Origin: a virus
Length of the DNA stretch: 64,000 nucleotides
Virus record (IMG/VR): IMGVR_UViG_3300028008_001363
Coordinates: 1 to 64,000 of that record
Direction: 5' to 3' (one strand)
In this document: piece by piece, positions 1 to 64,000 of the stretch
How the letters are laid out: each line of letters opens with the position of its first letter
Position numbering within the stretch: the stretch's first letter is position 1
Made by a program: the position numbers and the translations under genes
Notes under the pieces: generated by a model
The model's database searches: none
Told to the model about the DNA's origin: nothing
What the model saw: the letters and a program-made list of their open reading frames with translations, nothing else

Positions 1-759
1 CTATTGAACGAACTAGATGTAGATGCTGGTGATATTATGATTATCAACGCATCGAATGAGAATAATGTTGATACGATGCGAACAAAGATACAAGGCTTTG
101 CAAGTAGTTTTCCATTCTCTGGCGAGTTCAAATATGTATTACTAGACGAAGCAGACTATTTGTCGCCAAATGCACAAGCAATCTTGCGTAATATGATGGA
201 AACTTATTCACAGACTTGTCGTTTCATTCTAACATGTAACTATCCAAACAAAGTTCTTCCAGCAATTCACTCTCGTTGTCAAGGTTATCACATTGAGAAA
301 CTAGACCAAACTGAATTTACAGTTCGAGTTGCTACAATTCTTCTAACAGAAGAAACTGAATTTGTTCCAGAAGATTTAGATGTATATGTTAAATCAACTT
401 ATCCAGATTTACGTAAATGTATCAATATGGTTCAGCAGAACATTGTTGATAATAAACTTCAACAACCCGGTGCTGGTGAAAGTGGTGAAAGTGATTGGAT
501 ATTAGAATACGTTGCATTATTTCAATTAGGCAAAGTATCAGAAGCAAGAAAACTTATTGTATCGAAAGCAAGGGCAGAAGAATACGAAGGTGTATATCGT
601 AAACTATATGAGAACCTAGATTGGTTTGGTGAAGATGATATTTCACAGGGCAAAGCATTGCTTTGTATCAGAGACGGTCTTGTAAATCATGGTGTTGTTG
701 TAGACCCAGAGATTAACTTGAGTGCGACTTTACTTGAACTTCAATACATTGTAAAATAA
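1..759 (+). CDS. 44: Clamp-loader large subunit ATPase (gp44-like), C-terminal part
   Basis: The reading frame is already open at base 1, so the N-terminus with Walker A lies outside the window. The visible part has a Walker B/DEAD-type box (LLDEADYL), a sensor-1-like FILTCNY and an arginine-finger SRC motif, in the order seen in clamp-loader AAA+ subunits (T4 gp44, RFC small subunits, DnaX). The C-terminal 100 residues fit the helical collar domain. In T4 the gp44/62 complex loads the gp45 clamp onto primer-template. The clamp itself is here at 47.1 kb, far from the loader. Identification is by motif; the gp44 assignment is inferred from the T4-like context. Confidence 0.85.
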   Translation, partial: LLNELDVDAGDIMIINASNENNVDTMRTKIQGFASSFPFSGEFKYVLLDEADYLSPNAQAILRNMMETYSQTCRFILTCNYPNKVLPAIHSRCQGYHIEKLDQTEFTVRVATILLTEETEFVPEDLDVYVKSTYPDLRKCINMVQQNIVDNKLQQPGAGESGESDWILEYVALFQLGKVSEARKLIVSKARAEEYEGVYRKLYENLDWFGEDDISQGKALLCIRDGLVNHGVVVDPEINLSATLLELQYIVK

Positions 760-760
760 T

Positions 761-1180
761 ATGGAACACGGAGAAGAACCATATTCACCTAGAAGAATAA
801 TAAATGATGAACAGGAAGCGATTATTGGTGGTGAATTTCTTGCTTATCTAATTAGTAAAGCAGACAACCAAGACCCAATTACGCCATTTTCATCTATAAA
901 GACTATCGATGATAATCTGAGAATTCACATAAATCGCACAAATGATTTGAAATGGGCAATAGATGATGCTATTGGATGGATTAATGATGATGATTGTGAT
1001 TACGTTATCATCGGTGATGATGCCGATGCATATTCTACTGAATTATGTGAGAGTTTACAATCATTATTTCAAACTTATGCACCAGTAGAAATAACAAAAC
1101 AAGATGAATGGATTATTGTTAAGATAAATATCAAAGATAAGAACATCATCATAAACAACCAAACTATAAAAATCGAGTAA
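761..1180 (+). CDS. Hypothetical protein, 139 aa
   Basis: Starts one base after the clamp-loader stop with no clear ribosome binding site, so translation is probably coupled. The protein is acidic, without membrane segments or a motif I recognise. Its position behind gp44 is where T4 encodes gp62, the small clamp-loader subunit, but I see no sequence support for gp62. Function unknown. Confidence 0.7.
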   Translation: MEHGEEPYSPRRIINDEQEAIIGGEFLAYLISKADNQDPITPFSSIKTIDDNLRIHINRTNDLKWAIDDAIGWINDDDCDYVIIGDDADAYSTELCESLQSLFQTYAPVEITKQDEWIIVKINIKDKNIIINNQTIKIE

Positions 1181-1181
1181 C

Positions 1182-1505
1182 ATGGCAAAAAAAGCATATC
1201 TAGTATTAACACACTCTTTCGCACCGGCACCAGGTGCCGACCCCTCAATGAAGAACTTCGCAACTGAAGGCGAATGGCAGATGCACGAATCTATATTCTT
1301 TGTAACAAGAATTAGAAAACGTTGGTATCAGTCTGCTACTACTATTGTGAATATTTCTGATGGCATTATAGAAAAGAATAATGCCGAAACTTCAGATTAC
1401 AATCAAATTGTTCAACACGTAATGATTAAGTATCCTGCACAATACAATTCATTCATAAAAGAATGTAAAGCAGAAGGTCTAATCACTAAAGGGTCGAGCG
1501 AATAA
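1182..1505 (+). CDS. Hypothetical protein, 107 aa
   Basis: ATG directly after the preceding stop. A compact, aromatic-rich protein (GEWQMHESIFFVTRIRKRW) with no transmembrane segment. Not recognised. It is part of the tightly packed operon running from the clamp loader to about 3.7 kb. Confidence 0.7.
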   Translation: MAKKAYLVLTHSFAPAPGADPSMKNFATEGEWQMHESIFFVTRIRKRWYQSATTIVNISDGIIEKNNAETSDYNQIVQHVMIKYPAQYNSFIKECKAEGLITKGSSE

Positions 1506-1513
1506 AGGATAAA

Positions 1514-1822
1514 ATGGACTTACACGGACTTGATTTAAACACTGGATGGCAAGAATACAGAAGAGCCACAGAAGAGTGTTACAATAAGAAAATAAAAAAT
1601 CTAAAAGTGATTACAGGTCAAGGTGAGATGGCAAAAGAATTTCTAGGATGGGTTCATGCAGACCCATTTGCTATTTCGGCTAGAAATCCTGAGAACAATA
1701 AAGGTTCTTGGACTGTATCGATTAAGAAACACAAGACCGAGAACAAACTGCCGAAAGGTGCAAACAAAAATAAATTAGATTTAGAAATACTTTTTACTAA
1801 ATTTAAAAAGATTGGAGAATAA
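1514..1822 (+). CDS. Smr-domain protein
   Basis: The N-terminus MDLHGLDLNTGWQEY matches the LDLHG signature that opens Smr (small MutS-related) domains, followed by the expected ECYNKKIKNLKVITGQG strand-loop. Smr domains are nucleic-acid nucleases or binding modules. Free-standing Smr proteins have been linked to RNA cleavage at stalled ribosomes, so an RNA or DNA processing role is possible. The second typical block (HGG/H-x-S near the C-terminus) is not clear, so activity is uncertain. A ribosome binding site (AAGGATAAA) precedes the ATG. Confidence 0.6.
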   Translation: MDLHGLDLNTGWQEYRRATEECYNKKIKNLKVITGQGEMAKEFLGWVHADPFAISARNPENNKGSWTVSIKKHKTENKLPKGANKNKLDLEILFTKFKKIGE

Positions 1823-1823
1823 A

Positions 1824-2459
1824 ATGTTAAATGAACTACTGAAAAAGCGATTTACTACTAGGTTCTGGGATGATTCAAAAGAAGTTCCTTATGAATTAAT
1901 ACAAAGTGTACTACAAGACGTATATGATGCACCAAGAAAGAATGGTGATACCAGAGTTGTTGTTAAAGTATTGACACCTAGTGAAGAAGGTGAAAAAATG
2001 AAAGACGAACTATTAAAATTAAGTTGGTGTAGGGATGGCGATAAAGCCGCAATAGACAACACAGGACCTATTAGAGTACAAGGACAATTTACAGCGCCTT
2101 ATGTTCTGTTATTTGGTACTACAGAAGAAACTGAATATGACCAACACAATGTAGCAAACGCAACACTACAAACAACATTAGCAATGGTATCAGCAGAAGA
2201 AAAAGGATTGAATACAGCATATTGCCAATGTATAGAACCAGAAGAAGCGTTTGCATCTGATGTAAACTTTTTTGTAATGAGTGGGCTAGGTATAGGCTAT
2301 GCTCAAACACCCACAGAAGAACCAGAACGTTACCCAATAGACAGAGTTACTATTTTAGAAAATGAAGTTCATTATGATACGTCAAATGTGATACCTGGTA
2401 ATAAGTACTTTGGTGAAAGAGAAAAACCTCAGTTATCAGATATGAGTATTATTATCTAA
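1824..2459 (+). CDS. Nitroreductase-like flavoprotein
   Basis: The ATG at 1824 is preferred over the in-frame ATG at 1812 because GGAG lies just upstream of it. The protein has the nitroreductase-family layout: an N-terminal basic RFTTRFW block typical of the FMN phosphate site, a PYVLLFGTT strand, a long amphipathic helix (NATLQTTLAMVSAEEKGLNTAYC) and a GLGIGYAQ glycine turn. The family reduces quinones, nitro compounds or flavins using NAD(P)H. The natural substrate in a phage is unknown. It overlaps the Smr gene by no more than its leader. Confidence 0.6.
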   Translation: MLNELLKKRFTTRFWDDSKEVPYELIQSVLQDVYDAPRKNGDTRVVVKVLTPSEEGEKMKDELLKLSWCRDGDKAAIDNTGPIRVQGQFTAPYVLLFGTTEETEYDQHNVANATLQTTLAMVSAEEKGLNTAYCQCIEPEEAFASDVNFFVMSGLGIGYAQTPTEEPERYPIDRVTILENEVHYDTSNVIPGNKYFGEREKPQLSDMSIII

Positions 2460-2783
2460 ATGAATTGCTTAGTATTAGGCATAGCATTATCAATGCACGT
2501 AGGTCTACAAGATGACTACAATCAGACACATCCATATTTAATGTGTGAGACTGGTGAAATAATAACTGGTGCATATTACAATAGTTTGGATAAAGTAAGT
2601 TTAGTAGCGGCAAAAGAGTATAGTTTGTCTGATGATTTGAAAGTAGACCTAGGCCTTGTTACAGGATATACATATGATGTTGTACCTATGTTCAGAGTTA
2701 GATACAAAGATTTTTTTATGATGCCTGCACTTGAAGACGATAGAGGTGGATTAGTTTTTGGAATACAGATTGATTTAAATTAA
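2460..2783 (+). CDS. Hypothetical protein, 107 aa, beta-rich
   Basis: ATG follows the previous stop directly and no Shine-Dalgarno is visible, so reinitiation is likely. The C-terminal half alternates hydrophobic and polar residues (LGLVTGYTYDVVPMFRVRYKDFF) as in small beta-barrels or beta-sandwiches. There is no clear signal peptide, although the first 14 residues are hydrophobic. Function unknown. Confidence 0.6.
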   Translation: MNCLVLGIALSMHVGLQDDYNQTHPYLMCETGEIITGAYYNSLDKVSLVAAKEYSLSDDLKVDLGLVTGYTYDVVPMFRVRYKDFFMMPALEDDRGGLVFGIQIDLN

Positions 2784-2799
2784 CAATGGAGTGTAATAC

Positions 2800-3030
2800 G
2801 TGACATTTGAAGACGCATATAGAAAATACGAAGAATTGACAATAGAACTAAGTCTAACAAATGAGCCAATGGAACTTGCAGGTGCTATGATGGGGCAAGC
2901 AATGAAGTTGTACAAAATGGTTCTCACACCTGATGAATTTGATGCACTAATGATAATAATTTCTAAAGCAAGTGAATTAGATGATACTTCATGGCCAGAT
3001 GATGAAACACCGTCAGGAACAATTCACTAA
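2800..3030 (+). CDS. Hypothetical protein, 76 aa
   Basis: GTG start with a GGAG eight bases upstream. A small acidic helical protein. No family recognised. Its last base is shared with the start of the next gene. Confidence 0.6.
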   Translation: MTFEDAYRKYEELTIELSLTNEPMELAGAMMGQAMKLYKMVLTPDEFDALMIIISKASELDDTSWPDDETPSGTIH

Positions 3031-3254
3031 TGGAAAAGAAATGGAATGATTTTAGAAGTCAGTATATGGGTATTATTCAAAACCTAATAAACAATATTGA
3101 TATTTGTAATCGAAGATACGCAGAAGAAGGTGACGAGGGTTATCTATCTGCAAGAAAAAAGTATATTGAAGAAGTAGAAGAACTTAAGACATTTATTGTA
3201 AAGAAAGAACTTGAACTGGGTTACTACAAAAAGGAGCCGAAAGATGAAAAATAA
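3030..3254 (+). CDS. Hypothetical protein, 74 aa, coiled-coil-like
   Basis: Begins at the stop of the preceding gene (TAATG overlap). The sequence is charged and helical, rich in K and E, and likely a short coiled coil. Function unknown. Confidence 0.6.
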   Translation: MEKKWNDFRSQYMGIIQNLINNIDICNRRYAEEGDEGYLSARKKYIEEVEELKTFIVKKELELGYYKKEPKDEK

Positions 3255-3405
3255 AAATAGAAAAGCAGTAATAGTTGAAGAGACACACTATGTTGTCAAA
3301 ATGTATGAAGACGAAACATTGGTAGAAGAGCGACCAATTGTTGGTCATAGTAAACGTTACGCAGAAGATTGTGCTGAAAACTGGGAAAATGGAGTTATTA
3401 AGTAA
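3244..3405 (+). CDS. Hypothetical protein, 53 aa
   Basis: The ATG at 3244 has an AAGGAG seven bases upstream and is a better start than the in-frame upstream codon at 3211. A short protein with two beta-like strands (KAVIVEETHYVVKMYEDETLVEER). It overlaps the preceding gene by 11 nt. Function unknown. Confidence 0.6.
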   Translation: MKNKNRKAVIVEETHYVVKMYEDETLVEERPIVGHSKRYAEDCAENWENGVIK

Positions 3406-3683
3406 TGAAACGCAATTGGTTCAACAAGCATCTCTTAGACTACGGAACAGACCAAGATGAAGTTTCTGTTTTAAAGTTTATTAAGATATATTTTCTTCAT
3501 TTCAAGTTAGCATTTAGAGAATTCATATTCTTGGCACATGCCGCCTTTGCGGCACTAGTACACACTTTATTCCCATTTTGGTATGGGTTTGAAATGATTG
3601 ACTGGCAAATTGATATGCTAAAAAGATTGCATAAGAAGTTACCAGATTTAGAAGTTTGGAAACGTATAGAATTTAAAGATTAA
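3405..3683 (+). CDS. DUF6356-like small membrane protein
   Basis: Contains a hydrophobic block, AHAAFAALVHTLFPFWYG, around residues 45-62. It resembles the ALxHALxPFLF signature of the small DUF6356 membrane proteins of phages and marine bacteria. The family has no established function. It starts at the stop of its neighbour (TAATG) and is the last gene before tRNA-Glu. Confidence 0.5.
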   Translation: MKRNWFNKHLLDYGTDQDEVSVLKFIKIYFLHFKLAFREFIFLAHAAFAALVHTLFPFWYGFEMIDWQIDMLKRLHKKLPDLEVWKRIEFKD

Positions 3684-3691
3684 AGAATAAT

Positions 3692-3766
3692 GTTCGGTTC
3701 GTCTATCGGTTAGGACTCCAGGTTTTCATCCTGGCAAGAGGGGTTCGATTCCCCTACCGAATGCCA
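3692..3766 (+). tRNA. tRNA-Glu (anticodon UUC)
   Basis: A cloverleaf can be drawn: 7-bp acceptor GTTCGGT/ACCGAAT, anticodon stem CCAGG/CCTGG around loop TTTTCAT (anticodon TTC), and T-arm GGGG-TTCGATT-CCCC. Discriminator G and an encoded CCA end the gene at 3766. It reads GAA/GAG, and GAA is a very common codon in these AT-rich genes. Confidence 0.95.
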
Positions 3767-3775
3767 CTAATAATA

Positions 3776-3862
3776 GGAGAGACTTCTCTCGGGCGAGGGA
3801 GACATACATATGCCAAGGAGCCCACTCAAATAACCTCCAGTGCTATCATGTCTCCCGCCAAA
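3776..3862 (+). ncRNA. Unassigned structured RNA downstream of tRNA-Glu
   Basis: The 275 bases between the gene ending at 3683 and that starting at 3959 hold tRNA-Glu, this element and a promoter. It has a hairpin GAGAG-ACTT-CTCTC (3777-3790). A long-range stem follows: GGGAGACAT (3797-3805) with ATGTCTCCC (3848-3856), extended by GGC/GCC. The segment is far more GC-rich than its surroundings and has no open frame. It could be a processed stable RNA co-transcribed with the tRNA, like T4 RNA species 1 and 2. Confidence 0.5.
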
Positions 3863-3892
3863 CTTAAAAAACCCTAGAAAACCGCTAAAAAC

Positions 3893-3921
3893 TTGACAAG
3901 ATTTGAGTTTAGTGTTATACT
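3893..3921 (+). promoter_or_regulatory. Sigma70-like promoter for the DUF262/HNH gene
   Basis: TTGACA (3893-3898), 17-bp spacer, TATACT (3916-3921) with an extended TGT before the -10. The predicted start is about 30 bases ahead of the gene at 3959. Confidence 0.85.
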
Positions 3922-3958
3922 TATTTTATAAGTTAATTAATTTAGGAGTTATTCCAGT

Positions 3959-5290
3959 ATGAAATCGTTAGTATACAAGACAGAAACGCAATCAGTTTGT
4001 GACTTTCTTGGTAGAGATAACATAGATGCGGATCCACCGCACCAACGCCCTCAAATACAAGATAATAATAAACGTAAGGGCATCATTGAAGCGATGGTAT
4101 CTGGAATAGATATTGGCGAGGTTAAGTTAAACCAAACTTCAGAGGACCCAGAAGAATTAGAAGTAATTGACGGGTCAAATAGATTACGTTCTATTAGGCA
4201 GTTTAGTGATAATAAGTTTTCTGTCTATGAAAAGACCTTTTCAGAGTTATCAAGTGAAGAACAAGATATATTTCTAAATTATCCTCTTCGATATATAATT
4301 TATGACAATTTATCACCACGAGACAAAGCATATCAGTTCCAAGCAACGAACAAAACAACTCAAGTAAACCACCAAGAAAAATTGAATTCATATGGTGTTG
4401 ATTTGTTAGCATCTTTGGTACGAGAATGTGTGCGTACAATTCCAGGAACAGATACAGTTCCAGAAGCATTGTTTCAATCTAGTATTAACAGAAAAGGTGA
4501 CAAGTTGAATTTCAGATTTTTTCAGTTTGATAATAATCAATTGAAAATTGAAGATGATGTGGCTCGTATTGCCTATCTTTGTAATTCAGATGAAGGTCTA
4601 ATTGGACATGAAGATAAAAAGATGGAAAAATTCTATGATACTCATGGTCTTAATGAAAAAGAAATTAAATCACTTCAAAAGAAAATGAAAAAGGTATTTA
4701 CGTTTGTTATGAAAAACGCAAACGCACGAATAGAAGGACCATGGGGATTAGGATTAAGTCGTTTAGAATTTAGAGCCTTGTATCGTTTATATTTTCATCT
4801 GAAAGATACCTACGGTGATTTTCACATTGAAGACTATGCAGAGTTCTTTACAGCCTTTAAACAAGGACACGATGCTTTCGCTGGTAGTATACCAACACGA
4901 AAAGAAATAGTAATTGATAAAAATGGTGTAGAAAAACTTGAATCTCAAGTATATACCAAAGCCTTAGGAAGCCACGAAAAATCTTGTGAGGTTGCAGTCA
5001 CATACTTACTAGAAGAGTTTGATGTAGAGCAATATTTGACTAATTTGGATAACAAAAGAGTATTCTCACGTGATGAACAAGAAACTCAACTTCAACGTCA
5101 GGACTTCAAATGTTGGGTTGATGGTTTACCATTAGCAATGAATGAAGCAGAAGGTGGACACATCGTTTCGCACATCAAAGGTGGTAAAACTGATGCTGAG
5201 AACTTTCGTATGATGCGAAGAATTCACAATCGAAAGATGGGTAAGCAGAATGCTAGGGAATACAAAGAAAAGTTCCTAGAAGGTGCATAA
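3959..5290 (+). CDS. DUF262/ParB-like protein with C-terminal HNH nuclease domain
   Basis: 443 aa. The N-terminal 85 residues contain a QRP element and VIDGSNRLRSIRQF, the signature of ParB/DUF262 (GmrS-type) nucleotide-binding domains. The C-terminal 60 residues form an HNH-like motif: KCWVDGLPL, GGHIVSH, then GGKTDAENFR and HNRKMG. The usual zinc-binding CxxC knuckles are reduced to one Cys. The same two-domain order occurs in type IV restriction enzymes of the GmrSD kind and in assorted phage proteins. Here it stands alone behind its own strong early promoter. A role in attacking host DNA or in excluding other phages is inferred, not shown. Homing is less likely because no interrupted gene is adjacent. 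Confidence 0.65.
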   Translation: MKSLVYKTETQSVCDFLGRDNIDADPPHQRPQIQDNNKRKGIIEAMVSGIDIGEVKLNQTSEDPEELEVIDGSNRLRSIRQFSDNKFSVYEKTFSELSSEEQDIFLNYPLRYIIYDNLSPRDKAYQFQATNKTTQVNHQEKLNSYGVDLLASLVRECVRTIPGTDTVPEALFQSSINRKGDKLNFRFFQFDNNQLKIEDDVARIAYLCNSDEGLIGHEDKKMEKFYDTHGLNEKEIKSLQKKMKKVFTFVMKNANARIEGPWGLGLSRLEFRALYRLYFHLKDTYGDFHIEDYAEFFTAFKQGHDAFAGSIPTRKEIVIDKNGVEKLESQVYTKALGSHEKSCEVAVTYLLEEFDVEQYLTNLDNKRVFSRDEQETQLQRQDFKCWVDGLPLAMNEAEGGHIVSHIKGGKTDAENFRMMRRIHNRKMGKQNAREYKEKFLEGA

Positions 5291-5293
5291 AAC

Positions 5294-5321
5294 TTGACAA
5301 TTCTGTCAGGTGTGTTATAAT
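5294..5321 (+). promoter_or_regulatory. Sigma70-like promoter
   Basis: TTGACA (5294-5299), 16-bp spacer, TATAAT (5316-5321) preceded by TGT. It lies immediately after the HNH stop codon and drives the gene at 5353 and probably the ligase. Confidence 0.85.
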
Positions 5322-5352
5322 AATTACATAATTAACAAAAAGGAATAGAACC

Positions 5353-5562
5353 ATGGGTATGTCAAGTTACATTTTCGATAACGTAGATAAGTTCTGGGAC
5401 ATTGCAGAGGAAGTTGCCTCTAGGAATGAGACAGGCGAAATCAAAATAGATTTTGATGAATTTAGAAATCAAATGCTAAAACATGCTGACCTATTATCTG
5501 GTTCAGATTTAAGTGATGATGTTGAAGAAGCAATATATCAAGCATGGTCAGACAACCTTTAA
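5353..5562 (+). CDS. Hypothetical acidic protein, 69 aa
   Basis: First gene after a strong early-type promoter, with AAAAGGA upstream of the ATG. A small acidic helical protein with no recognised family. Phage early genes of this size often encode host-takeover factors, but nothing specific supports that here. Confidence 0.65.
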   Translation: MGMSSYIFDNVDKFWDIAEEVASRNETGEIKIDFDEFRNQMLKHADLLSGSDLSDDVEEAIYQAWSDNL

Positions 5563-5568
5563 GATACT

Positions 5569-5733
5569 ATGAAAAGAAAAAAGAAGGTACATTTCTTGTA
5601 TCATATAAAGGACGTAGGCTTTAAGATGCTAACTGAATCACAAGCAAGAAAGTATAAAGATAAACATGGCGATGTTATATGGAATGTTCATACAACATTA
5701 GATATTTTACCCGAATTACTACCGGAGACTTAA
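5569..5733 (+). CDS. Hypothetical basic protein, 54 aa
   Basis: An ATG at 5569 opens a 54-codon frame that fills the gap exactly up to the ligase start at 5734. It begins MKRKKKVHFLYHIKDVGF and ends PELLPET. It is strongly basic at the N-terminus. There is no good ribosome binding site, so coupling to the upstream gene is likely. Function unknown. Confidence 0.55.
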   Translation: MKRKKKVHFLYHIKDVGFKMLTESQARKYKDKHGDVIWNVHTTLDILPELLPET

Positions 5734-6852
5734 ATGGATAATATTACGACATTAGATGCATTATACAAACGTGACTCAAAAGGTAAACTTAGAGTTTGGG
5801 AAGTACAATGGGGCTATACTGGTGATGTTGCTGGTACAAGAACTATTAGTGGACTTGTAGATGGCAAGAAAGTTGAATCAGGTTGGAATATCAGTGAAGC
5901 AAAGAATGTAGGTCGTGCAAACGCAACTACATCTATCACTCAAGCAGAAGCAGAGGCTAAATCTCAGTGGGATATTAAAGCAGAGAAAGAATACTTTAAA
6001 GACCCTAAAGATGTAGACACTTATGACAAGTTTAAGCCGATGTTAGCACACGACTACACAAAAACTAAAGTTCCTGTAACTGAGGGTTGGGTTCAGCCTA
6101 AACTTGATGGTATTCGTTGTATCGTAAACAAGAATGGTATGTGGACTAGAAGTGGTAAAGCAATTACAAGTTGCCCACATATTTGGGAGTCTTTGCAAGG
6201 TTTCATGGAGCAAAATCCACATTACATCTTAGATGGTGAATTATACAACCACGAACTAAAAGCAGATTTCAACAAAATCATTTCACTTGTGCGTAAAGTT
6301 AAGAGTACACCTAGTGATATTGAAGAAGCCGCAAGTCTTGTGCAGTATCACGTTTATGATATGTGTGATACATCTGCACCAGAAATGACTTTTGTTAATC
6401 GTATCAAACAAGCCTATTGGGCTAAGAACGATTATGTTCACATAGTAACAACTGATTTTTGTGAAACACAGGATGAACTTGATGAACTATACAGTGATTA
6501 TATGACAAACGGTTATGAAGGACAAATGGTTCGTCAGAATAGTCCATATGAAAATAAACGTAGTAAGTCTTTACTAAAGCGTAAAGAGTTTATTACAGAA
6601 GAATATGATGTTGTAAGTGTAGAAGAAGGCCAAGGTAATTGGGCTGGTTATGCCAAACGATTTGTATTGAAACTGCCAAATGGTGCAGAGTTCGGTGCTG
6701 GTGTTAGAGGCAATCAAGCACAGTTAGAAGAACTCTGGAATTCAGACACAAAACCTACTTGGGCAACATTGCGTTATTTTGAAATGACACCAGACGGTGT
6801 TCCAAGATTTCCAGTAGTCATTGATTATGGCACTGGTGTAAGAGAAGATTAA
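5734..6852 (+). CDS. ATP-dependent DNA ligase
   Basis: 372 aa. Nucleotidyltransferase motifs are in order: motif I KLDGIR with the adenylated lysine at K123, RSGK following, motif III LDGELYNHE, motif IIIa YHVYDM, motif IV EGQMVR and motif V LLKRKEF. A C-terminal OB-fold follows. The first 85 residues (RVWEVQWGYTGD...) resemble a WGR domain, an unusual N-terminal addition for a phage ligase. It seals nicks during replication and repair. It starts right after the preceding stop with GGAG nearby. Confidence 0.9.
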   Translation: MDNITTLDALYKRDSKGKLRVWEVQWGYTGDVAGTRTISGLVDGKKVESGWNISEAKNVGRANATTSITQAEAEAKSQWDIKAEKEYFKDPKDVDTYDKFKPMLAHDYTKTKVPVTEGWVQPKLDGIRCIVNKNGMWTRSGKAITSCPHIWESLQGFMEQNPHYILDGELYNHELKADFNKIISLVRKVKSTPSDIEEAASLVQYHVYDMCDTSAPEMTFVNRIKQAYWAKNDYVHIVTTDFCETQDELDELYSDYMTNGYEGQMVRQNSPYENKRSKSLLKRKEFITEEYDVVSVEEGQGNWAGYAKRFVLKLPNGAEFGAGVRGNQAQLEELWNSDTKPTWATLRYFEMTPDGVPRFPVVIDYGTGVRED

Positions 6853-6872
6853 TTTAACAGAAAGAAGTTTTA

Positions 6873-7163
6873 ATGACAAGTTTTATAATTGACTGGTATA
6901 ATGTAATAATGGATAGTGAAAAGAATCCACTATCTAACATCAAAGATTTAAGAGTACGCCATATGGTGATGCAAATATTAGCATGGATGTGGTGTATTGT
7001 ATTCACTGCTATGACAGGTACTTGGATGTATCTAGGTGCTAACATACTATTACATACATTACTATTAGGTGCTGTATGTATAACAGTAGCAACATTCGAA
7101 GCCGCTAAACGCAAACCACAAATATTCTATACATTGCGTGGTGATGGTGGTGAACATGAATAA
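6873..7163 (+). CDS. Small membrane protein, two predicted TM helices
   Basis: 96 aa. Hydrophobic segments lie around residues 32-52 (MVMQILAWMWCIVFTAMTGTW) and 55-75. The N-terminal segment ending DLRVRHMVMQILAWMW is a pattern I associate with T4-like marine phages, without known function. A shorter start at 6909 is possible. It overlaps the next small gene by 8 nt. Confidence 0.6.
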   Translation: MTSFIIDWYNVIMDSEKNPLSNIKDLRVRHMVMQILAWMWCIVFTAMTGTWMYLGANILLHTLLLGAVCITVATFEAAKRKPQIFYTLRGDGGEHE

Positions 7164-7266
7164 AGTATTCTTTGCAATTATTGTTGGACTTTTACTAGCA
7201 ATAGGCTTTAATCAACCGAATGAATACAGTTCAACCACAGATGAAAGTTTTGAAACAACTGAGTAA
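7156..7266 (+). CDS. Single-pass or secreted micropeptide, 36 aa
   Basis: An ATG at 7156 with GGTGGTG upstream opens a 36-codon frame. MNKVFFAIIVGLLLAIGF forms an N-terminal hydrophobic helix, followed by an acidic, Ser/Thr-rich tail. It overlaps the preceding gene and fills the gap to 7279. It could be a signal-anchored envelope peptide; function unknown. Confidence 0.5.
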   Translation: MNKVFFAIIVGLLLAIGFNQPNEYSSTTDESFETTE

Positions 7267-7278
7267 GGGAGTATTCAG

Positions 7279-7716
7279 GTGAGTATGCATTTATTAGGTC
7301 CTGGCATGACTACAACTAACTACAAAAAGAGAAAAAAGAAACCTCTTTCTGTAGCAAAAGAAAATCAACTTAAGATTGATTGGAAAAAGTACAATAAAGA
7401 TTGTCGTAGGAAAAATATGCATGCCGCCCAGTTCGATACTTTTGATGATTATCGTAAATATGTTCGTGGTGAGTACAAAGCACCAAAGCAACGTCCAAAC
7501 CCACTAAATAACTATCAAGCACCTAAAGTGCGTGAAACACAGGATTATCCAAGTTTGAGTAATACAATTTCTGCTCCTGCTGGTAAAAAAGAACCAATGA
7601 AATATACAGGTGAAAGAAAACTACTTGGTATTGCTACGATGCATAAGAGTAATATGGTTCCTGTGTTTGAAGACCAAAAAGAACAAGCAGTAGAAATAGC
7701 ACAAATGAGGCGCTAG
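7279..7716 (+). CDS. Hypothetical basic protein, 145 aa
   Basis: GTG start preceded by AAGGGAG. The N-terminal third is very basic (NYKKRKKKPLS). The centre is rich in Pro, Asn and Gln and probably unstructured, and the C-terminus is helical. No family recognised. Confidence 0.65.
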   Translation: MSMHLLGPGMTTTNYKKRKKKPLSVAKENQLKIDWKKYNKDCRRKNMHAAQFDTFDDYRKYVRGEYKAPKQRPNPLNNYQAPKVRETQDYPSLSNTISAPAGKKEPMKYTGERKLLGIATMHKSNMVPVFEDQKEQAVEIAQMRR

Positions 7717-8334
7717 ATGAACTTTAAAGATATATTATGGATGCCAATCGACCTTCCTGTCTTTGACATGAAAGATGAATTAGTGAATGACTTTAGCGTA
7801 GACTTTGTTGCAGACGCTAAAGATTATGATGTTCGTGGTCAACTATTTTTAGAACACTCTAATAATTATTCAATATCTAAAGTGAAAGAGGGTTTAACAA
7901 ACTCTCAAAATCACTTGATAGATTATTGCAAAACAAATTTACCATTTACTGACTTAGTTAACATCAAAATTCATCATATCAAAACTACAGGAATGAAGTT
8001 ACATATAGATTTTGGTGACCCAGAAAAGAACTTAGAACTATTCAAACACACAAATGAGCATGAGCCTTGTGGTTTTAGAATGATTGTAAAGGGAACTAAA
8101 TCCGGCGATATGGTAGTTAGCACTAATGATAAAATCATTGTTCCTACAATGCCAGATGAAACAGATTGGTATGCTCTTAATTACACCGAAGGTTTACACG
8201 GTTCAAATCCAGCATCAACTGATATAGATGATAGATATGTTCTATTCTGTATGGGATGGATAGATAAAGATAAACACAAAGAACTTATAAATCGCAGTAT
8301 TGACAAGTATAGCGATTTTATCGTAAAAAATTAA
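7717..8334 (+). CDS. 2OG-Fe(II) oxygenase-like protein (beta-hydroxylase-like)
   Basis: 205 aa. KLHIDFGDPEKN gives the HxD part of the iron-binding triad, GFRMIVKGTKSGDMVV resembles the central double-stranded beta-helix strands, and YTEGLHGS supplies a distal His. This spacing fits the aspartyl/asparaginyl beta-hydroxylase type of 2-oxoglutarate dioxygenases, common in T4-like marine phages. The arginine that binds 2-oxoglutarate is not certain. The substrate is unknown. Confidence 0.45.
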   Translation: MNFKDILWMPIDLPVFDMKDELVNDFSVDFVADAKDYDVRGQLFLEHSNNYSISKVKEGLTNSQNHLIDYCKTNLPFTDLVNIKIHHIKTTGMKLHIDFGDPEKNLELFKHTNEHEPCGFRMIVKGTKSGDMVVSTNDKIIVPTMPDETDWYALNYTEGLHGSNPASTDIDDRYVLFCMGWIDKDKHKELINRSIDKYSDFIVKN

Positions 8335-8370
8335 AGATTTTACCTAATATTAGCATCATATTTTAACATC

Positions 8371-8508
8371 CTCATAAATATTTTTTGAGAACTTATGAGT
8401 TTAAAAAATTAATGTAGCAACCTTCTCATTACGAGGTGCCAATGTACAGGGCAATAGCAAAGAGAGGACTACTAATCAGTTATACGAGGGTCGCTACCTC
8501 GAACTGTA
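8371..8508 (+). ncRNA. Structured intergenic element
   Basis: The 258-base gap between 8334 and 8593 has no gene. It contains a hairpin CTCATAA/TTATGAG (8371-8399). A compact GC-richer block follows with CGAGG/CCTCG (8485-8501), TACAG/CTGTA (8445-8508) and an alternative pairing GTAGC/GCTAC (8414-8497). The competing stems suggest a switchable RNA. No known riboswitch class recognised. Confidence 0.35.
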
Positions 8509-8527
8509 AAATTAATTAATAAAAGAC

Positions 8528-8556
8528 TTGTATATGTCTGTTAGATGGTGTATAAT
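8528..8556 (+). promoter_or_regulatory. Sigma70-like promoter for mazG
   Basis: TTGTAT (8528-8533), 17-bp spacer, TATAAT (8551-8556). The -35 is weaker than elsewhere in the window. Confidence 0.65.
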
Positions 8557-8592
8557 AAAAAGATATTAATACAACATTAGAAGGATATATCC

Positions 8593-9006
8593 ATGTCGAA
8601 CAAAGTAAATCTCCAGTCATATCAAAATTTCGTCCAAGCAGTGACTAGTGACGAAGCAAATGAACTCACCCCTTTTATTAATCGTTTAAACGAACTATCT
8701 GAAACTACTGGATGTAATATTCCATTATTCTTAAATAGTGCGATTGGCATGGCAGCCGAAGGTGGGGAATTTGCAGAAATCCCAAAGAAAGTATGTTTTC
8801 AAGGTAAGCCACTAGATGAAGACACTATCTTTCATGCGAAAAGGGAACTCGGTGATATTATTTGGTATTGGATGAATGCATGTCGTTCACTGAACTTAGA
8901 CCCTAATGAAGTAATCGCAGAAAATGTAAATAAATTAGAATCACGTTATCCTGGTGGTTCATTTGATGTTCATTATAGTGAAAATAGACAAGACGGCGAT
9001 TTATAA
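8593..9006 (+). CDS. mazG: MazG-like nucleotide pyrophosphohydrolase
   Basis: 137 aa. The all-alpha NTP-PPase signature is visible as AAEGGEFAEIPKK and, about 30 residues later, ELGDIIWYWMNA, giving the E-x-x-E...E-x-x-D metal ligands. NVNKLESRYPGG closes the domain. MazG proteins hydrolyse (d)NTPs. Phage versions have been proposed to tune host nucleotide pools or ppGpp. It has its own early-type promoter. A MESH1-like ppGpp hydrolase is encoded at 63.2 kb. Confidence 0.8.
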   Translation: MSNKVNLQSYQNFVQAVTSDEANELTPFINRLNELSETTGCNIPLFLNSAIGMAAEGGEFAEIPKKVCFQGKPLDEDTIFHAKRELGDIIWYWMNACRSLNLDPNEVIAENVNKLESRYPGGSFDVHYSENRQDGDL

Positions 9007-9009
9007 ATA
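9002..9009 (+). promoter_or_regulatory. T4-type late promoter box (TATAAATA)
   Basis: Exact TATAAATA ending five bases before the ATG at 9015, overlapping the mazG stop. If used, the mRNA would begin at or near the start codon. The sequence ATAAATACTATTATG is identical to that at 40800. Confidence 0.5.
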
Positions 9010-9014
9010 CTATT

Positions 9015-9275
9015 ATGTTTGAAATAGACGATTACGATAAATTATCAGAAGAAGAACTGGATGAGAAAATCCAAGATGTTCTAAAGAAAGTGGACATGGC
9101 GTATTCAATGGGTAATAACGAAGTTATGAACCAACTACTTTTTCATTTAGATAATTTAAAAATGGCATTAGGTGACAAACTTGAAAAGCAAAGATATGAT
9201 GCAATTTCAGGTAAGTTGCCAGAGCAATTCAGTATAACTGATGATGAATTAGACGAGGACCCAGAAAAGAAATAA
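9015..9275 (+). CDS. Hypothetical acidic helical protein, 86 aa
   Basis: A helical, acidic protein (KLSEEELDEKIQDVLKKVDMAY...). No Shine-Dalgarno: the late box TATAAATA sits five bases before the ATG. The stop overlaps the next start (TAATGG). Function unknown. Its late-promoter setting hints at a virion or assembly role. Confidence 0.65.
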   Translation: MFEIDDYDKLSEEELDEKIQDVLKKVDMAYSMGNNEVMNQLLFHLDNLKMALGDKLEKQRYDAISGKLPEQFSITDDELDEDPEKK

Positions 9276-9940
9276 TGGAAATAGCATATAGTACAGAAAG
9301 TTATTCTACTTACAAAGCAGAATTTAGTGCAACCTTAGTTCAAACAACTGCAATGTTAATGAGTGACATATTTGAAGTAGAGATTACATTTGGATGGTTA
9401 TCACCCGATTATGCAAAAAGTAATGCGGCATTCTTAAAGATAAAATTCTTTATTGAACAGTTGATGCATCAATCTATATTGACCCATCCAACAGCAAAAA
9501 TTGATATGGCAAATATAGAGAACAAAATTGTTATGTTGCCTCATCCACCATCAAATGATGTAATTGCTATGGTACTACATTCAAAACTTACTGCAATAGT
9601 CAGTGAGTATATAGAAATCATAACTGTGAAAGTTGGTAGTAAAGCAATCGACCCAGTTATTTCTTACACTCATGGCGATGATGAATATCCTGCTTTACCA
9701 CCACTAAGTCAATGGGTAGCATCGGATGACTACTATTATGATGAACCATGGTGGCATAGAAACTCAACTGATACACAAGATTACGAAGAATATAAGAAAT
9801 CAGACTTGACATCCGCACCGGATAGTGATACAATATTAGATGACCTAGAAAAAGCAATCCTAGGAGAACTAAAATTAGAAGAAGAAGGTGGAGAAGTAGT
9901 TGAAATCAGTGACTGGAAACCAGAAATCATTGAAGATTAA
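9275..9940 (+). CDS. Hypothetical protein, 221 aa
   Basis: Overlaps the preceding stop by one base. The N-terminal 140 residues look globular. The last 80 are acidic and tyrosine/tryptophan-rich (ASDDYYYDEPWWHR) and probably extended. No family recognised. Confidence 0.65.
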   Translation: MEIAYSTESYSTYKAEFSATLVQTTAMLMSDIFEVEITFGWLSPDYAKSNAAFLKIKFFIEQLMHQSILTHPTAKIDMANIENKIVMLPHPPSNDVIAMVLHSKLTAIVSEYIEIITVKVGSKAIDPVISYTHGDDEYPALPPLSQWVASDDYYYDEPWWHRNSTDTQDYEEYKKSDLTSAPDSDTILDDLEKAILGELKLEEEGGEVVEISDWKPEIIED

Positions 9941-10457
9941 TCGTAATATCGACCAATTTGGTAGAGTGATTTATGACGTATATGATTTGTACGACATGAT
10001 TATGTCTGGTGCAGATATGTCTGCAATCAAAGAAGTCAGTTGGAATAGCGATTTTGACAAATACAACGAAGCCATCAAAAAGAACTACGTTGAAACCAAT
10101 AAATTAGAGAAACTTGAGACTATACAACTTGACGTGGAAGAGTTCGATAGAATTAACCAAGAGAATTGGTTCATTCCTGATGAATATAAGACTTTAGATA
10201 TAAAATCTTATGTTTTAGAGAGAACTCCCGCTCATGCAATTGATAGGGTTAACGAAGAACTAAATCTGTATGATAAATACAATATAATAGACGTACTTAA
10301 AGTATGCGTTTATATTATAGATACCCTAAGAAAAAATAATATCGTATGGGGTGTTGGTCGAGGCAGTAGTGTAGCAAGTTATGTGCTATATTTAATTGGT
10401 GTACATAAGGTCGATAGCATTAAATACGAGTTGGACATAAATGAGTTTTTGAGATAA
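9900..10457 (+). CDS. DnaE/PolC palm-like small protein
   Basis: 185 aa, probable TTG start at 9900 preceded by GGAG, overlapping the previous gene by 41 nt. The C-terminal part (WGVGRGSSVASYVLYLIGVHKVDSIKYEL) closely matches the GxGRGSA..G..V.Y.LGI..VDP..Y.L block that carries catalytic residues in bacterial DNA polymerase III alpha subunits. The rest of a C-family polymerase is missing, since the protein is one-sixth of normal size. It cannot be a complete polymerase and may be a regulatory or nucleotide-binding derivative. Confidence 0.55.
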   Translation: MKSVTGNQKSLKINRNIDQFGRVIYDVYDLYDMIMSGADMSAIKEVSWNSDFDKYNEAIKKNYVETNKLEKLETIQLDVEEFDRINQENWFIPDEYKTLDIKSYVLERTPAHAIDRVNEELNLYDKYNIIDVLKVCVYIIDTLRKNNIVWGVGRGSSVASYVLYLIGVHKVDSIKYELDINEFLR

Positions 10458-10458
10458 T

Positions 10459-10653
10459 ATGAATAAGAATATAATCAAATTTCCAAATAGTAAAAGAAAA
10501 CTGAGTGATGAAGAAGAAAAAATCATTCGGGTTTCTGCTAATTTGATTCACAATACTTATGTCAATAACAACCCATATATAAAGCCAAAAGAAATGACCG
10601 AAGAAACACTAAAAGAACTTATTCAAAATATTTTTGAATTAAACGAGGAGTAA
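10459..10653 (+). CDS. Hypothetical protein, 64 aa
   Basis: ATG one base after the preceding stop. A small mixed-charge helical protein. No recognised family. Confidence 0.6.
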   Translation: MNKNIIKFPNSKRKLSDEEEKIIRVSANLIHNTYVNNNPYIKPKEMTEETLKELIQNIFELNEE

Positions 10654-10655
10654 AA

Positions 10656-11117
10656 ATGGCAAACCGTAGAAGTATGCGTGGTGCATCAATTGATTTAGCA
10701 AAATTGATGGCTCGCCAAGAAAAAAATATTACTGTCGGCAATACTAAAACAAATGCCCGTGGTGACCAGTTGGGTAAAGGTGGTAGAATTGTAAAAACTG
10801 CTGATGAACTTGCAAGAGAACACTATAACAGAAACGACCCGAAAGCGGTTGTCCAAGGCGGCATTAAAATAGACGATGATACTCCTGAAATTCAGAACAC
10901 TAGAGTACAGGAAGTAGAAAAGCCAGTAGAAGATGATTGGGTAGAACCAACCCCACCACCGGCAGAACCGAAACCTAAAGCAAAAGCAGTTGAAGAAGAC
11001 GACCCTTGGGTTGAAGACAAAGATGGAAATTTTGTAAGAAAAAGTGAGCAGGAGCAACATGAACGAGTTTCAAAACCTACAAGTAAGAAGCAACAACCAG
11101 CAAAGAAAAACAAATAA
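10656..11117 (+). CDS. Disordered Pro/Lys/Glu-rich protein, 153 aa
   Basis: AACGAGGAG precedes the ATG. The first 50 residues are basic; the rest is low-complexity, with two tryptophan-bearing acidic repeats (DDWVEP and DPWVEDKDGN) and a lysine-rich tail. Likely intrinsically disordered and possibly DNA- or protein-binding. It sits directly upstream of the gp31-like co-chaperonin. Confidence 0.6.
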   Translation: MANRRSMRGASIDLAKLMARQEKNITVGNTKTNARGDQLGKGGRIVKTADELAREHYNRNDPKAVVQGGIKIDDDTPEIQNTRVQEVEKPVEDDWVEPTPPPAEPKPKAKAVEEDDPWVEDKDGNFVRKSEQEQHERVSKPTSKKQQPAKKNK

Positions 11118-11118
11118 T

Positions 11119-11466
11119 ATGAGTGAGACAATTAGACCTCTACACGATACTATTATCTTAACGAACCTAGAAGTAGGTGAAAGAAAGAGTGCAGGTGGTA
11201 TCATAATTGCTGACGATGATGGCAAAGAACATGGCATCAGAGCCAGATGGGCACAAGTCTATGCAATTGGACCAGAACAGAACGATGTAAAAGTCGGTGA
11301 ATGGGTACTGATGCAACATGGCAGATGGACACGTGGTCAAGACTTTGCACTCAAAGGTCAAAAGCCTTTTCGTTTTTGGAAAGCAGACCCTAAAGGTATT
11401 CTTGGTATCAGCACAGTTGGTAAACCAAAGAATATTGAAGTCGAAACTATCGTTGATACCGACTAG
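11119..11466 (+). CDS. 31: GroES-like co-chaperonin (gp31-like)
   Basis: 115 aa from the ATG at 11119. An upstream in-frame extension to 11044 would run back into the previous gene and lacks conservation. The protein opens IRPLHDTIIL, with a GERKSAGGIII mobile loop and the VYAIGPEQ...VKVGEWVLMQ barrel strands, as in GroES and T4 gp31. In T4, gp31 replaces GroES so that GroEL can fold the major capsid protein. The T4-like context supports that role. Confidence 0.85.
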   Translation: MSETIRPLHDTIILTNLEVGERKSAGGIIIADDDGKEHGIRARWAQVYAIGPEQNDVKVGEWVLMQHGRWTRGQDFALKGQKPFRFWKADPKGILGISTVGKPKNIEVETIVDTD

Positions 11467-11483
11467 AAAAAACACCTAAAAAC

Positions 11484-11511
11484 TTGACAAAACCTCGAAT
11501 CAGTGTATACT
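11484..11511 (+). promoter_or_regulatory. Sigma70-like promoter, IR subclass
   Basis: TTGACA (11484-11489), 16-bp spacer containing CCTCGAATC, TATACT (11506-11511). The -10 is the left arm of an inverted repeat TATACT-ATA-AGTATA. Confidence 0.9.
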
Positions 11512-11520
11512 ATAAGTATA
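11506..11520 (+). repeat. Inverted repeat over the -10/+1 (putative operator, copy 1)
   Basis: TATACT-ATA-AGTATA, followed by GTTAATCA. The same element recurs at 55614 and 63731. A repressor or phage regulator site is a reasonable inference. Confidence 0.5.
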
Positions 11521-11543
11521 GTTAATCAATGAGAGGTTATAAT

Positions 11544-11783
11544 ATGTTTAGAATCCCTAGTTTTTACCAAGACAATCCAACTTTTGAAGATGCATGGAAA
11601 ACAATCGCTTTTTGCGGTGACAATGATGCATTAGCAGGTATGGAATTTATGAACCGTAAATGGGAAGAGCATTGTTCATCAGAAGATGATGATGATACAT
11701 TTTTTGAGAATTGGTCATACGAAGCAAATGCTTATAACGTAGTGTTTGCAAACATGAATAAACTTTTTGGAAAGGCGGCTTAA
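11544..11783 (+). CDS. Hypothetical acidic protein, 79 aa
   Basis: ATG at 11544 is chosen because GAGAGG precedes it; the in-frame ATG at 11529 overlaps that ribosome binding site. Acidic with a DDDDTFFENW stretch. It is the first gene behind an inverted-repeat-class promoter. No family recognised. Confidence 0.65.
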   Translation: MFRIPSFYQDNPTFEDAWKTIAFCGDNDALAGMEFMNRKWEEHCSSEDDDDTFFENWSYEANAYNVVFANMNKLFGKAA

Positions 11784-11784
11784 G

Positions 11785-11982
11785 ATGATACGCATTTTTA
11801 ATAGTGCTTACTATGAAGATACTGGCGCAGAACGTCTAATACCTTTAGAAGAGGCTGACATCATAGAACAGAGAATAGATGCAAAGGGTCGTCCTTTTAT
11901 ATTCTTTGAGCATAAAGATTATCCATTAGGTGGTCTTCGTGCCTGGTATGACGGAACTTATTGGCAATGTGATATGGATTAA
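11785..11982 (+). CDS. Hypothetical protein, 65 aa
   Basis: ATG at 11785, one base after the preceding stop, with GGAAAGGCGG upstream. Contains GGLRAWYDGTYWQCDMD at the C-terminus. No family recognised. The next promoter starts right after its stop. Confidence 0.6.
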   Translation: MIRIFNSAYYEDTGAERLIPLEEADIIEQRIDAKGRPFIFFEHKDYPLGGLRAWYDGTYWQCDMD

Positions 11983-11986
11983 AAAC

Positions 11987-12014
11987 TTGACAACCACGCC
12001 AAATGTGTTATATT
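11987..12014 (+). promoter_or_regulatory. Sigma70-like promoter
   Basis: TTGACA (11987-11992), 16-bp spacer, TATATT (12009-12014) with TGT extension; drives the gene at 12045. Confidence 0.85.
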
Positions 12015-12044
12015 AATTAAGTAATCAGAGAGAAAGAGAATCAC

Positions 12045-12353
12045 ATGTCAAAATTAAGCAATGAAACAAGAATGGTCTTCGATTGTGAAACAACAAAAGC
12101 AATGGGTATCGCAGATGGCGAATACGAATTGCGTACTAACATGGCGGATTATCGTTCAGAAAGTGATGAATTTATTACGTTGCAATGGGCAACAGATAAC
12201 AAAGTTAACGTAATCCAAGGAAATTGGGATGTTGATTCTGTTCTTAAAGCCTCAGAACATCTTATGGATGCTTGTGGATATCATGGCGTATATGTTGAAC
12301 AACTAGATTATAACATAGAAAATAACTTTATTGAGTTAACTGTGGGTTCGTAA
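12045..12353 (+). CDS. Hypothetical protein, 102 aa
   Basis: Preceded by GAGAGAAAGAGAATCAC and a strong promoter; probably its own transcription unit because another promoter follows at 12358. The sequence looks globular, ending in NIENNFIELTVGS. No family recognised. Confidence 0.65.
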   Translation: MSKLSNETRMVFDCETTKAMGIADGEYELRTNMADYRSESDEFITLQWATDNKVNVIQGNWDVDSVLKASEHLMDACGYHGVYVEQLDYNIENNFIELTVGS

Positions 12354-12357
12354 AAAC

Positions 12358-12385
12358 TTGACAAAACCTAGAATCATGCTATAAT
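12358..12385 (+). promoter_or_regulatory. Sigma70-like promoter
   Basis: TTGACA (12358-12363), 16-bp spacer with CCTAGAATC, TATAAT (12380-12385); drives the HAD gene and the genes up to the tRNAs. Confidence 0.85.
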
Positions 12386-12419
12386 GTATACATAAATGAG
12401 AAAAAATAGAGAGGTTAAA

Positions 12420-13001
12420 TTGAAAGACGAAAAGATTATATTGACAGATTGTGACGGAGTTCTTCTCGCTTGGGAAGATGCATTCCACGATTGGATGAAG
12501 ACTAAGGGCTTCACTAAAAAAGCAGAAGCGACTTATGATATTTCTACTACATTCGGTATTCCTAAGACTTTAGGTAAGAAGTTAGTTAAAGAATTTAATG
12601 AAAGTGCTTGGATGGGCTTCCTTCCTGCGTACAAAGATGCAAGAAGTGGTGTTGCCAAACTAGTTGAACATGGCTGGAAATTCATTGTGATTACTAGTTT
12701 AAGTTTAGATGTGAAAGCACAGATGCTACGAATTAGCAACTTGAAAAACATATTCGGTAAGAATGTCTTTATCGATGTTATCTGTTTAGACACAGGTGCT
12801 GACAAAGATGAAGAACTTGTAAAGTTTAAAGATTCTGGGTTGTACTGGATTGAAGATAAGCCAGAGAATGCAGAAGCAGGACTAAAATACGGGTTGAAGC
12901 CTATTGTTATTGAACATGAACATAACAAAGACCACAAAGCAGAGGGTATTGATTATGCTTATGACTGGGAAGAAATCTACAACATTATAGAAAGAGGTTA
13001 A
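12420..13001 (+). CDS. HAD-family phosphatase (5'-nucleotidase-like)
   Basis: A TTG start at 12420 preceded by GAGAGG at the usual distance is preferred over the ATG at 12396, which would lie at the predicted transcript start. Motif I is LTDCDGVLL (nucleophile and acid/base Asp pair), motif II FIVITSLS and motif III IEDKPENAEAG. The 193-aa size and cap fit the 5'(3')-deoxyribonucleotidase-like HAD group in phages, which dephosphorylate nucleoside monophosphates. Substrate not proven. Confidence 0.7.
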   Translation: MKDEKIILTDCDGVLLAWEDAFHDWMKTKGFTKKAEATYDISTTFGIPKTLGKKLVKEFNESAWMGFLPAYKDARSGVAKLVEHGWKFIVITSLSLDVKAQMLRISNLKNIFGKNVFIDVICLDTGADKDEELVKFKDSGLYWIEDKPENAEAGLKYGLKPIVIEHEHNKDHKAEGIDYAYDWEEIYNIIERG

Positions 13002-13003
13002 AA

Positions 13004-13168
13004 ATGAGTGATTTATATTTTGTGCAAGTAATTGCAGAAGACGGTGCTGTCTCACGTTGGGAAGCATTGGACAAAACTCAAGCAGACTTTGTTTACAATC
13101 AACAAGTTATCATTTATGGTGCTGAAAATTGCACTATCGGAAAATCTATGGACGCTTACACGCTATAG
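13004..13168 (+). CDS. Hypothetical protein, 54 aa
   Basis: A 54-codon frame with AGAGGTTAAAA before the ATG, two bases after the HAD stop and ending just before tRNA-Leu. It reads MSDLYFVQVIAEDGAVSRWE and ends SMDAYTL. It looks like a small beta-alpha fold; function unknown. Confidence 0.6.
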   Translation: MSDLYFVQVIAEDGAVSRWEALDKTQADFVYNQQVIIYGAENCTIGKSMDAYTL

Positions 13169-13178
13169 AAATCATATT

Positions 13179-13264
13179 GCTCTCGTGGTGGAATTGGTAT
13201 ACACAACAGACTTAAAATCTGTCGCCCTTAGGGCTTGGCGGTTCGAGTCCGCCCGAGAGTACCA
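13179..13264 (+). tRNA. tRNA-Leu (anticodon UAA)
   Basis: 7-bp acceptor GCTCTCG/CGAGAGT, anticodon stem ACAGA/TCTGT with loop CTTAAAA (anticodon TAA), a long class II variable arm (GCCCTTAGGGC), T-loop TTCGAGT, discriminator A and encoded CCA. It reads TTA, a frequent leucine codon here. Confidence 0.95.
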
Positions 13265-13273
13265 TCATTAGTT

Positions 13274-13348
13274 TCGCCTGTAGTTCAACGGTAGAACCTG
13301 CCGCTCATAACGGTTATGTTGTCAGTTCGAATCTGGCCGGGCGAACCA
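13274..13348 (+). tRNA. tRNA with CAU anticodon (Met, possibly Ile2)
   Basis: Acceptor TCGCCTG/CGGGCGA, anticodon loop CTCATAA (CAT), T-arm GTCAG-TTCGAAT-CTGGC, discriminator A and encoded CCA. The T1-A72 pair and the lack of a G-C-rich anticodon stem argue against an initiator. Elongator Met or lysidine-modified Ile(AUA) cannot be told apart by eye. Confidence 0.9.
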
Positions 13349-13367
13349 AAATTAAAAGGAGTATAGT

Positions 13368-13532
13368 ATGAATGATTTAATCAGAGATATCGAAATCCTA
13401 GAAAGTGCAATTATTGCCTTTACTGAAGGTGCAAGTGATGAAAAACGGATGTCGTTAAATTCACTTGAGGGTTTAATTGCTGAAAAGAAAAGTATTATCA
13501 AAAGTTTTGAAGATACTTATAACGAAGAATAA
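13368..13532 (+). CDS. Hypothetical helical protein between tRNAs, 54 aa
   Basis: AAGGAG upstream of an ATG at 13368 opens a 54-codon frame starting MNDLIRDIEILESAI and ending FEDTYNEE. Its stop codon abuts tRNA-Ser, whose first base is 13533. Probably a short helical hairpin; function unknown. Confidence 0.65.
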   Translation: MNDLIRDIEILESAIIAFTEGASDEKRMSLNSLEGLIAEKKSIIKSFEDTYNEE

Positions 13533-13622
13533 GGAAGATTGGCTGAGTGGTCGAAAGCACCGGTTTACTAAACCGACGAAGAGGCAACTCTTCCTAGGGT
13601 TCGAATCCCTAATCTTCCGCCA
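13533..13622 (+). tRNA. tRNA-Ser with unusual ACU anticodon
   Basis: Acceptor GGAAGAT/ATCTTCC, class II variable arm GAAGAG-GCAA-CTCTTC, T-arm AGGG-TTCGAAT-CCCT, discriminator G and encoded CCA. The anticodon loop is TTACTAA, giving ACT. Bacterial tRNAs for AGT/AGC normally carry GCT, so A34 is remarkable. The base pair 27-43 is a C-A mismatch. Confidence 0.85.
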
Positions 13623-13624
13623 AG

Positions 13625-13848
13625 GACCCGTTGGGTGGCGCCCAACTAGTATGCCGTTGGTGAGGCATATGAAGATGAAACTGTATCGCTACGGTAAATA
13701 AAATCACCCGATGCAAGTATGCCGGCAAGTGTTTGTCGTTAGTGTGAGTGAGGTGGAGCGTGTTGCTGAAATATTGCAACGTCAGTCACAAGGAAGAATT
13801 CCCTTGATTGACTTGAAAGCCTTGAAACCTACCACACATACACTCTAA
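13625..13848 (+). ncRNA. Large unassigned structured RNA within the tRNA cluster
   Basis: About 230 bases between tRNA-Ser and tRNA-Arg hold no convincing gene but several stems: TTGGG/CCCAA (13631-13645), TATGCC/GGCATA (13650-13669) and GTTGC/GCAAC in the 13760-13780 area. A CAAGG/CCTTG hairpin lies near 13789-13805. A long-range imperfect stem joins 13742-13756 with 13828-13845 and closes the second half as one domain. It lies in a tRNA transcript and could be a stable phage RNA. No tmRNA or RNase P signature seen. Confidence 0.5.
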
Positions 13849-13853
13849 TTTTA

Positions 13854-13930
13854 CTGCTCGTGGCTCAACTGGATAGAGCAACGGCCTTCTAAGCCGTAGG
13901 TTGCAGGTTCAAGTCCTGCCGAGCAGGCCA
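13854..13930 (+). tRNA. tRNA-Arg (anticodon UCU)
   Basis: Acceptor CTGCTCG/CGAGCAG, anticodon stem ACGGC/GCCGT with loop CTTCTAA (TCT), T-loop TTCAAGT, discriminator G and encoded CCA. It reads AGA/AGG, codons used heavily in this phage. Confidence 0.95.
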
Positions 13931-13933
13931 ATA

Positions 13934-14010
13934 CGGAGTATAGGCTAGTCTGGTAAGTCGCTACGTTTGGGACGTAGAAATCGTAGGTTCAAATCCTACT
14001 ACTCCGACCA
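13934..14010 (+). tRNA. tRNA-Pro (anticodon UGG)
   Basis: Acceptor CGGAGTA/TACTCCG, anticodon stem CTACG/CGTAG with loop TTTGGGA (TGG), T-loop TTCAAAT, discriminator A and encoded CCA. It lies three bases after tRNA-Arg. Confidence 0.95.
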
Positions 14011-14014
14011 GTAA

Positions 14015-14043
14015 AAAGGGGAGCATGTTATTTGCTCCCCTTT
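14015..14043. terminator. Bidirectional terminator between tRNAs and phoH
   Basis: An 11-bp perfect stem, AAAGGGGAGCA/TGCTCCCCTTT, with a 7-base loop between convergent transcripts. Short A/T runs flank both sides, so it can end the tRNA transcript on + and phoH on -. Confidence 0.85.
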
Positions 14044-14053
14044 GTCATCCCGT

Positions 14054-14800
14054 TTATTCGTCTTCGCCGTAAATTTCTAATATTTCTATCACTGCTGGAT
14101 GCCTTTCTACATCTTGCATATCAAATTGTGAGATTGAAATGTGTGATAGTCTTTGTTCATCTTTTTCGAAGTGGTCAACTAATTGAATGAAGTCAGAAAG
14201 TCCGTTTTCTGAAAATCCGCGGTCATGTTGTTTTAAATCTCCCGTGACTATCATTTTTGTGTTGTTGCCTATTCTCGTTAATAACATCTTCATTTGCGAT
14301 TTCGTTGCATTTTGCATTTCATCTGCAATAATCCATGAATCTTCAAACGTTCTGCCTCTCATGTAGGCTAAAGGTGCTATTTCTATGATATTCTCTAATA
14401 ACATGTTTTCGATTTGAACTACCGTAAAATGTTTTTCGAATATATCAAATATTGGTCTTGTCCATGGCGCCATCTTTTCATTCAAGTCGCCTGGCAAAAA
14501 ACCGTGTTGCTCATCAACCGACACTGCCGGTCTTGTTATTACTATTTTGGAGACCTCCCGTTCCATATATGCTTTAATACCCATTTGTGTACACAACAGA
14601 GTTTTACCGGTACCAGCAGGACCAATCGCAAATACGATATTTGTACTTGGGTCGGCTAACTGATAAAGGTAATCTTCCTGTGCAACATTTCTAGGTAAAA
14701 TTGTAGGTGTTCTTTTACTATAAAGTGGTACGATATCATTGCTGTTATTGTATGCTTTATGATTGTTATTCTGTCTCTCAACACGTTTTTTTCGTGCCAT
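14054..14800 (-). CDS. phoH: PhoH-like ATPase
   Basis: 248 aa, the only supported minus-strand gene. Walker A GPAGTGKT at residues 60-67, a Walker B-like WIIADEMQN, VTRPAV after the first P-loop strand, and MIVTGDLKQ as sensor. This is the PhoH-domain pattern, widespread in marine phages. The biochemical role is unsettled: ATPase and possibly RNA helicase or ribonuclease-linked. An AGGAGGA ribosome binding site precedes the start. No clear promoter found, though the AT-rich stretch at 14870-14905 could hold one. Confidence 0.9.
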   Translation of the reverse strand: MARKKRVERQNNNHKAYNNSNDIVPLYSKRTPTILPRNVAQEDYLYQLADPSTNIVFAIGPAGTGKTLLCTQMGIKAYMEREVSKIVITRPAVSVDEQHGFLPGDLNEKMAPWTRPIFDIFEKHFTVVQIENMLLENIIEIAPLAYMRGRTFEDSWIIADEMQNATKSQMKMLLTRIGNNTKMIVTGDLKQHDRGFSENGLSDFIQLVDHFEKDEQRLSHISISQFDMQDVERHPAVIEILEIYGEDE

Positions 14801-14927
14801 ATTGTTCCTCCTGATGAGGGATTTTCAGAAAGTAAACATCTCTGCTTACAAAGGTATTTAGCCAAGTAGTAATAGAATATACATAATATATAATTAAACG
14901 AGATAAAAATATTTCCGTTCTGGAAAT

Positions 14928-14935
14928 GATAAATA
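14928..14935 (+). promoter_or_regulatory. T4-type late promoter box (GATAAATA)
   Basis: GATAAATAC about 28 bases before the ATG at 14963, in the divergent intergenic region with phoH. Confidence 0.65.
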
Positions 14936-14962
14936 CATTTATAATTGTGGAGAAATACAAAT

Positions 14963-15469
14963 ATGGACGATATTAAGCAAAATGACATCATTGATAATCT
15001 AAGAAATGTTGATGGTAATGGCACTTTATTAGATATTCTATTAGAATTTGAACATATGCTCGAAGAACAGGGTATGTACGGATATGAGAATTGGAAACAA
15101 GGTGAAGTTGCTCAAGGTCCTAAATTGTCCAGATACTGGCTAAATGTTACTTTAATGTATCCATACCTAAAAATGCCTAATCCAAAAGCGAAAGCAAGAT
15201 TAGAAAACATTGGGTGTGATGTTAAATTTAAGAAAGCAACATTAAAAACTCCAAGAACAGTTAAAAAACAAGAAGATTTGGACTCAAACAAAAAACCAAA
15301 GTTAGATTCAGAAGACGTTTGGTTAGTTGATATTTGGATGCCACGTAAATTTGTTGATGAAGCATTAACAGGTAAAGATGTAGTTGATGGCGACATCAAT
15401 CAATCAGAATTATCTAATGCTTATGAAACTGGGTTAGATGATGAAACTAAACTTGGGCAGGATACATAA
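14963..15469 (+). CDS. Hypothetical protein, 168 aa, under late promoter
   Basis: The ATG at 14963 has GGAG ten bases upstream; the earlier TTG at 14945 overlaps that site. An acidic N-terminus is followed by an aromatic segment (GPKLSRYWLNVTLMYP) and a lysine-rich region. No family recognised. The late-type promoter suggests a structural or assembly role. Confidence 0.65.
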   Translation: MDDIKQNDIIDNLRNVDGNGTLLDILLEFEHMLEEQGMYGYENWKQGEVAQGPKLSRYWLNVTLMYPYLKMPNPKAKARLENIGCDVKFKKATLKTPRTVKKQEDLDSNKKPKLDSEDVWLVDIWMPRKFVDEALTGKDVVDGDINQSELSNAYETGLDDETKLGQDT

Positions 15470-15879
15470 TGAAATACGAAGAATTTAATGAAGGTGTAGA
15501 ATACGGTGATTTAGTATCTTTAGTAGATAAGACTGTATCAGTTGGCGAGTTTAAACCTAAAACAGGTACAGAAGATGATGTTATTGTTATAGGATTTTAT
15601 ATCAAAGACGAAGCACCAGCACTAGACTTAGCAAAGTTTATTGAAAGAGGTGTAACATCTATATTAGATACTGAAGTTTCTCCAAACCCAAATGACGTTG
15701 GTATGTATATTGTATTTGTTGAAGTTGAGAACGAAGATTTAATGAACGTTACTATGAGTTTGATAAACGACATTCATGGATTAGTAAAAAATGATGAATG
15801 GGAAATTAAGTTCTATAAGCGTCCAGCAATTAAAGTAAAGGCAGAAGAAATTAAAGAATGGCTAAAGAAGAACCGTTAA
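15469..15879 (+). CDS. Hypothetical protein, 136 aa
   Basis: Overlaps the preceding stop by one base. Alternating strands and helices with a VIVIGFYIKDEAPALDLAKFIE block suggest an alpha/beta, ferredoxin-like fold. Function unknown. The IF-1 gene starts inside its last 22 bases. Confidence 0.65.
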   Translation: MKYEEFNEGVEYGDLVSLVDKTVSVGEFKPKTGTEDDVIVIGFYIKDEAPALDLAKFIERGVTSILDTEVSPNPNDVGMYIVFVEVENEDLMNVTMSLINDIHGLVKNDEWEIKFYKRPAIKVKAEEIKEWLKKNR

Positions 15880-16082
15880 AGTTCGAAGGTAAAGTAATTA
15901 AGATTCTTCCTGGCGACAAATTCGAGGTAAAACTCGATGGTGAAACCGAACATATGGTAAAATGTACATTGTCGGGTAAAATGCGTAAAAACAGTATCAA
16001 AGTTATCCTATGGGATAAAGTCTCAGTTGAAATGACCCCATATGATTTGAGCATGGGTAGAATCACTTTCCGACACAAATAA
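15858..16082 (+). CDS. infA: Translation initiation factor IF-1 homologue
   Basis: 74 aa, almost the length of bacterial IF-1 (about 72). It begins MAKEE, has FEGKVIKILPGDKFEVKL and the hallmark SGKMRKNSIKV, and ends DKVSVEMTPYDLSMGRITF. These match IF-1 block by block, including the basic RKN loop that contacts the ribosomal A site. The HISGKMRKN of cellular IF-1 is replaced by CTLSGKMRKN. IF-1 is an OB-fold protein that assists IF-2/IF-3 in start-site selection. It sits between unknown genes and the spanins in a late-type block, so it may favour translation of phage mRNAs late in infection. Confidence 0.9.
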   Translation: MAKEEPLKFEGKVIKILPGDKFEVKLDGETEHMVKCTLSGKMRKNSIKVILWDKVSVEMTPYDLSMGRITFRHK

Positions 16083-16097
16083 AAAAGAAAGAAAGTT

Positions 16098-16577
16098 ATG
16101 ATATTAGGTAAAATAAAATTGGTAATCATTATGGCCGCTATTACAGGAGTAGTAGGATTTGGTGCATGGAAATATTATCAATATACACAAGAGCAAATTG
16201 GCATCTATAGAGAAAATGCCGCTAAAGCAGAATTGGCACAGCAAGCCTCAGAAGCGGCTGTTAAGGCTATACAAAAAGACTTAGTAGAAGTACAGGCACA
16301 ATATACTAGAGTGTCAGATGATTTTAAAGTTGCAAGTTCGAGGGTAAACAAATTAGAATCTAAACTAAGTGAACATGAACTTGGAGACTTGGCACAAGCA
16401 AAACCAAAATTAATTGAAAGAATAGTTGACAAAGGTACCAAAGATGTGTTAAGATGTTATGAGATACTAACTGGTTCACCACTAACTGAGAAAGAAATTG
16501 CGGTGACAAAGAAGTCACAAGCGAACACAACTTGTTCAGATGTGGCAAATCCTAATTATACGGGGCCAAGACCATGA
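16098..16577 (+). CDS. Putative i-spanin (Rz-like)
   Basis: 159 aa. N-terminal transmembrane helix (residues 7-24), then a long charged coiled coil (about residues 30-100), then a short C-terminal region with RCYEILTGSPLTEKEI. This is the layout of inner-membrane spanins, which join an outer-membrane lipoprotein to disrupt the outer membrane at lysis. The stop overlaps the following lipoprotein gene (ATGA), the classical Rz/Rz1-type adjacency. Confidence 0.65.
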   Translation: MILGKIKLVIIMAAITGVVGFGAWKYYQYTQEQIGIYRENAAKAELAQQASEAAVKAIQKDLVEVQAQYTRVSDDFKVASSRVNKLESKLSEHELGDLAQAKPKLIERIVDKGTKDVLRCYEILTGSPLTEKEIAVTKKSQANTTCSDVANPNYTGPRP

Positions 16578-17026
16578 TTAAAGAAACATTATTAGCAGGA
16601 ACACTAGCAGTAGTACTAAGTGGATGTTCTGCTACACTACCAAAAAAAGTTGATTACTCAGCAGAACCAGTAGAACGTCCATTACTTGTTTTGCCAGAAT
16701 CTGAAATAGCGAATATGAAAGAAGTAGATTATCTCGTGGTTACAGAAGAAAACATTGATGAAGTTTGGAGAGAATTAGAAGCGTCTGGTAAACCTGTTGT
16801 ATTATTTGCACTTACACACGAAGGTTATGAAGCGTTATCATTAAACAATGCTGAAGTGATTAGATACCTTTCTGAACAAAAAGCAATTCTTATTGCATAT
16901 AAAGAATATTACGAAAAAGCCGACAAGGCAATCGAAGATGCGAATGTTATTTCTGAGGCAGAACAGGCACTTGATTCAAAGCCAAGTTCACTCTCAAAGA
17001 TAAAATCATTCCTTAAATCAGATTAA
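16574..17026 (+). CDS. Lipoprotein, candidate o-spanin partner
   Basis: 150 aa with a bacterial lipoprotein signal: a hydrophobic stretch ending in the lipobox LSGCSA (Cys at about 18). The mature part is helical and acidic with a periplasmic YLVVTEENIDEVWRELE segment. It overlaps the i-spanin-like gene by 4 nt. It is longer than most o-spanins, so a different envelope role remains possible. Confidence 0.6.
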   Translation: MIKETLLAGTLAVVLSGCSATLPKKVDYSAEPVERPLLVLPESEIANMKEVDYLVVTEENIDEVWRELEASGKPVVLFALTHEGYEALSLNNAEVIRYLSEQKAILIAYKEYYEKADKAIEDANVISEAEQALDSKPSSLSKIKSFLKSD

Positions 17027-17028
17027 TT

Positions 17029-17415
17029 ATGTCACCATTCAAGGTTCTAGGCATAACCAAATACTCCAGTGAAGATGAGATAAGAATTGCATATAAGCGA
17101 TTGTTAATGAAACATCATCCAGACACAGGTGATGGCGACAGACAGAAACTTGATGATATTAGACAAGCATTTACAGATATTAAAAAGATACAATCAGACA
17201 GTGGCAGTATTATCACAGTCACATTGAATGTAAAAGTAAGTGAAGAAGAACTAGACGCAATGAGAGGGACTAAGTCTGGATTTAGAGATGATATATCTCC
17301 AGATATTCATTACATTGTTACAGTACCAAAGACCACTAGAATAGGTGACACAATTTTAGTAAAAAACATTATAAATAATACGAACTTGAAGATTAATTTT
17401 CTAAAGAGGACATAG
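17029..17415 (+). CDS. J-domain (DnaJ-like) co-chaperone
   Basis: 128 aa. The J-domain includes KVLGITKYSSEDEIRIAYKR, then HPD at residues 30-32 and a final helix RQAFTDIKK. HPD is the residue triad that stimulates Hsp70 ATPase. The C-terminal half (VTLNVKVSEEELDA...IHYIVTVPKTTRIGDTI) resembles a single DnaJ-type beta sandwich. It precedes a Clp-type unfoldase, suggesting recruitment of host DnaK to substrates handled with it. Confidence 0.8.
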   Translation: MSPFKVLGITKYSSEDEIRIAYKRLLMKHHPDTGDGDRQKLDDIRQAFTDIKKIQSDSGSIITVTLNVKVSEEELDAMRGTKSGFRDDISPDIHYIVTVPKTTRIGDTILVKNIINNTNLKINFLKRT

Positions 17416-19653
17416 ATGGCAGAACAAGAACGAGATGGAAGTGTAGATAGAATTAGTATCACATTAGAGAGGGCAGTTCAATTTGCCAATTCTCTAACAC
17501 ACGAATACGTCACACTAGAACATTTATTATTTTCTATTTTAGAAGAATCAGATGTTAGTGACTTATTGACCGATATGCAAGTAAAAAGTGGTGCTATCGC
17601 AGAAGACGTTGAGAAATATCTGAAAGATAGAGAAGATATTACTGATATGTCAGCGGCAATGGATAGACGAGGACCTCGTAAGACTGCGGCGTTGAGTAGA
17701 GTATTTAATCGTGCTATCACTCAAGTTATCTTTAGTGGCAGAACTAAACTATTTTGTAGAGACGTATTAATTTCATTATTAAGTGAAACAGATTCTTATG
17801 CATATTTCTTCTTAGCCAAACATGGAGTAACAAGAGAAGGTGCTATCACAATTATTCAAAAAGAATTCTACACGTCTAAACCTGCTCAAACTGGTGACCC
17901 ATCACAGACTGTCAAATTTGAAGACTTTTGTACAAATCTAAACGAAACTGCTAGTGAAGGTTTAATTGACCCGGTTATTGGTAGAGAAGAAGAACTAATT
18001 GAAATTACAGAAGTTCTAGCCAGACGTAAGAAGAACAATGTGATTATTGTAGGTGAACCAGGTGTTGGTAAAACAGCCATCGCCGAAGGTCTTGCATTAA
18101 TGATTTCAGAAGGCACAGTTCCTAATATACTTGAAGACAAAACTGTATATTCTTTAGATGTTACAAGTCTTGTTGCTGGTACAAAGTATCGTGGTGAATT
18201 TGAAGAACGTGCTAAACTAGTATTCGACCAACTTGCTAAGAAAGACAATGTTATTTTGTTCATTGACGAAATTCATATGATTATGGGTGCTGGTTCAGCC
18301 GGTGGTTCAAACATTGATATCGCAAACTTATTGAAACCATTATTAGCAAGTGGTAAACTATTCTGTGTTGGTGCAACAACAAGCGAAGAATACAGAGAAA
18401 ATTTCGAAAAAGACAGAGCATTACAAAGACGTTTTCAAAAAGTAGTAGTAGACCAACCAAGCAAAGAAACCACTAAACTAATTATTAAAGGTCTTAAACA
18501 ATATTACGAAGCATTCCATGAACTTGAGTATACAGATGATTCGCTTGATATGGCAGTTGAATTAGCAGAACGTTACATGCATGGCAAATACAACCCAGAT
18601 AGAGTTATTGATGTAATCGATATTGCTGGTGCAAGAGGCAAACTTCATGGTCACTCAGGTCCTATTACAAACAAAGAAATAGAAGAAGCGATTTCTAAGA
18701 TAACTCGTATTCCTATGGATATGATTGACGCAAAAGAAAATAATAATTTTATTCATTTAGAAGACAACATTAAGAAAAAGTTATTTGGTCAAGATGGCGC
18801 AGTTGGCACATTAGTTGAAAGTATTCTAGTAAGTAAATCAGGCATGAGAGAACGCAATAAACCTGTTGGTTCATTCTTATTCGTTGGTCCAACTGGTACT
18901 GGTAAAACAGAACTATGTAGACAACTTGCAGATAACTTATCAATAAAACTTCGCAAGTATGATATGTCAGAATATATGGAACAACATTCTGTATCAAAAC
19001 TTATCGGTGCTCCTCCAGGTTATGTCGGACACGCAGAAGGTGGTGCAGGTGCTGGACAACTTATCAATGATGTTGACGAAACACCAAACTGTATTGTTCT
19101 ATTAGACGAAGTAGAGAAAGCACATCCAAGTGTAATGAATTTATTACTCCAAGTTATGGACGATGGTCGTTTGACTAGTTCAACTGGTAAAACAGCAGAC
19201 TTTAGTAATGTAATTCTTATAATGACATCTAACTTAGGTGCGGCACAAAAGAATAAGAAAGCAATTGGTTTTAGTAACGACCATGACGATGCAAGTATGG
19301 TAGCAGTAAACAAGTTTTTCTCACCAGAATTTAGAAACAGACTAGATGCTACAGTTGAATTCGTAGCACTTGAAAGACATCATATTGATATGATTGTTGA
19401 TAAGACTATTAACGAGATTAATGAGATGTTGAAAGATAAGAATGTAACTATTACACTATCTGATTCAGCCAGAACATGGTTAAGAAATAGAGGATATGTA
19501 CCAGAGATGGGTGCTAGACCTTTACAGAGAGTGGTAAATGATTACATCAAAAAGCCAATATCAAAAGAGATTCTTTTTGGTAAACTAAAAGATGGCGGTA
19601 ATGCTAAAATTCTGATTAATGAGAAAGATAACGTTGAGTTTTTATATACATAA
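17416..19653 (+). CDS. ClpA-like AAA+ unfoldase with ClpP-docking loop
   Basis: 745 aa, close to ClpA (758). A Clp N-domain (residues 1-150) is followed by the first AAA module, with Walker A GEPGVGKT near 213, the pore loop KYRGEFEER and Walker B FIDEIHM. The second module has Walker A GPTGTGKT near 491, Walker B LLDEVEKAH, sensor TSNLG, PEFRNRLD and a C-terminal GARPLQR. The ClpB/Hsp104 middle coiled coil is absent. IGF at residues 617-619, between sensor and arginine finger, matches the ClpX/ClpA loop that docks on ClpP. It may redirect host ClpP to chosen proteins. It follows the J-domain gene without a gap. Confidence 0.88.
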   Translation: MAEQERDGSVDRISITLERAVQFANSLTHEYVTLEHLLFSILEESDVSDLLTDMQVKSGAIAEDVEKYLKDREDITDMSAAMDRRGPRKTAALSRVFNRAITQVIFSGRTKLFCRDVLISLLSETDSYAYFFLAKHGVTREGAITIIQKEFYTSKPAQTGDPSQTVKFEDFCTNLNETASEGLIDPVIGREEELIEITEVLARRKKNNVIIVGEPGVGKTAIAEGLALMISEGTVPNILEDKTVYSLDVTSLVAGTKYRGEFEERAKLVFDQLAKKDNVILFIDEIHMIMGAGSAGGSNIDIANLLKPLLASGKLFCVGATTSEEYRENFEKDRALQRRFQKVVVDQPSKETTKLIIKGLKQYYEAFHELEYTDDSLDMAVELAERYMHGKYNPDRVIDVIDIAGARGKLHGHSGPITNKEIEEAISKITRIPMDMIDAKENNNFIHLEDNIKKKLFGQDGAVGTLVESILVSKSGMRERNKPVGSFLFVGPTGTGKTELCRQLADNLSIKLRKYDMSEYMEQHSVSKLIGAPPGYVGHAEGGAGAGQLINDVDETPNCIVLLDEVEKAHPSVMNLLLQVMDDGRLTSSTGKTADFSNVILIMTSNLGAAQKNKKAIGFSNDHDDASMVAVNKFFSPEFRNRLDATVEFVALERHHIDMIVDKTINEINEMLKDKNVTITLSDSARTWLRNRGYVPEMGARPLQRVVNDYIKKPISKEILFGKLKDGGNAKILINEKDNVEFLYT

Positions 19654-20279
19654 TGTACACTGAGACAGTAACAAAACTATTTTACAACTTATATCCTTAT
19701 AGAATAACTTATCCTAGATTGGGCAATCTTCCACGATTTTACTATCGTGTAGAGAAACCAAGTGAACATTCTTGGATGATTAGGAAACAATGCCACGATT
19801 ATTTAAAGAAAGAGTTCAAAGGTAGAATTAAGTTCAATAATGGATATCATACTCATGCTTATTTTCTGAAAAAAGAAGATTATTTAAAAGCAAAAGAAGA
19901 GTTTAAAGAGTTACACGTCAAATACACCGAACCATTATTTCCAGACTTAAAAGATATACTTGATAAGTTTGATTCCAATGTTGATTTACGAAAATCATTA
20001 TATCTTAAGAAACACAGATACAAAGTAGAACTATTATACACAATAGGCACTTTTGCTGATGTGTGCGATGATATCAACGAAACATTCAAAGACAACACCA
20101 ACTATGCAGTCTCAGGAAACATAAAGTCAGTAACTAAGCGTTTTGGCTACTATGGTTCATGGGCAACATACAGTATGTATTGTAAAGAACAAGTAGATGT
20201 GGAATACTTCACATTTATGTTTGGTGAGAACATAAAATCAATTTCCAAAGCAGTCCTAATAAGTGAATTAGATAAATAA
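19653..20279 (+). CDS. Hypothetical protein, 208 aa
   Basis: Starts on the last base of the ClpA-like stop (TAATG). Tyrosine-rich and basic, without membrane segments. No family recognised. A late promoter box overlaps its 3' end. Confidence 0.65.
   Translation: MYTETVTKLFYNLYPYRITYPRLGNLPRFYYRVEKPSEHSWMIRKQCHDYLKKEFKGRIKFNNGYHTHAYFLKKEDYLKAKEEFKELHVKYTEPLFPDLKDILDKFDSNVDLRKSLYLKKHRYKVELLYTIGTFADVCDDINETFKDNTNYAVSGNIKSVTKRFGYYGSWATYSMYCKEQVDVEYFTFMFGENIKSISKAVLISELDK
20271..20278 (+). promoter_or_regulatory. T4-type late promoter box (GATAAATA)
   Basis: GATAAATAAG overlapping the stop of the previous gene, 52 bases before the first virion gene at 20330. Confidence 0.65.
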
Positions 20280-20329
20280 GAGAAGAAGAAGATTCTTTAA
20301 CTACTAATACAACTTAAGAGGGAAGGCAT

Positions 20330-20701
20330 ATGGCTCGTAAAACAACTACTCTATTACCACTAACAGGCGCTACTTCATTAGACACTATAGGTGATGCAGT
20401 ACCAGGTGATTCATATTATGGTTACACAGATGGTGTTCATACAGTAGCAGTCTATGGCAACAACCTAAAAGGTCGCATCAAAATTCAAGGAACATTAGCA
20501 ACTACACCAACAGAAGATGATTGGTTTGACATTCTTCTTGCCGGTTTACCATATAAAGATTATGATAACTTTACTGGTGTAGATGGCTTTACTTTTGTTG
20601 CTAACTTAGTATATTTAAGAGCAAAATTAGACAGAACATCATTAGGTATAACAGACTACAGTACAGCAGGATTTGTAGGGAAGATTTACCTGAATTACTA
20701 A
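20330..20701 (+). CDS. Putative virion protein, 123 aa
   Basis: Strong ribosome binding site (GAGGGAAGG). An all-beta-looking protein with NNLKGRIKIQGTLATTPTEDDWFDI and a C-terminal GKIYLNY. Its position directly ahead of the tail fibre and behind a late promoter suggests a tail-fibre or baseplate-associated protein. Confidence 0.55.
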   Translation: MARKTTTLLPLTGATSLDTIGDAVPGDSYYGYTDGVHTVAVYGNNLKGRIKIQGTLATTPTEDDWFDILLAGLPYKDYDNFTGVDGFTFVANLVYLRAKLDRTSLGITDYSTAGFVGKIYLNY

Positions 20702-20713
20702 TAGGGAATAGAC

Positions 20714-23700
20714 ATGAGTATAAACGCACAACCATTTCAGCCACAGTTCAAACTTATTGGCAATTTAGCAGAAGACCAAGTACTAGTATACGACCAAAGC
20801 GAAGGCGCATTTGTCAACTCGGCAGGTGCTGGTGGTGGCGGAGCGGCTGGATTTACAGCAATCGAAAATGTCGGCTCAACAGGAACTGCAATACATTACG
20901 GTGAAGCAGGAACAACACTCCAACTTAAAAAATTAATTGGTGGCGATAATCTTACTATTACCGATAACGGTACTGGCGGATTAATATTAGCGGCAACAAA
21001 TACAGACACAATCCAAGATGGTACTAACTTAGGTACAGGTACTGCATTATTTCACTCTAAAGATTCCACATCACATGCTCTACAATTTAAGAGTTTGGCA
21101 GTAGGTGCAGGTCTTACATTAACAGATAACGGTAATGGAACAATTACACTTGTTAACACAGTATCAGGTGGTGGTTCAGCAGGTGCTGATGGTACATTAA
21201 GCAACTTATCAGATGTTGCAACAGCAAGAACAAATTTAGATGTATTTTCTAAAGCAGAAGGTGATGCAAGATACCACGATAAATTCTCAAACTTCTTACC
21301 TTCAGCAAATAACGTATATGACGTAGGTTCACCATCATTTAAATTTAATGATATATACGCTGAAACATTCCAAGGTACTGCCGTATTAGCAGAAAACTTA
21401 GCAATAAGTGGTACTGCCGGTCAAGTATTAACATATAACGGTTCAGCATGGGTAGCCGCAGACAACACCGGCGGTGGCGGTGGTGGTGGCGGTGGCAGTG
21501 TCCCACAATCATTATCAATATCTGGTTCTGATTTAACAATTTCAAGTGGCAACACAGTAGACTTATCTACTCTGCCAGGTTTAGGTTTTAATGGAACGTT
21601 TACTGCATTAACTGGAAAGCCAACAACGATTGCAGGTTATGGAATTACTGATGCATTAGCATTAGGCACAACTAGTACAACTGCACTTGCTGGTAACACT
21701 GTAATACCAACAGCAGTAAGTCAATTAACTAATGACTCAAATTATTTAACGAGCGTACCAGCACAAACTTTCGCTTCAATAACAGGCAAGCCAACAACAT
21801 TAGCAGGATATGGAATTACTGATGGCGGTGGTTCATATGCAAATAGTAATGTTGATACACATTTAAATGTAAGTAGTGCAACTGCTAACCAAGTATTAAA
21901 ATGGACTGGCACAGATTACGCATGGGTTACATCAACTGATAGTGACACAACATATACTGCCGGTACTGGACTAACATTATCAGGCACAGAATTCTCATTG
22001 ACATCTGGTCACTTTGATGGAGACTATAATAGTCTATCAAACAAACCAAATCTATTTGATGGAACATACTCATCATTAAGTGGTAAGCCAACATTATTCT
22101 CTGGCTCATATAATGACTTGTCAGCGAAGCCGACATTATTTGATGGTGCATACTCATCATTATCTGGTAGACCAACATTATTTGATGGAGCATATTCATC
22201 ACTAACAGGTAAACCTACAACACTCGCTGGTTATGGAATTACAGATTCATTTGATAATGCCGATATTGACACACATTTAAATGTAAGTGGTGCAACTACA
22301 AATCAGATGCTAAAATGGACAGGTACTGATTATGCATGGGTTACATCTACAGACAGTGACACAACTTATACTGCTGGTTCAGGACTAACATTAACAGGCA
22401 CAGTGTTCTCATTAACTGGTGGTGCAGTAACGCCATCAAGTGCAACAGCATTCACAAATAAGACTGGTAACATTAGTCAATGGACTAACGATGCAGGCTA
22501 CTTGACTTCAGAAACAGACTCACAAACATTATCACTTTCTGGCACAACATTATCAATCTCAACTGGTAATAATGTTGACTTAGGTGCATTGACACTTGAC
22601 GATTTTGCAGATGTGACAATTTCATCAGTTTCAGATGGACAGTTCTTAACATACAATAATAGTTCAGGTGATTGGACAAACTCAACAGTTTCTATTCCAA
22701 CACTTACAAGTCAATTAACAAACGATGCTGGCTTCATAACTTCAGCAAGTACATATGATAACAGTGATGTAGATGCACACTTAAATCAATCTAACCCAAC
22801 AAGTGGTTATGTACTAAGTTGGAATGGTTCAGATTACGCATGGGTTTCAAACGGTGCCTCAGGTGCCCATTATACAGATACAGACGCAAGGGCTGCCTTC
22901 TCAGCAACTACGGGATTATCATACAATAGTGGAACAGGTGTATTCTCACTGAATGCACAACTAGAGAATTTATCAGATGTAAGTTCTACTGCACCTTCAA
23001 CAGGACAAGTTTTAAAATGGAACGGTTCTACATGGACACCAAGTGCTGATGAAAATGATGATACAATTTATACATCATTCAATACAGATTTTGATACAAG
23101 ACTTTCAAGTAAATCAACAACTAATCTAAGTGAAGGCACAAACAAATACTTCACAGACACAAGAGTTAGAAATGCAATTAGTGTTGCAGGTGACTTATCA
23201 TATAATGCTTCAACTGGTGTTATATCTTTCACAGAAACTGATAACTATGATAATGCCGATGTTGATACACACTTAAACTCAGGTTCAGCAACTACAGGAC
23301 AAATATTAAGTTGGAATGGTTCAGACTATGACTGGATTGCAAACTCAGGAACACCGGCGTGGTCAGCAGTAACAAACAAGCCTACAACAATTTCAGGATT
23401 TGGTATCACAGATGCATTTGATGGAGCATATTCATCACTATCTGGCAGACCAACATTACCTACAAACGTAAGTGATTTAACTAACGATAGTGGTTTCTTA
23501 ACATCAGTTCCAGCACAGACTTTCGCTTCATTGACTGGTAAGCCAACGACAATCGCTGGATACGGAATTACAGATTCTGTAACACCAACTAGTTCACATA
23601 CATTTACAAATAAATCTGGTAACATTAGTCAATGGACTAATGATAGTGGTTACTTAACTTCGGTACCAGCACAATCATTTGCTTCAATAACAGGTAAACC

Positions 23701-25024
23701 ATCAACACTCGCTGGTTATGGAATTACAGATAGTTTCTTCTCTGGTGCATACGCAGACTTATCAGGCAAACCAACATTATTTGATGGAGCATATTCATCA
23801 TTGTCTGGTGCTCCTACAATGTATGCAAATAGTGATGTTGACTCTCATCTAAATCAAAGTAATCCAACAAGTGGATATGTTCTTTCTTGGAACGGTTCAG
23901 ATTATGCTTGGGTTGCCCAGTCTGGTGGCGGTGCTGGTGGTGATAAGATTGAAGAAGGCAACTCTAGTGTAGAAGTAATAGATGGCGGTGCAGATGGTCG
24001 TGTTGTATTTGAAACTAACGGCACTGACAGATGGCAAATTTCTAATTCTGGACATATTTTACCAGAATCAAATGCAACATATGATTTAGGCAGTAACGCT
24101 AATCGTGCCAGAAATGTATATTTAAATACTTCATTGTATATTGGTACAGATATAGTTGCAGTAAGTGGTGGCAAATTAACATTCAATGGCAGTGATGTAC
24201 AAGATTATGATAATCTTTCAAACAAACCAGATACAAATTCAGCAGGCACAGGCATCCAAATCAATTCAGGTGTAATTTCATTAAATTCAACATTAAGTGG
24301 ATTGTCAGATGTTTCAACATCATCACCAAGCACAGGACAAGTTCTAAAATGGAATGGTTCAGCATGGGCACCGGGAACTGATGTAGCGTCAGGTACTGCG
24401 GCAATGAATGATTTGACTGATGTTAGTACTTCAGGCATATCAAGTGGTGATGTTTTATCTTGGAATGGTTCAGCATTTGTGGCAACAACTCCATCAAGTG
24501 GCGGTGCTTCAGCGATTAATGACTTATCAGATGTAGATACAACAACAAATACACCATCAAATGGTGATGTTCTAACTTGGGTACAAGCAGATAGTGAATG
24601 GGCTCCAGCCGCACCTTCAGGTGGCGGTGGTGGTGGTTCTGGTGCTACAATTGAATACTTTAAATTGAACTACGCAACAAACGGAAACTTATCATCAATT
24701 TCAAATGCCACATCAGGCGTTAGTGCAACTATTGTATCAGCAACAGGTGGTGATGTAGAAGTATCATTCAGTTCAACAAATTATCCACCAGCAGGTATAA
24801 TGATTTACGGTTATGCATATTCTGCCAATGAGTATAATATTAAAAACGCACATGCTGACATGAATACAAGAAAAATGTCAGGTGGTGGTTCGGCAGGAAG
24901 TCCAATAGCATTTGGCACAATGGGCTCAGTAGATATAACACTAGACCTTAGAGAGGCATCAACGGGTGCAGGAAGAAGTTTCGGAACAACTACACATGCT
25001 TGGGTGATGTTTACAACAGTTTAA
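20714..25024 (+). CDS. Tail fibre protein, repeat-rich
   Basis: 1,436 aa of short shaft repeats. GKPTT(L/I)AGYGITD-type units occur at least seven times, with YSSLSGKPTLFDG-type and LKWTGTDYAWV-type units between them. Gly/Ser linkers lie near both ends. The N-terminal 80 residues (FKLIGNLAEDQVLVYDQ) probably attach to the baseplate. The last 125 residues after a glycine run are non-repetitive (from TIEYFKLNY to AWVMFTTV) and likely form the receptor-binding tip. This architecture is typical of host-recognition fibres and prone to recombination between repeats. Confidence 0.85.
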   Translation: MSINAQPFQPQFKLIGNLAEDQVLVYDQSEGAFVNSAGAGGGGAAGFTAIENVGSTGTAIHYGEAGTTLQLKKLIGGDNLTITDNGTGGLILAATNTDTIQDGTNLGTGTALFHSKDSTSHALQFKSLAVGAGLTLTDNGNGTITLVNTVSGGGSAGADGTLSNLSDVATARTNLDVFSKAEGDARYHDKFSNFLPSANNVYDVGSPSFKFNDIYAETFQGTAVLAENLAISGTAGQVLTYNGSAWVAADNTGGGGGGGGGSVPQSLSISGSDLTISSGNTVDLSTLPGLGFNGTFTALTGKPTTIAGYGITDALALGTTSTTALAGNTVIPTAVSQLTNDSNYLTSVPAQTFASITGKPTTLAGYGITDGGGSYANSNVDTHLNVSSATANQVLKWTGTDYAWVTSTDSDTTYTAGTGLTLSGTEFSLTSGHFDGDYNSLSNKPNLFDGTYSSLSGKPTLFSGSYNDLSAKPTLFDGAYSSLSGRPTLFDGAYSSLTGKPTTLAGYGITDSFDNADIDTHLNVSGATTNQMLKWTGTDYAWVTSTDSDTTYTAGSGLTLTGTVFSLTGGAVTPSSATAFTNKTGNISQWTNDAGYLTSETDSQTLSLSGTTLSISTGNNVDLGALTLDDFADVTISSVSDGQFLTYNNSSGDWTNSTVSIPTLTSQLTNDAGFITSASTYDNSDVDAHLNQSNPTSGYVLSWNGSDYAWVSNGASGAHYTDTDARAAFSATTGLSYNSGTGVFSLNAQLENLSDVSSTAPSTGQVLKWNGSTWTPSADENDDTIYTSFNTDFDTRLSSKSTTNLSEGTNKYFTDTRVRNAISVAGDLSYNASTGVISFTETDNYDNADVDTHLNSGSATTGQILSWNGSDYDWIANSGTPAWSAVTNKPTTISGFGITDAFDGAYSSLSGRPTLPTNVSDLTNDSGFLTSVPAQTFASLTGKPTTIAGYGITDSVTPTSSHTFTNKSGNISQWTNDSGYLTSVPAQSFASITGKPSTLAGYGITDSFFSGAYADLSGKPTLFDGAYSSLSGAPTMYANSDVDSHLNQSNPTSGYVLSWNGSDYAWVAQSGGGAGGDKIEEGNSSVEVIDGGADGRVVFETNGTDRWQISNSGHILPESNATYDLGSNANRARNVYLNTSLYIGTDIVAVSGGKLTFNGSDVQDYDNLSNKPDTNSAGTGIQINSGVISLNSTLSGLSDVSTSSPSTGQVLKWNGSAWAPGTDVASGTAAMNDLTDVSTSGISSGDVLSWNGSAFVATTPSSGGASAINDLSDVDTTTNTPSNGDVLTWVQADSEWAPAAPSGGGGGGSGATIEYFKLNYATNGNLSSISNATSGVSATIVSATGGDVEVSFSSTNYPPAGIMIYGYAYSANEYNIKNAHADMNTRKMSGGGSAGSPIAFGTMGSVDITLDLREASTGAGRSFGTTTHAWVMFTTV
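21850..22420 (+). repeat. Internal direct repeats in the tail-fibre gene
   Basis: Two long, nearly identical coding units of about 50 residues start near 21850 and 22257, each containing DTHLNVS, LKWTGTDYAWV and TSTDSDTTYTAG. Diverged copies follow at about 22763, 23265 and 23830. These are amplified fibre-shaft modules. Confidence 0.7.
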
Positions 25025-25038
25025 AAGGTAAGAATTAA

Positions 25039-27066
25039 ATGGCAATCAATAAGACAAGTGCGATAGATTTAAATGTACCAGCCAAGGTAATACCTGTTTC
25101 TGTCTCTGCAAGGGTAACAGATGCATTATGGAACTACGATGATGGACTAGGCGACTTATGGTGGTCAGGCGGTTCTCAGCCAAAAGCATATAGATGGCAA
25201 CTAACTATGACTGTAACAACAGTTAATCATGGTTCGCACTTAACAAGAACACCTAAGAAATTTGATGGATTTGATATCGTAGTTGGTGATTATATTGCTG
25301 GTGCAACTGATGGTCGTGCTTTGCAGATTGTTAGTATTACATCTAAAACAGCAACCTCTTGTGTATGTTTAGTCGAAGATAGATTAAGATATAACACATT
25401 TAGAAGTTCCGCTGGTAATGGTATCTTTACAGTTCCGGGCAACGCAGTTATATTCCAAATTAACGAAAATGGTCATCCTATGATTGACCCGTTACCAGTT
25501 GGTATCGTATCAAGTGACTTTTATGCAAACGTAAACTCTCGTTTTCAGTATCTAAATCCACAAATGAACTATATGTTAGACCAAGTAGCACATGGTTTCG
25601 AACAAGGCGATGTGGTTGCAATTGACCATAACACTAACGTATTTGAATTAGCCGATGCGGCTAACATTGAAAGATTAGTTGGTACAGTAACACACGCTGG
25701 TCCTGGACCAAATAAATTCCTCGTAAGACCAGCAAATGGTATCGTTGACTTCGTTCCAGGTTTGCCAGGAAATCCAGGTGACTTTGTTTATCCAAAAACA
25801 GACAACTCTGGTGATTTAACACTAACAGATACTGGTGTTGCAATATTCTTAAAATTAACAAATGCTATTCCTAGTGTATCCAGAGGTACGGTTACTGATG
25901 GTACTGCTAGTGCGGCTGATAAATTAGAAATTAATGAAACTGATGTTTTGTTCACAACAAATTCTGGTGGTACTGTTTCGATAAACAATGCGGTAACTGA
26001 TATCAATGCAACAACATCTTCACATGGCGTAGTAGCATCTTCGACTCCAGCACCAAATACAATTACAAGTGATGCGGCAACTCACGGTTCTGCTTACGGT
26101 CTTGTTGGTGGTTTCCCACCATTTAGTGCAAGTATTAACGGAACAACAGTAAACTTCTCAACTACAACTGCTGGTCAAGCCGCTTACTCTATGGCTGTTG
26201 CTATTGCGGAAGATATGGCAGATGATATTAATTCGGTAGGTATTGCAAATGTTACAGCAACACATGTAAGTGGTAATCTAGTAATTACACATTCACTAGG
26301 TAATGCGTTTACTATTGTAAATGGAACATCAGATACTAATGGTAACGACTTTGCAGGTACAGCCTCAATCGCATCATTAGGTACATCATATAATGCGGCA
26401 TCAGGTGCAACTCTTAAGTTAACACGTTCTGACGGTGGTGAAATTATTCTTACTGATAAAGTTGGTACACCTACAGTAGATTTCGGTATCATGTCAGGTC
26501 ACTCTGGTTCATATGCACTAGGTCTAAATGTTGAAAAAGGTATTCGTAGCGGTGGTGGTATTACAGTTGTTGCAAACATGGCTGCCAGAAATGCAATGAA
26601 TCCTCTTACAGGTGACCAAGCACACGTATTAGACACAGGCGAAGGTGAATGGGCATTGTATCTATATTCAGGTTCTGCATGGACATTGATTGCTAACGAA
26701 GATAGTGCGGCAACAGATGCCAACTCATTATCACACACATTTACCACTCCAGTCGGTGGATTTGGTAACACATCAACAATCGTTCTTGGTAGAGTTAGTA
26801 GTAACTCAAGGATATTAAGTGTTCTAGTAGAATGTACTACTGCTATAGCCGGTCACTCTGGCGGAACACCATCATTAATCGTTGGTGTACAATCAGATAC
26901 TGATAGATTTATGGCTGATTATGAAAATGACATCGAAACAATTGGTTCATATGTAACAAATCCAGATTATCATTACGCTGGTGCAACTGAACTAGAAATC
27001 AAATGTGCCTTTGCTCACTACGGTGCTACATCTGGCGATTTGAAAGTCACAGTAACCTACGTTTAA
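25039..27066 (+). CDS. Virion structural protein (tail/baseplate associated), 675 aa
   Basis: Follows the tail fibre with 14 bases between. The protein is rich in Thr, Ser, Gly and Asn, without signal peptide or membrane segments, and appears beta-structured throughout. The C-terminal 120 residues (TFTTPVGGFGNTSTIVLG...) look like a jelly-roll domain. Its place in the fibre operon supports a tail-tip or fibre accessory function. Confidence 0.65.
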   Translation: MAINKTSAIDLNVPAKVIPVSVSARVTDALWNYDDGLGDLWWSGGSQPKAYRWQLTMTVTTVNHGSHLTRTPKKFDGFDIVVGDYIAGATDGRALQIVSITSKTATSCVCLVEDRLRYNTFRSSAGNGIFTVPGNAVIFQINENGHPMIDPLPVGIVSSDFYANVNSRFQYLNPQMNYMLDQVAHGFEQGDVVAIDHNTNVFELADAANIERLVGTVTHAGPGPNKFLVRPANGIVDFVPGLPGNPGDFVYPKTDNSGDLTLTDTGVAIFLKLTNAIPSVSRGTVTDGTASAADKLEINETDVLFTTNSGGTVSINNAVTDINATTSSHGVVASSTPAPNTITSDAATHGSAYGLVGGFPPFSASINGTTVNFSTTTAGQAAYSMAVAIAEDMADDINSVGIANVTATHVSGNLVITHSLGNAFTIVNGTSDTNGNDFAGTASIASLGTSYNAASGATLKLTRSDGGEIILTDKVGTPTVDFGIMSGHSGSYALGLNVEKGIRSGGGITVVANMAARNAMNPLTGDQAHVLDTGEGEWALYLYSGSAWTLIANEDSAATDANSLSHTFTTPVGGFGNTSTIVLGRVSSNSRILSVLVECTTAIAGHSGGTPSLIVGVQSDTDRFMADYENDIETIGSYVTNPDYHYAGATELEIKCAFAHYGATSGDLKVTVTYV

Positions 27067-27136
27067 CTCTTTTACAAATTCTCACAATTAGAAACAGATT
27101 GTTTCATAGAGAATCAAACTATTCGTATTTTTAAAA

Positions 27137-27144
27137 GATAAATA
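27137..27144 (+). promoter_or_regulatory. T4-type late promoter box (GATAAATA)
   Basis: GATAAATAC 28 bases before the holin-like gene at 27173. Confidence 0.7.
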
Positions 27145-27172
27145 CATATAGAAAAGTAATCGAGTATAAGAC

Positions 27173-27469
27173 ATGAAAACAAAAACAGCACACTGGCTTC
27201 ACATAGCACCAGAATATTTTAGCAGATGGAGACTCTTTCCTAGAGCATTTATCTCTATGTACATCTATCTTTTATATGATGTAGTTCAATGGTTTATGCT
27301 ATTACCAGAGCCAAACTCCCAACAAGCAGGTTTAGTATCAGTCCTAGTAGGTTCTGGTGCGGCATGGTTTGGTTTGTATGTAAATTCTAGTTCAACTAAG
27401 TACGAAGAACTTCAAGTTACAAGCACAACTATGAAAACTTCAGATAAGCGAGAAAACCAAGTACAGTAA
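27173..27469 (+). CDS. Putative holin-like membrane protein
   Basis: 98 aa. Two hydrophobic segments, MYIYLLYDVVQWFML (about residues 29-43) and GLVSVLVGSGAAWFGLYV (about 53-70), are followed by a charged tail. Size and topology fit small phage holins. Its late promoter and place behind the tail genes agree, but other small envelope functions are not excluded. Confidence 0.5.
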   Translation: MKTKTAHWLHIAPEYFSRWRLFPRAFISMYIYLLYDVVQWFMLLPEPNSQQAGLVSVLVGSGAAWFGLYVNSSSTKYEELQVTSTTMKTSDKRENQVQ

Positions 27470-27470
27470 G

Positions 27471-27953
27471 ATGAATAAAAGTAATTTTAAATATCATATT
27501 AGACTGAAAATGACAGAAGAGTTACCAAAGACAGATGTCCGAGGTATCATAACTGTTCTTAAAAAAGCAGTAGTAAATATTTTTCAGCCATTAGAGGATG
27601 GTACAGCCGTGATTTATCATTTAGGTAATGAAGCATTGTATGAACACATATATGATTTTAGATTAAATCGAGGTGTATCAGAAGAAGAAGCAGAGGTCAT
27701 TCTTGGTCTTATAACAGACTGGACAGAAAAAGACTTTATAATGGAAATTACAACTACAGACACTTACGATTTGCCAGAAGGTGAAACAGAAGTCGATTTA
27801 ACTGCTATGAAACATAACAGATGGATGACAGAAAAAGTAGAAAATGGTTGGAGATATGGCTTACAATTCAACGAAGAAGACAAAACAGACCCACGATTAC
27901 GCCCTTACGACCAACTAACAGATAAACTGAAAAATATATCAGAAAATGGTTGA
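27471..27953 (+). CDS. RyR-domain protein
   Basis: 160 aa. Residues 113-155 match the RyR repeat first seen in ryanodine receptors and widespread in phages and bacteria: MKHNRWMTEKVENGWRYG followed by KTDPRLRPYDQL. The N-terminal 100 residues are unrelated. RyR modules are thought to bind ligands or partners; no precise phage function is established. The TGA stop is embedded in the -35 of the next promoter. Confidence 0.7.
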   Translation: MNKSNFKYHIRLKMTEELPKTDVRGIITVLKKAVVNIFQPLEDGTAVIYHLGNEALYEHIYDFRLNRGVSEEEAEVILGLITDWTEKDFIMEITTTDTYDLPEGETEVDLTAMKHNRWMTEKVENGWRYGLQFNEEDKTDPRLRPYDQLTDKLKNISENG

Positions 27954-27978
27954 CTTCTTGGTACAGGTACTGTATTAT
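27950..27978 (+). promoter_or_regulatory. Sigma70-like promoter of the hscB-like/iscA/acp operon
   Basis: TTGACT (27950-27955, containing the RyR stop codon), 17-bp spacer, TATTAT (27973-27978). It drives three genes ending at 29119. Confidence 0.7.
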
Positions 27979-28002
27979 ATAAGAACAAATAGGTAGAAAT
28001 TT

Positions 28003-28542
28003 ATGTCAGGAACAAAAAGATTATATAATTTAGATGAAAAGAACTATTTCAAGTTCTTTGGTATTGAAGAAAAGCAAGGAACTAGTATCCGAAGCCTTTC
28101 TACGCACTACAAAAAGATTCTAAACTTATTAAAAGACGATAATTCATTTATCGGGAGAGACCACAAAGAGTTCGCACACCGAGCCTTTAATACATTGGTC
28201 GACCCAATCTTACGTGCAAGATACATTTTAGAAACCAATGGTCACGAATGGGATTTTAGAGACGGTACAACACCAGAAGACTTGAGTTTTATTTCTGATT
28301 TGAGAGTTCAACTTACTAGAGCAAACTTACAATATGAACTTGAGAATTTCATTTTTGAACTGAAAGGACATACTAACTTTATCATAGAACAGATTGAAGA
28401 AAGTATTGATGTTTACAGTAATTATAAAACAGCCATTGGGCTGATTAATCGATTTTACGAGATATCTCATCTACATGAAGAGGCATCAGGTAAAAAATAC
28501 GAAGTAGAACAAGGAATACACCACGGTGTGTTCGACCACTAG
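28003..28542 (+). CDS. HscB-like protein lacking HPD
   Basis: 179 aa, the HscB size. NYFKFFGI corresponds to the start of the HscB J-domain and FNTLVDPILRARYILETNG is very close to its conserved A-x-x-TL-x-x-P-x-x-RA-x-YLL-x-x-G block. The helical C-terminal domain (VQLTRANLQYELENF...) is as expected. The HPD motif that activates HscA/DnaK is replaced by LLKDDN, so it may keep the scaffold-binding domain but not stimulate Hsp70. HscB normally brings IscU to HscA for Fe-S transfer. The next gene is an A-type Fe-S carrier, which strengthens the call. Confidence 0.7.
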   Translation: MSGTKRLYNLDEKNYFKFFGIEEKQGTSIRSLSTHYKKILNLLKDDNSFIGRDHKEFAHRAFNTLVDPILRARYILETNGHEWDFRDGTTPEDLSFISDLRVQLTRANLQYELENFIFELKGHTNFIIEQIEESIDVYSNYKTAIGLINRFYEISHLHEEASGKKYEVEQGIHHGVFDH

Positions 28543-28554
28543 AGAGGAAGTAAA

Positions 28555-28875
28555 ATGATTTTTACAGAGAATGCGGCTGAACGTGTTAAGGAAATTATTG
28601 CAGAAGACCAAGAAGAAGTACAAGCACTTAGAGTATTTGTACAAGGTGGTGGATGCCACGGTTTTAGTTATGGATTTGGTTTTGAAAATGATATCGCAGA
28701 TGATGATACTGTTATTGAAACCAGTGAAGTGAAATTAGTAGTTGATAGCATGAGCATCATGTATCTTTCAGAAGCAACTATTGATTTTGTTAGAAGCCTA
28801 GAAGGCGAACGTTTTACAATCGACAACCCATCAGCAAGAACATCTTGTGGGTGTGGTTCAAGTTTTTCAGCATAG
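28555..28875 (+). CDS. A-type iron-sulfur carrier (IscA/ErpA-like)
   Basis: 106 aa. The three ligand cysteines are in place: C34 in GGGCHGFSYGF and C98/C100 in TSCGCGSSF, matching IscA and ErpA spacing. The family receives Fe-S clusters or iron and passes them to apo-proteins. An AGAGAGGAAG ribosome binding site follows the HscB-like gene. Likely clients encoded here are the radical SAM protein at 39.6 kb or host enzymes. Confidence 0.9.
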   Translation: MIFTENAAERVKEIIAEDQEEVQALRVFVQGGGCHGFSYGFGFENDIADDDTVIETSEVKLVVDSMSIMYLSEATIDFVRSLEGERFTIDNPSARTSCGCGSSFSA

Positions 28876-28882
28876 GAGTAAC

Positions 28883-29119
28883 ATGTCAATTGAACAAGAA
28901 ATAATGGAAGTCGTAGCGAAGCGATTAAAGTGGAATGAAAACGACTTGTCATTAGAATCAAATCTGAAAGAAGATTTAAAAGCAGATAGCATCGATTCAG
29001 TAGAGGTGCTATTTGAAATCGAAGAAATGTACGACATTGTAATAGAAGACGAACTGGCAGAAGACATTAATACTGTTGGTGACATCGTAAATGTTGTAAA
29101 TTCACTACAAAATACATAA
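28883..29119 (+). CDS. acpP: Acyl carrier protein
   Basis: 78 aa from the ATG at 28883, which has AGGAG upstream. Four-helix ACP with the phosphopantetheine serine S36 in ADSIDSVEV, at the same position as in E. coli AcpP, and an acidic recognition helix II (VLFEIEEMYDI). It carries acyl chains for fatty acid or polyketide synthesis after host phosphopantetheinylation. It closes an Fe-S operon. A ketosynthase and acyl-activating enzyme are encoded at 57-62 kb. Confidence 0.93.
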   Translation: MSIEQEIMEVVAKRLKWNENDLSLESNLKEDLKADSIDSVEVLFEIEEMYDIVIEDELAEDINTVGDIVNVVNSLQNT

Positions 29120-29156
29120 AATAACCAATTTTTTTATAAAATAAACAAAATATAGG

Positions 29157-29186
29157 TTGACTTTTGTATAAATAACATGTTATAAT
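29157..29186 (+). promoter_or_regulatory. Sigma70-like promoter of the porin-like gene
   Basis: TTGACT (29157-29162), 18-bp spacer, TATAAT (29181-29186). A late box lies inside the spacer. Confidence 0.75.
29167..29174 (+). promoter_or_regulatory. T4-type late promoter box (TATAAATA)
   Basis: Exact TATAAATA within the spacer of the sigma70-like promoter, so the same gene may be expressed early and late. Confidence 0.55.
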
Positions 29187-29209
29187 TAATAATATTGATT
29201 GAGGTTATC

Positions 29210-29248
29210 ATGCTTAAGGGCGTGGTATACTCGGTTTATTGTTTATGA
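29210..29248 (+). CDS. Possible 12-aa leader peptide
   Basis: GAGG then ATG at 29210 opens MLKGVVYSVYCL followed by TGA. The stop codon lies in the left arm of a TATGAGA/TCTCATA hairpin (29244-29265). The arrangement resembles a regulatory upstream frame in the 110-base leader of the porin-like gene. Confidence 0.35.
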   Translation: MLKGVVYSVYCL

Positions 29249-29312
29249 GAAAGATTCCTCTCATACAAAAAAGGAATCAAACTAATGTATTTCAAATAAC
29301 TATAGGAGAATT

Positions 29313-30140
29313 ATGAATACTTTATTGAGAACCGCAATTGTGGGTACGGCATTGTTAGCAACGCCATTCGCCGCATTTGCCGAAGCAGAAGCAGAAACGC
29401 AATCAGGCGTCTCAGTTTCTGGTACATACGAAGGTACTGCTACCGATTCGGGTACATACACACAAGAACTTGAAGTTGTGGTTGGTATGAACTCTGAGGC
29501 TGGTTCAGTTACAGCGAAAGTTGATGAAACTGGAACTGTAGGTGATTTGTACCTTGACACATCAATTTCTTCAATTGACCTTAGACTTGGTAAAGTAGAT
29601 GGTGAAATGGGAATGAAAGCGTCTACTACAGTCGCTGGTGTCACAGTTTCAGCATACAGCCCATCTGGCGCAGGAAAATCTACAGAGATTGGCGCTAGTA
29701 CAGATATTGGTCCGTTAAGCATTGCAGGTGAAGACATCTTAGATTCAGATAGACTTCTAAGTGCAGGCATGAACGTAGCAGGAGTTGACTTAGGTGGTTC
29801 ATACCAAAAGACAGCAACTGGCACTAACCAAATCATGGACGCTGGTTTAGACATCATGGATGTTACAGTATCAGTAGCAAACGCATCAATCGGTGATGCA
29901 AGTGTTACTAAAACTGGTGATAACAAACATGCAGTGTTAGGTACAATGACAGGTGCTACAAACGGCACAGATGTTAGAGGTATCAAACTTGCCTATGGTG
30001 ACCTTTCTGTAAAAGTAGTTGAACTAAATGCTACTAACACATATACTGCCGCTTTAGAGCGTGGTATTATGACGTATCAATATGAAAAAATTGAAAACGG
30101 TGCAGACGAGGTTTCAGTTGGAGTTAAGTTTACTTTCTAA
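29313..30140 (+). CDS. Porin-like outer-membrane beta-barrel protein
   Basis: 275 aa with a clear signal peptide (basic start, hydrophobic core TAIVGTALLATPFAAFA, cut near AFA-EAE). The mature part is made of alternating amphipathic strands (SVSGTYEG, SVTAKVDE, IKLAYGDLSVKVVEL) and ends in VGVKFTF with the terminal Phe used for outer-membrane insertion. The strand pattern resembles small general porins. It forms a monocistronic unit: strong promoter(s), structured leader, perfect terminator. It could change host permeability or mask receptors against superinfection; both are inference. Confidence 0.7.
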   Translation: MNTLLRTAIVGTALLATPFAAFAEAEAETQSGVSVSGTYEGTATDSGTYTQELEVVVGMNSEAGSVTAKVDETGTVGDLYLDTSISSIDLRLGKVDGEMGMKASTTVAGVTVSAYSPSGAGKSTEIGASTDIGPLSIAGEDILDSDRLLSAGMNVAGVDLGGSYQKTATGTNQIMDAGLDIMDVTVSVANASIGDASVTKTGDNKHAVLGTMTGATNGTDVRGIKLAYGDLSVKVVELNATNTYTAALERGIMTYQYEKIENGADEVSVGVKFTF

Positions 30141-30170
30141 TGTTTATTATTTAAACAGTAATGAAACTAT

Positions 30171-30198
30171 AAAGCCCGTCTTAATGACGGGCTTTTTT
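30171..30198 (+). terminator. Rho-independent terminator after the porin-like gene
   Basis: Ten-bp stem AAAGCCCGTC/GACGGGCTTT with a TTAAT loop and a run of T. Confidence 0.92.
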
Positions 30199-30213
30199 GT
30201 TTGGCGTTAATTA

Positions 30214-30221
30214 GATAAATA
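30214..30221 (+). promoter_or_regulatory. T4-type late promoter box (GATAAATA)
   Basis: GATAAATAC after the porin terminator, 40 bases before the channel gene at 30262. Confidence 0.7.
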
Positions 30222-30261
30222 CTTGTTAGACAAATACAAAAGCACAATGGGAGAGTAAACC

Positions 30262-30702
30262 ATGACTAAATCATTTTTACAATGGTGGCTATTTTTCGTC
30301 CTTCAATTAATAATTCTAGGCGCAGGATATACCTACGACTTACACACATACATATTAAACAATGACCAAACGTATATCAGTTTCGTTTTACTTGGTATCT
30401 GGTTACTTACGAGTGTTAGAATTGGTTATAAGATGGGTAGAAATATAAAATCATCGAATGAAAAGTTTTGGTTCATTGCCGAAACTTGTATGGCAATTGG
30501 TATGATGGGAACAGTTTTAGGTTTCATCTTAATGCTAGGTGGTTCAAATCTCGAATCTATAGACCCAACTGATGTAGAAGGTATGAAAAACGTAATCGGT
30601 CAATTAGCAAAAGGTATGGCAACTGCATTATTAACAACTCTAACAGGATTAATTGTTTCAGTTTCTTTAAGAACGCAATTAATGATTGGAGAGGGTGAAT
30701 AA
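30262..30702 (+). CDS. MotA/TolQ/ExbB-family proton channel protein
   Basis: 146 aa with three hydrophobic segments (about residues 9-25, 39-55, 75-95) and a fourth near 115-133. The block MGMMGTVLGFI followed by MATALLTTLTGLIVS is the core signature of ExbB/TolQ/MotA channels, which couple proton flow to work in the periplasm. It is shorter than ExbB (about 240 aa) and lacks a large cytoplasmic loop. The next gene has the matching ExbD/TolR-like single-TM layout. Confidence 0.75.
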   Translation: MTKSFLQWWLFFVLQLIILGAGYTYDLHTYILNNDQTYISFVLLGIWLLTSVRIGYKMGRNIKSSNEKFWFIAETCMAIGMMGTVLGFILMLGGSNLESIDPTDVEGMKNVIGQLAKGMATALLTTLTGLIVSVSLRTQLMIGEGE

Positions 30703-31341
30703 ATGTCTAACCGATACGGTTCTAACCTATCGTTCAATGATGTATTGTTTAACGCACTTTTAGGTTTTGTAGTTTTATTCGTATTAGCACTTCTGCTAAT
30801 CAATCCAATTACAAAGAAATCAGATATTCCAGCAAAAGCAGAGATTCTCATTACATTAGAATGGGATGATGAAGTAGGTGATGATATAGATATCTGGGTA
30901 CAAGGTCCAACAGGCGTACCAATATCTTTTCAAAACAAAACAAATGGAGTTATGCACCTAGATAGAGATGATTTAGGCAAAACATCAGACTATATGTGGA
31001 TAGATGGCGAAAGAATAATTATAAAGTTGAATCGTGAGGTTGTAAGTATGCGTGGCATAGCACCAGGTGATTACTATATCAACATACATGTGTATAGTAA
31101 GAACAGTAAAACTGGCCCAACTAAATATACATTGACACTACTAGATGTTAACCCTTATAGAGAGGTTTATGTTATGCAAGGCAAGTTGAATAAACGAGGT
31201 GAAATAGTTAGACTTCCAGGTTTTACACTAGATGAAGAAGGTGTAGTAACTGATGTTTGGACAAGTGACAAGATTGTAGTGGGTGCTAAAAACAGAACGC
31301 TTATAAGTGATGTTTCTGGAACAAACGAGGATGGCAACTAA
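30703..31341 (+). CDS. ExbD/TolR-like single-pass periplasmic partner
   Basis: 212 aa. SFNDVLFNALLGFVVLFVLALLLINP gives one transmembrane helix near residues 9-34 that carries the Asn/Asp expected in ExbD/MotB-type plugs. A beta-rich periplasmic domain (LEWDDEVGDDIDIWVQGP...GDYYINIHVYSK) follows, unlike ExbD and similar to pre-peptidase beta-sandwich domains. Directly abuts the channel gene. Pairing with it is inferred from adjacency and topology. Confidence 0.55.
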   Translation: MSNRYGSNLSFNDVLFNALLGFVVLFVLALLLINPITKKSDIPAKAEILITLEWDDEVGDDIDIWVQGPTGVPISFQNKTNGVMHLDRDDLGKTSDYMWIDGERIIIKLNREVVSMRGIAPGDYYINIHVYSKNSKTGPTKYTLTLLDVNPYREVYVMQGKLNKRGEIVRLPGFTLDEEGVVTDVWTSDKIVVGAKNRTLISDVSGTNEDGN

Positions 31342-31352
31342 GGAGATTATGG

Positions 31353-31967
31353 ATGTTTTGGACTGAATTCACTGTTGATACGTTAATTTTATTATATGTA
31401 CTAGGATTATTTGCACTAATTTTGGTATGTTTATATGCATTAATTCAAAGCAAAGCAAACAAACTATACACTTTCATTATTATTCCATTAGCACTTATAA
31501 TGGCAAGTATGACTTGGCAAGGTATTAAAGTTTTACAAGGTATGCCAGTTTATGGATTACCAGAAAAAGAAGTAGAAGTTATGTGGGTAAACGACAATAA
31601 GCCATGGATATACGTTATATTGAAGAAAGATGGAGTTCCAGTTTTATATAAAATTGATTGGACTGAAGAGAATAAAAAGAAGATGAAAGAATTAGAGAAA
31701 ATGATTGGTTCATCTATGGCTCAAGGAAAGTTTGAAGAGACAAAATCAAACAGCGGTGAATCAAATTCGTATGTGTTCACTCCTATGATGGACTTGACTG
31801 AACCTGAAGAGAAACGCCAAGACGGTGACGGTGTGGAATACACACCTGCACAAAGTATTAATACTAGTCCTAACAGACCTAGTTTAGAAACTGTTGTTGA
31901 TGGCGAAGCAGTGATATTATCACCAACAGTTTATGGTCCATTGACAGCAGAACAATCAGGACCTTAA
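31353..31967 (+). CDS. Membrane protein, two TM helices plus soluble domain
   Basis: 204 aa. Hydrophobic segments at about residues 10-31 and 40-56, then a soluble domain with strands (KEVEVMWVNDNKPWIYVILKK) and a disordered, Pro/Ser-rich tail. No family recognised. Third gene of the late envelope operon. Confidence 0.6.
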   Translation: MFWTEFTVDTLILLYVLGLFALILVCLYALIQSKANKLYTFIIIPLALIMASMTWQGIKVLQGMPVYGLPEKEVEVMWVNDNKPWIYVILKKDGVPVLYKIDWTEENKKKMKELEKMIGSSMAQGKFEETKSNSGESNSYVFTPMMDLTEPEEKRQDGDGVEYTPAQSINTSPNRPSLETVVDGEAVILSPTVYGPLTAEQSGP

Positions 31968-31982
31968 TAGAGGAGAGAGAAA

Positions 31983-32252
31983 ATGGAAGGTATAGGAGCA
32001 GTATTAGTAATAGGACATTTTGTAATATCGATATTTAATGTACCACTAGGCAATCCAGTTATTTACTCGTTGCCCTTTTCAGATATGAAAACATGTGAGC
32101 AATATGCAGAGTATTTGCCACCAGAGCCGATTAAACTAAACATAGAGTGGAATCATTCAACTAAAAGTCAATGTATGACCACTGGTCAATTTAAAAAGAT
32201 GATGGAAGCAAGGGGAGTTCAAAAGCCAGCAACAGGCACACCTGAGAAATAA
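31983..32252 (+). CDS. Small exported protein, 89 aa
   Basis: GAGGAGAG ribosome binding site. A hydrophobic N-terminus (GAVLVIGHFVISIFNVPLG) probably serves as signal or anchor. Two cysteines, in KTCEQY and SQCMTT, could form a periplasmic disulfide. Function unknown. Confidence 0.55.
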   Translation: MEGIGAVLVIGHFVISIFNVPLGNPVIYSLPFSDMKTCEQYAEYLPPEPIKLNIEWNHSTKSQCMTTGQFKKMMEARGVQKPATGTPEK

Positions 32253-32260
32253 GGATTATT

Positions 32261-33109
32261 ATGAGAAAACTATTAGATTACATAAAAGAGTCATTCATTG
32301 GAAGAACAATACGTTGGATATTTAAAAATCCTTACTTTGTTGTAGTCATAGTTTTACTTGGGGTAGTAGGACAAGACAAAGGCGTTCAGTGGTACAATGA
32401 TTACATGGTATTATACGAAGAAGCAAATAACAAAATTGAAGAAGAAGAGAATACAGGCGGCTTAGAATTAACAAAGATTGATGATGCGTTATACACGTTA
32501 ATAGGTACAGTAAAAGAAGGTGACTGTGGCAAGATTGCAAAAGAAATGCCAGACGAAGGCTGGTTTACTGTAATATTAGAAAGTCCAGGTGGCAATCTCG
32601 CAGATGGTTCTTGTCTTGCGGCACATATGAAACTTCGTAATGTTGTTACTGTTGTTAGAAGTACACCAGTTATGAATGAACTTGGCGAAATGATTTATAC
32701 ACCAGGAACAAACGTTGACGAAAATACACCAGACTTTATGAAAGGTAAATCAGTTTGTGCATCAGCATGTGGTTTGATGTTCTTAGCAGGTGATAAACGA
32801 TATCTAATGGGTGATGTTTACTTTGGTATTCATGGTCCAGGAACACCACCAGGTAGTATGAATGGTGCAAATCCTGCGGCTATAGAAAGTTCTGCATTTA
32901 GAACAGCATCATCATTGTTACAGTTGTTGAAATCTTTAGGTGTTGAAGACGAAGGTTTAAGAATGTTATTCATTCAAATTCCAAACGCAACAATGTATTG
33001 GTTGCATCCACGAGACTTTGAAGTTAAGCCAGGACTAGTTAGAATAGCAACAGACTATAGAGATTTCTTTGGCACTACAGGCAGTGACCCAGAAGGTGGC
33101 ATGAGATGA
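32261..33109 (+). CDS. ClpP/crotonase-fold membrane protease-like protein
   Basis: 282 aa. One TM helix (about residues 24-40), a short acidic coil, then a ClpP-type fold: VILESPGGNLADG (oxyanion SPGGN), CASACGLMFLAG with the candidate nucleophile serine, and FGIHGPG with a His. This matches periplasmic ClpP-like proteins with a CxSAC motif. It probably cleaves or gates an envelope substrate. Fifth gene of the channel operon; its stop overlaps the next ATG. Confidence 0.65.
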   Translation: MRKLLDYIKESFIGRTIRWIFKNPYFVVVIVLLGVVGQDKGVQWYNDYMVLYEEANNKIEEEENTGGLELTKIDDALYTLIGTVKEGDCGKIAKEMPDEGWFTVILESPGGNLADGSCLAAHMKLRNVVTVVRSTPVMNELGEMIYTPGTNVDENTPDFMKGKSVCASACGLMFLAGDKRYLMGDVYFGIHGPGTPPGSMNGANPAAIESSAFRTASSLLQLLKSLGVEDEGLRMLFIQIPNATMYWLHPRDFEVKPGLVRIATDYRDFFGTTGSDPEGGMR

Positions 33110-33180
33110 CTATAAAAGATAAGTTGATGATGGTATTTGTTACCATACTCGTTGCAGGATACATAGTCTATCTAAATTGA
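33106..33180 (+). CDS. 24-aa membrane micropeptide
   Basis: ATGA overlap with the preceding stop. MTIKDKLMMVFVTILVAGYI is a lysine-started hydrophobic helix, and the frame ends at 33180 in a late promoter box. Possible regulatory or lysis-related micropeptide; its reality rests on overlap and hydrophobicity only. Confidence 0.4.
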   Translation: MTIKDKLMMVFVTILVAGYIVYLN

Positions 33181-33186
33181 TAAATA
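33179..33186 (+). promoter_or_regulatory. T4-type late promoter box (GATAAATA)
   Basis: GATAAATAC 50 bases ahead of the transporter gene at 33236. Confidence 0.7.
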
Positions 33187-33235
33187 CAGTATACGATTAA
33201 ATTCGTATATAAATTTAATCAATTAGAGGTGACAT

Positions 33236-34282
33236 ATGTTAAAATCATTTTTTCTAACAAAGGAATACGGAGCATATGCATGGCTAATGTTAGCGTTTCT
33301 TTTGAGTTTGATTTGGTACAACGTAGAAATATTAGTTTTCTACAATAGTTGGAACAAAGAAATCTATGACGTAATTCAATCACTACAAGAAGAAAGATTC
33401 TGGGAACTGTTTCTGGGATGGGACGCTGGTAGATTTTTGAATTTCATTACTTTGACTGAGGGAGTACAACCATCCTTTGTTGAAATCATAGTCCTATATA
33501 CTCCAATCGCAGTATACGCCACATGGCAAACACAACGATACTGTTTTAGATGGCGAGAAGCAAACACTAAACACTATATGACACGTTGGGAAAACTCAAC
33601 AGCACAAATAGAAGGTGGCTCACAGCGTATACAAGAAGACTTAATGATTTTTGGTAAGACACTTCAAGGACTCTTCACTGGTTTCTTCAGTGCGATACTT
33701 ATTCTTTTTGCGTTTCTTCCAATTCTATGGAATCTATCAGAGAGTTTACCAGTTTGGAATGGACAAATCATTCCTGGTTTCTTAGTATGGGTAGCATTAT
33801 CTGTATCAATTGGTGGTACATTGATATCACTTCTATTAGGTTGGAAACTACCTAAACTTGAATATAACAATCAGGTAGTAGAAGCCAAGATGAGAAAGCA
33901 ACTAGTACATTCAGAAGATGACTTTAGTGCAAGAGCAACATCAACACTATTTCCAATGTTTTATTCAGTTCGTAGAAACTACTATAGACTATTCAACTGG
34001 TACATGGGATTTGGTGTATGGCAAACAGCATTCGGATTATGTGTAGGTAACTTAGCACTAGTTGTTTTAGCACCAGCATACTTTGACCAGTTAATTACAC
34101 TTGGTGTATTATTTCAAGTTCTAAACGCATTTGGTAGAGTTGAAAGTTCAATGGGTTATTTCATCGATAGATGGACAACAATCGTTGACTTCTTATCAGT
34201 CATTAGACGTTTGAGAGAATTTAACGTGGCACTTGACGAAGCAGACAGTGTTACTTTTGATGATGATGGAAATAGAATCTAA
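33236..34282 (+). CDS. SbmA/BacA-family peptide transporter
   Basis: 348 aa (family about 400). Multiple membrane helices. The conserved family block is IEGGSQRIQEDLMIF, followed by a second membrane region, LEYNNQVVEAKMRKQLVH and ending FGRVESSMGYFIDRWTTIVDFLSVIRRLREF. SbmA/BacA import peptides such as microcins, bleomycin and NCR peptides using proton flow. A phage copy might import a host-range or competition-related peptide, or alter the envelope. Own late promoter. Confidence 0.8.
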   Translation: MLKSFFLTKEYGAYAWLMLAFLLSLIWYNVEILVFYNSWNKEIYDVIQSLQEERFWELFLGWDAGRFLNFITLTEGVQPSFVEIIVLYTPIAVYATWQTQRYCFRWREANTKHYMTRWENSTAQIEGGSQRIQEDLMIFGKTLQGLFTGFFSAILILFAFLPILWNLSESLPVWNGQIIPGFLVWVALSVSIGGTLISLLLGWKLPKLEYNNQVVEAKMRKQLVHSEDDFSARATSTLFPMFYSVRRNYYRLFNWYMGFGVWQTAFGLCVGNLALVVLAPAYFDQLITLGVLFQVLNAFGRVESSMGYFIDRWTTIVDFLSVIRRLREFNVALDEADSVTFDDDGNRI

Positions 34283-34306
34283 TGTGTTCACAAGGAAAAG
34301 AAAGCA

Positions 34307-34612
34307 ATGTTGATGGGTAACAAAGCAGTTATAATCTGGAGATGGTCCGCATTGGTTGTGTACTTGACTATCTGTCTGTATGACTTTGTTCTCGTTCCTG
34401 TTTATATGTCAATGCAAGTTCCATACCTAGAAGTGTTTGTTGATATCATTAACAGATTGCCTGACGACCCATTAGTTAGATTAGATATGATGAAAATTAT
34501 GACTGGCACACACTCACCATATACATTGATGGGTGGTGGAATATTCCACTTGGCATTTGGTGCATTGCTAACAGGTACTGCAATGGGCATCAACAAAGAC
34601 GAAAAGAAGTAA
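34307..34612 (+). CDS. Putative holin-like membrane protein, 101 aa
   Basis: Three possible hydrophobic segments: IIWRWSALVVYLTICLYDF (about 8-26), VYMSMQVPYLEVFVDII and MGGGIFHLAFGALLTGTAMG (about 75-94). The WRW...YL.IC.YDFVL.P pattern is common to a group of phage holin-like proteins. Position after the transporter and a ribosome binding site AAGGAAAAG support expression. Which of the two holin-like candidates is the lysis timer cannot be decided. Confidence 0.45.
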   Translation: MLMGNKAVIIWRWSALVVYLTICLYDFVLVPVYMSMQVPYLEVFVDIINRLPDDPLVRLDMMKIMTGTHSPYTLMGGGIFHLAFGALLTGTAMGINKDEKK

Positions 34613-34699
34613 AGTACTAATAAAACTTAACTACACACTATATATAGTACGGTTTTCTCTTAAATAATACTAGAGAGTAGTGTTTTAAGGAGAATAGGT

Positions 34700-34933
34700 A
34701 TGAAATTCTTATACGTTGATGTTGACAATCGAAAGGTTGTTGGCTTATTCAGAAATAGCAACGAGGAAATTATAAAACTCAATATAAGAGAGTTACAGAT
34801 ATTAACACAGAAAGAGCGTTATATTCTTAATTCAAATATATTACCAGAGTTATTAGAGGCACTCAAGGCTATGGGTCAATATAAAAAAGCAAGGCGTCCT
34901 CGATGGATGAGATTATTTTGGTTTTTAAAATGA
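34700..34933 (+). CDS. Hypothetical basic protein, 77 aa
   Basis: AAGGAG upstream. MKFLYVDVDNRKVVGLFRN then helical, ending in a Trp/Arg-rich tail RPRWMRLFWFLK that may be membrane-associated. A loose late-like TTAAATAA lies upstream. Followed by a terminator. Function unknown. Confidence 0.6.
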   Translation: MKFLYVDVDNRKVVGLFRNSNEEIIKLNIRELQILTQKERYILNSNILPELLEALKAMGQYKKARRPRWMRLFWFLK

Positions 34934-34940
34934 CTTATTA

Positions 34941-34963
34941 ATCCCGCTTTATGCGGGATTTTT
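34941..34963 (+). terminator. Rho-independent terminator
   Basis: Stem ATCCCGC/GCGGGAT (34941-34947 and 34953-34959) followed by TTTTT. Confidence 0.9.
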
Positions 34964-34968
34964 ATTAC

Positions 34969-34997
34969 TTGACTTTTATATCTACATACTTTAAAAT
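34969..34997 (+). promoter_or_regulatory. Sigma70-like promoter
   Basis: TTGACT (34969-34974), 17-bp spacer, TAAAAT (34992-34997), abutting a late box. Confidence 0.6.
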
Positions 34998-35005
34998 GAT
35001 AAATA
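34998..35005 (+). promoter_or_regulatory. T4-type late promoter box (GATAAATA)
   Basis: GATAAATAC directly after the sigma70-like -10, 33 bases before the 809-aa gene at 35039. Confidence 0.7.
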
Positions 35006-35038
35006 CAATTAGAAATAATTTATTTGTGAGACAATTGT

Positions 35039-37468
35039 ATGAACTTAAAAGATATACTAGAGGCAGAGAGCAAACAACTGGTTATTATATATCCTGGTCG
35101 CTTTCACCCGTTCCACATTGGACACGGTAAAGTATACAAATACTTGAAGCAGAAGTATAGCAATGCAAAAGTATTCATTGCTACCTCTGGCAAAGTAGAT
35201 GGCGACAGGTCACCTTTCACTTTCGATGAGAAGAAAAAGATGATGATGTTGGCTGGTGTTGATGCTAGTGCTATCGTTCAAACAAAATCTCCATACCAAT
35301 CTATAGAAATCATGGAAAGATTTGATAAAGACACTACAGTTATGGTGTTTGCAGTATCAGAAAAAGACATGGCAGAAGACCCGAGATTTGATTTCTCTAA
35401 TGGTCTCAAGTTAAAGAAGAATGGTGAACCAGCATACTTACAGAAGTGGACTAATCTCAATGATGCTGAAACATTTGGAACTCGTGGTTATATAGCAACG
35501 ACTCCTACATTTCCATTTGAAGTTCTAGGACAAAAAATTAATAGTGCATCACAAATTAGAAATATGATTTCAAAAAGCGATGATACTAAACTAACTCAAT
35601 TACTACAAGACTTATACAGTGTTACAGATGTGCCGCAAGATGTAATAGAGTTATTCAAAAACAAAATAGGCAATACAGAAACCATGAATGAAAACTGGGA
35701 CGAACACTCGTTTTCTAAATACTTAAAAGAGAACGTTATCGAGGACAATATTATGAAAGATACCATATTACAAGCATTAACAGAAGGCAAGAGCCCACAC
35801 AAAAAGGGAACTAAAAAGTATAAAGCCCATATGGCAGCCATGCATGCCGAGTCAATCGAAGAAGAGTTTGACAGAAAAGTCAAAGAAGTTTTAGAAAGTA
35901 GTGCTGACACAGACGAGAAATTAGAATTCATTCATAATGTACTTCAAAACGCAGATGGTGATGGACACAACGATGAGTTGATGGTAACCAAAGCACAATT
36001 CTATGTAGGGCAAATTAAACCTAGAAACGAAGAAGATAAGAAGAAATTATCTTACATCGCAACAACATTAAGTGCATCGACAGACGAAGATAGTTATTTT
36101 GACCAAACGATGGTAGACCAAGCGATGGAATATGTTGAAGATATTATAGAACGCCCAGTGGATGAAAGTGTAAACGAAGCAGATGTTGATTTAAAACCAA
36201 TAGAAGGAAGTTTTGATTGGGTAAACTCAATGTCAGATGGAACACTTGAAACTCTTAAATCTGCGATGAATAATGATTGGGATATGTTGGATGGTATTAA
36301 AGACCTAGCAGACTTTAAAAGAACTATTGATATTTTCTTTACCAACGAAGAAACACCAGTACCAGAAGATATCGCTAAAATATTTAATAAATTATTAGCA
36401 AGGGATGAGAAGGATATTGCTAAATTTAATGAGTTTATACGCCGTGCTTTTATAGATGCGGGAGAAGAACTTGAAGAACTGGAGACGATGTATGAAACAA
36501 CTGACCACGAAGTAAGTATGGCTAGAAAAGATGTTAGCAGACTAGCAAAGTATTCTTCAGAGTTAGAACAAATGCTTAGTAATGTTTCTGAAGAAGAAGG
36601 CTTACAAGGTTGGGTTCAAGCAAAGATTACTAAAGCGGCTGATTATATCTCAAGTGTAAAACATTACATGGAAGGTGATACTACAGAAGTAAACGAAGCG
36701 GTACGAGATAGTTCAGAAGGCTTTGGTGGACAAGCGATAAACTTTATCCATGACTTGTGTATGTTACACGATGGTGTTAAAAGAGACCCAGCAGGATTAA
36801 AATATCTTGGAAAATCTGAAATGTGGGATGAAGGCAGTATTCTAAAAGATAAAGGTAAATTAACTACTCTAATGCTTTGGGTTAAGAAAAACAAAGACGT
36901 TGTTGAAAAACGTTTTTCACGTATGTTTGGTACCTATAGCAACAGAGATGAAAATGGAAAAGTAACAGCATCAGATGGTAATCAAATTCTTAATAACATC
37001 ATTAAGAAAATCCCCACAGTAAATGAAAACTTCAAAGATGTTACACCTTTTGGTTATGGTCCTGATGATTACGATGAGAAAGATGTTGCACCTGAAGACC
37101 ACGGCGGTGACTTGAAAAAGATGCAAGACACATATAAGCATAATGAAGATAGAAACAATCATTCAGAAAACATTCTTATGTTAGCACAAGCATTCGGTGA
37201 TAGAGGTGAGATTAAAGCAGTTGAAGGTCTTTTAAAGATAATCAAACGTCAAGGTCATACGACACCTGAACAATCAGATATGATGTATAAGGCAATTCAC
37301 AAGAAATATTACAAGCAATTGTTTCCAGAAACAGAAGCAGAAGGTAATGAATTTTCTGGTGCATTAGCAAAAGCAAAAATTGATGGCAAAAAGACATTTG
37401 ACGTTGATGGAAAAACTTATAAAGTTAAAGAAGCACTAAGTAAACTAATAGACCAACAGAAAATTTAA
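35039..37468 (+). CDS. Nucleotidylyltransferase fused to a long virion-like region (809 aa)
   Basis: The first 200 residues are a cytidylyltransferase/NadD-type domain: YPGRFHPFHIGHGKV carries the HxGH motif, and SASQIRNMISK resembles the downstream (I/T)SSTxxR loop. The rest has no known fold. It includes GKSPHKKGTKKYKAHMAAMHA near residue 255, a segment I recall from T4-like marine phage head proteins, and two VNEA sites (378-381 and 551-554). The N-terminus MNLKDILEAE resembles the amphipathic capsid-targeting peptides of T4 internal proteins. Working view: a processed, possibly capsid-packaged protein with an NAD- or nucleotide-related enzyme at its front. Confidence 0.7.
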   Translation: MNLKDILEAESKQLVIIYPGRFHPFHIGHGKVYKYLKQKYSNAKVFIATSGKVDGDRSPFTFDEKKKMMMLAGVDASAIVQTKSPYQSIEIMERFDKDTTVMVFAVSEKDMAEDPRFDFSNGLKLKKNGEPAYLQKWTNLNDAETFGTRGYIATTPTFPFEVLGQKINSASQIRNMISKSDDTKLTQLLQDLYSVTDVPQDVIELFKNKIGNTETMNENWDEHSFSKYLKENVIEDNIMKDTILQALTEGKSPHKKGTKKYKAHMAAMHAESIEEEFDRKVKEVLESSADTDEKLEFIHNVLQNADGDGHNDELMVTKAQFYVGQIKPRNEEDKKKLSYIATTLSASTDEDSYFDQTMVDQAMEYVEDIIERPVDESVNEADVDLKPIEGSFDWVNSMSDGTLETLKSAMNNDWDMLDGIKDLADFKRTIDIFFTNEETPVPEDIAKIFNKLLARDEKDIAKFNEFIRRAFIDAGEELEELETMYETTDHEVSMARKDVSRLAKYSSELEQMLSNVSEEEGLQGWVQAKITKAADYISSVKHYMEGDTTEVNEAVRDSSEGFGGQAINFIHDLCMLHDGVKRDPAGLKYLGKSEMWDEGSILKDKGKLTTLMLWVKKNKDVVEKRFSRMFGTYSNRDENGKVTASDGNQILNNIIKKIPTVNENFKDVTPFGYGPDDYDEKDVAPEDHGGDLKKMQDTYKHNEDRNNHSENILMLAQAFGDRGEIKAVEGLLKIIKRQGHTTPEQSDMMYKAIHKKYYKQLFPETEAEGNEFSGALAKAKIDGKKTFDVDGKTYKVKEALSKLIDQQKI

Positions 37469-37472
37469 TATA

Positions 37473-38339
37473 ATGAACTTATTTGAATTGACACAATCTA
37501 AAGCCGCACAATCAGAAGTTATTTCTGAGGGTGGTTCTATGCCAGGTGTCGGTGCTATTCATATTGATGAAATCAATCCAACACTTATTCCATTAGAGAA
37601 AGAGTTAGGTATCGATTTAAGAAACAATGCATTAGGTAGTGTTGGTAAAAGAGAATTCAGTGGCGACATTGATGTTGCATTAAAGATTGATGCAGACAAG
37701 ATACCAGAATTCGTAGAAAGACTTAAAAAAAGTAGCCAAATAATGGACATTGCAAAGTCAAGTGTGATTATGACAAAGGTTAAAATCATGGACTTTGATA
37801 AGACTAAAGAAGATGGTAGACCAAGAACTGGATATGTTCAAGTAGATTTCATGCCAGGTGACCCAGATTGGTTAAAGACTTATTATCATTCACCAAATGA
37901 AAAAGATAGTCAGTACAAAGGTGTTTATCGTAATCTAATGATTGCCTCAATTGCTGGTAATTTAGATATAGAAAACAGTGAAGAAACAATTGATGACGGT
38001 AGACCACTTCAATCAAAAAGATTTATGTTTAGTCCGAGAGATGGACTAGTAAGAGTTTTGCGTAGACCAGTTCCAAAAGCATCAGGCAATGGATACACTA
38101 AGAAGAACAATAATAAAATTATCGATGGTCCGTGGAAGACAGCAGACTCGATTGCAAAGAATTTAAAACTAGATAATGGCGAAGACCTATATAGTTATGA
38201 GACATTAGTTACTGCAATTAAGAAGAACTTACCACCTGAAGACCAAAAGAATATATTCACAGCATTTACTAATAACAATACGATAAAAGACATGGGCATC
38301 CCACCAGATATCCAAGAGTATGCAAAGGGTGAATTATAA
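37473..38339 (+). CDS. Nucleotidyltransferase-fold protein
   Basis: 288 aa. GSVGKREFSGDIDVALKID gives the G-S...D-x-D motif of Pol-beta-type nucleotidyltransferases, and YVQVDFMPGDP supplies the third Asp. The product of such folds ranges from tRNA or antibiotic modification to AMPylation. The N-terminus (MNLFELTQS...EVISEGG) again looks like a short targeting helix ending in an IxE site. It overlaps the following start by one base. Confidence 0.7.
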   Translation: MNLFELTQSKAAQSEVISEGGSMPGVGAIHIDEINPTLIPLEKELGIDLRNNALGSVGKREFSGDIDVALKIDADKIPEFVERLKKSSQIMDIAKSSVIMTKVKIMDFDKTKEDGRPRTGYVQVDFMPGDPDWLKTYYHSPNEKDSQYKGVYRNLMIASIAGNLDIENSEETIDDGRPLQSKRFMFSPRDGLVRVLRRPVPKASGNGYTKKNNNKIIDGPWKTADSIAKNLKLDNGEDLYSYETLVTAIKKNLPPEDQKNIFTAFTNNNTIKDMGIPPDIQEYAKGEL

Positions 38340-39550
38340 TGAGACTAGATGAATTAGATAAGAAAATCACACAGTCTGACTTGGATGCATTAGAAGTATT
38401 CGCTGATAGAATATTTGGCAAAGTTGGTATTGATGTAGAATTTACACGTCACTTCTTAGACAGAGTAAACGATGACCGTAACGGTGAGCAAATTACTGGT
38501 AGTGAACTAACACGTCTATTCAAACAAGAATACAAACGTTGGGGTAAGCCAATCGCACAGATGGGTCCAGATGCTGAAGCAGTAATGAAAGATTTACAGA
38601 CAGATATCAATATGCCATTTGCATTAAGATGGGATAGAGATAACAATGAATTAGATTTGATTGTTAAAACTGTTATGCGTAAGAAAGACTTTAAAACATC
38701 TAACAAAGAATTCCCAGTAGAATCAATAGAAGAAAGTCCTTCAGTAATGTCATCACAACAAATGTTGACAAAACTATCAAAAGAAATGCAAGGCACACAT
38801 ACGGGCGCAATGAACCCAAACTCTGATTGGTCAAAGTTTGTTCTATCTCATAAAGGATTTACACTTAAAGATGTACAAGTTGACCAGATACCAACAGCCG
38901 TTAACAATGACGGAATGAGTCAGGCTAATATTGAAAAATATAAACAAGCAGATTTATCAAAATTCCCACCTATGGTAATAGGCAACGACGGATATATATT
39001 AGATGGTAATCATAGACTTCAAGCATATAAGGCACAGGGCATTAAAACAGTCAAAGCCTACATAGGCGAAGAATCTGAGATTTGGCAGTGGAACAAAGAA
39101 GACCCTAATAATCCTGAAGTATACATTCAAGGATATGGCAGACTTATGCTTAATCAAATAGAAGACAGTATAGTTGGCAAACTTAAAGAACTTACTAAGA
39201 TGGCAGAACGAGGCGACTTTGAACAAATACAAAGTCTATTAGATAGAGATGTTTTACAATTAATGATGAAATCAGTCGTTGATACAAAAGCAGAACTACA
39301 ATCAACTCGTAAAAGAGGTGGACCAAAATCTCGTGGTATTAATAAAGAATCTATATTTGATGCATTAGAAGATGATATGGCAGAAAAGTTCGATGCCGTA
39401 AAAAAGAGTGTAACAGAGTATGGTGTGGGTAAAGTCGTACCAGGAATTAATACTACTGTTGATGTTGGACCTAACGAAATTAAGAAACAAGCCGCTAAGT
39501 TCGGTAATAAAGTCAGTAAAGACGGGTTACCTAAGAAAAATTTACGATAA
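38339..39550 (+). CDS. ParB/Srx-like domain protein, two-domain (403 aa)
   Basis: The N-terminal 110 residues (VEFTRHFLDRVNDDRNG...LFKQEYKRWG) form a module I recognise from T4-like phages without a known role. Residues near 210-240 have the ParB/sulfiredoxin-like VIGNDGYILDGNHRLQAYKAQG. The C-terminus is lysine-rich. ParB-like domains bind CTP or ATP and some cut DNA or RNA. N-terminus MRLDELDKK fits the shared short helix of the neighbouring proteins. Confidence 0.6.
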   Translation: MRLDELDKKITQSDLDALEVFADRIFGKVGIDVEFTRHFLDRVNDDRNGEQITGSELTRLFKQEYKRWGKPIAQMGPDAEAVMKDLQTDINMPFALRWDRDNNELDLIVKTVMRKKDFKTSNKEFPVESIEESPSVMSSQQMLTKLSKEMQGTHTGAMNPNSDWSKFVLSHKGFTLKDVQVDQIPTAVNNDGMSQANIEKYKQADLSKFPPMVIGNDGYILDGNHRLQAYKAQGIKTVKAYIGEESEIWQWNKEDPNNPEVYIQGYGRLMLNQIEDSIVGKLKELTKMAERGDFEQIQSLLDRDVLQLMMKSVVDTKAELQSTRKRGGPKSRGINKESIFDALEDDMAEKFDAVKKSVTEYGVGKVVPGINTTVDVGPNEIKKQAAKFGNKVSKDGLPKKNLR

Positions 39551-39561
39551 AAGGCTCACAA

Positions 39562-40791
39562 GTGTATAACAAAGATACCATGTGTTATAAAACTTGGAAT
39601 GATATTATCATATCGTTACCCAAGAAAACAGTTAGTTGGTGTTGTAAGACAAACTTAACTGAACAACAAACAAAAGAAACTACATTTGATTTAGATATCT
39701 TAAACAATAAAGGTATAGATTTTCTTTTCAATCATCCAATTCTTCAAAAGAGAAAAAAAGAACTAGCAACTGGTATAAGATGTGCAGATTGTCACGTATG
39801 TTGGGAATCAGAAGATAGGTCTGGAGAAAGTCATAGAACATTATATACTAATCATTCTGTTGAATTTGATTATGATACGCCTGCTACCTTTATTGAACTT
39901 GAACTGACAAACAAGTGTAATTTAGCCTGTGTATACTGTGGACCACAACTTAGTTCGAGGTGGCAAAAAGAATTAAAACAACGACATCCTGATACTGAAG
40001 ATGAAATATTTCATAAAGTAATGGATTTACTGGCTGAGTATTTCAATACCAAACTAACAAATAAACCATATATCAATATCAGTCTATTAGGTGGTGAGCC
40101 TTTCTTTACTGACCACATGTATGTATTCCTAGAATACCTTTCAAAATTCCATGTAAAATCTGAACAAGAAGTAACAGTTACAATCACAACTGGCATGGCT
40201 TTTCCTGAAAAGAAATTTACGAAATTTATTGAGTTAATTGAACGTACTCCTAACATAATATATATTATGCAGTTATCTGGAGAAGCAATTGATAAGAGAG
40301 CAGAACTAATTCGATGGGGTCTAAACTTTGAAACGTGGGACAATAACTTAGATATGTTCTTAACAGAGTCAGCAAGATTGAAGAATTTAGTTATAGGATT
40401 TGGTTGTGCCCATAATGCCTTATCTCTGCCGTATTTCAAAGACTTTCTTGTATACATTAATAAAAAACTGGCAAAACATGAATACAAATCTGTTGTGTGG
40501 TTTTTAATCAACTATATAGAAGACCCACAGCACTTATCCATATCAATGCTAAATAATTATCATGCAGATGCTGTAACAGAGCAGATAGAATATATGGAGA
40601 ATGAAATGACCAATCTTTATAAGAAAGATGAGTATATTACTATGCTGAGGTCACTCAGAAATCAAATTTTGAATGCGAATGTCACTACAGAGATGAAGCA
40701 AAATGCTTCAGATGAATTTAAAAGATTAGAAAATAGACGAAATATATCATTCAAATCTGAATTCCCGCACTTCGATGAACTAGTTAAATGA
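39562..40791 (+). CDS. Radical SAM enzyme
   Basis: 409 aa, GTG start at 39562 (an ATG at 39580 is possible). CNLACVYCG holds the CxxxCxxC ligands of the 4Fe-4S cluster, and SLLGGEPFF is the GGE SAM-binding motif. Extra cysteines at both sides (SWCCKT and CADCHVCW) may bind an auxiliary cluster, as in twitch/SPASM enzymes that modify peptides. Phage substrates are unknown. Fe-S carrier and SAM synthetase genes in the same genome would support its cofactors. Confidence 0.85.
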   Translation: MYNKDTMCYKTWNDIIISLPKKTVSWCCKTNLTEQQTKETTFDLDILNNKGIDFLFNHPILQKRKKELATGIRCADCHVCWESEDRSGESHRTLYTNHSVEFDYDTPATFIELELTNKCNLACVYCGPQLSSRWQKELKQRHPDTEDEIFHKVMDLLAEYFNTKLTNKPYINISLLGGEPFFTDHMYVFLEYLSKFHVKSEQEVTVTITTGMAFPEKKFTKFIELIERTPNIIYIMQLSGEAIDKRAELIRWGLNFETWDNNLDMFLTESARLKNLVIGFGCAHNALSLPYFKDFLVYINKKLAKHEYKSVVWFLINYIEDPQHLSISMLNNYHADAVTEQIEYMENEMTNLYKKDEYITMLRSLRNQILNANVTTEMKQNASDEFKRLENRRNISFKSEFPHFDELVK

Positions 40792-40798
40792 CAATTTA

Positions 40799-40806
40799 GA
40801 TAAATA
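40799..40806 (+). promoter_or_regulatory. T4-type late promoter box (GATAAATA)
   Basis: GATAAATAC ending close to the ATG at 40812. The stretch ATAAATACTATTATG equals that at 9003. Confidence 0.6.
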
Positions 40807-40811
40807 CTATT

Positions 40812-41015
40812 ATGAAAATATATGAAGTTATAGGCGAAACAACAGCAGGTGCAATCGCAACTGTGGCATCTCCATTAGGTGGCGGTGACCCTTCGGCTAG
40901 TGTATATAGTAAAAAGAAAAAGAGCAAGAAAAAGAAGGCTAAGATGGGATATAGTGCTGATGTAGGCAATTTATCATACAAGCATCCAGTCAAAACTCCA
41001 ATGATTAAAAGGTAG
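40812..41015 (+). CDS. Small basic protein with capsid-targeting-like N-terminus, 67 aa
   Basis: MKIYEVIGETTAGAIA resembles T4 internal-protein leader peptides, with an IGE site followed by Gly/Ala residues. The middle is a lysine run (KKKKSKKKKAK) suited to DNA binding. Start codon lies five bases after the late box, with no ribosome binding site. A packaged DNA-associated protein is inferred. Confidence 0.6.
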   Translation: MKIYEVIGETTAGAIATVASPLGGGDPSASVYSKKKKSKKKKAKMGYSADVGNLSYKHPVKTPMIKR

Positions 41016-41022
41016 AAGACTT

Positions 41023-43344
41023 ATGAAATTGACACAAATGATAGAACAAAAAGAACGTCCTTACGTGGTCTTTCACGCTAAAAAAGGCAAATATGAAACT
41101 CATGCAGTATCATCTTATGATGCGGCAAAGAATGCGGCTAAACATTGGAAATTAAAATCAACTGCTGGTGTTACACCAATGTTAGCGGATGTAGAACACG
41201 TTGCTGAAAAGTCAGATAAGAACTGTGGTTGTGGTCAAGACCCATGTGTAACATACGGTAATAAGTCACATCAAGCAGAATCTTATGACGACTATCATGG
41301 TGATATGTCTAAAGAAGAATATGACAAAACAGTAAAAGGTTCTGAAATGGAATATTCTGTTTGGGTTGGCGGTACTGAAGTCAGTGATAATTATTTACCA
41401 TATGACGAAGCAGTCAGATTATACGACAAATATAAAGCACAAGGCTATGATGATGTTCAGTTAGATGCTCGTATTAAAGAATCTGTAAATGAAGCAGAAA
41501 AGCGTTGGAAACAAACTAGTATGTCGCCAGCAGAAGCAGAAAAAGAATACGGTAAAGAAAACGTAAAAGTTAAAAAAGGTGCATTGCGTAATGGCGATGA
41601 CATGGTAGAAGTATTTGTTGAATCATATTCTCCAGGTGATGAGTACGCTGATTCAGAAGGCATGGTAAGTAATTGCTGTGGTGCTCCTATGATGGACTAT
41701 AACGATGGACATGGTAGATGTGGTGATTGTAAAGAAATGGCAGCCGGTGAATCTGAAGAAGAATTTTACGAAAGTTATAGTAACGATGGAAAAACAGTTA
41801 CTATATCAGATTACCAACCTGAAGGCGAAGCAAACGCACATAAGAAATTTAACTTGAGAAAGCAGATACACAGAGGCGAAGATGGCAAACTAATCAAATC
41901 GCCTTATGGTGGATATAAAGTTTCATTTCATGGTAGTGCAGAAGACGTAAAAGCATATGCTGAAAAGAACTTAGGTGAAGCATCTAAGAAACAAAAACCT
42001 TTCTATGACAAGCCACTTAAAGAAGAAGATGCAGAAGCAATTGCGGCTAGAGATGAATTCTTAAAAGTTATGGATATGAAACCAAAGAGTAGCAATAAAG
42101 CAATTGATACAATTAAAAAGATTGTAGCAGACAAACAAAATATGCAAGTCAAATTTGACGATGGCAAGATGAAAGTAGATTTATATACAGCATCAGCCGT
42201 TGTGGCAGTATACAATGCTGTAAACGATGCTAACAAAGAAAAAATTGATAATATGCTAAGAACTAAAGAAGGCATGCTTAGAATGTCAAACTTTGCATTT
42301 AGCAAACTTAAAGAAGGTATTGCAGAAGGCAAACGTATTGATGAGATTTTACCATTAGTTGGTGCGATAGCAGGCGCTATCGGTAGAAAAGTTGCTGGTG
42401 CGGCAGTTAAAAACGTTGCTAAAAAGGCAGCCGGTGCGGCAGCAATGGGTTCAGCAAATGCGGCTGGTAGTGCTATTGGTAATGCGGCACAAAGTTCAGG
42501 TATGAATGCTTCAGCAAAAGCAAAAGGCAAAAAACTTAATGCAGTTAAAGAAGCAGGCGGATATTATACACAACCAGTATACGACATGATTAAACAACAT
42601 GGTTATCCAAAAGTAATGCATAGATTACTATCTGCCTTAGATGCAGATGTAATACAGGATTTTATAAACCGTGAGCCAGACTTAAATGAAACAGTAAATG
42701 AAGCCGACATATTAGGCGATAATTATGCGAATGTATATTATGATTACAGTGAAAGTTTTTATATGATTGATGTATATAAAGATGGCAAAAAGGTAGAAGA
42801 ATATGATGATTACATTGGCGCAAATGAAGAAGGTGACCCAATCAAAGATAAGTTCTTAGAACTTGTTAAGAAAGCCGGTTTAGAACCAGAAGGACTTAAT
42901 CTTATATCAACAGGTGGCGATGAACCTGATGAATACGGTGTATTTAAGAATGGTAAATTCAACTGGGATAAGAATGAGGCATTACCTGCAGTAGGAACAG
43001 CAGTTGCTGGTGGTCTTAAGAAGGCCGCAGGTGCAGTTGGAAAATTAGCAAACAAGGCAGATACAGCGGCATTTGGTCTCAAAGCCAAATCAGGCGTTAA
43101 GTACAATGCAAATAGTCCACAAGGCAAAATGATTAGAAACATGGCTAAAAATGGCAAAACTCAAGGTGCTAGAAGCGATGCAAAGAAGGACCTAGTTAAA
43201 GGTACAGTTGCTGACTTGAAAAAGAAAGTCGGTGGTATTGGCGGTATTATGAAAACTGCGGCAGGTTCATCTGGTTTCTTACCAGCATCCAAACAGTTCG
43301 CACAAGACATGATTGAAAAAGCAATCAAGGACGCTGACAAATAA
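41023..43344 (+). CDS. Large multi-segment virion-like protein, 773 aa
   Basis: N-terminus MKLTQMIEQK fits the targeting-peptide set. A cysteine-rich NCGCGQDPC lies near residue 68, and a zinc-ribbon-like NCCGAPMMDYNDGHGRCGDC near 215. VNEA sites sit at 155-158 and 558-561. Two Ala/Gly/Lys-rich helices (around 440-490 and 660-690) could insert in membranes or bind DNA. No enzyme domain recognised. The recurring linkers suggest cleavage into several products during head maturation. Behind a late promoter. Confidence 0.65.
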   Translation: MKLTQMIEQKERPYVVFHAKKGKYETHAVSSYDAAKNAAKHWKLKSTAGVTPMLADVEHVAEKSDKNCGCGQDPCVTYGNKSHQAESYDDYHGDMSKEEYDKTVKGSEMEYSVWVGGTEVSDNYLPYDEAVRLYDKYKAQGYDDVQLDARIKESVNEAEKRWKQTSMSPAEAEKEYGKENVKVKKGALRNGDDMVEVFVESYSPGDEYADSEGMVSNCCGAPMMDYNDGHGRCGDCKEMAAGESEEEFYESYSNDGKTVTISDYQPEGEANAHKKFNLRKQIHRGEDGKLIKSPYGGYKVSFHGSAEDVKAYAEKNLGEASKKQKPFYDKPLKEEDAEAIAARDEFLKVMDMKPKSSNKAIDTIKKIVADKQNMQVKFDDGKMKVDLYTASAVVAVYNAVNDANKEKIDNMLRTKEGMLRMSNFAFSKLKEGIAEGKRIDEILPLVGAIAGAIGRKVAGAAVKNVAKKAAGAAAMGSANAAGSAIGNAAQSSGMNASAKAKGKKLNAVKEAGGYYTQPVYDMIKQHGYPKVMHRLLSALDADVIQDFINREPDLNETVNEADILGDNYANVYYDYSESFYMIDVYKDGKKVEEYDDYIGANEEGDPIKDKFLELVKKAGLEPEGLNLISTGGDEPDEYGVFKNGKFNWDKNEALPAVGTAVAGGLKKAAGAVGKLANKADTAAFGLKAKSGVKYNANSPQGKMIRNMAKNGKTQGARSDAKKDLVKGTVADLKKKVGGIGGIMKTAAGSSGFLPASKQFAQDMIEKAIKDADK

Positions 43345-43357
43345 TCATAAAAACCTA

Positions 43358-43386
43358 TTGACTTTGTAAGTCACTTATGTTAATAT
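43358..43386 (+). promoter_or_regulatory. Sigma70-like promoter of the replication block
   Basis: TTGACT (43358-43363), 17-bp spacer, TAATAT (43381-43386). The expected start lies inside the following hairpin. Confidence 0.65.
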
Positions 43387-43390
43387 ATAA

Positions 43391-43416
43391 AGAGTGTGTA
43401 AAAGCACTCTTTTTTA
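43391..43416 (+). terminator. Rho-independent terminator overlapping a transcription start
   Basis: Stem AGAGTG/CACTCT (43391-43396 and 43405-43410) followed by seven T. It would end transcripts of the 35-43 kb genes. Confidence 0.75.
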
Positions 43417-43440
43417 TTGTCCAACTTATAGGAGATTTAT

Positions 43441-43701
43441 ATGTCAATTGACGCAATTAACGAAGAAGAAAAAGCAAAACTCATTCAATTAGTGAACGAA
43501 GGTTGTTTAGTTCTACAAGAATGTGAAGACCTGAAAGGTGGATTACGTGATACTGTAAGAGCAATTGCTGAAGAAATCGATGTTAAACCATCAGTATTGA
43601 ACAAAGCAATATCTGTGGCACACAAAGCCAAATTAGCAGAGACTCGTGCCGACTTTGAAGATATGGAAACTATCCTAGAAACAGTAGGTCGCACTCTTTG
43701 A
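43441..43701 (+). CDS. dsbA: DsbA-like double-stranded DNA-binding protein
   Basis: 86 aa. A helical acidic protein whose central IAEEIDVKPSVLNKAISVAHKAK block and length resemble T4 DsbA, a dsDNA-binding protein that aids late transcription. Homologues sit beside DNA polymerase in T4-like marine phages as I recall. AGGAGATTTAT precedes the ATG. It is unrelated to the thiol oxidase of the same name. Confidence 0.6.
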   Translation: MSIDAINEEEKAKLIQLVNEGCLVLQECEDLKGGLRDTVRAIAEEIDVKPSVLNKAISVAHKAKLAETRADFEDMETILETVGRTL

Positions 43702-46505
43702 GTTATGTAGATGCTTTCTACAACAAAGACAAAGACATTGTTCAAGTTGTAGAACGAATTAAAGGTAAACGTGTTTACAGTGATTATCCAGCGTGGCGTA
43801 CTTTCTATGTGAAAGACCCACGTGGTGACCACACAAGTATTCACGGTGATAAAGTTCGTCAAATCAAATGTAAACGTCTCAAAGACCTCCATAAAGAACG
43901 AAAGATAAACGTAGGCAAAACATTTTACGAAAGTGATATGAAGCCTGAAGTTAAGTGTTTGAGTGAGAACTACAACGGCGTAGAATCACCAAAACTTAAT
44001 ACTGCTTTCTTCGATATTGAGACTGACTTTGATGCGACTAAAGGCTTCGCTGACCCTAGTGACCCGTTTATGGCAATCACAGCCATTACGGTTCATTTAC
44101 AATGGCTTGACTTACTTGTCACACTCGTAATCCCACCAAAGGGTATGCGTGAGGGCGAAGGCTTAGAAGAGGCACAACGCATTTGTTCACAATTCGAAAA
44201 CACAGAACTATACCTAAGTGAAGCAGATATGCTCAATGACTTCTTAGATGTGATTGAAGATGCTGATGTGTTGACTGGTTGGAACTCTGAAGGTTATGAT
44301 ATTCCATATACTGTTAATCGAATTACTAGAGTACTGAGTAAGTCACATACACGCAAGATGTGTTTGTGGGATTTAGTACCTCAGAAACGTAAGATTGTAA
44401 AATATGGTAAAGAACAAGAAACATTTGACTTGTTTGGTAGAATTCACCTCGACTACTTAGAACTCTATCGTAAGTATACTTACCACGAAATGCATTCATA
44501 TGCACTTGATACGATTGGTGAACATGAAGTAGGTGAACAAAAAGTTGCATATGATGGCACACTCGACCAGTTATATAACAATGACTTCTACAAATTCGTA
44601 GCCTATAACAGACAAGACGTTGCACTACTTGATAAGATTGATAAGAAACTAAGATTTATCGAATTAGCAAATGAGATTGCACACGATAATACAGTGAATA
44701 TCAAAACAACAATGGGTGCTGTTGCTGTTACTGAACAAGCAATCATTAACGAAGCACACAGACGAGGCATGGTTGTTCCTGACAGAAAAAGACGTGAATG
44801 GTCAGATGATGATGTTGATTTGAGTGATGAAGAATTACATGACTTAGAAATGCAAAAGGCCGCAGGTGCTTTCGTGGCAGTTCCTAAGAAAGGTTTACAG
44901 AAGTGGGTTGCAGGTATTGATATCAACTCTCTTTATCCATCAGTTATTCGTGCAATGAATATGTCGCCAGAAACTATCGCTGGACAACTAAGACCAGATT
45001 TGACTGAAAAGATGATTGGTGACCGAATTAAAGAAGGCAGAAAAACTGGTGCTAAAACATATGGGTCTTCTCAAGCATGGGATGAAACGTTTAGTTCAGA
45101 AGAGTTTCGTGTTCTAAATGAGAAAGACAAAGCAAGTAGAGTTACGTTAGTACTAGAAGATAGTCCATACGAAGACATGAAAACAACTCAAACAGTATCT
45201 GGTGCAGAAGCATATGACTTGATATTCAATAGCGGATTGAACTGGACTGTGACTGCAAATGGCACTATATTCAAACAAGATGTACAAGGTATTGTCCCTA
45301 GTTTGTTAGAACGTTGGTATGCAGAACGACAAGTGATGCAACAAAGCAAAAAGAAGGCTATTGCAGATGGTGATAAAGAACAAATCGCTTACTGGGATAA
45401 ACGACAGTTAGTTAAAAAGATTAACTTGAACTCTCTGTATGGTGCGTTGTTGAACCAAGGTTGTCGTTTCTATGATAAGCGTATTGGTCAGAGTACAACA
45501 CTTACGGGTCGTTGTATTACTCGACATATGGGTGCGAAAACAAATGAAGTTATCGCAGGTCATTACGACTATAAAGGTCCAGCAGTTATATATGGTGATA
45601 CAGACTCCATTTACTATTCAATGTATCCCGTGTACCAGCAAGAGATTGATGATGGTTCTATAGAGTGGACTAAAGACAAGGTCTTAGAGTTATATGACGA
45701 AGTAGCAAATCAAGTGAATGCTAGTTTTCCAGACTTTATGAAAACGTTCTTTAATGTTCCTAGAAAAGAAGGCGAGATTATCGTTGCTGGTCGTGAGAAC
45801 TGTGCCACACAAGGTATCTTTATTAAGAAGAAACGATATGCAATGCTTATCTATGATGATGATGGCGAACGCCGTGATATAGATGGCAAACCAGGAAAGA
45901 TTAAAGCGATGGGTCTTGACCTTAAACGTTCTGATACTCCTGGTTATATGCAAGATTTTCTCAGTGAAGTTCTACTGAAAGTATTGACTGAAGGAACACG
46001 TGAAGAAGTCATTAAAATGGTCAAAGAGTTTAAGAAAGAGTTTAGAGCAAAGCCAGGTTGGGAAAAAGGTTCTCAATCTCGTGTGAACAATTTGACTTCA
46101 TATAAGAACCGTGTGAATGCCGCTAAGAAGGCAATGGCTAAAGATATGAATGCGGGCGGTGATGCATCTAAGAAAGACAAAGTACATCTTCCTGGTCACG
46201 TGTCAGCCGCATTGAACTGGAATATGTTACGTGAACTTAACCAAGACAAGTATGCAGTAGAGATTGTAGATGGTATGAAGTGTATCATTTGTAAACTAAA
46301 ACCAAATACGTTCAAGTTAAAGAGTGTGGCATATCCAATTGATGCTACAAAGATACCACAATGGTTTCAGGATTTGCCATTCGACCACGAGTTAATGGAA
46401 CAAACGATTGTTGATAAGAAGTTAGACAACTTGATTGGTGTTTTGAATTGGGATATGAGTGATGCAAATGCATCCGAAACTTTTGACAACTTGTTTGATT
46501 TATAA
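43698..46505 (+). CDS. 43: Family B DNA polymerase (gp43-like)
   Basis: 935 aa. 3'-5' exonuclease motifs FFDIETDF, VLTGWNSEGYDIPY and YNRQDVALLDKI come first. Polymerase motif A is DINSLYPS (residues 408-415), motif B KKINLNSLYGA, motif C YGDTDS (632-637). A C-terminal thumb and clamp-binding tail end in DNLFDL, similar to the gp45-binding peptide of T4 polymerase. It starts at a TTG that overlaps the previous stop (TTGA), so expression is coupled to the dsbA-like gene. It replicates the phage genome with clamp and loader encoded in the window. Confidence 0.95.
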   Translation: MSYVDAFYNKDKDIVQVVERIKGKRVYSDYPAWRTFYVKDPRGDHTSIHGDKVRQIKCKRLKDLHKERKINVGKTFYESDMKPEVKCLSENYNGVESPKLNTAFFDIETDFDATKGFADPSDPFMAITAITVHLQWLDLLVTLVIPPKGMREGEGLEEAQRICSQFENTELYLSEADMLNDFLDVIEDADVLTGWNSEGYDIPYTVNRITRVLSKSHTRKMCLWDLVPQKRKIVKYGKEQETFDLFGRIHLDYLELYRKYTYHEMHSYALDTIGEHEVGEQKVAYDGTLDQLYNNDFYKFVAYNRQDVALLDKIDKKLRFIELANEIAHDNTVNIKTTMGAVAVTEQAIINEAHRRGMVVPDRKRREWSDDDVDLSDEELHDLEMQKAAGAFVAVPKKGLQKWVAGIDINSLYPSVIRAMNMSPETIAGQLRPDLTEKMIGDRIKEGRKTGAKTYGSSQAWDETFSSEEFRVLNEKDKASRVTLVLEDSPYEDMKTTQTVSGAEAYDLIFNSGLNWTVTANGTIFKQDVQGIVPSLLERWYAERQVMQQSKKKAIADGDKEQIAYWDKRQLVKKINLNSLYGALLNQGCRFYDKRIGQSTTLTGRCITRHMGAKTNEVIAGHYDYKGPAVIYGDTDSIYYSMYPVYQQEIDDGSIEWTKDKVLELYDEVANQVNASFPDFMKTFFNVPRKEGEIIVAGRENCATQGIFIKKKRYAMLIYDDDGERRDIDGKPGKIKAMGLDLKRSDTPGYMQDFLSEVLLKVLTEGTREEVIKMVKEFKKEFRAKPGWEKGSQSRVNNLTSYKNRVNAAKKAMAKDMNAGGDASKKDKVHLPGHVSAALNWNMLRELNQDKYAVEIVDGMKCIICKLKPNTFKLKSVAYPIDATKIPQWFQDLPFDHELMEQTIVDKKLDNLIGVLNWDMSDANASETFDNLFDL

Positions 46506-47047
46506 TGAGCAATACTTACACAGACTTGATTCAGAGACGGGCGAGAAACAAAGAGTCAGATGAATGTTATACACCATCTGACCAAGTTCAACCACTTCTG
46601 AAATACATCGATAAAGATAAAACTTATTATGAAGCGACTAGTGGAACATCTAATCTAATCGTAGATGGCTTTAACAACAATGGATATAAGATAGTACCAA
46701 GTGAGGGTAAAGACTTTTTCGATTGTGAGCCAGATGATGTGTATGATGGAATTATAACTAATCCACCATATAGTATCAAAGATAAGTTTATAGAACACTG
46801 CTATGCCCTAGGTAAACCATTCGCATTGTTATTGCCTGTAACGAGTTTTCAAGGTGGGAAACGAGGTAGAATGTTTATAGAGCATGGTATGTCTACACTT
46901 GTATATAATAATCGTGTAGACTTTACAGGAAAGGGTAATCCAACATTTGGTAATGCTTGGTTTATGCATGGGTTTTTACCCCCTAATACGATTTATTGGG
47001 TAGATAACCCTAAACAAAGTAAGAAAACCAAGTCAATTATAGGTTGA
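46505..47047 (+). CDS. DNA adenine methyltransferase-like protein
   Basis: 180 aa. DECYTPSDQV opens the fold and ITNPPYSIKDKF is the catalytic NPPY motif of N6-adenine methyltransferases. Motif I for SAM binding is degenerate (EATSGTSNL). Very short and without a visible target-recognition domain. Phages use such enzymes to shield or mark DNA. The stop codon is part of the -35 of the clamp promoter. Overlaps polymerase by one base. Confidence 0.7.
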   Translation: MSNTYTDLIQRRARNKESDECYTPSDQVQPLLKYIDKDKTYYEATSGTSNLIVDGFNNNGYKIVPSEGKDFFDCEPDDVYDGIITNPPYSIKDKFIEHCYALGKPFALLLPVTSFQGGKRGRMFIEHGMSTLVYNNRVDFTGKGNPTFGNAWFMHGFLPPNTIYWVDNPKQSKKTKSIIG

Positions 47048-47073
47048 CAAACGGTAATGGAATATGTTATAAT
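47044..47073 (+). promoter_or_regulatory. Sigma70-like promoter of the sliding clamp
   Basis: TTGACA (47044-47049, including the methyltransferase stop), 18-bp spacer, TATAAT (47068-47073) with TGT extension. Confidence 0.85.
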
Positions 47074-47100
47074 TAATGAAATCAATCAGGAGAACTAAAC

Positions 47101-47856
47101 ATGCGTGATATTTTAAAAGATATTGTAAAACATACACACTCACTTGGAATTATCCAAGCGGCTAAAGTGACAACAGATGCTGAAGGAACTACAATCGATG
47201 CAATGGACGATGACCGTACTGTTGTTTTGCGTGGTAAACTACATTCACCTGTTGCTGAATTCGAAGGTAAGTTTGGTCTAGGTAGACTAGGCGTACTTAA
47301 CGGACTACTTAGTTATAGCAGTGAAGACAAAGAAGGCAACATGGTACAATCTGAAGTCAAGGTTGGTACAGAAACACGTAATGGTGAAGATGTAACTACT
47401 GAACTAAACTTCTCAATGCCAGGTGGCTTCGATAGTTCGTATCGTGTAATCGTATCAGAACTAGTAGACGCACAAATCAAAACTGCAAGTTTTCGTGGTG
47501 CGGCATGGAATGTAGAGATTATGCCTACACAAAAAGCAATCAAAGACCTACAATACTTTGCAGGTATTCTTGGTGCTTTTGACCCGTTACTTACTGCAAG
47601 AACAGTTAACGGCAACTTAGTATTCTTTATTGGTGATAGTTCAACAGATAAAGTAGAACTTCCATTTGCAAGTAACGTAGAGGGTGAACTAAAGACAGGT
47701 TGGTCATTCCCATTGTCAACAGTTCTAACTATTCTTAAACTAAGTGACACAAGCACAATGAACATGAAGATTTCAGACCAAGGTGCTATGATGATTGCAG
47801 TTGATAGTGGGTTGGGTATGTATGAATATATTTTACCAGCAAAAGCAGGTAACTAA
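47101..47856 (+). CDS. 45: Sliding clamp (gp45-like)
   Basis: 251 aa. Consistent with the gp45 clamp of T4-like phages in size, acidity and two-domain layout: an N-terminal domain beginning MRDILKDIVKHTHSLG and a C-terminal domain ending LGMYEYILPA. Gp45 forms a trimeric ring that tethers the polymerase and, in T4, activates late transcription with gp33/gp55. Own strong promoter with AGGAG before the ATG. Supported more by context than by single motifs. Confidence 0.8.
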   Translation: MRDILKDIVKHTHSLGIIQAAKVTTDAEGTTIDAMDDDRTVVLRGKLHSPVAEFEGKFGLGRLGVLNGLLSYSSEDKEGNMVQSEVKVGTETRNGEDVTTELNFSMPGGFDSSYRVIVSELVDAQIKTASFRGAAWNVEIMPTQKAIKDLQYFAGILGAFDPLLTARTVNGNLVFFIGDSSTDKVELPFASNVEGELKTGWSFPLSTVLTILKLSDTSTMNMKISDQGAMMIAVDSGLGMYEYILPAKAGN

Positions 47857-47858
47857 AT

Positions 47859-47866
47859 TATAAATA
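47859..47866 (+). promoter_or_regulatory. T4-type late promoter box (TATAAATA)
   Basis: TATAAATAC three bases after the clamp stop, 30 bases before the gene at 47897. Confidence 0.6.
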
Positions 47867-47896
47867 CATCAGAGAGGTCTAATATAGGAGAAGCAA

Positions 47897-48106
47897 ATGA
47901 CTACACCCGTAAGACCAGACGTTGACGAAAAGAAACGTACACGCCTCATATATTTAAAGAAACAACACAGAGACCTAGACAACGGTATAACTACTGCATA
48001 CAATATGCGTACTGAAGACCTAGTAGTTTCTAAACTTAAGTTGAAGAAGTTGCATCTAAAAGAAGAAATTCTACGGCTAGAAGAAGAGTTAGCAGGAAAC
48101 TTGTGA
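47897..48106 (+). CDS. YdcH/DUF465-like helical hairpin protein
   Basis: 69 aa. RLIYLKKQHRDLDNGITTAY followed by KLKLKKLHLKEEILRLEEEL is the two-helix pattern of DUF465 (YdcH) proteins. No established biochemical role. TATAGGAGAAGCAA before the ATG. The stop overlaps the GTG start of apt. Confidence 0.65.
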   Translation: MTTPVRPDVDEKKRTRLIYLKKQHRDLDNGITTAYNMRTEDLVVSKLKLKKLHLKEEILRLEEELAGNL

Positions 48107-48654
48107 CTATTATAAAACCTACACCAAAAACTATTCAAAATTTGATTAGAGTAATACCAGACCATCCTAGGCCTGGTGTTCTCTATCAGGATATGGCTAG
48201 TATATTTAATGCACCTCAAGGTCTTCAACATGTAATGACTTTGTTTTCAGACTATATTGAAGAAAACAATATTCAATTTAACAAAATCATTGGGCTAGAT
48301 GCTCGTGGTTTTCCTATGGCAGGTGCATTAAGTTCACAAACTGGTATACCATTTTCTATGGCTAGAAAGAAAGGTAAACTACCAGGTGAAACTATCTTTA
48401 CACAATATGAACTAGAATATGGAACTGATGAATTACATCTACAGAAAGGTGCAATACAAAGAGGTGACAAAGTTCTGGTCATAGATGATGTTATTGCAAC
48501 TGGTGGGACACTAGGTGCTGTGATTACATTAACTGATAGATTTGGTGCTGATATTAGTAGTATACTAAGTATAATGGAACTAGAGTTTTTAGGTGGTGGT
48601 GCTAAGTTACGAGACGAAGGCTACGATGTATACTCTATACTCCAAGAACAATAA
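48103..48654 (+). CDS. apt: Adenine phosphoribosyltransferase
   Basis: 183 aa, GTG start overlapping the previous stop (GTGA). IPDHPRPGVLYQDM, GLDARGFPMA and the PRPP-binding loop VLVIDDVIATGGTL match Apt closely. It converts adenine plus PRPP to AMP. Immediately followed by SAM synthetase, so it may return adenine released from SAM-derived products or host DNA to the ATP pool. Confidence 0.92.
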   Translation: MTIIKPTPKTIQNLIRVIPDHPRPGVLYQDMASIFNAPQGLQHVMTLFSDYIEENNIQFNKIIGLDARGFPMAGALSSQTGIPFSMARKKGKLPGETIFTQYELEYGTDELHLQKGAIQRGDKVLVIDDVIATGGTLGAVITLTDRFGADISSILSIMELEFLGGGAKLRDEGYDVYSILQEQ

Positions 48655-48669
48655 CATAAAAGGGTTTAA

Positions 48670-49752
48670 ATGAACAACTATATTTTTACAAGCGAAAGTG
48701 TAAGCGATGGACATCCAGATAAAGTTTCTGACCAGATTAGTGATGCATTAGTTGATGCAGGACTAAAGAATGGCGATGAAACTACTCGTGTTGCTATCGA
48801 AACACTTGTAACCACTAACCACGTAACGGTAGCGGGTGAAGTAAAGAACTTTAACGTAGATAATGTAAAAGATATTATACGAGATAAAGTTAAAGAAATT
48901 GGCTATGAACAAGAAGGATTTCATTGGGATAATTTAAATATCTATAATGAAATACATTCACAATCAGGTGATATTGGATTAGGTACTGATGACTTTGGTG
49001 CAGGTGACCAAGGCATTATGTTTGGCTATGCAACTAATGAAAACGATGCAATGCTACCAGCACCAATTTACTATTCACATGAAATTCTAAAGAAACTAAA
49101 AGAACTTAGATTAGATGGATATGATTTCTTACTTCCAGATGCTAAGTCTCAAGTAAGTATTCAGTATGTTGGTGGTCGTGTTCAACGAGCAGACCAAATT
49201 GTAGTAAGTACACAACATAAACAGGGCTTTATGCATAGTCTTAAAGCACCAGTGAAAGAAGCAGTCAATAGTGTAATGGGAGATTTAATAGATGACAATA
49301 CTAAATGGCATATCAATCCTACAGGCAATTTTGTCATTGGTGGTCCTGATGGTGATACAGGACTCACCGGGCGTAAGATTATCGTTGATACTTATGGTGG
49401 CTATGCTCCCCATGGTGGTGGTGCTTTTAGTGGAAAAGACCCCACAAAAGTCGACCGAAGTGCCGCCTATATGGCACGGTGGTTAGCAAAGAATGTTGTA
49501 GCAGACAATATGGCAGATTGGTGTCAAATTCAATTGTCATATGCTATTGGTGTAAAAGAACCAACAAGTATCTATATAGATAGTAATGGACACAACAGAA
49601 CTATTCAAAAGTTTATCGAAGAAAACATTGACCTAACACCAAAGGGTATCATTGATAGATTTGATTTATTCAAGTTTTATGGTTATAGTGAAAACTGTAT
49701 CTACGGACACTTTGGCAACAAAGATGTACCATGGGAAAAGATTGGATGGTAA
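48670..49752 (+). CDS. metK: S-adenosylmethionine synthetase
   Basis: 360 aa (cellular about 385). FTSESVSDGHPDKVSDQISD contains the catalytic His and the Asp/Lys ligands. GAGDQGIMFGYA and GGGAFSGKDPTKVDRSA are the two other MetK signatures. It makes SAM from ATP and methionine. SAM users in this window are the adenine methyltransferase-like and radical SAM proteins. A phage metK suggests SAM becomes limiting during infection. Confidence 0.95.
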   Translation: MNNYIFTSESVSDGHPDKVSDQISDALVDAGLKNGDETTRVAIETLVTTNHVTVAGEVKNFNVDNVKDIIRDKVKEIGYEQEGFHWDNLNIYNEIHSQSGDIGLGTDDFGAGDQGIMFGYATNENDAMLPAPIYYSHEILKKLKELRLDGYDFLLPDAKSQVSIQYVGGRVQRADQIVVSTQHKQGFMHSLKAPVKEAVNSVMGDLIDDNTKWHINPTGNFVIGGPDGDTGLTGRKIIVDTYGGYAPHGGGAFSGKDPTKVDRSAAYMARWLAKNVVADNMADWCQIQLSYAIGVKEPTSIYIDSNGHNRTIQKFIEENIDLTPKGIIDRFDLFKFYGYSENCIYGHFGNKDVPWEKIGW

Positions 49753-49773
49753 CAATTGAAAAGGAGAAATATT

Positions 49774-50241
49774 ATGGCAAAGACACTTAATCCAAATTCA
49801 TGGTTTGGCACGCCAGAAGAAAAAGAACGAGCGATTGCTAGGCGCATCACCGATGAAAAAGAACAAGCAATTGCACTAGAAGAAATCAATTTCAAGTATG
49901 GTCATACAGACCAACATACTTACGACAAGAACATGGCTACACATAAAGGTGAACAGTATGTTCGAGTTATTGGTATGGAATTAGACAAAGATAAACCAGG
50001 ACAAGGTTTCTTTGAGTTAGATTTCAACGACCAATTCGTAGAATATCTTGCACAGAATGGCTATGAAGGTTTAGAACAAGAACAAATCGTTGATAATTGG
50101 TTCAATGATTTATGTAAGAACATTGTACTAAATGATTTAGAAGACGAAGAAGGCATTAGAAGAAGCGTAATGTCTGATAGCAAAGATGGACTAATCATTA
50201 GTAAAGTCAAAACTGACAAGGATACTTCAGAATATTATTAA
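49774..50241 (+). CDS. Hypothetical acidic protein, 155 aa
   Basis: ATG at 49774 with AAGGAG upstream, preferred over 49756. A helical acidic protein (TPEEKERAIARRITDEKEQAIALEEI). No family recognised. Ends just before a promoter. Confidence 0.65.
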   Translation: MAKTLNPNSWFGTPEEKERAIARRITDEKEQAIALEEINFKYGHTDQHTYDKNMATHKGEQYVRVIGMELDKDKPGQGFFELDFNDQFVEYLAQNGYEGLEQEQIVDNWFNDLCKNIVLNDLEDEEGIRRSVMSDSKDGLIISKVKTDKDTSEYY

Positions 50242-50243
50242 AC

Positions 50244-50272
50244 TTGACCATTTTAACAAGTTGTGTTATAAT
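50244..50272 (+). promoter_or_regulatory. Sigma70-like promoter of the FEN/HAD/SGNH operon
   Basis: TTGACC (50244-50249), 17-bp spacer, TATAAT (50267-50272) with TGT extension. The seven genes that follow are coupled up to 54835. Confidence 0.8.
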
Positions 50273-50304
50273 AGTAGTAACTTTAATACAGTAGTGAGGA
50301 ATAC

Positions 50305-51303
50305 ATGAGTACCTATATCTTAGTTGATTCGTTTAATATGTATCACAGAGCCAAACACGTAGCAATGCGTGGTGCTAATATTGATATGAAAATCGGTATG
50401 GCATACCACATTATGCTTAGTAGTGTAAAACTATGTTATAACAAATTCAATGCAGACCATGCCGTGTTCTGCCTAGAAGGTCGCAGTTGGCGTAAAGACT
50501 TCTATGAGCCATATAAGAAGAATAGAAAAGTTGCTCAAATGGCTAAGAGTGTTAGAGAGCAAGAAGAAGACCAAATCATGTTCGATGCCTATGCAGACAT
50601 GGTAGAGTTTTTAGATACAAAAACTAATGTAACTATGTTACGAAATCCAGAAGCAGAAGCAGACGATATGATTGCTTTGTTTATTGAGGCGCATCCAAAT
50701 GATAATCATATTATCGTATCAAGCGATAGTGATTACTTTCAACTTATCACTGACAATGTAACTATGTATGATGGTGTACAAAATCGTATCATTACTAAAG
50801 ATGGTTTCTTTAAAGATGATAAGAATATGACCCCTATCAAAGAGAAGAAGACTGGTGAGATTAAAGAGAAAGTAGACCCGAAGTGGGCATTGTTTGAGAA
50901 ATGTGTCCGTGGCGATACATCAGATAATATCTTTTCAGCATATCCTGGCTGTCGTAAGAAAGGTACCAAGAACAAGATTGGTATGTTAGAAGCATTCGCA
51001 GATAAAGATGCTGGTGGTTTCAACTGGAATAACTTTATGTTACAACGCTGGACTGACCATAATGGTGAAGAACATACTGTCCGTGAAGACTATGAACGCA
51101 ATGTTAAACTAGTAGACTTAACGGCTCAACCACATGAACTTAAAGTAAAGTTTATTGAAACTATTGCAGAGAATAGTATTCCTAAGACTAATGCTGGTGT
51201 TGGTATGAACTTCTTAAAGTTCTGTGGCATACATGATTTACAAAATCTTGCTAAGTCACCTGACGAACTTGCTAAAATACTTAACAATCCGTATCCGTCT
51301 TAA
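50305..51303 (+). CDS. rnh: 5'-3' exonuclease / RNase H (FEN family, T4 rnh-like)
   Basis: 332 aa. Metal-ligand motifs of the FEN family: VDSFNMYHRA, EAEADDMIAL, SSDSDYFQL and GDTSDNI. This pattern and size match T4 RNase H, which removes RNA primers and flaps from lagging-strand fragments. A helix-hairpin-helix region (YPGCRKKGTKNKIGM) follows. First gene after a strong promoter. Confidence 0.88.
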   Translation: MSTYILVDSFNMYHRAKHVAMRGANIDMKIGMAYHIMLSSVKLCYNKFNADHAVFCLEGRSWRKDFYEPYKKNRKVAQMAKSVREQEEDQIMFDAYADMVEFLDTKTNVTMLRNPEAEADDMIALFIEAHPNDNHIIVSSDSDYFQLITDNVTMYDGVQNRIITKDGFFKDDKNMTPIKEKKTGEIKEKVDPKWALFEKCVRGDTSDNIFSAYPGCRKKGTKNKIGMLEAFADKDAGGFNWNNFMLQRWTDHNGEEHTVREDYERNVKLVDLTAQPHELKVKFIETIAENSIPKTNAGVGMNFLKFCGIHDLQNLAKSPDELAKILNNPYPS

Positions 51304-52022
51304 TGCATTTTATATTTGACGTAGATGGTACTCTAACACCAAGTAGAGATAGAATAGATGAAGACTTTAGACTATGGTTCTTAGAGTTCATCAAGTGGAA
51401 TAATGTTTACTTAGTTACAGGAAGTGATAGAAGTAAAACAGAAGAACAAGTTGGTGAAGAAGTATTTGAAAAGGTAGAATGTGTATACAATTCTTCTGGC
51501 AATACCAAATATAAAAATGGTATATGCGTAATGAATTCAAAAAACTTAGAACTGCCACGTGATGCGTATGCTTTCTTATTAAAGAAATCTATTAGTAGTG
51601 ATTTTGATATCGCCACAGGCAATCATTTTGAAGCAAGACCAGGACTATTAAACTTTAGTGTTGTTGGTAGAAATGCTAACAGAGTACAACGAAAGAAGTA
51701 TGTTAAGTTTGATACTACAACTAATGAAAGACAAAAGATTTCTGATGAATTTAACAAAAAGTTTACTGGTAAGTTTGGTCTAATATCACAGGTTGCAGGT
51801 GAAACAGGATTAGATATTATTGAGATGGGTAAAGACAAAGCACAAATATTAAAGGATTTTACATTCCAAGATAAGTTGATATTCTTTGGTGACAACATAC
51901 AATGGGGCGGCAACGATTATGGCATTGCACAAGCAATTGAATATGGTCCATATGCGTACAGTGAATGTCACAATGTAAAGAATTGGAAAGAAACTTGGAA
52001 GATACTAAAAAGATTTAAATGA
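51303..52022 (+). CDS. Phosphomannomutase-like HAD phosphatase
   Basis: 239 aa. HAD motif I FDVDGTLTPSRD at the extreme N-terminus, motif II LVTGSD and motif IV FFGDNIQWGGND. The cap contains EARPGLLNFSVVGRNA, close to the substrate-binding (R)xGxLNxSPxGR block of eukaryotic-type phosphomannomutases. Possible substrates are hexose phosphates, for example in surface-glycan or GDP-mannose metabolism. Overlaps the neighbours by 1 and 4 bases. Confidence 0.75.
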   Translation: MHFIFDVDGTLTPSRDRIDEDFRLWFLEFIKWNNVYLVTGSDRSKTEEQVGEEVFEKVECVYNSSGNTKYKNGICVMNSKNLELPRDAYAFLLKKSISSDFDIATGNHFEARPGLLNFSVVGRNANRVQRKKYVKFDTTTNERQKISDEFNKKFTGKFGLISQVAGETGLDIIEMGKDKAQILKDFTFQDKLIFFGDNIQWGGNDYGIAQAIEYGPYAYSECHNVKNWKETWKILKRFK

Positions 52023-52552
52023 TATATACGAAAGAAATAGTTAAAGATAAGTTTTGGATTGTAGAGAATTCAGGAGTTAAAATAGGAACAATACGTTTCT
52101 GTTCGTCTGATGATTTTGAATTGAATTTGAGAGACGATGAACTATCAACTAACGAGCATATATCATTGTCTGAACTTACCTCACGTTTTGGTGAAAAGAT
52201 ACTAGAAGCAAAAGAAACTACTGTAAAGATTGTTGATGAAAACAAAGTAGGACCTCGTGGTGGATGGAATACTTCACCAGCAGATATCGATGGCTATCCT
52301 TCTAAACATGTAGTATATAATACTGAAACAATTGAACTAAAAGACAAACAAATACCAACTTATACCAAAAGTGCGACAAGCAAAGTAAGATATGCCGCTG
52401 GATACTATGGAGTAAGATTTCCAAGTGACTGGCGATGGTTTTATGGCGGTAAACTAGAAACACTAAATACATGTGATTTCATAGGACCTTTTAAAACGAA
52501 ATCAGAAATGCAAACTGAAACATTATTGGCGAACAAACGAGATGGATTATAA
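52019..52552 (+). CDS. Hypothetical protein, 177 aa
   Basis: ATGA overlap with the HAD gene. Contains GPRGGWNTSPADIDGYP and RFPSDWRWFYGG, Trp/Gly-rich segments that suggest a carbohydrate- or ligand-binding beta fold. No family recognised. Overlaps the next gene by 11 nt. Confidence 0.6.
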   Translation: MIYTKEIVKDKFWIVENSGVKIGTIRFCSSDDFELNLRDDELSTNEHISLSELTSRFGEKILEAKETTVKIVDENKVGPRGGWNTSPADIDGYPSKHVVYNTETIELKDKQIPTYTKSATSKVRYAAGYYGVRFPSDWRWFYGGKLETLNTCDFIGPFKTKSEMQTETLLANKRDGL

Positions 52553-52733
52553 AAGTTTAAAAGATTTTCTAGCAACAATCAAACGTATAAATCTAAGAGG
52601 CGATAACAAGATAGTATTGCCAATGAAAGATGCAATAGATATTCAAAATGATATTGCTTTACTATTACTAGAACTAAAAGATAAAGACTCAGGAACAACT
52701 AAAGTTTTTGATGGTGGAACCTTTGATAAATGA
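52542..52733 (+). CDS. Hypothetical protein, 63 aa
   Basis: ATG at 52542 overlaps the previous frame; the stop overlaps the next ATG (ATGA). Helical with basic N-terminal part. Function unknown. Confidence 0.55.
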   Translation: MDYKSLKDFLATIKRINLRGDNKIVLPMKDAIDIQNDIALLLLELKDKDSGTTKVFDGGTFDK

Positions 52734-53458
52734 TTGGTATATTTGGTGATAGTTTTAGTGATGAAATTGATACTAGTATAGGTGGATATCTAGGAGGCTG
52801 GCCATCTGCTTTAGGTAAGTTGTATGATGAAGAAATAGAGAATTTTAGTGAATCATCTACATCTATTTCATATAGTTATCAAAAATTCTGTGAGCAAGAT
52901 TTAAGTAAATATTCAAAGGTTGTCTTTGTTGTTACCTATCCAACTAGACAACTTCTTATTAATAACGCAGAACACAAATCAATACAGTTTCAAGGTGATG
53001 TAACTCGGTCGATTCAACATAACAAAGACTTTAATATAGACTTAACCTTATCAGACAAACGTGTATTAGAATACCAAGAAAACATAACTGCATTTTATCC
53101 TGACACATGGAACTTCGTTAAAAGAGCAGTAAAAGGTGATGTTTTACACTCGCATAAGAATGCTCTAGTATTGGACGTAGAATTACTAGGTACTATAACT
53201 ACTTTAGGATTAAATACTCCTATGGCTCCTTGGTTTACAACACCAAAAGGTGAAGAATGGCATACTAAATATATAGAGACTGCCGAACTAGGAAGAGTGT
53301 GTCATTTTAGTACGCAACAAAATATAGAGTTAGCAGTTCTTATTAAAGATTACTTTGATAATGGGATTGATATACATAATGAGATTAAATGGCACACAGA
53401 TAAATATTTTACTATACCAGAATCAATGGAAGATGCTGGTCTTAAATTGAGAAGGTAG
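52730..53458 (+). CDS. SGNH/GDSL hydrolase-like protein, copy 1
   Basis: 242 aa. MIGIFGDSFSDE is block I (GDS) of SGNH hydrolases. FVVTYPTRQL resembles the block III strand, and GRVCHFSTQQN supplies the C-terminal His, though the DxxH aspartate is not conserved. Such enzymes are esterases or deacetylases of lipids and glycans. It is paralogous to the next gene: same start MIGIFGDSF and same C-terminal KDYFDNG(I/F)DIHN. Confidence 0.6.
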   Translation: MIGIFGDSFSDEIDTSIGGYLGGWPSALGKLYDEEIENFSESSTSISYSYQKFCEQDLSKYSKVVFVVTYPTRQLLINNAEHKSIQFQGDVTRSIQHNKDFNIDLTLSDKRVLEYQENITAFYPDTWNFVKRAVKGDVLHSHKNALVLDVELLGTITTLGLNTPMAPWFTTPKGEEWHTKYIETAELGRVCHFSTQQNIELAVLIKDYFDNGIDIHNEIKWHTDKYFTIPESMEDAGLKLRR

Positions 53459-54080
53459 TCAAATGATTGGAATATTTGGTGATAGTTTTGCATATGAAGG
53501 TCATGGCTCACATGTAAATGTAGGATGGCCCACATATCTTTCTGATTTATATAACGAAGAAAATCAGAACTTTTCAATCTCAGGTTCATCAATTCCTTAC
53601 AGTTATCAATTACTTTGTGAGAAAGACTTAAGTATATACTCAAAAGTTATATTCATTGCTACAGAACCACGTAGACTCCACTTTGTAGATAAAAAAACTA
53701 ATAAAGAAATGTTATGGAATGGTCGTGATGTACCTGGTTCAATAATATGTAATTCAGTCGATACTTATTCTTCATATGACACATCTTACGATGGAGTAGC
53801 CCTAAGATACCAAGAATACATAACGGCAATGTATCCTGATAGTTGGAAGTGGATGGCTAAAGCAATGAGAAATGATGTTGTTCGTAAACACGAAAATTTA
53901 TTATTATTAGATATATTCGAACTATCATTTATAAGTAACTTGGGCGCACCAGATAGGCCATGGCATATTGATTGGACAGAAGACAATAATATTAGAAGTT
54001 GTCATATGACAAAATTACAGAATAGAGAACTTGCAGGATATATTAAAGATTACTTTGATAATGGATTTGATATACATAAT
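53341..54080 (+). repeat. Direct repeat pair within the SGNH paralogues
   Basis: Bases 53341-53380 and 54041-54080 are identical at 38 of 40 positions and lie exactly 700 bp apart, both beginning TATTAAAGATTACTTTGATA. The rest of the two genes is much more diverged, so this points to conversion or strong constraint. Confidence 0.7.
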
Positions 54081-54155
54081 ACATTAAAGTCTGATACTGT
54101 AAAAGAATACTATACTGAACCTTTGCACCATGAATCGGGATTTGTAAAAAAATGA
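53463..54155 (+). CDS. SGNH/GDSL hydrolase-like protein, copy 2
   Basis: 230 aa, tandem paralogue of the preceding gene. Block I MIGIFGDSFAYEG, a second block with FIATEPRRLHF, and a C-terminal SCHMTKLQN His block. Both copies share the SIPYSYQ/SISYSYQ segment. Tandem retention suggests different substrates or a heterodimer. The stop overlaps the following ATG (ATGA). Confidence 0.6.
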   Translation: MIGIFGDSFAYEGHGSHVNVGWPTYLSDLYNEENQNFSISGSSIPYSYQLLCEKDLSIYSKVIFIATEPRRLHFVDKKTNKEMLWNGRDVPGSIICNSVDTYSSYDTSYDGVALRYQEYITAMYPDSWKWMAKAMRNDVVRKHENLLLLDIFELSFISNLGAPDRPWHIDWTEDNNIRSCHMTKLQNRELAGYIKDYFDNGFDIHNTLKSDTVKEYYTEPLHHESGFVKK

Positions 54156-54835
54156 TTGATACAAAAACATGGGTATTTGGTACTACATCAGAATTAAGTA
54201 AAAAGATTATAAGCAATGTAGAAGAGCCTATTCTATTTGGTAGACATAATGTAGATTACAGTGACCCAGATAAATTCATAAAAGAACATGTAGTTGATGA
54301 TAACCCAATTGAAATGATTGTTAATATTCGTCTTCCACATATGTCAGGTTTTGTACCTTTAACTAACATCAACGAATTTAATAATCTTTTTGTAGAACAG
54401 AATAGTAATATATTCTTCTTTTACAAACTACTTACTGCTACTGCTGATATGAAGAAACCAGTGAAGGTTTGCTTTATAACAAGTACTTTTCCTAATACAT
54501 CTTGTGTGAAAATGAAGAAAGACGTATCATCACAAGACCACATAGAAAGTGTTATTGGGTTTCAAAATTATTTTACTTATGCTAGTACTAGAGCCATTCA
54601 ACAGTTTGCATTCTTTTCTAGGACCAATGAATATACAAAGTCTATAGGTGTTAGTCCGTCAGGTATAAATGAGAGTAACATAGACGAATACGCAAGAAGA
54701 ATAACAAATATAGTTAAAGAAGACCGAGTAGATAAACAATGGGGTTGTGTATACGATTTAAGTAGACCAGAAGGTTGGTCAGAAACATGGCCAGATGCTG
54801 ATATATGTAACGGTTTTTGGTTTTTCTATAACTAA
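54152..54835 (+). CDS. SDR-like Rossmann protein (degenerate)
   Basis: 227 aa. TKTWVFGTTSELSKKII resembles a nucleotide-binding beta-alpha turn in place of TGxxxGIG. CFITSTFPN fits the catalytic-Ser strand, YASTRAIQQFAFF fits YxxxK with Lys replaced by Arg, and SIGVSPSGINES resembles the VxPGxI loop. This suggests an inactive or divergent short-chain dehydrogenase/ketoreductase. Last gene of the coupled operon. Confidence 0.45.
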   Translation: MIDTKTWVFGTTSELSKKIISNVEEPILFGRHNVDYSDPDKFIKEHVVDDNPIEMIVNIRLPHMSGFVPLTNINEFNNLFVEQNSNIFFFYKLLTATADMKKPVKVCFITSTFPNTSCVKMKKDVSSQDHIESVIGFQNYFTYASTRAIQQFAFFSRTNEYTKSIGVSPSGINESNIDEYARRITNIVKEDRVDKQWGCVYDLSRPEGWSETWPDADICNGFWFFYN

Positions 54836-54871
54836 AATAACCATTATATACGTATGTTATAGGGGAAATTA

Positions 54872-54879
54872 GATAAATA
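54872..54879 (+). promoter_or_regulatory. T4-type late promoter box (GATAAATA)
   Basis: GATAAATAAG 29 bases before the ATG at 54908. Confidence 0.6.
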
Positions 54880-54907
54880 AGAGTATAATCAATACGAGGA
54901 TACTCAT

Positions 54908-55195
54908 ATGGCTAGACCTAAACCAACGATAATCTTAGAGCATACAGATAATCAAACATATCGCAGTGAGCAAGTACTCAAAGCAACCGCTGTTTACTCC
55001 GTCTTTTATAAGGGGGTAGCCATTAACTTACGTAGCCTAAATTCATTGGTTAATTTTCCTGGTCCAAAATACAAGAAAGTATCATTCAGTAATCCTGGAC
55101 ACGCAATCAACTTAGCACAACGATTAAATAAATTGTTTAGATGTGATGATTTCGAGGTATACATACTTACCAAGGGTGACAAACTAGAGTTGTAA
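54908..55195 (+). CDS. Hypothetical basic protein, 95 aa
   Basis: ACGAGGATACTCAT precedes the ATG. A basic alpha/beta protein (PGHAINLAQRLNKLF helix, FEVYILTKGDKLEL strands). No family recognised. Coupled with the next gene. Confidence 0.6.
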   Translation: MARPKPTIILEHTDNQTYRSEQVLKATAVYSVFYKGVAINLRSLNSLVNFPGPKYKKVSFSNPGHAINLAQRLNKLFRCDDFEVYILTKGDKLEL

Positions 55196-55197
55196 AA

Positions 55198-55587
55198 GTG
55201 AATAAGAGAGAGTTAATAAACTATATTAACAAACACACAACTGGAAAAACAGCAGGCAGAAAAGAAATTACTATTAGTGATATCTTTATCAGCGCCCGTT
55301 CTGATGCCGGCTTTAGAGTGTCACCACTAGGCAGAGATATTCTTTCTAAACATTTCACCAAATATAACATAGAACTAAAGTTGAATTCAACTACCTTACA
55401 TAAGCATAGACAAAATGCAATAGGAACAGGCAACCAAATACTTACACTTGATAAGTATCTTAAAACACCATATTATCTAAACAGGTCTAAACTAGTTCTA
55501 TTTGAAGAAGTTGCCGCGGCTGAACTCTCAATGATTGATGGTGACATAGAACTATGGCTACGAAATAAAACTTTTTATTCTGATTAA
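55198..55587 (+). CDS. Hypothetical basic protein, 129 aa
   Basis: GTG start two bases after the previous stop. Basic N-terminal part with ISARSDAGFRVSPLGRDILSKHF, possibly DNA-binding. No family recognised. Confidence 0.6.
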   Translation: MNKRELINYINKHTTGKTAGRKEITISDIFISARSDAGFRVSPLGRDILSKHFTKYNIELKLNSTTLHKHRQNAIGTGNQILTLDKYLKTPYYLNRSKLVLFEEVAAAELSMIDGDIELWLRNKTFYSD

Positions 55588-55591
55588 GAAC

Positions 55592-55619
55592 TTGACAAAT
55601 CCTCGAATCGATGTATACT
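55592..55619 (+). promoter_or_regulatory. Sigma70-like promoter, IR subclass
   Basis: TTGACA (55592-55597), 16-bp spacer with CCTCGAATC, TATACT (55614-55619) within the inverted repeat. Confidence 0.9.
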
Positions 55620-55628
55620 ATAAGTATA
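55614..55628 (+). repeat. Inverted repeat over the -10/+1 (putative operator, copy 2)
   Basis: TATACT-ATA-AGTATA followed by GTTAATCA, as at 11506; the two sites are identical over 25 bases. Confidence 0.5.
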
Positions 55629-55652
55629 GTTAATCATTAAGAGGACAATAAC

Positions 55653-55907
55653 ATGACTAATCCGTACAAATTCAAAGTCTTTGTTAAACAATTCAACGAA
55701 TCAGCAAATCTACAAGAAAATCAAATGCCAGATGGAAACTCTATCAACTGGAATTTTGTTGATGCAGACATGTGTTTGCGTGGATGGGATGTTGCCTTCG
55801 GTCGTGATGAATGGGATTCTATTTTCTGTAAAATGGCAGATGATTTCATCCTTAATGATGCGGCCTCGAAATTAGAGGTTCTTAAAAAAGAATATTTGGG
55901 TCAATAA
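55653..55907 (+). CDS. Hypothetical protein, 84 aa
   Basis: AAGAGGACAATAAC before the ATG. Mixed-charge protein with DMCLRGWDVAFGRDEWDSIFCKM. Similar in size, acidity and promoter to the gene at 11544. Own transcription unit, as the MoxR promoter follows at once. Confidence 0.65.
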   Translation: MTNPYKFKVFVKQFNESANLQENQMPDGNSINWNFVDADMCLRGWDVAFGRDEWDSIFCKMADDFILNDAASKLEVLKKEYLGQ

Positions 55908-55916
55908 GTGAAAAAC

Positions 55917-55944
55917 TTGACAAATCCCCGAATCGTGTTACAAT
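55917..55944 (+). promoter_or_regulatory. Sigma70-like promoter of moxR
   Basis: TTGACA (55917-55922), 16-bp spacer with CCCCGAATC, TACAAT (55939-55944). Spacer motif shared with the IR subclass. Confidence 0.85.
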
Positions 55945-55973
55945 AATAGTATATTAAATAGAGAGGTTAAGTT

Positions 55974-57098
55974 ATGAAAGTATCAACAAACGATTTAGAT
56001 GTGAGAGTAGTTCGTCCTAGTGATGTACGTGCCGAGATTAATTACGCTATGAACCGAAAGCGTCCGGTATTCATATGGGGACCTCCTGGTGTTGGTAAAT
56101 CAGAAATTGTAGATAGCATTACCCAAGAACGTTCTGGGTTTATGATTGACCTTCGTCTCGCTCTTATGGAGCCCACAGATTTACGAGGTATTCCATACTT
56201 CAATGAGAAGAATGGTACTATGGAATGGGCCACACCTTCAGATTTGCCTAGCCAAGAACTTGCTGACCAATATGAAAGTGTTGTTCTTTTCTTAGATGAA
56301 ATGAACCAAGCACCACAATCAGTTCAAGCCGCGGCTTATCAGTTAATTCTAAACCGTCGTTTAGGTTCTTATGTGCTACCAGATAACGTGTTAATCGTTG
56401 CGGCTGGTAACCGTGAAAGTGACCGAGGTGTTGCATATCGTATGCCTTCACCACTTGCTAACCGTTTTGTTCACCTTGAAATGGGTGTTGACTTCGAAGA
56501 TTGGCAGACTTGGGCATTAGAGAACAAAATCAGTGCCGATGTGGTTGGTTTCTTAACGTCTAACAAGATGGACTTATTCAACTTTGACCCACGTCAGGCG
56601 AGCCGTGCCTTTGCTACTCCTCGTTCTTGGACTTTTGTTTCTGAAATGTTACCACAAGAAGGTGAAGAAATTTCACAAAGTCGTTTACATGACTTGATTG
56701 CTGGTACAGTTGGTGATGGTGTTGCTACTAAGTTTATGGCTCACAGAGCCTTGTCAAGTAAGTTGCCTGTTCCTTCTGATATCTTAGATGGTACAGTTAC
56801 AACTCTTTCATCAGAAGCACGTGAGATTTCAGCGATGTTCTCGTTGACAACTTCACTATGTTACGAGTTGAAAGACTTTGTAGACCGTAACGGTAAAGAC
56901 AAAATGGATGAGTTATATAGCATGGCTAATAACTTCTTTAAGTTTATGATGGAAAACTTTGATACTGAAATGACAGTATTAGGTGGTCGTACTGCTCTTA
57001 AAGTTTACAAACTTCCATTAGAGCCTCGTAAAGTGCCTTGTATTGAAGATTTCTTCAAAAAGCATGGTAAACTTATCATCGAGGCCCATAACGCCTAA
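55974..57098 (+). CDS. MoxR-type AAA+ ATPase
   Basis: 374 aa. Walker A WGPPGVGKSE near residue 36, ALMEPTDLRGIP and Walker B VLFLDEMNQAP, then NRESDRGVAYRMPSPLANRF with sensor 1 and Arg finger. This is the MoxR/CbbQ/NorQ group, which act with VWA-domain partners as chaperones or metal-inserting remodellers. A likely partner begins at 63769 under the same promoter subclass. Followed by a structured RNA/terminator. Confidence 0.9.
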   Translation: MKVSTNDLDVRVVRPSDVRAEINYAMNRKRPVFIWGPPGVGKSEIVDSITQERSGFMIDLRLALMEPTDLRGIPYFNEKNGTMEWATPSDLPSQELADQYESVVLFLDEMNQAPQSVQAAAYQLILNRRLGSYVLPDNVLIVAAGNRESDRGVAYRMPSPLANRFVHLEMGVDFEDWQTWALENKISADVVGFLTSNKMDLFNFDPRQASRAFATPRSWTFVSEMLPQEGEEISQSRLHDLIAGTVGDGVATKFMAHRALSSKLPVPSDILDGTVTTLSSEAREISAMFSLTTSLCYELKDFVDRNGKDKMDELYSMANNFFKFMMENFDTEMTVLGGRTALKVYKLPLEPRKVPCIEDFFKKHGKLIIEAHNA

Positions 57099-57104
57099 AA
57101 GAAT

Positions 57105-57194
57105 AGCCCACTAGGGGGCTGCCGGGATACGTAGGGTATCAGGTAATCCTAGACTACAGGAGACGGGAGGCTAACAGAAATGTTAGTCTCCTTT
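57105..57194 (+). ncRNA. Structured RNA ending in a GAAA-capped hairpin/terminator
   Basis: The 145-base gap after moxR is GC-rich. It has AGCCC/GGGCT (57105-57120), GATAC/GTATC (57126-57140) and an 11-bp hairpin with a GAAA loop (57166-57191) followed by TTTA. It may be only a terminator, but the extra stems suggest a small RNA processed from the moxR transcript. Confidence 0.5.
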
Positions 57195-57208
57195 ACTGTA
57201 TGTCCCTA

Positions 57209-57237
57209 TTGACTTTCCTTGATTTTTATGGTATACT
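57209..57237 (+). promoter_or_regulatory. Sigma70-like promoter of the acyl-ligase/halogenase/KAS operon
   Basis: TTGACT (57209-57214), 17-bp spacer, TATACT (57232-57237). The -10 ends six bases before the ATG at 57244, implying a leaderless mRNA. Confidence 0.8.
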
Positions 57238-57243
57238 GGTGTA

Positions 57244-58629
57244 ATGATATTTGAAACTATAAAAAACCAATCACAATTACATCGGCATAAAACCGCAGTA
57301 ATTTGTGGTGACAAAAAATATACCTACACTGAACTTATTGAGAGTGTAGAAAAACTGGCTGCCGTTATGTCTACTGCATTTCTTCCAGGTGACAGATTAT
57401 TATTTGCTAGTGGTAAAGAATATCATTATATTAGAATGGTATTAGCATGTGACATTCTCGGTGTAACATTCATGCCTACATTTCCAAATCTGCCAAAAGA
57501 TGTAGTAGATGGAATAGTAGAAGCAAGTTCACCAGACCATATTATACTAACTGAGGCTGATGCTTTAGCCTTAGAACCACATAACAAAGCACTGATATAT
57601 TCTAAGAAAACCGACCATACATACACAGTATTATTCACAAGTGGTACAACCGGTAAACCTAAAGCAGTTGCACATACGAGTGCAGGATGTTTGATGGCAT
57701 GTTTCAATAGTATTAGTGTGTATCAAATGAGTTCAAATGATGTAATACTATCTCAATTACCACCATCAACCGTAGGAGGTTTGTATCTATACGCACTTCC
57801 AGGACTAATTAAAGGTTGTACAGTTGTAATCGAACAGTTCAATCCTAGACGATTTGTAAAGTTATGTGAAGAATATAAACCAACAATAGGCATAATTGTT
57901 CCAGCAATGATACTTGCTATGCAGAATTTAAAGACATGGAATGAATTAGATATGTCTCATTGGAGAGAACTAAGTGTTGGTAGTACAATTATACCAGAAG
58001 AAATGTTAGACATTCTATTCAGTAAAGGTGTCCCTGCCATCAGAGATTTATATGGGTGTACGGAAACTCAAGTTCCAGCATTCACATTCTTAATTGAACC
58101 AGATACTGAACACAAATTACAACTTGAATGCAATGACCAATATGAATACAAATTAGATAGACATGACCAGTTATGGTTAAAAAGTCCTCTACTAATGAGC
58201 AACTATCTGAATGCAGATGCAGAACTAGACAGTGATGGTTTTTGGTGTACAGGTGATGTATTTGAACGCAAGTATAATAAACTATTTTACAAGTCTCGCA
58301 GAAAAGATTTAATGAAAATCAACAGTCATAATGTATCACCAATTGGTATAGAAAATGCTATATTAGTATTAGACGGTGTTGATGAAGTATGTGTAATATC
58401 TAAAGAACGAGGTTTAGGTGAAAAATATATCGTAGCAATTATAAGTAGTCAGGACCCACAGATAAATAAATCGTTAGTGATGAATTCTATAGAAAGCAAA
58501 CTCATGCCATATGAACTTCCTAAAGATATAATCGTTACTAAAGAAACTCTGCCTAGAAATCAGATGGGCAAAATACAGAGACATGTTATACAAGGCATCT
58601 ACGGAGAAGTCAATGAAGACCAAAGTTAA
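57244..58629 (+). CDS. Acyl-CoA synthetase / acyl-AMP ligase (ANL superfamily)
   Basis: 461 aa. ATP-binding P-loop TSGTTGKPK at residues 132-140, core DLYGCTETQ, hinge GDVFERKYNKLFYKSRRKDLMK, and NQMGKIQRHV with the C-terminal catalytic Lys. Activates a carboxylic acid as acyl-AMP and transfers it to CoA or to a carrier protein. Substrate unknown. No ribosome binding site: the ATG lies at the expected transcription start. First gene of an operon with a halogenase and ketosynthase, so it may load the phage ACP (28.9 kb). Confidence 0.9.
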   Translation: MIFETIKNQSQLHRHKTAVICGDKKYTYTELIESVEKLAAVMSTAFLPGDRLLFASGKEYHYIRMVLACDILGVTFMPTFPNLPKDVVDGIVEASSPDHIILTEADALALEPHNKALIYSKKTDHTYTVLFTSGTTGKPKAVAHTSAGCLMACFNSISVYQMSSNDVILSQLPPSTVGGLYLYALPGLIKGCTVVIEQFNPRRFVKLCEEYKPTIGIIVPAMILAMQNLKTWNELDMSHWRELSVGSTIIPEEMLDILFSKGVPAIRDLYGCTETQVPAFTFLIEPDTEHKLQLECNDQYEYKLDRHDQLWLKSPLLMSNYLNADAELDSDGFWCTGDVFERKYNKLFYKSRRKDLMKINSHNVSPIGIENAILVLDGVDEVCVISKERGLGEKYIVAIISSQDPQINKSLVMNSIESKLMPYELPKDIIVTKETLPRNQMGKIQRHVIQGIYGEVNEDQS

Positions 58630-60301
58630 AAAGATAGTTGTTGTCGGCGGTGGTGTAGGCGGTTGGCTATCTGCATCTTGGCTAAAAACAAAACATCCAG
58701 AACTAGACATAACCCTTATTGAAAGTGATAAAGTAGGAACTATTGGTATTGGTGAAAGTGTCTTACCTCGCCTAGGAACTATGTTAAGTGATATAGGGCT
58801 AGAAGAACGAGAGTGGATGTCTTATACACATTCAATATACAAACTTGGTAATAAATTTATTGGCTGGAATATTCCAGGTAAAAGAGACCATGTTACTAAT
58901 CACTGGTGGCCTTCTAAGTTTGATGAATCATATTATGGATTTTCTTATGCCTTACCAGAAGAACACTTAGCATCAAGTTATTATAATCAATTAAAGACTA
59001 CCGATTTGTTTTACAACTCTAAAGGTAAAGAAGGTGTTAATGATAAATGGAATGATTATTGGCTTCAATTAGCACGTGATGGTAGAAAAAACTTATGGGA
59101 GATTGCACAAGATACACAAGAGGCAACTTACTTGATGGACTACTGTAAGTCTCCTTATGACATGAATGACAATCTGATGTTAGGTTCATGGGAAAGTCTA
59201 ACATATCATATCGATGCAAATAGATTTCCGAAACTAATTAAAGATAGAGTTGCGATACCAAAGGGTGTTAAGCACATACATGGACACATATCTGAGATTA
59301 AAAAAGATGCCGACGGATACATATCATCTGTCGTAACAGACGCAGGCGAAGAATATAGTGGTGATTTATTTTTAGATTGCACAGGCTTTCATAGAGTTCT
59401 TACAAAAGAAATGGATGTCGAATGGAAACCTTATAATGAAATTACTACGGACAATTTAATCTTTGCACCAATAAAATACAATGACCCAGTAAAAGAAATG
59501 CGTCCATATACTATGAGCAATGCAATGGATGAAGGTTGGTTGTTTATCATTTCATTATATAATAGAATGGGTTCAGGTTATATATTTGATGCTAGTGAGA
59601 TATCTCCAGAAGATGCAATGAAGAAGTATAAAAAGTATTGGGAAGGTCACGAGTTTATAAGAGAACCTAGACATATAAAATGGGATGCTGGTAAATACGA
59701 TACGCAATGGAATAACAATGTAGTATCAATCGGAATGACTGGTGGAATGATTGAACCTATGGAAGCAAACGTGTTAGCACTAGCACAGGCTGGTATGAAA
59801 ATGGTTGAACGAATTATTTCACGTGCAGATGAAAATGATGAAGTGATTGGCAAAGCATCAATCAAGGCATATAATAGTAACCTGAATTGGCTGTTCGATA
59901 ACATAACAAAATTTGTAGACTATCACTATACTTTAAGTGACAGAACTGACACACCTTTCTGGGCTAAAAAACACCAAAGAGGCATTGATGAAAATCATAA
60001 AGAAGAAATATGGAAGCAGTATAGAAATCCTAGATGCACACCAGAATCAGGTGTACCAGATTATATGTGGGCACAAGTAGCCGTTTCTATGGACAAGTTT
60101 GATGATGATGTTGAACTTCATGTTCGTCCAGACTTATTAGAGAAAGCAAACGAATCATTTGAATGGTTAAGAAAATCTAGTAAACGAAATGGAATATATG
60201 CACCAAACGCCTATGAATGGAATAAGAAAATGTTATTCGGTGATAGAACTCATAGTGAAGTACTAGAAGAAAGTTTAAAACCACAAGATGAAGATAGTTA
60301 A
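58613..60301 (+). CDS. Flavin-dependent (tryptophan-type) halogenase-like protein
   Basis: 562 aa. ATG at 58613 with GGAG upstream, preferred over 58583. FAD-binding GGGVGG (residues 12-17), GIGESVLP and candidate catalytic Lys K81 in LGNKFIGW, where PrnA has its K79. GGMIEPMEAN is the FAD/chloride loop and FVDYHYTLSDRTDTPFW is conserved. The WxWxIP fingerprint reads WLFIIS (309-314), so chemistry may differ. Related enzymes are known from marine cyanophages (VirX1 iodinates small molecules). Overlaps the ligase by 17 nt. Confidence 0.85.
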   Translation: MKTKVKKIVVVGGGVGGWLSASWLKTKHPELDITLIESDKVGTIGIGESVLPRLGTMLSDIGLEEREWMSYTHSIYKLGNKFIGWNIPGKRDHVTNHWWPSKFDESYYGFSYALPEEHLASSYYNQLKTTDLFYNSKGKEGVNDKWNDYWLQLARDGRKNLWEIAQDTQEATYLMDYCKSPYDMNDNLMLGSWESLTYHIDANRFPKLIKDRVAIPKGVKHIHGHISEIKKDADGYISSVVTDAGEEYSGDLFLDCTGFHRVLTKEMDVEWKPYNEITTDNLIFAPIKYNDPVKEMRPYTMSNAMDEGWLFIISLYNRMGSGYIFDASEISPEDAMKKYKKYWEGHEFIREPRHIKWDAGKYDTQWNNNVVSIGMTGGMIEPMEANVLALAQAGMKMVERIISRADENDEVIGKASIKAYNSNLNWLFDNITKFVDYHYTLSDRTDTPFWAKKHQRGIDENHKEEIWKQYRNPRCTPESGVPDYMWAQVAVSMDKFDDDVELHVRPDLLEKANESFEWLRKSSKRNGIYAPNAYEWNKKMLFGDRTHSEVLEESLKPQDEDS

Positions 60302-60899
60302 AACATTTATAGGTAAGAATAGTTTTGAATTTAATCTTGTAGAATATGACCCAAGTCTACAGAGTGATTTAGAAGATTTCTGTAAGCGATGTGACCGAGA
60401 AGGTTACACCAATAACGCAAGTTTTAAAGCATTGAAACTTGGCAAATGGGGTAACTTAGAAAAGTGGTGGCTTGTTTATCATAAAGATAAGATTATCAGC
60501 ATGAGTGGTGCCCATTATTTTCCACACTTACATTCTAACTGTTTTATTATATTAAGTAGAATGGCTACAATGAAGGCATATAATGGAATGGCATCGCCTT
60601 CTGTGTCGGCTAGAAAGATGCAACACAACTTTGCATTTGGAGTTTTTATGCCAGTTCAAATAGATTGGTGTTTAGAAATGGGTGCTACAGATATTATAGG
60701 AACTACCAACTCACCAAAAAACGACACAGATAGAAGTGGCACAATGTTTAAAGTCCACGAATATGCTGACAAGTTTTTTAAGATAGGTGACAAAGCAACT
60801 AGAATACATAAAGACTTTCCAAGTTACAATACACTACAAGATATTTGGAGATTTAATGTAAGAGACTTTGCGACAATGGAAAAGATAAAATACAAATGA
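60288..60899 (+). CDS. Hypothetical protein, possible GNAT-like acyltransferase
   Basis: 203 aa overlapping its neighbours by 14 and 4 bases. WWLVYHKDKIISMSGAHYFP, then a strand-helix with RMATMKAYNG, resembles the central strands of GNAT folds, but the acetyl-CoA loop (Q/RxxGxG/A) is not evident. Lying between halogenase and ketosynthase in a coupled operon, it is likely part of the same pathway. Function unproven. Confidence 0.5.
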   Translation: MKIVKTFIGKNSFEFNLVEYDPSLQSDLEDFCKRCDREGYTNNASFKALKLGKWGNLEKWWLVYHKDKIISMSGAHYFPHLHSNCFIILSRMATMKAYNGMASPSVSARKMQHNFAFGVFMPVQIDWCLEMGATDIIGTTNSPKNDTDRSGTMFKVHEYADKFFKIGDKATRIHKDFPSYNTLQDIWRFNVRDFATMEKIKYK

Positions 60900-62047
60900 C
60901 AGTATATATTAACGCAATTAGTGGTCTAACTCCTTTTGGTGACCTAGAAGACACATGGAAGGCAATAACAAATGATGAAGTTTGTTACGGTCCTCTTACT
61001 AAATTTTCACATGATAAGAGCATCAGGTCTAAGGTTTCAGGTGAGGTTAAGTTTAATGCTGAAAACCATCCTATCATAACTGAAAGAGAACAAGATAAAA
61101 TGCCATCGTATATGCAATGGGCATTATCATCAGCAGATAAATTATTACACAAACAAGATTTAGAAAAAGACAGAACTGGTGTTCTTGTATCAACTGCCCT
61201 TAGTATGTATAACGAACCTCTACGAGCAAGTGAAAATAAGAATGTCAACACTTATACATTCACCCCAAATCTTATATCAAACAATATCAATATTAAATAT
61301 GGTTTTACAGGACCAAGTACAATGTTGTCTAGTGCGTGTTCTACAGGACTGTACAGTATCATTATGGGTTGTATGATGATTGAAACAGGACAAGCCGATA
61401 ACATAATTGCTGGTGCATTTGATGATTCGATTTATAAGGATGCATATAAACAGTTCGGTAAACTAAGAGCATTGTCAACAAAGTACAATGAAACTCCTGA
61501 AATAGCAAGTCGTCCATGGGATAAAGATAGAGACGGACTAGTTCTCAGTGAGGGTGGTGCATTATTTTTATTATCAAAAACTAAGACAAAAGATACAATA
61601 GCAGAGATATCTGGATATGCAATGAATAACGATGCATTCCAGGCTGTTGCTCCGCATCCAGATGGGACTATGATAGAAAAATGTATGAAAGATGCACTGT
61701 TTTATCGCACACCAGACTTAATCAATGCACATGCAACATCTACCCCTAAGGGCGATTATATTGAGGTGGATGCAATCAATAGATTAGGACTAGAAGATGT
61801 ATGGGTAACAGCAAATAAGTCGCAAATTGGTCACTTAATGGGGGCTGCCGGTGCCATAGAGACTGCTTTAAGCGTACTTTCACTAGAAAATGACATTATT
61901 ACTCCATCTTTAAACATAAATGAACTAGAAGATGGTTATAATATAAAATATACACCAACTACCATATCACATAAAGTTAATTCAGTACTGTGTAATAGTT
62001 TTGGATTTGGTGGGACAAATGCATGTATTTTGTTATCAAAAACTTGA
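60896..62047 (+). CDS. Beta-ketoacyl-ACP synthase (FabF/KAS II-like)
   Basis: 383 aa. Complete catalytic set: C148 in SACSTG, H279 in HATST, K308 and H313 in KSQIGHLMGAAG, and NSFGFGGTNA at the C-terminus. These match the C-H-H triad of FabF and polyketide KS domains, which condense an acyl thioester with malonyl-ACP. No acyltransferase or reductase domain is fused. The stop codon lies inside the -35 of the next promoter. With the ligase, halogenase and ACP it suggests a phage-encoded acyl or polyketide product. Confidence 0.93.
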   Translation: MTVYINAISGLTPFGDLEDTWKAITNDEVCYGPLTKFSHDKSIRSKVSGEVKFNAENHPIITEREQDKMPSYMQWALSSADKLLHKQDLEKDRTGVLVSTALSMYNEPLRASENKNVNTYTFTPNLISNNINIKYGFTGPSTMLSSACSTGLYSIIMGCMMIETGQADNIIAGAFDDSIYKDAYKQFGKLRALSTKYNETPEIASRPWDKDRDGLVLSEGGALFLLSKTKTKDTIAEISGYAMNNDAFQAVAPHPDGTMIEKCMKDALFYRTPDLINAHATSTPKGDYIEVDAINRLGLEDVWVTANKSQIGHLMGAAGAIETALSVLSLENDIITPSLNINELEDGYNIKYTPTTISHKVNSVLCNSFGFGGTNACILLSKT

Positions 62048-62071
62048 CAAGATTGCAAAATGTGTTATACT
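62044..62071 (+). promoter_or_regulatory. Sigma70-like promoter
   Basis: TTGACA (62044-62049, containing the KAS stop), 16-bp spacer, TATACT (62066-62071) with TGT extension. Confidence 0.85.
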
Positions 62072-62102
62072 CTTTATATAAGTTAATAAAGAAGTAGATA
62101 TT

Positions 62103-62918
62103 ATGATAGACACATCGAACAAACATAGTTACACCCTTGAAAGAGAATCAAAAGTCGTTGTTTACTTTGGTAAATATGACTTCACCAATGGTGCTGAGAT
62201 TATACATAATATAAAATCATCGGACAGTCCGTATTCATTTTCTAAAGATGAACTTCTTACGGCAGCCGTAGTGGCAAATAAATTCAATTCGAAGTATGTT
62301 AAAGCCGGTGGGACTTTTGATATAGTTGAAGGTGAATTTGTGAAGACTGCTTTCAGTAATAAAGACATTCTTGCTTCAATTTTGGTGAGTTATCCACATT
62401 TAATACTTGACGAAGACCGACAAAAAGCATCAGACATAATGAGATACTTAGAAGGTGAGTTTTCTTTTAAGATACTTGCTGATACTTTAACTGAATTTGA
62501 AAGTAGTATTGCTACATTCTTAGGTGCAGACAGTGATTCATTAGCACAGATAATAGGTGTTGCGGCTTATCTTCCTACTTACTATGATAATGCAGTAAAA
62601 AATGATGAACTCCGTGAAAGAAGTTTTCATACTGGACATCTCGGTGAAGTTGGTGAGAAGATAATAACAGAGATTGAAATACTTAGGTCAAAATACTTGG
62701 CAGAGACCGCATTTGGTGGCTCAGGTTACATGGTGAGTGCTATTACTACTGACGACCATAGAGTTAGTTTCTTTACTACTAATGATGATTTAGCAAACAG
62801 TAAAAAGAATGTTAAGGTTTCATGTAAAGTGAAATCACTAGGTACTGCTTGGAAAGAAGACACGATTAACGAAACTAGAGTTAATTACGTTAGAATTTTA
62901 AATGTAGCAGATTTATAG
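62103..62918 (+). CDS. Hypothetical protein, 271 aa
   Basis: GAAGTAGATATT precedes the ATG. Globular protein with strand-rich N- and C-terminal parts (KVVVYFGKYDF and NVKVSCKVKSLGTAW) and a helical middle. The C-terminal third resembles an OB-like beta barrel, which might indicate nucleic-acid binding, but no family is recognised. Single-gene transcription unit between two promoters. Confidence 0.65.
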   Translation: MIDTSNKHSYTLERESKVVVYFGKYDFTNGAEIIHNIKSSDSPYSFSKDELLTAAVVANKFNSKYVKAGGTFDIVEGEFVKTAFSNKDILASILVSYPHLILDEDRQKASDIMRYLEGEFSFKILADTLTEFESSIATFLGADSDSLAQIIGVAAYLPTYYDNAVKNDELRERSFHTGHLGEVGEKIITEIEILRSKYLAETAFGGSGYMVSAITTDDHRVSFFTTNDDLANSKKNVKVSCKVKSLGTAWKEDTINETRVNYVRILNVADL

Positions 62919-62927
62919 AGCCAAAAC

Positions 62928-62955
62928 TTGACAAACCACAGAACCATGTTATATT
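62928..62955 (+). promoter_or_regulatory. Sigma70-like promoter
   Basis: TTGACA (62928-62933), 16-bp spacer, TATATT (62950-62955); drives 62990 and the MESH1-like gene. Confidence 0.85.
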
Positions 62956-62989
62956 ATATACATAATCAGAAATAAGAGAGGTCACTTCA

Positions 62990-63151
62990 ATGTTAGAACA
63001 GTATGAAAATGAAATTAAAAAGTTAGAAATATTTCTTAAGACTTTTTCTGGTAACACTTCATCAGTAAAAATGAAGAAGTATGCTATTGAGAAAAAGATT
63101 GCAGTATATAAAGACATTGTTAATGAAATGAAATTAATACTTGCTATATAA
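62990..63151 (+). CDS. Coiled-coil protein, 53 aa
   Basis: AAGAGAGGTCACTTCA precedes the ATG at 62990. It starts MLEQYENEIKKLEIFLKTF and ends NEMKLILAI; two lysine-rich helices. Function unknown. It heads the operon with the ppGpp hydrolase-like gene. Confidence 0.65.
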   Translation: MLEQYENEIKKLEIFLKTFSGNTSSVKMKKYAIEKKIAVYKDIVNEMKLILAI

Positions 63152-63163
63152 AGGATATAAATT

Positions 63164-63694
63164 ATGAGTGAAATAGATATAAAATCAGTATTCCATTTTG
63201 CCAATCTAGCACACAAGGGCCAGAAGCGAAAATACACTGGCGAGGACTATATAGTCCATCCAATGGCTGTCGCTAGATTAGTAGAGAAGCATGGTGGGTC
63301 GTTGGACCAGCAGGCAGCCGCTTTATTACACGATGTAGTAGAAGATACACCACATACTTTGGCTGATATCAATGCTTTATTTGGGCATGATATTGCTGAA
63401 CTAGTTCGGTGGTTAACTGATACATCTAAGCCAGAAGATGGCAATAGGGCTGTTCGAAAAGGCATAGATAGAGACCGATTAGCACAAGCACCAGCAGAAG
63501 CACAGTTCATCAAGTTGGCTGATATGATAGATAACTCTGTTACTATTCAGATATTTGATAAACCATTTGCTAAGTTGTTTATGGCTGAAATGAAACAGTT
63601 AGTAGACTCCATGCATAAAGTTGCTGGTAGTTCATTATGGATAGATGCTAATGATGTGGTAACTAGATATTACGAGCGTCCACAGTGGGACTAA
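63164..63694 (+). CDS. MESH1-like (p)ppGpp hydrolase (small alarmone hydrolase)
   Basis: 176 aa, the size of MESH1. HD-domain motifs of the RelA/SpoT hydrolase half: AHKGQKRKYTGEDYIVHP, LLHDVVEDT with H56, D57, E60 and D61, then FIKLADMIDN. No synthetase domain. These enzymes remove the 3' pyrophosphate of (p)ppGpp or act on NADPH. In a phage it would lift the host stringent response and keep transcription and nucleotide synthesis running. Complements MazG at 8.6 kb. Confidence 0.88.
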   Translation: MSEIDIKSVFHFANLAHKGQKRKYTGEDYIVHPMAVARLVEKHGGSLDQQAAALLHDVVEDTPHTLADINALFGHDIAELVRWLTDTSKPEDGNRAVRKGIDRDRLAQAPAEAQFIKLADMIDNSVTIQIFDKPFAKLFMAEMKQLVDSMHKVAGSSLWIDANDVVTRYYERPQWD

Positions 63695-63708
63695 GTATGC
63701 ATCAAAAC

Positions 63709-63736
63709 TTGACAAATACTCGTTTTGGTGTATACT
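63709..63736 (+). promoter_or_regulatory. Sigma70-like promoter, IR subclass
   Basis: TTGACA (63709-63714), 16-bp spacer, TATACT (63731-63736) within the inverted repeat. Confidence 0.9.
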
Positions 63737-63745
63737 ATAAGTATA
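63731..63745 (+). repeat. Inverted repeat over the -10/+1 (putative operator, copy 3)
   Basis: TATACT-ATA-AGTATA followed by GTTAA, third copy of the element seen at 11506 and 55614. Confidence 0.5.
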
Positions 63746-63768
63746 GTTAAAGATAAGAGGAATAAGAT

Positions 63769-64000
63769 ATGGGTCAACCACAAAAACAAGTAGCCACAGA
63801 AAGCGAATTAGATAGTGCATTAGATGATGTTCTAGCCGCTAATGGTATTGAAGTAGATGATACTCTACCAGAACCTGTAGTATTTGATTATACTGACGAA
63901 AAAGTCAAAGAAATGATTGTGAGTAGTCGTGTTCGCCTTCTTATTCGTCACCCATTTTTCGGTACACTTGCTACTCGATTGAAATTAGTCGAGGCAGAAT
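63769..64000 (+). CDS. DUF2201/VWA-type metallopeptidase-like protein, N-terminal part
   Basis: Open frame from an ATG at 63769 (AGAGGAATAAGAT upstream) that runs off the window. After an acidic 50-residue lead, SSRVRLLIRHPFFGTLATRL matches the start of the DUF2201 putative metallopeptidase domain, which usually precedes a VWA domain. Such proteins pair with MoxR ATPases; one is at 55974 under a related promoter. The rest of the gene is outside the window, so the VWA half is inferred. Confidence 0.65.
   Translation, partial: MGQPQKQVATESELDSALDDVLAANGIEVDDTLPEPVVFDYTDEKVKEMIVSSRVRLLIRHPFFGTLATRLKLVEAE

Follow-up and report, generated by a model that had tools for sequence, protein, structure and literature searches.

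Three promoters in the DNA analyzed here form a genuine sub-type of a phage promoter family, in which TG directly abuts a TATACT -10 element and is followed by RTAAGTATAG. The conservation beyond the -35 and -10 elements is real and extends through the whole phage clade. The reading that I favor, and hold to be reasonably probable, is that the family consists of host-type (sigma-70-like), probably early promoters, that the sub-type was inherited and probably copied as a block, and that the inverted repeat over its -10 element is mainly incidental.

Three promoters with an identical core

The window, which is the whole stretch analyzed, covers positions 1 to 64,000 of a virus record 99,856 bp long. 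The three promoters have TTGACA at 11484, 55592 and 63709, a 16-nt spacer each, and TATACT at 11506, 55614 and 63731, respectively. They and the genes that they drive are as follows.

11479..11528, + strand: sub-type promoter; AAAAC followed by TTGACA (11484-11489), GAATC 11497-11501, TG 11504-11505, TATACT 11506-11511, AGTATA 11515-11520, predicted +1 near 11518
11544..11783, + strand: 79-aa ORFan driven by promoter 11484; its lineage II orthologue (L230) keeps the promoter sub-type
55587..55639, + strand: sub-type promoter; AGAAC followed by TTGACA (55592-55597), GAATC 55605-55609, TATACT 55614-55619, AGTATA 55623-55628
55653..55907, + strand: 84-aa ORFan driven by promoter 55592
63704..63752, + strand: sub-type promoter; TTGACA 63709-63714, CGTTTT 63721-63726 (where the others have CGAATC), TATACT 63731-63736, AGTATA 63740-63745
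63770..64000, + strand: 5′ part of a DUF2201 metallopeptidase/VWA-like gene driven by promoter 63709; runs past the window

An earlier note on this DNA had claimed that the three promoters share TATACT-ATA-AGTATA within at least 20 identical bases. Indeed, the 22-mer TGTATACTATAAGTATAGTTAA can be read directly in all three, and promoters 11484 and 55592 agree for three more bases (TCA). The spacer word that it had seen in these two (CCTCGAATC), with close variants at 12358 (CCTAGAATC) and 55917 (CCCCGAATC), was correct in both strings and coordinates. The whole-record motif search that it had proposed as a check came out in its favor: the exact 15-mer TATACTATAAGTATA occurs three times on the + strand and never on the - strand of the 99,856 bp, the reversed control does not occur, and with a weight matrix built from relatives the three promoters score 41-47, while the maximum in 20 shuffled genomes was 13.0. 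When up to three mismatches were allowed, 13 matches were found in the window, against a mean of 7.5 and a largest value of 12 in 100 shuffles; three of the 13 are the three palindromes matching themselves.

A promoter family of a large-phage clade

In a first census of TTGACA sites, about a dozen lay before genes and had AAAAC upstream in common. The promoter set was then assembled from MoxR loci (MoxR relatives occur at 71 viral loci, the longest contig having 342 kb), further loci, and whole-record pattern searches of 17 relatives, 16 of which gave matches. The 287 sites represent 132 distinct promoters, and 125 have a downstream ATG, the seven others being dropped; the 125 are distinct sequences, orthologues included. 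Their consensus is AAAAC-TTGACA-N7-GAATC-RTGN-TATANT-N6-RTA, with a spacer of 16 nt in 106, 17 nt in 18 and 18 nt in one promoter between TTGACA and the TATAAT-like hexamer. Since the pattern search demanded AACTTGACA, the conservation of those letters, and of TTGACA, is by construction; that of the other letters is not. Lineages I and II were set by hand from MoxR identities, with L147 (86%) placed in lineage I and all other remaining sources in lineage II.

A matrix trained on 98 promoters, from which sequences identical to those of this record had been removed but near relatives kept, finds nine promoters in the record at 37-58 bits. Two further ones with 17-nt spacers (3893 and 50244) bring the total to 11, all on the + strand and directly before genes. 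Besides the sub-type promoters, they are as follows.

3888..3938, + strand: family promoter with a 17-nt spacer; TTGACA 3893, TATACT 3916-3921
5289..5338, + strand: family promoter; TTGACA 5294, TATAAT 5316-5321
11982..12030, + strand: family promoter; TTGACA 11987, TATATT 12009-12014, then AATTAAGTAATCA
12353..12400, + strand: family promoter; TTGACA 12358, GAATC, TATAAT 12380-12385, then GTATACATAAATGA
50239..50290, + strand: family promoter with a 17-nt spacer; TTGACC 50244, TATAAT 50267-50272; before a 5′-3′ exonuclease gene
55912..55960, + strand: family promoter of MoxR; GAATC, TGt, TACAAT 55939-55944, AGTATA 55948-55953; no inverted repeat
55974..57098, + strand: MoxR-type AAA+ ATPase
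62039..62088, + strand: family promoter; TTGACA 62044, TATACT 62066-62071, without AGTATA
62923..62970, + strand: family promoter; TTGACA 62928, TATATT 62950-62955, then ATATACATAATCA

Likewise, about 22 family promoters were found in a 342-kb relative, all directly before genes. Downstream of the promoters lies an A-rich leader that contains a ribosome site of the GAGAGG type, and they precede genes for a GmrSD-N-like protein, small ORFans, an HAD-like protein, the 5′-3′ exonuclease, MoxR, the DUF2201 metallopeptidase/VWA protein and others. In divergent phages, the MoxR upstream regions mostly have the same architecture in quite different sequence; those of L176-L178, L182, L187 and L188, for example, lack the family design.

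The DNA polymerase of the record is nearest to those of Agrobacterium phage Atu_ph07 (48%) and Sinorhizobium phage Phosso, which are both very large phages. The clade carrying the promoter family probably consists of marine large phages, distant kin of Atu_ph07. No GAATC-RTG family was found among the TTGACA/TATANT sites of Phosso, Atu_ph07 and PA5oct, the DNA of window positions 11300-12500 matched none of the phage records, and no description of a GAATC-spacer promoter family was found in the literature searched. It was also considered whether the promoter had been borrowed from a host, but none emerged from a scan of the genomes of 84,980 species for CTTGACA-N5-8-GAATCRTGNTATANT, made with no control pattern. 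Of the 86 stretches that matched, 80 were listed, most of them from gut Clostridia and Lentisphaerae, in whose genomes the pattern is recurrent (L385-L464), with one from Flavobacteriaceae and one from Parvularculaceae among them. As a separate observation, GATC and AGCT occur at only two and zero sites in the record (1-99856), against about 322 and 319 expected, and at none of about 60 each in the five tested loci of lineage I; in lineage II relatives, the depletion is only partial. The pattern resembles extreme restriction-site avoidance.

Genes behind the promoters

The earlier note had placed the MoxR and DUF2201 genes in the same promoter sub-type. Both promoters are family members, but of the two only that of the DUF2201 gene (63709) carries the repeat. 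At the MoxR promoter (55917), the spacer word and AGTATA accompany a TACAAT -10 element, so that no inverted repeat is formed. Its suggestion that the two genes act together is sound as a pairing, given the MoxR-vWA pair with an N-terminal peptidase domain described for one jumbo phage group with a proposed role in virion assembly (PMC7824862). Between the two genes, positions 57244-62047 encode an AMP-binding ligase, a tryptophan-halogenase-like protein, an unknown protein and a beta-ketoacyl synthase, an array resembling a small phage-borne cluster of secondary-metabolite genes. Immediately before the DUF2201 gene, positions 63164-63694 encode an HD_4-domain protein, possibly MESH1/SpoT-like.

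Conserved letters in the spacer and at the start

The spacer between the -35 and -10 elements is usually regarded as nearly sequence-neutral. In the clade promoters, however, GAATC lies 4 nt before the -10 element in 50 of 125, namely 41 with 16-nt and nine with 17-nt spacers. Since the distance is the same at both spacer lengths, GAATC is anchored to the -10 element. A TGn extended -10 element is found in 102/125, and RTA at the predicted start (+1 to +3) in 112/125. Among 18 promoters of different genes with a 16-nt spacer in one relative (G001), GAATC is at its site in 12 and TGn in 17; the conserved letters carry 1.1-1.6 bits per position, versus 0.4-0.65 in the three columns before (columns 4-6). 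Thus, orthology cannot explain this conservation, because the letters are kept at different genes of one genome. Such strong spacer conservation is unusual if sigma alone reads the DNA. Most probably, the extra letters adjust how the host polymerase recognizes the promoter, opens it and initiates. Kept at a fixed distance from the -10 element before many unrelated genes, GAATC offers a clean case for testing what reads spacer DNA.

The sub-type is older than the lineage split

TATACT, three bases and AGTATA occur in 14 of the 125 promoters, several of which are mutually orthologous. TG abuts the -10 element in 11 of these 14 versus 1 of the 111 others, and promoters 11484, 55592 and 63709 all have this TG in place of TGn. 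Both lineages have the sub-type, which also stands before orthologous genes (11484 and L230); it is therefore older than their split. The shifted TG shows that the block forms a unit; a dedicated factor could account for this as well.

Is the inverted repeat a functional unit?

The block can be read as an inverted repeat, as in the earlier note, but the reading as a direct repeat, GTATACTATAA-GTATAGTTAA at 11484, is just as good. As a unit, the inverted repeat was unsupported in the lineage of the window. In lineage I, AGTATA follows TATACT in 10/16 promoters and other hexamers in 25/49 (p = 0.57), and the arms are lost singly in orthologues. Those of promoter 55592 have TATAAT-ACT-AGTATA or TATAAT-ACT-TGTATA, and the DUF2201 orthologue of L147 has TATTAT-ATA-AGTATAGTTAAAG, with ATAAGTATAGTTAAAG kept and TATTAT as the -10 element. 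One arm has changed and the other is kept, which argues against the repeat as a unit. Moreover, perfect arms with another hexamer were found in two promoters only (1/37 with TATAAT and 1/26 with TATATT). In lineage II, every AGTATA stands with TATACT (4/7 vs 0/53, p = 7e-5). Over all 125 promoters, the association has p = 0.002, and with similar promoters collapsed it is 7/15 vs 7/40 (p = 0.039). Permuting the right halves revealed no excess of palindromy at the fixed axis (p = 0.14 and 0.26), while free-axis palindromy was slightly above the permutations in both lineages (p = 0.019 and 0.025).

Viral contigs were scanned for the four arm combinations; 106 of at least 119 stretches were used, giving 76 sites after removal of near copies. 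Among the matches listed, ATA-centred sites numbered 4, 12, 2 and 32 (odds ratio 0.75, p = 1), with AGTATA beside TATAAT in 32/50 and beside TATACT in 4/50, so that no arm coupling is seen for this centre either. Among the matches listed for GTA-centred sites (14, 7, 2 and 3), the arms are coupled (odds ratio 16, p = 0.0085).

Could a dimeric regulator of the phage or the host bind TATACT-RTA-AGTATA over the -10 element and the start, and repress or time the sub-type promoters? It would read either the inverted repeat or the direct repeat GTATACTATAA/GTATAGTTAA, with its 11-bp period. The block moving as a unit with the shifted TG, the arm coupling in lineage II and at the GTA-centred viral sites, and a sub-type that predates the split of the lineages are all consistent with such a protein. 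I nevertheless consider it unlikely in either form, since coupling is missing from the window's own lineage and, among the matches listed, from ATA-centred sites across viruses, since orthologues of 55592 and 63709 lose one arm, and since perfect arms with another hexamer are so few. PHROG scans named no regulator among the proteins tested, which are part of the record's genes. A broader version, in which a virion-borne or early phage-carried factor reads GAATC and RTA and redirects the host polymerase, and promoters with TG-TATACT-RTA-AGTATA are a second class, timed separately and under a regulator of their own, seems similarly doubtful. If true, GAATC/RTA would join UP, -35 and -10 among the promoter elements of phages.

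The mirror symmetry is most likely incidental, arising where TATACT stands beside the AGTATA form of the start-site element. I read the block as inherited and copied together, probably with no requirement for symmetry, and an operator as the less likely alternative. Divergent transcription from a symmetric -10 element was rejected: the TATACT spacing would superimpose both starts, and no opposing gene was seen. In other viruses (L025, L027, L034, L055, L057, L083 and L086), TTGACA is followed by a palindromic spacer, AGTAAGacgtCTTACT, and then TATACTGTAAGTATA; these promoters are a better candidate for a palindromic operator than those of the window.

Probable copying of promoter-sized blocks

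Promoters 11484 and 55592 are the most alike of the 45 promoter pairs in the record (41/47 positions, mean 23.4), and in G001 none of 231 pairs is closer than that of the MoxR and DUF2201 promoters (45/47). In the other five genomes with both of the latter promoters, the pair is not at the top (ranks 12/45, 13/21, 8/10, 3/6 and 7/21). The likeness among the three promoters ends within about 10 nt of the -35 element and about 12 nt past the start, and in the record and G001 it drops to background just outside the promoter and leader. The sequences make promoter-sized copying between genes plausible; the sharp edges fit short copying, or conservation, of early promoters for the host polymerase. 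Duplication of whole genes was rejected, as the 79-aa and 84-aa products belong to separate homology groups. It was also weighed whether the similarity reflects recent copying alone, with the extra letters functionally unconstrained. The top-ranked pairs and sharp edges agree with this, but GAATC, TGn and RTA persist in the 18 otherwise diverged promoters of G001 and are kept in cross-lineage orthologues while neighbouring spacer columns drift, which makes it rather improbable. Of the alternatives in the earlier note, that the extra conservation implies a regulator or recent copying, the conservation itself holds and copying is plausible, while a regulator, though possible, is not needed.

Very improbably, the spacer GAATC is a GANTC adenine-methylation site through which the promoters respond to methylation (CcrM-like control): GAATC is found in 65/125 spacers and GATTC in 10/125, and as GANTC is scarce genome-wide (GAATC/GATTC 132 vs about 209 expected, GAGTC/GACTC 42 vs about 126) its retention there is more telling, but N is never G or C (0 GAGTC and 0 GACTC of 125) and GATTT, GTTTT and GGTTT stand in 10, 8 and 5 spacers, so that the whole word is held rather than GANTC, and the proteins tested yielded no GANTC methylase. 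The 180-aa product of 46505-47047 matches no Pfam model, though it does match phrog_799, a DNA methyltransferase PHROG, in the C-terminal part of the latter.

Probable mechanism and comparison with known systems

According to the favored reading, host-type (sigma-70-like) RNA polymerase would use the family promoters, probably early, and the GAATC and RTA letters would tune its recognition, opening and initiation. The sub-type would have been inherited as a promoter-sized block that was probably also copied from gene to gene, and the inverted repeat would arise mainly from TATACT standing beside the AGTATA start element. The consensus is a ready-made promoter finder for an uncultured large-phage group.

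T4 early promoters have near-perfect -35, TGn and -10 elements for the host RNA polymerase and additional consensus regions (PMC2988021). The present family has such elements and extra consensus as well. Its extras, in a distantly placed phage group, are GAATC between -21 and -17 and an RTA that coincides with the predicted start. The T4-type late promoter TATAAATA occurs at five sites in the record versus 23.6 expected from shuffles, and two lie before an ORF start. The mobile regulatory cassettes (PeSL) of T4-type phages are reportedly promoter-sized units that apparently spread between gene modules, which resembles the probable spread between genes here. The defining feature of a PeSL is a stem-loop terminator accompanying the promoter. 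No terminator-like stem-loop was found on the + strand near the five promoters within 1-20000, where the eight terminator-like sites are all on the - strand; the family thus differs in the absence of this terminator (1-20000). Sigma-70 TRTGn extended -10 promoters have R at -16 and TG at -15/-14, as does the family, whereas the sub-type has its TG one base nearer the -10 element and the family conserves GAAT further upstream. Overall, this is a well-conserved promoter family whose general type is already known and which can be compared with the early promoters of T4; it includes a lineage-specific spacer element and a genuine sub-type.

Follow-up and report, generated by a model that had tools for sequence, protein, structure and literature searches.

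A putative phage-encoded relative of the ExbBD/TolQR/MotAB motors beside genes for a ClpP-fold protein and an SbmA-like transporter

The window, a stretch of 64,000 nucleotides of viral DNA, contained a set of three genes, mot, tmY, and p204, whose products are very probably a phage-encoded relative of the ExbBD/TolQR/MotAB motors with a motor-like architecture. Active proton coupling of this trio is likely. In bacteria, 5:2 motors driven by protons supply the energy for taking up nutrients, for dividing and moving, and for defence against phages. The block around the trio is real, and its architecture was well supported by the computed families, proton-path residues, gene order, co-occurrence, and late-type promoter motifs, from which we infer its function. 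The reading that we tentatively favor is a captured, late-expressed, proton-driven envelope motor, coupled here to periplasmic peptide processing and import. The initial annotation had described the block as an energised trans-envelope device, which is fair as a description of its anatomy.

Features of the block, with positions in the window
Feature	Position	Strand	Basis or remark
Sigma70-like promoter, TTGACT-18-TATAAT, TG before -10	29157..29186	+	motif match only, 11/12 consensus
Porin-like secreted protein, 275 aa	29313..30140	+	signal-peptide-like start, C-terminal Phe
Intrinsic terminator, boundary between porin-like gene and motor genes	30171..30195	+	stem of 10 bp and a T run
Late-promoter-like motif GATAAATAC, 48 bp before mot	30214..30222	+	motif match
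mot, MotA/TolQ/ExbB-type channel subunit, 146 aa	30262..30702	+	Pfam PF01618
tmY, ExbD/TolR-type partner	30703..31341	+	one helix with invariant Asp13, then periplasmic β-sandwich
p204, third trio protein	31353..31967	+	two predicted helices, then C-terminal domain
p89, small protein	31983..32252	+	one hydrophobic segment, two invariant Cys
clp, N-terminal membrane anchor and ClpP-fold domain	32261..33109	+	AF2 model, Foldseek
Late-promoter-like motif GATAAATAC, 57 bp before sbmA	33179..33187	+	motif match
sbmA, SbmA/BacA-like (SLiPT) transporter	33236..34282	+	family profile PF05992
Small membrane protein, 101 aa, narrow distribution	34307..34612	+	
Small protein, 77 aa, mostly close relatives	34700..34933	+	distribution
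Intrinsic terminator at block end	34940..34960	+	

The channel subunit mot matched MotA_ExbB (PF01618) with an E value of 4e-9 and 36.7 bits against a cut-off of 22.9, and the 29 members of the mot family all matched PF01618 at E values up to 1. It resembled ExbB and TolQ in the channel core. Four helices were predicted, the cytoplasmic domain was nearly absent, and the chain stopped shortly past the last helix. With so little on the cytoplasmic side, the output of the complex is expected in the membrane or the periplasm. Residues Thr84 and Thr126 of mot were aligned by hhalign to Thr148 and Thr181 of ExbB, respectively, and each was kept in 80 of 81 non-redundant loci. Residue Asp13 of tmY, located at the start of the single transmembrane helix, was kept in 83/83 loci and was aligned by hhalign to Asp25 of ExbD and Asp23 of TolR, an alignment that is weak by itself (E about 0.04). 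Thr148 and Thr181 of ExbB and Asp25 of ExbD have been termed essential (PMC12905483), and these ExbBD-type residues were present in the trio as Thr84, Thr126, and, by the weak ExbD alignment, Asp13. The MotA/TolQ/ExbB-like channel and the single-helix partner of the initial annotation were thus both recovered, the former by a profile search.

The periplasmic domain of tmY had no Pfam match and was not of the ExbD/TolR type. Many of its positions were conserved, and residues Asp61, Asp63, Asp89, Asp90, and Glu112 of the β-sandwich were invariant. The best fold neighbours of the tmY model were TerD-like and DUF4425-like structures, one of them calcium-bound, with modest TM values of 0.41–0.49. 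Comparison of the tmY and clp profiles with the sequences of solved structures gave nothing convincing. The third protein, p204, had been overlooked in the initial annotation and is a conserved core component. It had no match in any family library tried, and no TonB-like partner was recognised. From hydropathy and charge, its C-terminal domain is probably periplasmic.

A scan of IMG/VR gave 442 stretches encoding the trio, which were reduced to 83 non-redundant loci for the trio counts; the window-based searching is a source of bias in this sample. Beside tmY, mot was found in 82 of the 83 groups and p204 in 79. The order mot-tmY-p204 was fixed, with near-zero gaps between the genes. The carriers were hundreds of marine viruses of bacteria. 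If a compact motor with every essential proton-path residue kept is a regular part of many marine phage genomes, viruses would be equipping the envelope with energised machinery of their own during late infection. The trio was also present in culturable phages, namely Rhizobium phages P10VF (genes P10VF_191-193) and RHph_I46 and the temperate phage 16-3 (genes p038, p040, and p042), so its job is testable by deletion now. A search with profile A1 found no trio in T4, pelagiphage HTVC008M, Sinorhizobium phages phiM12 and Phosso, Agrobacterium phage Atu_ph07, or Pseudoalteromonas phage H101. No entry for the three-gene set was found in the libraries searched here, and the open literature, which leaves most subscription journals uncovered, gave nothing relevant on phage-encoded SbmA or phage ExbB/TolQ.

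The late promoters proposed at the outset were corroborated by the GATAAATAC motifs before mot and sbmA and by enrichment of the motif core before mot. Among non-redundant loci, the core preceded mot in 36 of 80 cases and other genes in 147 of 1396 (about 10%); for the two downstream genes of the trio the counts were 1/83 and 0/78. The canonical TATAAATA and CTAAATA were discarded as late motifs of this phage, as both were rarer than chance in the window and GATAAATAC fits. On these sequence grounds, the trio is probably made late in infection. The porin-like protein had no family match, and a barrel is plausible from its sequence. The initial annotation had placed it within the block. It is probably not a part of the device, a role rejected on its own strong sigma70-like promoter, the terminator after it, and its occurrence in the closest relatives only, and its gene is a separate transcription unit. 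The 101 aa protein was holin-like in appearance, and its assignment as a holin was set aside for want of profile support. Co-conservation across the block held for most genes and failed for the porin-like gene and for the genes of the 101 aa and 77 aa proteins.

The AF2 model of clp had a pLDDT of 84, and Foldseek matched it to ClpP with an E value of 7.6e-6 and a target TM of about 0.64. Residues Ser168 and His191, candidates for the Ser and His of a Ser-His-Asp triad, were invariant in motifs matching those of ClpP, and four Cys residues were also invariant. No residue could be assigned as the catalytic acid, which counts against the favored reading. No family match was found for clp at the sequence level. 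The model is consistent with the ClpP-like membrane protein reported earlier, in the form of a membrane-anchored ClpP fold; clp is probably periplasm-facing and, judged from the model, may be an active protease. The SbmA/BacA-like transporter was likewise confirmed: sbmA matched SbmA_BacA (PF05992) with an E value of 1.7e-76 and 258 bits against a cut-off of 24, and the E. coli SbmA structure with an E value of 3e-51. Its closest NCBIfam model was PRK12369, a short 'putative transporter', below the cut-off of that model. The N-terminal TM0 region was missing from sbmA.

Peptide transport by the phage sbmA is suggested by this family membership. SbmA runs on the proton gradient itself and requires no motor, which counts against motor-coupled import. 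The glutamate ladder was incomplete in the window: five of six positions were acidic, with Gln at the equivalent of E203, Asp at the equivalent of E378, and Glu at the other four. Gln occupied the E203 position in 23 of 27 SbmA representatives. Since E. coli SbmA is impaired by loss of ladder glutamates (PMC13316013), the Gln in the window counts against the peptide-import reading.

The clp gene was present with SbmA in 57 of 64 SbmA-bearing viral loci, and p89 co-occurred with both. Where clp and SbmA did not adjoin the trio, the trio was located about 31–48 kb upstream in all three contigs that were long enough (3/3). In other phages a second SbmA subfamily, with 46% identity to E. coli SbmA and 39% to that of the window, directly followed p204. 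With two subfamilies directly after trios, an SbmA gene came to lie next to the trio on more than one occasion. However, neither clp, soluble ClpP, nor sbmA was near the trio in 44 of the 83 groups examined (over half), and the core job of the trio therefore cannot depend on neighbouring peptide-import genes.

In the favored reading, mot would form a ring-shaped channel with a dimer of tmY inside, and proton flow would move the periplasmic β-sandwich; the 5:2 assembly and the proton flow are proposed. As the third partner, p204 would transmit or anchor the movement. In this phage group the motor would be joined by the periplasm-facing ClpP-fold protein, with p89, and by the peptide importer, so that periplasmic or incoming protein could be cut into peptides and then imported for late protein synthesis. 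Such energised handling of envelope material is the likeliest job. We infer salvage as a purpose, and it is possible, though somewhat doubtful, that the device serves chiefly for uptake or for salvaging peptides. Uptake was among the initial proposals, and it was favored by the two SbmA subfamilies adjoining the trio and by chromosomal neighbours of PQQ-dehydrogenase and lut-like type. A stronger version, in which an undescribed proton-driven motor captured from bacterial chromosomes mechanically feeds periplasmic protein or peptides to the ClpP-type protease and the SbmA-type importer, is improbable; if true, it would be a phage-made protein-salvage machine operating where ATP is absent.

Complete three-gene sets were present in bacterial chromosomes. 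Of the alphaproteobacterial genomes sampled, about 14% carried the trio, in many cases close to PQQ-alcohol-dehydrogenase genes, and in marine alphaproteobacteria it lay, at two loci (L086 and L091), beside genes matching the content and order of lutA-B-E-F-G-H, as assigned by family and order only. The lut gene list was taken from PMC7391723, whose named lut genes do not include the trio. A trio was also carried by a Harrisonbacteria genome; a wide spread in that phylum was rejected, with one of 380 sampled genomes positive. These chromosomal sets bear on a rather unlikely alternative, in which the tmY domain binds calcium or lanthanide and the trio powers the import of metal or metal complexes, as chromosomal versions may too. 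The invariant acidic residues of tmY, its TerD-like and DUF4425-like neighbours with one calcium-bound structure, and the chromosomal neighbours, which included TIGR03866, TIGR03863, TIGR03861, TIGR03864, and TIGR03075 proteins, are in line with such a role. However, the fold match is modest, several chromosomal trios had no PQQ-dehydrogenase or lut-like neighbours, and the queries used detected no such gene close to the phage trios, generic ABC ATPase matches aside.

A role in lysis timing or membrane-energy control, in which a late inner-membrane proton channel would hold or collapse the gradient or perturb the envelope, is unlikely. The late-type motif before mot, the kept proton-path residues, the small membrane protein after sbmA, and an M15-type endolysin gene about 1 kb upstream of tmY in a few relatives would suit it. 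However, the endolysin was close to the trio in only 3 of 119 loci examined, the spanin pair of the window phage was elsewhere (16098–17026), a peptide importer and a protease are not lysis parts, and chromosomal trios exist. A fixed lysis-cassette context was sought among the neighbour genes in relatives and was not found, these genes being mixed. Lysis support, another early suggestion, is therefore not favored.

Superinfection exclusion or action against competitors, in which the motor, like Zorya, would sense or block phage DNA on its way in, or colicin-like import, at the inner membrane, is quite unlikely. Among solved structures and defence models, the best matches of mot were to ZorA (PDB E 0.004, PADLOC E 7e-8), which speaks for this role. 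However, exclusion functions are usually expressed early, and late-type expression would be odd for one. In tmY, no Pfam or PADLOC match to a ZorB-type peptidoglycan-binding domain was found, and the fold differs; PADLOC gave no ZorC/ZorD or ZorE match for the five remaining block proteins. Membership of Zorya, with which the block had been compared at first, was rejected on the 146 aa length of mot without the ZorA tail and on the missing peptidoglycan-binding match and the lack of Zorya partners in the block. Interference with host motors, with the trio as a decoy mixing with or blocking TolQR/ExbBD and halting division or TonB-dependent receptors, would fit the PF01618 membership and the similarity to the ExbB/TolQ core, but is very unlikely, as the conserved essential residues and tmY periplasmic domain are needless for a dead decoy and complete sets occur in chromosomes.

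When compared with ExbBD/TolQR, the trio shared the PF01618 channel family, the proton-path Asp and two Thr residues, and the adjacency of the genes. It differed in the short mot, a 146-residue chain of four predicted helices with hardly any cytoplasmic domain, in the TerD-like β-sandwich of tmY, and in the lack of a recognised TonB or TolA, p204 matching no family. Zorya ZorAB shared the best structure and PADLOC matches of mot, whereas the long cytoplasmic tail of ZorA was missing. The MotAB flagellar stator shared the four predicted channel helices and the single-helix Asp partner. However, mot had no torque-generating loop, its predicted helices 2 and 3 being joined by a short loop only, and no match to an OmpA-like anchor domain was found. 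The SLiPT transporters SbmA/BacA shared a full-length family match and most of the acidic ladder with the phage sbmA, which differed in the missing TM0 and in the Gln at the E203 position. The ClpP proteases shared the fold of the model and the invariant Ser and His in matching motifs, whereas clp carries a membrane anchor, probably lies in the periplasm, has four invariant Cys, and belongs to no detectable sequence family. Finally, the lut clusters of methylotrophs resemble, as judged by family and order, the genes beside the trio at L086 and L091, whereas the trio was also found outside such clusters. The chromosomal trios near PQQ-dehydrogenase and lut-like genes may represent an energy module of such uptake systems that has gone unrecognised.

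The block contained nine plausible genes, called as longest open frames and all located on the + strand. Its anatomy, as predicted from the genes, is that of a proton-driven motor acting in the envelope, formed by the channel protein mot, its partner tmY and a third protein, p204. The mot protein (146 residues) matched the Pfam family MotA_ExbB with 36.7 bits, above the curated cut-off of 22.9, and tmY had a single helix, in agreement with the initial annotation of a MotA/TolQ/ExbB-like channel with a single-TM partner. All members of the mot family matched MotA_ExbB at E-values up to 1. The matches of the mot profile to solved structures were weak (best E 0.004); the family assignment was taken from Pfam.

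Coordinates of the features discussed
Feature	Stretch	Bases	Strand	Assignment
Rz/Rz1-like spanin genes, overlapping	window	16098–16577, 16574–17026		PHROG 739 and 812
Iron-sulphur assembly genes	window	28003–29119		
Iron-sulphur assembly genes	L196	13371–13697, 14039–14413		
Block	window	29157–34960	+	
Porin-like gene	window	29313–30140	+	
mot	window	30262–30702	+	MotA_ExbB
tmY	window	30703–31341	+	single-helix partner
p204	window	31353–31967	+	
p89	window	31983–32252	+	small protein
clp	window	32261–33109	+	ClpP fold
sbmA	window	33236–34282	+	SbmA/BacA
Ligase, flavoprotein and ketoacyl synthase look-alikes	window	57244–62047		
Trio and lut-like cluster	L086	610–9193		

Residues Thr84 and Thr126 of mot were aligned by hhalign with Thr148 and Thr181 of E. 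coli ExbB, and the corresponding positions were also found in TolQ. Residue Asp13 of tmY aligned with Asp25 of ExbD and Asp23 of TolR; these alignments were weak (E about 0.04), but fell on an invariant residue. Thr148 and Thr181 of ExbB and Asp25 of ExbD are described as essential in a recent review (PMC12905483). Among the non-redundant loci, Asp13 was conserved in 83 of 83, and Thr84 and Thr126 each in 80 of 81. MotA has a torque-generating domain, whereas mot has only a short loop at that place, and its sequence ends shortly past the last helix. From the short loop and the early stop, we infer that mot probably exerts its output within the membrane or the periplasm.

The single-chain AF2 model of tmY (pLDDT 81.5) contained a periplasmic beta-sandwich. 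Its best neighbours among solved structures were TerD-like proteins (E 8.7e-4, TM 0.41–0.49) and DUF4425-like proteins, and one structure among these neighbours was calcium-bound. Residues Asp61, Asp63, Asp89, Asp90, and Glu112 were invariant (83/83), which makes a putative metal site in this domain reasonable. The p204 protein carried a C-terminal domain after two predicted helices, had no match in the family libraries searched, and accompanied the mot–tmY pair in 79 of the 83 groups.

Scanning viral contigs with the tmY profile gave 442 encoding stretches, and the motor genes proved to be co-conserved, with the complete trio detected in 74 of the best 80 loci of these 442. Two of the six exceptions (L097 and L098) belong to contigs whose mot gene fell in a different locus (L002 and L004). 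The genes were nearly contiguous, with median gaps of -3 and 0 bases. Cultured carriers were Rhizobium phages belonging to several unrelated types, among them P10VF, RHph_I46, RHph_N3_13, RHph_I1_18, and the temperate 16-3; a trypsin-like protease gene lay near the trio in 16-3 and RHph_N3_13. The trio was absent from six other phages searched. Among the 83 groups are a few loci from chromosomes and from cultured phages, and the virus records are mostly fragments. Similarity to the window guided the collection of loci, and SbmA-bearing loci supplied most of the tmY profile; the co-occurrence figures therefore cannot be read as frequencies in the population.

The sequence GATAAATAC was located 48 bp upstream of mot and 57 bp upstream of sbmA, and also upstream of a virion gene at 14963 and upstream of 35039. 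In the non-redundant loci, ATAAATA occurred within 100 bp upstream of mot in 36 of 80, of the other trio genes in 1/83 and 0/78, and of other genes in 147/1396. Because the motif was commoner before mot than before other genes, the trio fits a T4-like late operon by this motif argument, and the motor is probably made late in infection. Of the late promoters initially proposed for the whole block, candidate motifs stood before mot and sbmA, and the porin-like gene had its own sigma70-like promoter. With a terminator downstream and a distribution confined to close relatives, this gene is probably no part of the device.

The ClpP-like membrane protein and SbmA/BacA-like transporter previously read from the sequence were both recovered. 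The clp protein (282 residues) combined an N-terminal anchor with a ClpP fold (AF2 pLDDT 84; Foldseek E 7.6e-6), with Ser168, His191, and four cysteines invariant. The transporter lacked TM0. At the six positions listed for the SbmA glutamate ladder (PMC13316013), it had four Glu, one Asp, and Gln at the E203 position. The clp gene was found in 57 of 64 SbmA-bearing viral loci, and the motor pair also lay within the fetched stretch in 28 such loci. Two gene orders were observed, the trio followed by p89-clp-sbmA, and clp-sbmA followed by the trio with a soluble ClpP gene downstream (one member with a protease match). Three contigs were long enough to reveal a trio not adjacent to sbmA, and in each of them it lay about 31–48 kb upstream; the remaining five contigs without an adjacent trio stop before or near this distance. 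In other phages, a second SbmA subfamily with a full ladder (46% to E. coli SbmA versus 39% to that of the window) lay directly 3' of p204, and this gene order indicates that SbmA came to adjoin the trio at least twice. SbmA matches also occurred in CAKLQH020000002.1 and CAKLQF020000003.1 (Acinetobacter phage MD-2021a), whose phage label may be wrong because the neighbourhood (yaaJ, threonine dehydratase, pepO) looks chromosomal.

The motor would be optionally joined to a ClpP-like protein facing the periplasm and to a peptide importer. Uptake or peptide salvage is favoured as the main role because of the repeated SbmA pairing and the uptake-type chromosomal neighbours. In 44 of the 83 trio-bearing groups, no clp, soluble ClpP, or sbmA gene was nearby and the neighbouring genes were mixed; therefore, the trio has a separate task that does not depend on these partners. 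Alternatively, the main role may be metal-linked uptake, lysis control, exclusion, or interference with host motors.

The source record, from IMG/VR, comprises 99,856 bases, and the window corresponds to its bases 1–64000. The DNA polymerase of the virus was closest to that of the Agrobacterium jumbo phage Atu_ph07 (50% identity), and PHROG matches included structural proteins of the virion and a tail fibre protein. Overlapping spanin genes were also present. Phage-borne iron-sulphur assembly genes lay in the window and in L196 (bases 83001–99856 of the record): an ErpA-like gene above and an HscB-like gene below the NCBIfam cut-off, an acyl carrier protein gene (PHROG), and, by sequence look, IscU-like and second A-type carrier genes. 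One region of L195 and L196 (together 64001–99856) contained about ten open frames, most of them on the - strand, in which cysteine motifs of a radical-SAM/SPASM-like kind were seen by eye, and a carbamoyltransferase-like gene was also noted. These frames, with the look-alikes of an AMP-forming ligase, a tryptophan-halogenase-like flavoprotein, and a ketoacyl synthase in the window, suggest a natural-product-like pathway. Flavoproteins resembling that of the window lay shortly downstream of sbmA in two other loci (L108 and L118).

A tmY relative was present in 55 of 385 alphaproteobacterial genomes, some probably in prophages. In the tmY tree, most marine phage sequences grouped together and 16-3 fell among chromosomal sequences; the deep branches were weak and long, and these placements make capture of the trio on more than one occasion probable. 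The trio was also present on contigs assigned by binning to Harrisonbacteria and Yanofskybacteria (L094 and L096), groups usually regarded as having no outer membrane; either these contigs are mis-binned or the basic job of the trio may not require such a membrane. PQQ dehydrogenases of the methanol/ethanol type lay near the trio in six chromosomal loci (three tested against NCBIfam), and other chromosomal loci had no PQQ-dehydrogenase or lut-like neighbours. In two further loci from marine alphaproteobacteria (L086 and L091), the trio adjoined genes of a PQQ-alcohol-dehydrogenase ABC system (TIGR03863, TIGR03866, TIGR03861, and an ABC ATPase) and a gene for a TonB-receptor-like protein, identified by sequence reading. 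The trio of these two loci might serve lanthanide or PQQ uptake as a hitherto unrecognised module for energy supply or handling; its neighbours there follow the lutA-B-E-F-G-H order of Methylorubrum (PMC7391723).

Follow-up and report, generated by a model that had tools for sequence, protein, structure and literature searches.

The window analysed here, that is, the whole 64,000-nucleotide stretch at positions 1 to 64,000 of IMG/VR virus record IMGVR_UViG_3300028008_001363, raises the question of whether a phage can encode its own acyl assembly line. Single metabolic helper genes are known from phages, as are, occasionally, biosynthetic clusters from temperate ones; no description of an acyl pathway of this kind in phages was found in the literature. 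An earlier note on this DNA had likened a set of four genes, together with a remotely encoded acyl carrier protein (ACP) and a degenerate SDR, to a minimal acyl or polyketide-like assembly line. The synteny of the four genes and their co-occurrence with the ACP are in agreement with this proposal, from which the SDR had to be dropped. On balance, we lean toward the view that the phage encodes a carrier-protein-dependent acyl biosynthesis cassette that is gained and lost as a unit.

A coupled gene set between phage core genes

Examination of positions 57244 to 62047 revealed four overlapping genes behind one promoter, encoding, in order, a ligase, a flavoprotein, a GNAT-fold protein and a FabF-like ketosynthase (KAS; Table 1). 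The coupled set described earlier is thus real, all four ORFs being present and overlapping the next by 17, 14 and 4 nt, respectively. The promoter thought to precede it was also found, with the same element lying directly ahead of where the ligase begins in nearly all relatives. The number of promoter matches counted over the region did not exceed that in shuffled sequences (33 vs. 28.5 ± 4.8). Because the -10 element ends 6 nt from the ligase ATG, the cassette mRNA is probably leaderless. That the cassette comprises one co-transcribed set is supported.

Table 1. Positions of the cassette, its borders and the ACP gene in the window.
Feature	Position	Strand	Basis
Free acyl carrier protein, Ser36 in DSID	28883..29119	+	Pfam PP-binding 4.4e-10
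MoxR-type AAA ATPase, left core-gene border of island, outside the pathway	55974..57098	+	phrog_1297 6.6e-96; constant border in relatives
Extended -10 sigma70-type promoter, TTGACT-17-TATACT, TG ahead of -10	57209..57237	+	Same position kept in relatives
AMP-forming acyl/aryl ligase, ANL family, 461 aa	57244..58629	+	Pfam AMP-binding 3.4e-42, AMP-binding_C 3.3e-6
Flavin-dependent-halogenase-family flavoprotein, 562 aa	58613..60301	+	Pfam PF04820 (Trp_halogenase) 4.3e-83
Predicted GNAT-fold acyltransferase, 203 aa ("unknown" in the earlier note)	60288..60899	+	AF2 and Foldseek
Beta-ketoacyl-ACP synthase, FabF/KAS II-like, 383 aa	60896..62047	+	Pfam ketoacyl-synt N 1.1e-32, C 1.3e-23
Start of VWA/metallopeptidase-like gene, right core-gene border, runs past the window	63784..64000	+	tblastn 71-72% to relatives' VWA gene

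Synteny in related phages, the lack of which had been named beforehand as grounds for refutation, was seen in 29 other IMG/VR contigs, where all four genes appear in the same order and between the same MoxR-type AAA and VWA core genes. Seventeen relatives have an empty slot, with the AAA and VWA genes adjacent, and 7 relatives contain only decayed remnants of the cassette, decay being seen nowhere else. The cassette is a conserved island gained and lost as a unit, with its carriers forming a family of uncultured and apparently very large, or jumbo, marine phages. In divergent members, the cassette also takes in PF00487 fatty-acid desaturases. Across lineages, the cassette genes share 38-98% identity with those of the window, and dN/dS values for the four genes of mostly 0.06-0.19 point to purifying selection. 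These values, together with intact active sites, ruled out decay or pseudogenes in the window, just as the position of the cassette between phage core genes in the 29 other contigs ruled out chance or contamination.

At the DNA level, none of 50,697 cultured-phage records matched the ligase-halogenase stretch; matches to the KAS, ligase or ACP in such records look, in our judgement, like bacterial carry-over in records labelled as phage. A bacterial origin was also considered and rejected, as scans of 84,980 species genomes, using two short patterns of limited sensitivity from each of the halogenase and GNAT alignments, yielded no confirmed cellular relative of either protein.

Ligase, ketosynthase and flavoprotein

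In the ligase, motifs A3 (TSGTTGKPK), A5, A7 (TGD), A8 and the A10 Lys, as well as the C-terminal domain, are all intact, and the A10 Lys, the catalytic residue previously said to be kept, is present in every full-cassette ligase aligned. As judged by these motifs, the protein is a predicted ANL ligase. It may load the ACP, its substrate and its choice between ACP and CoA as carrier lying beyond the reach of sequence. The KAS, in turn, matches the NCBIfam fabF model at 2e-80, under the curated cut-off. Cys148, His279 and His313, corresponding to the Cys-His-His triad listed earlier, are intact, as are Lys308 and an NSFGFGG motif, such that with both domains present the protein can be assigned to the KAS I/II enzymes. 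Among 22 records tested, a KAS was detected solely in those with the full cassette.

Alignment of the clade places the start of the flavoprotein at a conserved MK at position 58613, downstream of the 58583 start given in the ORF list. Its PDB relatives include PyrH and VirX1. GxGxxG (G12/G14/G17), Lys77 and Glu384 (cf. K79 and E346 of PrnA) are invariant in the clade. By contrast, the WxWxIP and FxxPxxSxG motifs, both typical of active halogenases (PMC8407142), are altered across the clade to W[LNTA]F[IV]I[SPT] and [FM]xEPME[AG]N, respectively. A looser motif, FX[DE]PX[EFL], is matched by those relatives bearing the F, the window protein having M. Certain active halogenases, Bmp5 among them, likewise lack WxWxIP (PMC8407142). 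By its GxGxxG, Lys and Glu, the protein falls within the halogenase family, which it does not by WxWxIP; with the catalytic Lys and Glu kept and two motifs altered, it may or may not act as a halogenase.

A PF13561 ketoreductase was found in none of the 22 phage records, one of them 342 kb long, such that a reduced chain may require enzymes of the host; a complete polyketide or fatty-acid pathway including this enzyme is thus not apparent in these phages. The ORF at position 54152, the proposed SDR, was rejected as a pathway member, as it showed no Pfam, NCBIfam or PHROG match, gave a model of low confidence (pLDDT 43) with no fold match at E<=0.001 and is missing from most cassette-bearing relatives examined.

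The FabF-like character of the KAS, the lack of PF13561, the altered halogenase motifs and the PF00487 desaturases found inside the cassette of divergent members would all be expected were the set to remodel host fatty acids and membranes. The ligase, ACP, KAS and desaturase would then salvage, elongate and desaturate host chains, with the flavoprotein serving as an acyl hydroxylase or monooxygenase and the GNAT making an aminolipid. We nonetheless consider this rather unlikely, since the flavoprotein is a Trp_halogenase-family member that retains the catalytic Lys and Glu, and the window lineage contained no desaturase in the records examined. Moreover, the pattern scan of the species genomes, within its sensitivity, confirmed no relative of the flavoprotein or GNAT, such that no host-lipid pathway of this type is known.

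The GNAT-fold protein and the carrier protein

The third cassette protein, earlier of unknown type, was assigned a GNAT fold on the basis of its AF2 model (pLDDT 90.9; pTM 0.89), for which the top Foldseek matches in the PDB were all GNAT proteins (best E 1.9e-7), those listed being N-acetyltransferases and not FeeM or LuxI. With Pfam, weak GNAT matches were obtained in 3 of 12 relatives and none in the window protein. The protein represents a large marine-phage family, with an AMP ligase lying within the fetched flank at 43 of 54 distant loci, often together with DUF6356, a class IV aminotransferase and an IMPDH-like gene. In an unrelated phage, a ligase, a halogenase and a probable GNAT are consecutive. 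Because the GNAT and ligase occur in many phages where no KAS was detected, the GNAT need not use acyl-ACP.

Such recurrence of the GNAT with an AMP ligase would also fit a ligase-GNAT core that makes an acyl group for a macromolecule, be it a phage DNA base, a surface glycan or a protein, with the KAS and ACP only preparing that group. This we hold to be improbable, given how the conserved cassette comes without a recognisable DNA-modification, glycosyltransferase or capsule gene.

Preceded by a GGAG Shine-Dalgarno sequence, the ACP gene lies 28 kb upstream of the cassette, where it follows HscB/IscA-like genes. Its product, containing a PP-binding domain and Ser36 within DSID, as put forward earlier, is a predicted ACP. 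The gene is present in all nine full-cassette records spanning its locus and missing from all four cassette-less records that retain HscB/IscA and the next gene, with clean absence seen by DNA alignment in two of these four. This distribution bears out the view that the ACP belongs with the cassette (Fisher p = 0.0014, a statistic that ignores relatedness); in independent tree pairs, agreement was seen in 4/4 (sign test, p = 0.125). In one full-cassette record (G038; 72 kb), the ACP was not found, possibly reflecting a fragment missing the locus. It is very doubtful that the ACP serves Fe-S cluster assembly unconnected to the cassette, as its HscB-IscA-ACP neighbourhood and the ACP-Fe-S links known in mitochondria might suggest, since cassette-less phages retain HscB/IscA and are without the ACP only, and since some cassette phages carry a second ACP elsewhere, adjoining a radical SAM gene.

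A holo-ACP synthase (AcpS) was found in two full-cassette records (G008 and G034). Contigs from the metagenomes of two other cassette phages show it as well, in the same gene order. AcpS was not found in three large cassette-less records, nor in full-cassette record G033 (139 kb), which may be a fragment missing the locus.

A proposed route and its relation to known systems

Were the cassette to direct carrier-protein-dependent acyl biosynthesis, AcpS, encoded by the phage in the two full-cassette records and otherwise by the host, would convert the phage ACP to its holo form. The ligase would then activate a carboxylic acid as acyl-AMP and load the ACP, and the KAS would extend the chain with host malonyl-ACP to yield beta-ketoacyl-ACP; the sister lineages would, in addition, use one or two membrane desaturases on the chain. 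The flavoprotein would oxidise or halogenate an electron-rich intermediate (an aryl ring, alkene or enolisable beta-keto carbon), before transfer of the acyl group to an amine by the GNAT, giving an N-acyl amine or amide-type product. We infer the substrate, the step order, any halogenation, the product and how the phage would benefit; this product may be a metabolite in free form, a lipid or a macromolecule modification. More tentatively, these apparently jumbo marine phages, with an assembly line of ligase, ACP, AcpS, KAS, desaturases, flavoprotein and GNAT, could, during infection, make halogenated or oxidised acyl amides of a new class, this being an elaborate form of a broader ligase-GNAT biosynthetic toolkit of marine phages that has yet to be described.

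Among bacterial systems are type II FAS or minimal PKS with ligase-ACP loading, the JamABC ligase-ACP-desaturase starter modules and the halogenating Xan/APE pathways, while FeeM/LuxI-type enzymes are GNAT-like N-acyl synthases using acyl-ACP. The latter share with the cassette GNAT a similar fold and the proposed donor, but no sequence relation was detected. The FAS/PKS, JamABC and Xan/APE systems, as well as the halogenating Bmp/Plt pathways (PMC8407142), rely on the same logic of acid activation, free ACP, ketosynthase and tailoring, in some cases with a halogenase or desaturase. The cassette differs in being virus-borne, in gene set and order, and in including a flavoprotein and GNAT with no confirmed cellular relative.

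In phages, a cluster of jumbo cyanophage S-SSM6a for which a halogenated metabolite was predicted (Iyer et al., 2021; PMC7824862) is likewise a multi-gene set with a halogenase and a predicted secondary metabolite as product. Unlike the cassette, that cluster includes carbamoyl transferases, a HemK methylase, 2OG-Fe and cupin oxygenases and phosphatases, and its description there names no ligase, KAS, ACP, AcpS or desaturase. VirX1 of cyanophage Syn10 (PDB 6QGM; PMC8407142) is a phage enzyme of the same superfamily as the flavoprotein and shares the catalytic Lys, yet presents W.W.IP and EPLES where the flavoprotein clade presents W.F and EPME[AG]; identity with the Syn10/syn9 enzyme is about 27% (tblastn). 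In cyanophage syn9 and pelagiphage HTVC008M, the halogenase neighbours are a further halogenase, oxygenases and structural genes, among which no KAS, ligase or GNAT is annotated.

If the proposed route is true, phages would make acyl-derived molecules themselves, using their own carrier protein and, in some, their own activating enzyme, a question rendered testable by the paired genomes with and without the cassette. The cassette, moreover, points to a larger, undescribed ligase-GNAT toolkit of marine phages.

The cassette and its slot in related phages

The parent IMG/VR virus record of the window is 99,856 bases long, with the window covering bases 1-64000. Because the DNA polymerase encoded therein is nearest to those of the jumbo phages Atu_ph07 and Phosso (48%), the sequence probably derives, as a fragment, from a jumbo phage that has not been cultured. 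For three of the four window proteins of the cassette, Pfam matches well over the cut-off were obtained, and the active-site residues of the ligase and the ketosynthase (KAS) are kept. The promoter upstream of the ligase gene is kept among members, in most of which it ends a few nucleotides 5' of the start codon.

Features of the window and of related or distant phage stretches
Feature	Location	Remarks
Ligase, halogenase-family flavoprotein, 203-aa protein, KAS	window 57244-62047	successive genes all overlap
Second strong extended -10 promoter-like site	window 62044-62071	over KAS stop codon, upstream of gene at 62103
Acyl carrier protein (ACP)	window 28883-29119	
HscB-like and IscA-like genes	window 28003-28875	Fe-S assembly-like
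IscU-like gene (L131)	G000:96392-96694	Fe-S assembly-like
Two tandem SGNH-like-looking proteins	window 52730-54155	44% mutual identity; no family match; only in some relatives
Marine-phage GNAT modules	L272:7977-10338; L294:8028-16237; L301:7974-13672	examples
DUF6356, ligase, halogenase, probable GNAT	L177:6736-10083	consecutive; unrelated phage
Distant KAS stretch (27%), then ACP	L211:8001-9143	unrelated 87-kb viral contig

Anchoring on the upstream MoxR-type AAA ATPase gene (AAA) gave 71 IMG/VR loci, the scoring of which revealed three states of the slot between AAA and the VWA/metallopeptidase-like gene (VWA). The synteny expected in the earlier note was borne out, with ligase, halogenase, GNAT-fold and KAS genes appearing in this order in 28 contigs, a few of them end-clipped, and in one further contig outside the anchor set. 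In 17 loci the slot is empty, AAA adjoining or almost adjoining VWA, as in the cultured phage Phosso, where nothing lies between the two. In seven loci the slot is decayed or replaced, with a truncated ligase lacking the C-domain, no KAS found and the halogenase either not found or fragmented; in most of these, a diverged GNAT or another gene occupies the slot. Among 22 records tested, KAS was restricted to those with the full cassette. On the AAA tree, the full label must have changed seven or more times, and dN/dS was 0.06-0.19 for the ligase, flavoprotein, GNAT and KAS, as compared to 0.02-0.11 for AAA. The cassette is an island.

L036, L038, L044, L045, L046 and L085 (and L051) contain a truncated ligase N-domain with an altered ATP motif, its reading frame still open and the rest of the cassette absent. 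Within this group dN/dS was 0.11-0.17 in the pairs tested, and the domain is perhaps a re-purposed pseudoenzyme.

Distribution of the carrier protein and its synthase

The ACP gene lies 28 kb from the cassette, downstream of the HscB- and IscA-like genes. Of 51 records, 13 gave PF00550 matches, and each of these 13 carries the full cassette; no match came from the cassette-less records, some of 200-340 kb. Four cassette-less phages, namely G029 and G054 (empty slot) and G048 and G019 (decayed slot), retain the HscB/IscA locus and lack the ACP alone, with alignment of G048 and G019 revealing clean absence of the gene. At this locus, the co-occurrence of ACP with the four genes sought in the earlier note was found in 9/9 full as against 0/4 cassette-less records (Fisher p = 0.0014, counting records without regard to relatedness); on the phylogeny, only four independent pairs remain, all concordant (p = 0.125). 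Judged on this distribution, the distant ACP belongs to the cassette. Holo-ACP synthase (AcpS; PF01648) was detected in G034 (342 kb) and G008 (127 kb), both full-cassette, and was absent from the large cassette-less G054 (342 kb), G022 (246 kb) and G047 (203 kb). A scan for AcpS also turned up contigs in which the local gene order is the same, from metagenomes that had yielded two other cassette phages.

Some cassette-bearing phages encode a second ACP type (L102, L110 and L142; G025 and G034), flanked on one side by a radical SAM-like gene and on the other by a protein of 335-340 aa with no Pfam family.

Predicted chemistry

The third protein (203 aa) gave no family match. An AlphaFold2 model built with 19 relatives (pLDDT 90.9; pTM 0.89) was compared to the PDB using Foldseek, and all matches listed were GNAT-type acetyltransferases (best E 1.9e-7; TM ~0.5).

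Together, ACP, AcpS, ligase and KAS are probably components of a carrier-bound acyl pathway, with the GNAT plausibly releasing the acyl group onto an amine. A fatty acyl substrate is favoured by the membrane fatty-acid desaturases that sister lineages, whose full cassettes are more divergent, encode between the halogenase and GNAT genes and/or near KAS. A search of 22 records gave no PF13561 reductase, so that a reduced product may require host enzymes.

On its motifs, the flavoprotein is the weak point of this pathway. In the clade alignment, the flavin halogenase assignment of the earlier note holds for the family features, with GxGxxG and the catalytic Lys and Glu retained, and falters at WxWxIP, which reads W.F[IV]I[SPT], and at the tunnel motif FxxPxxSxG, said to occur in all active halogenases (PMC8407142), which reads [FM]xEPME[AG]N. 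Given these two altered motifs, halogenation is offered as a hypothesis, the alternative being that the flavoprotein instead oxidises its substrate. VirX1 is a proven phage halogenase. For the jumbo cyanophage S-SSM6a, a cluster for a halogenated metabolite has been predicted (PMC7824862). In the literature searched, covering few subscription journals, no description was found of a phage pathway combining ligase, KAS, ACP, AcpS, desaturase and GNAT.

Ligase-GNAT modules in marine phages

Among marine phages the GNAT family is a large one, relatives being encoded by 95 stretches. Fifty-four distant loci (L249-L302) were retained, decayed-cassette contigs among them, and in 43 an AMP ligase lies within the fetched flank. 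The common order is GNAT, DUF6356, class IV aminotransferase, further genes and a mini-ligase; a halogenase-like gene and a radical SAM-like gene were each seen in one locus. This widespread module often also includes an IMPDH-like gene, DUF6356 is a small membrane protein, and the ligase, of ~230 aa, has no C-terminal domain. In an unrelated phage, represented by four near-identical contigs (L175-L178), DUF6356, ligase, halogenase (29% identical to that of the window) and probable GNAT genes are consecutive; no ACP was found in these records. Because both these contigs and the 43 distant loci carry the two genes, ligase and GNAT are a recurrent phage unit, which in the window cassette is elaborated by KAS and ACP.
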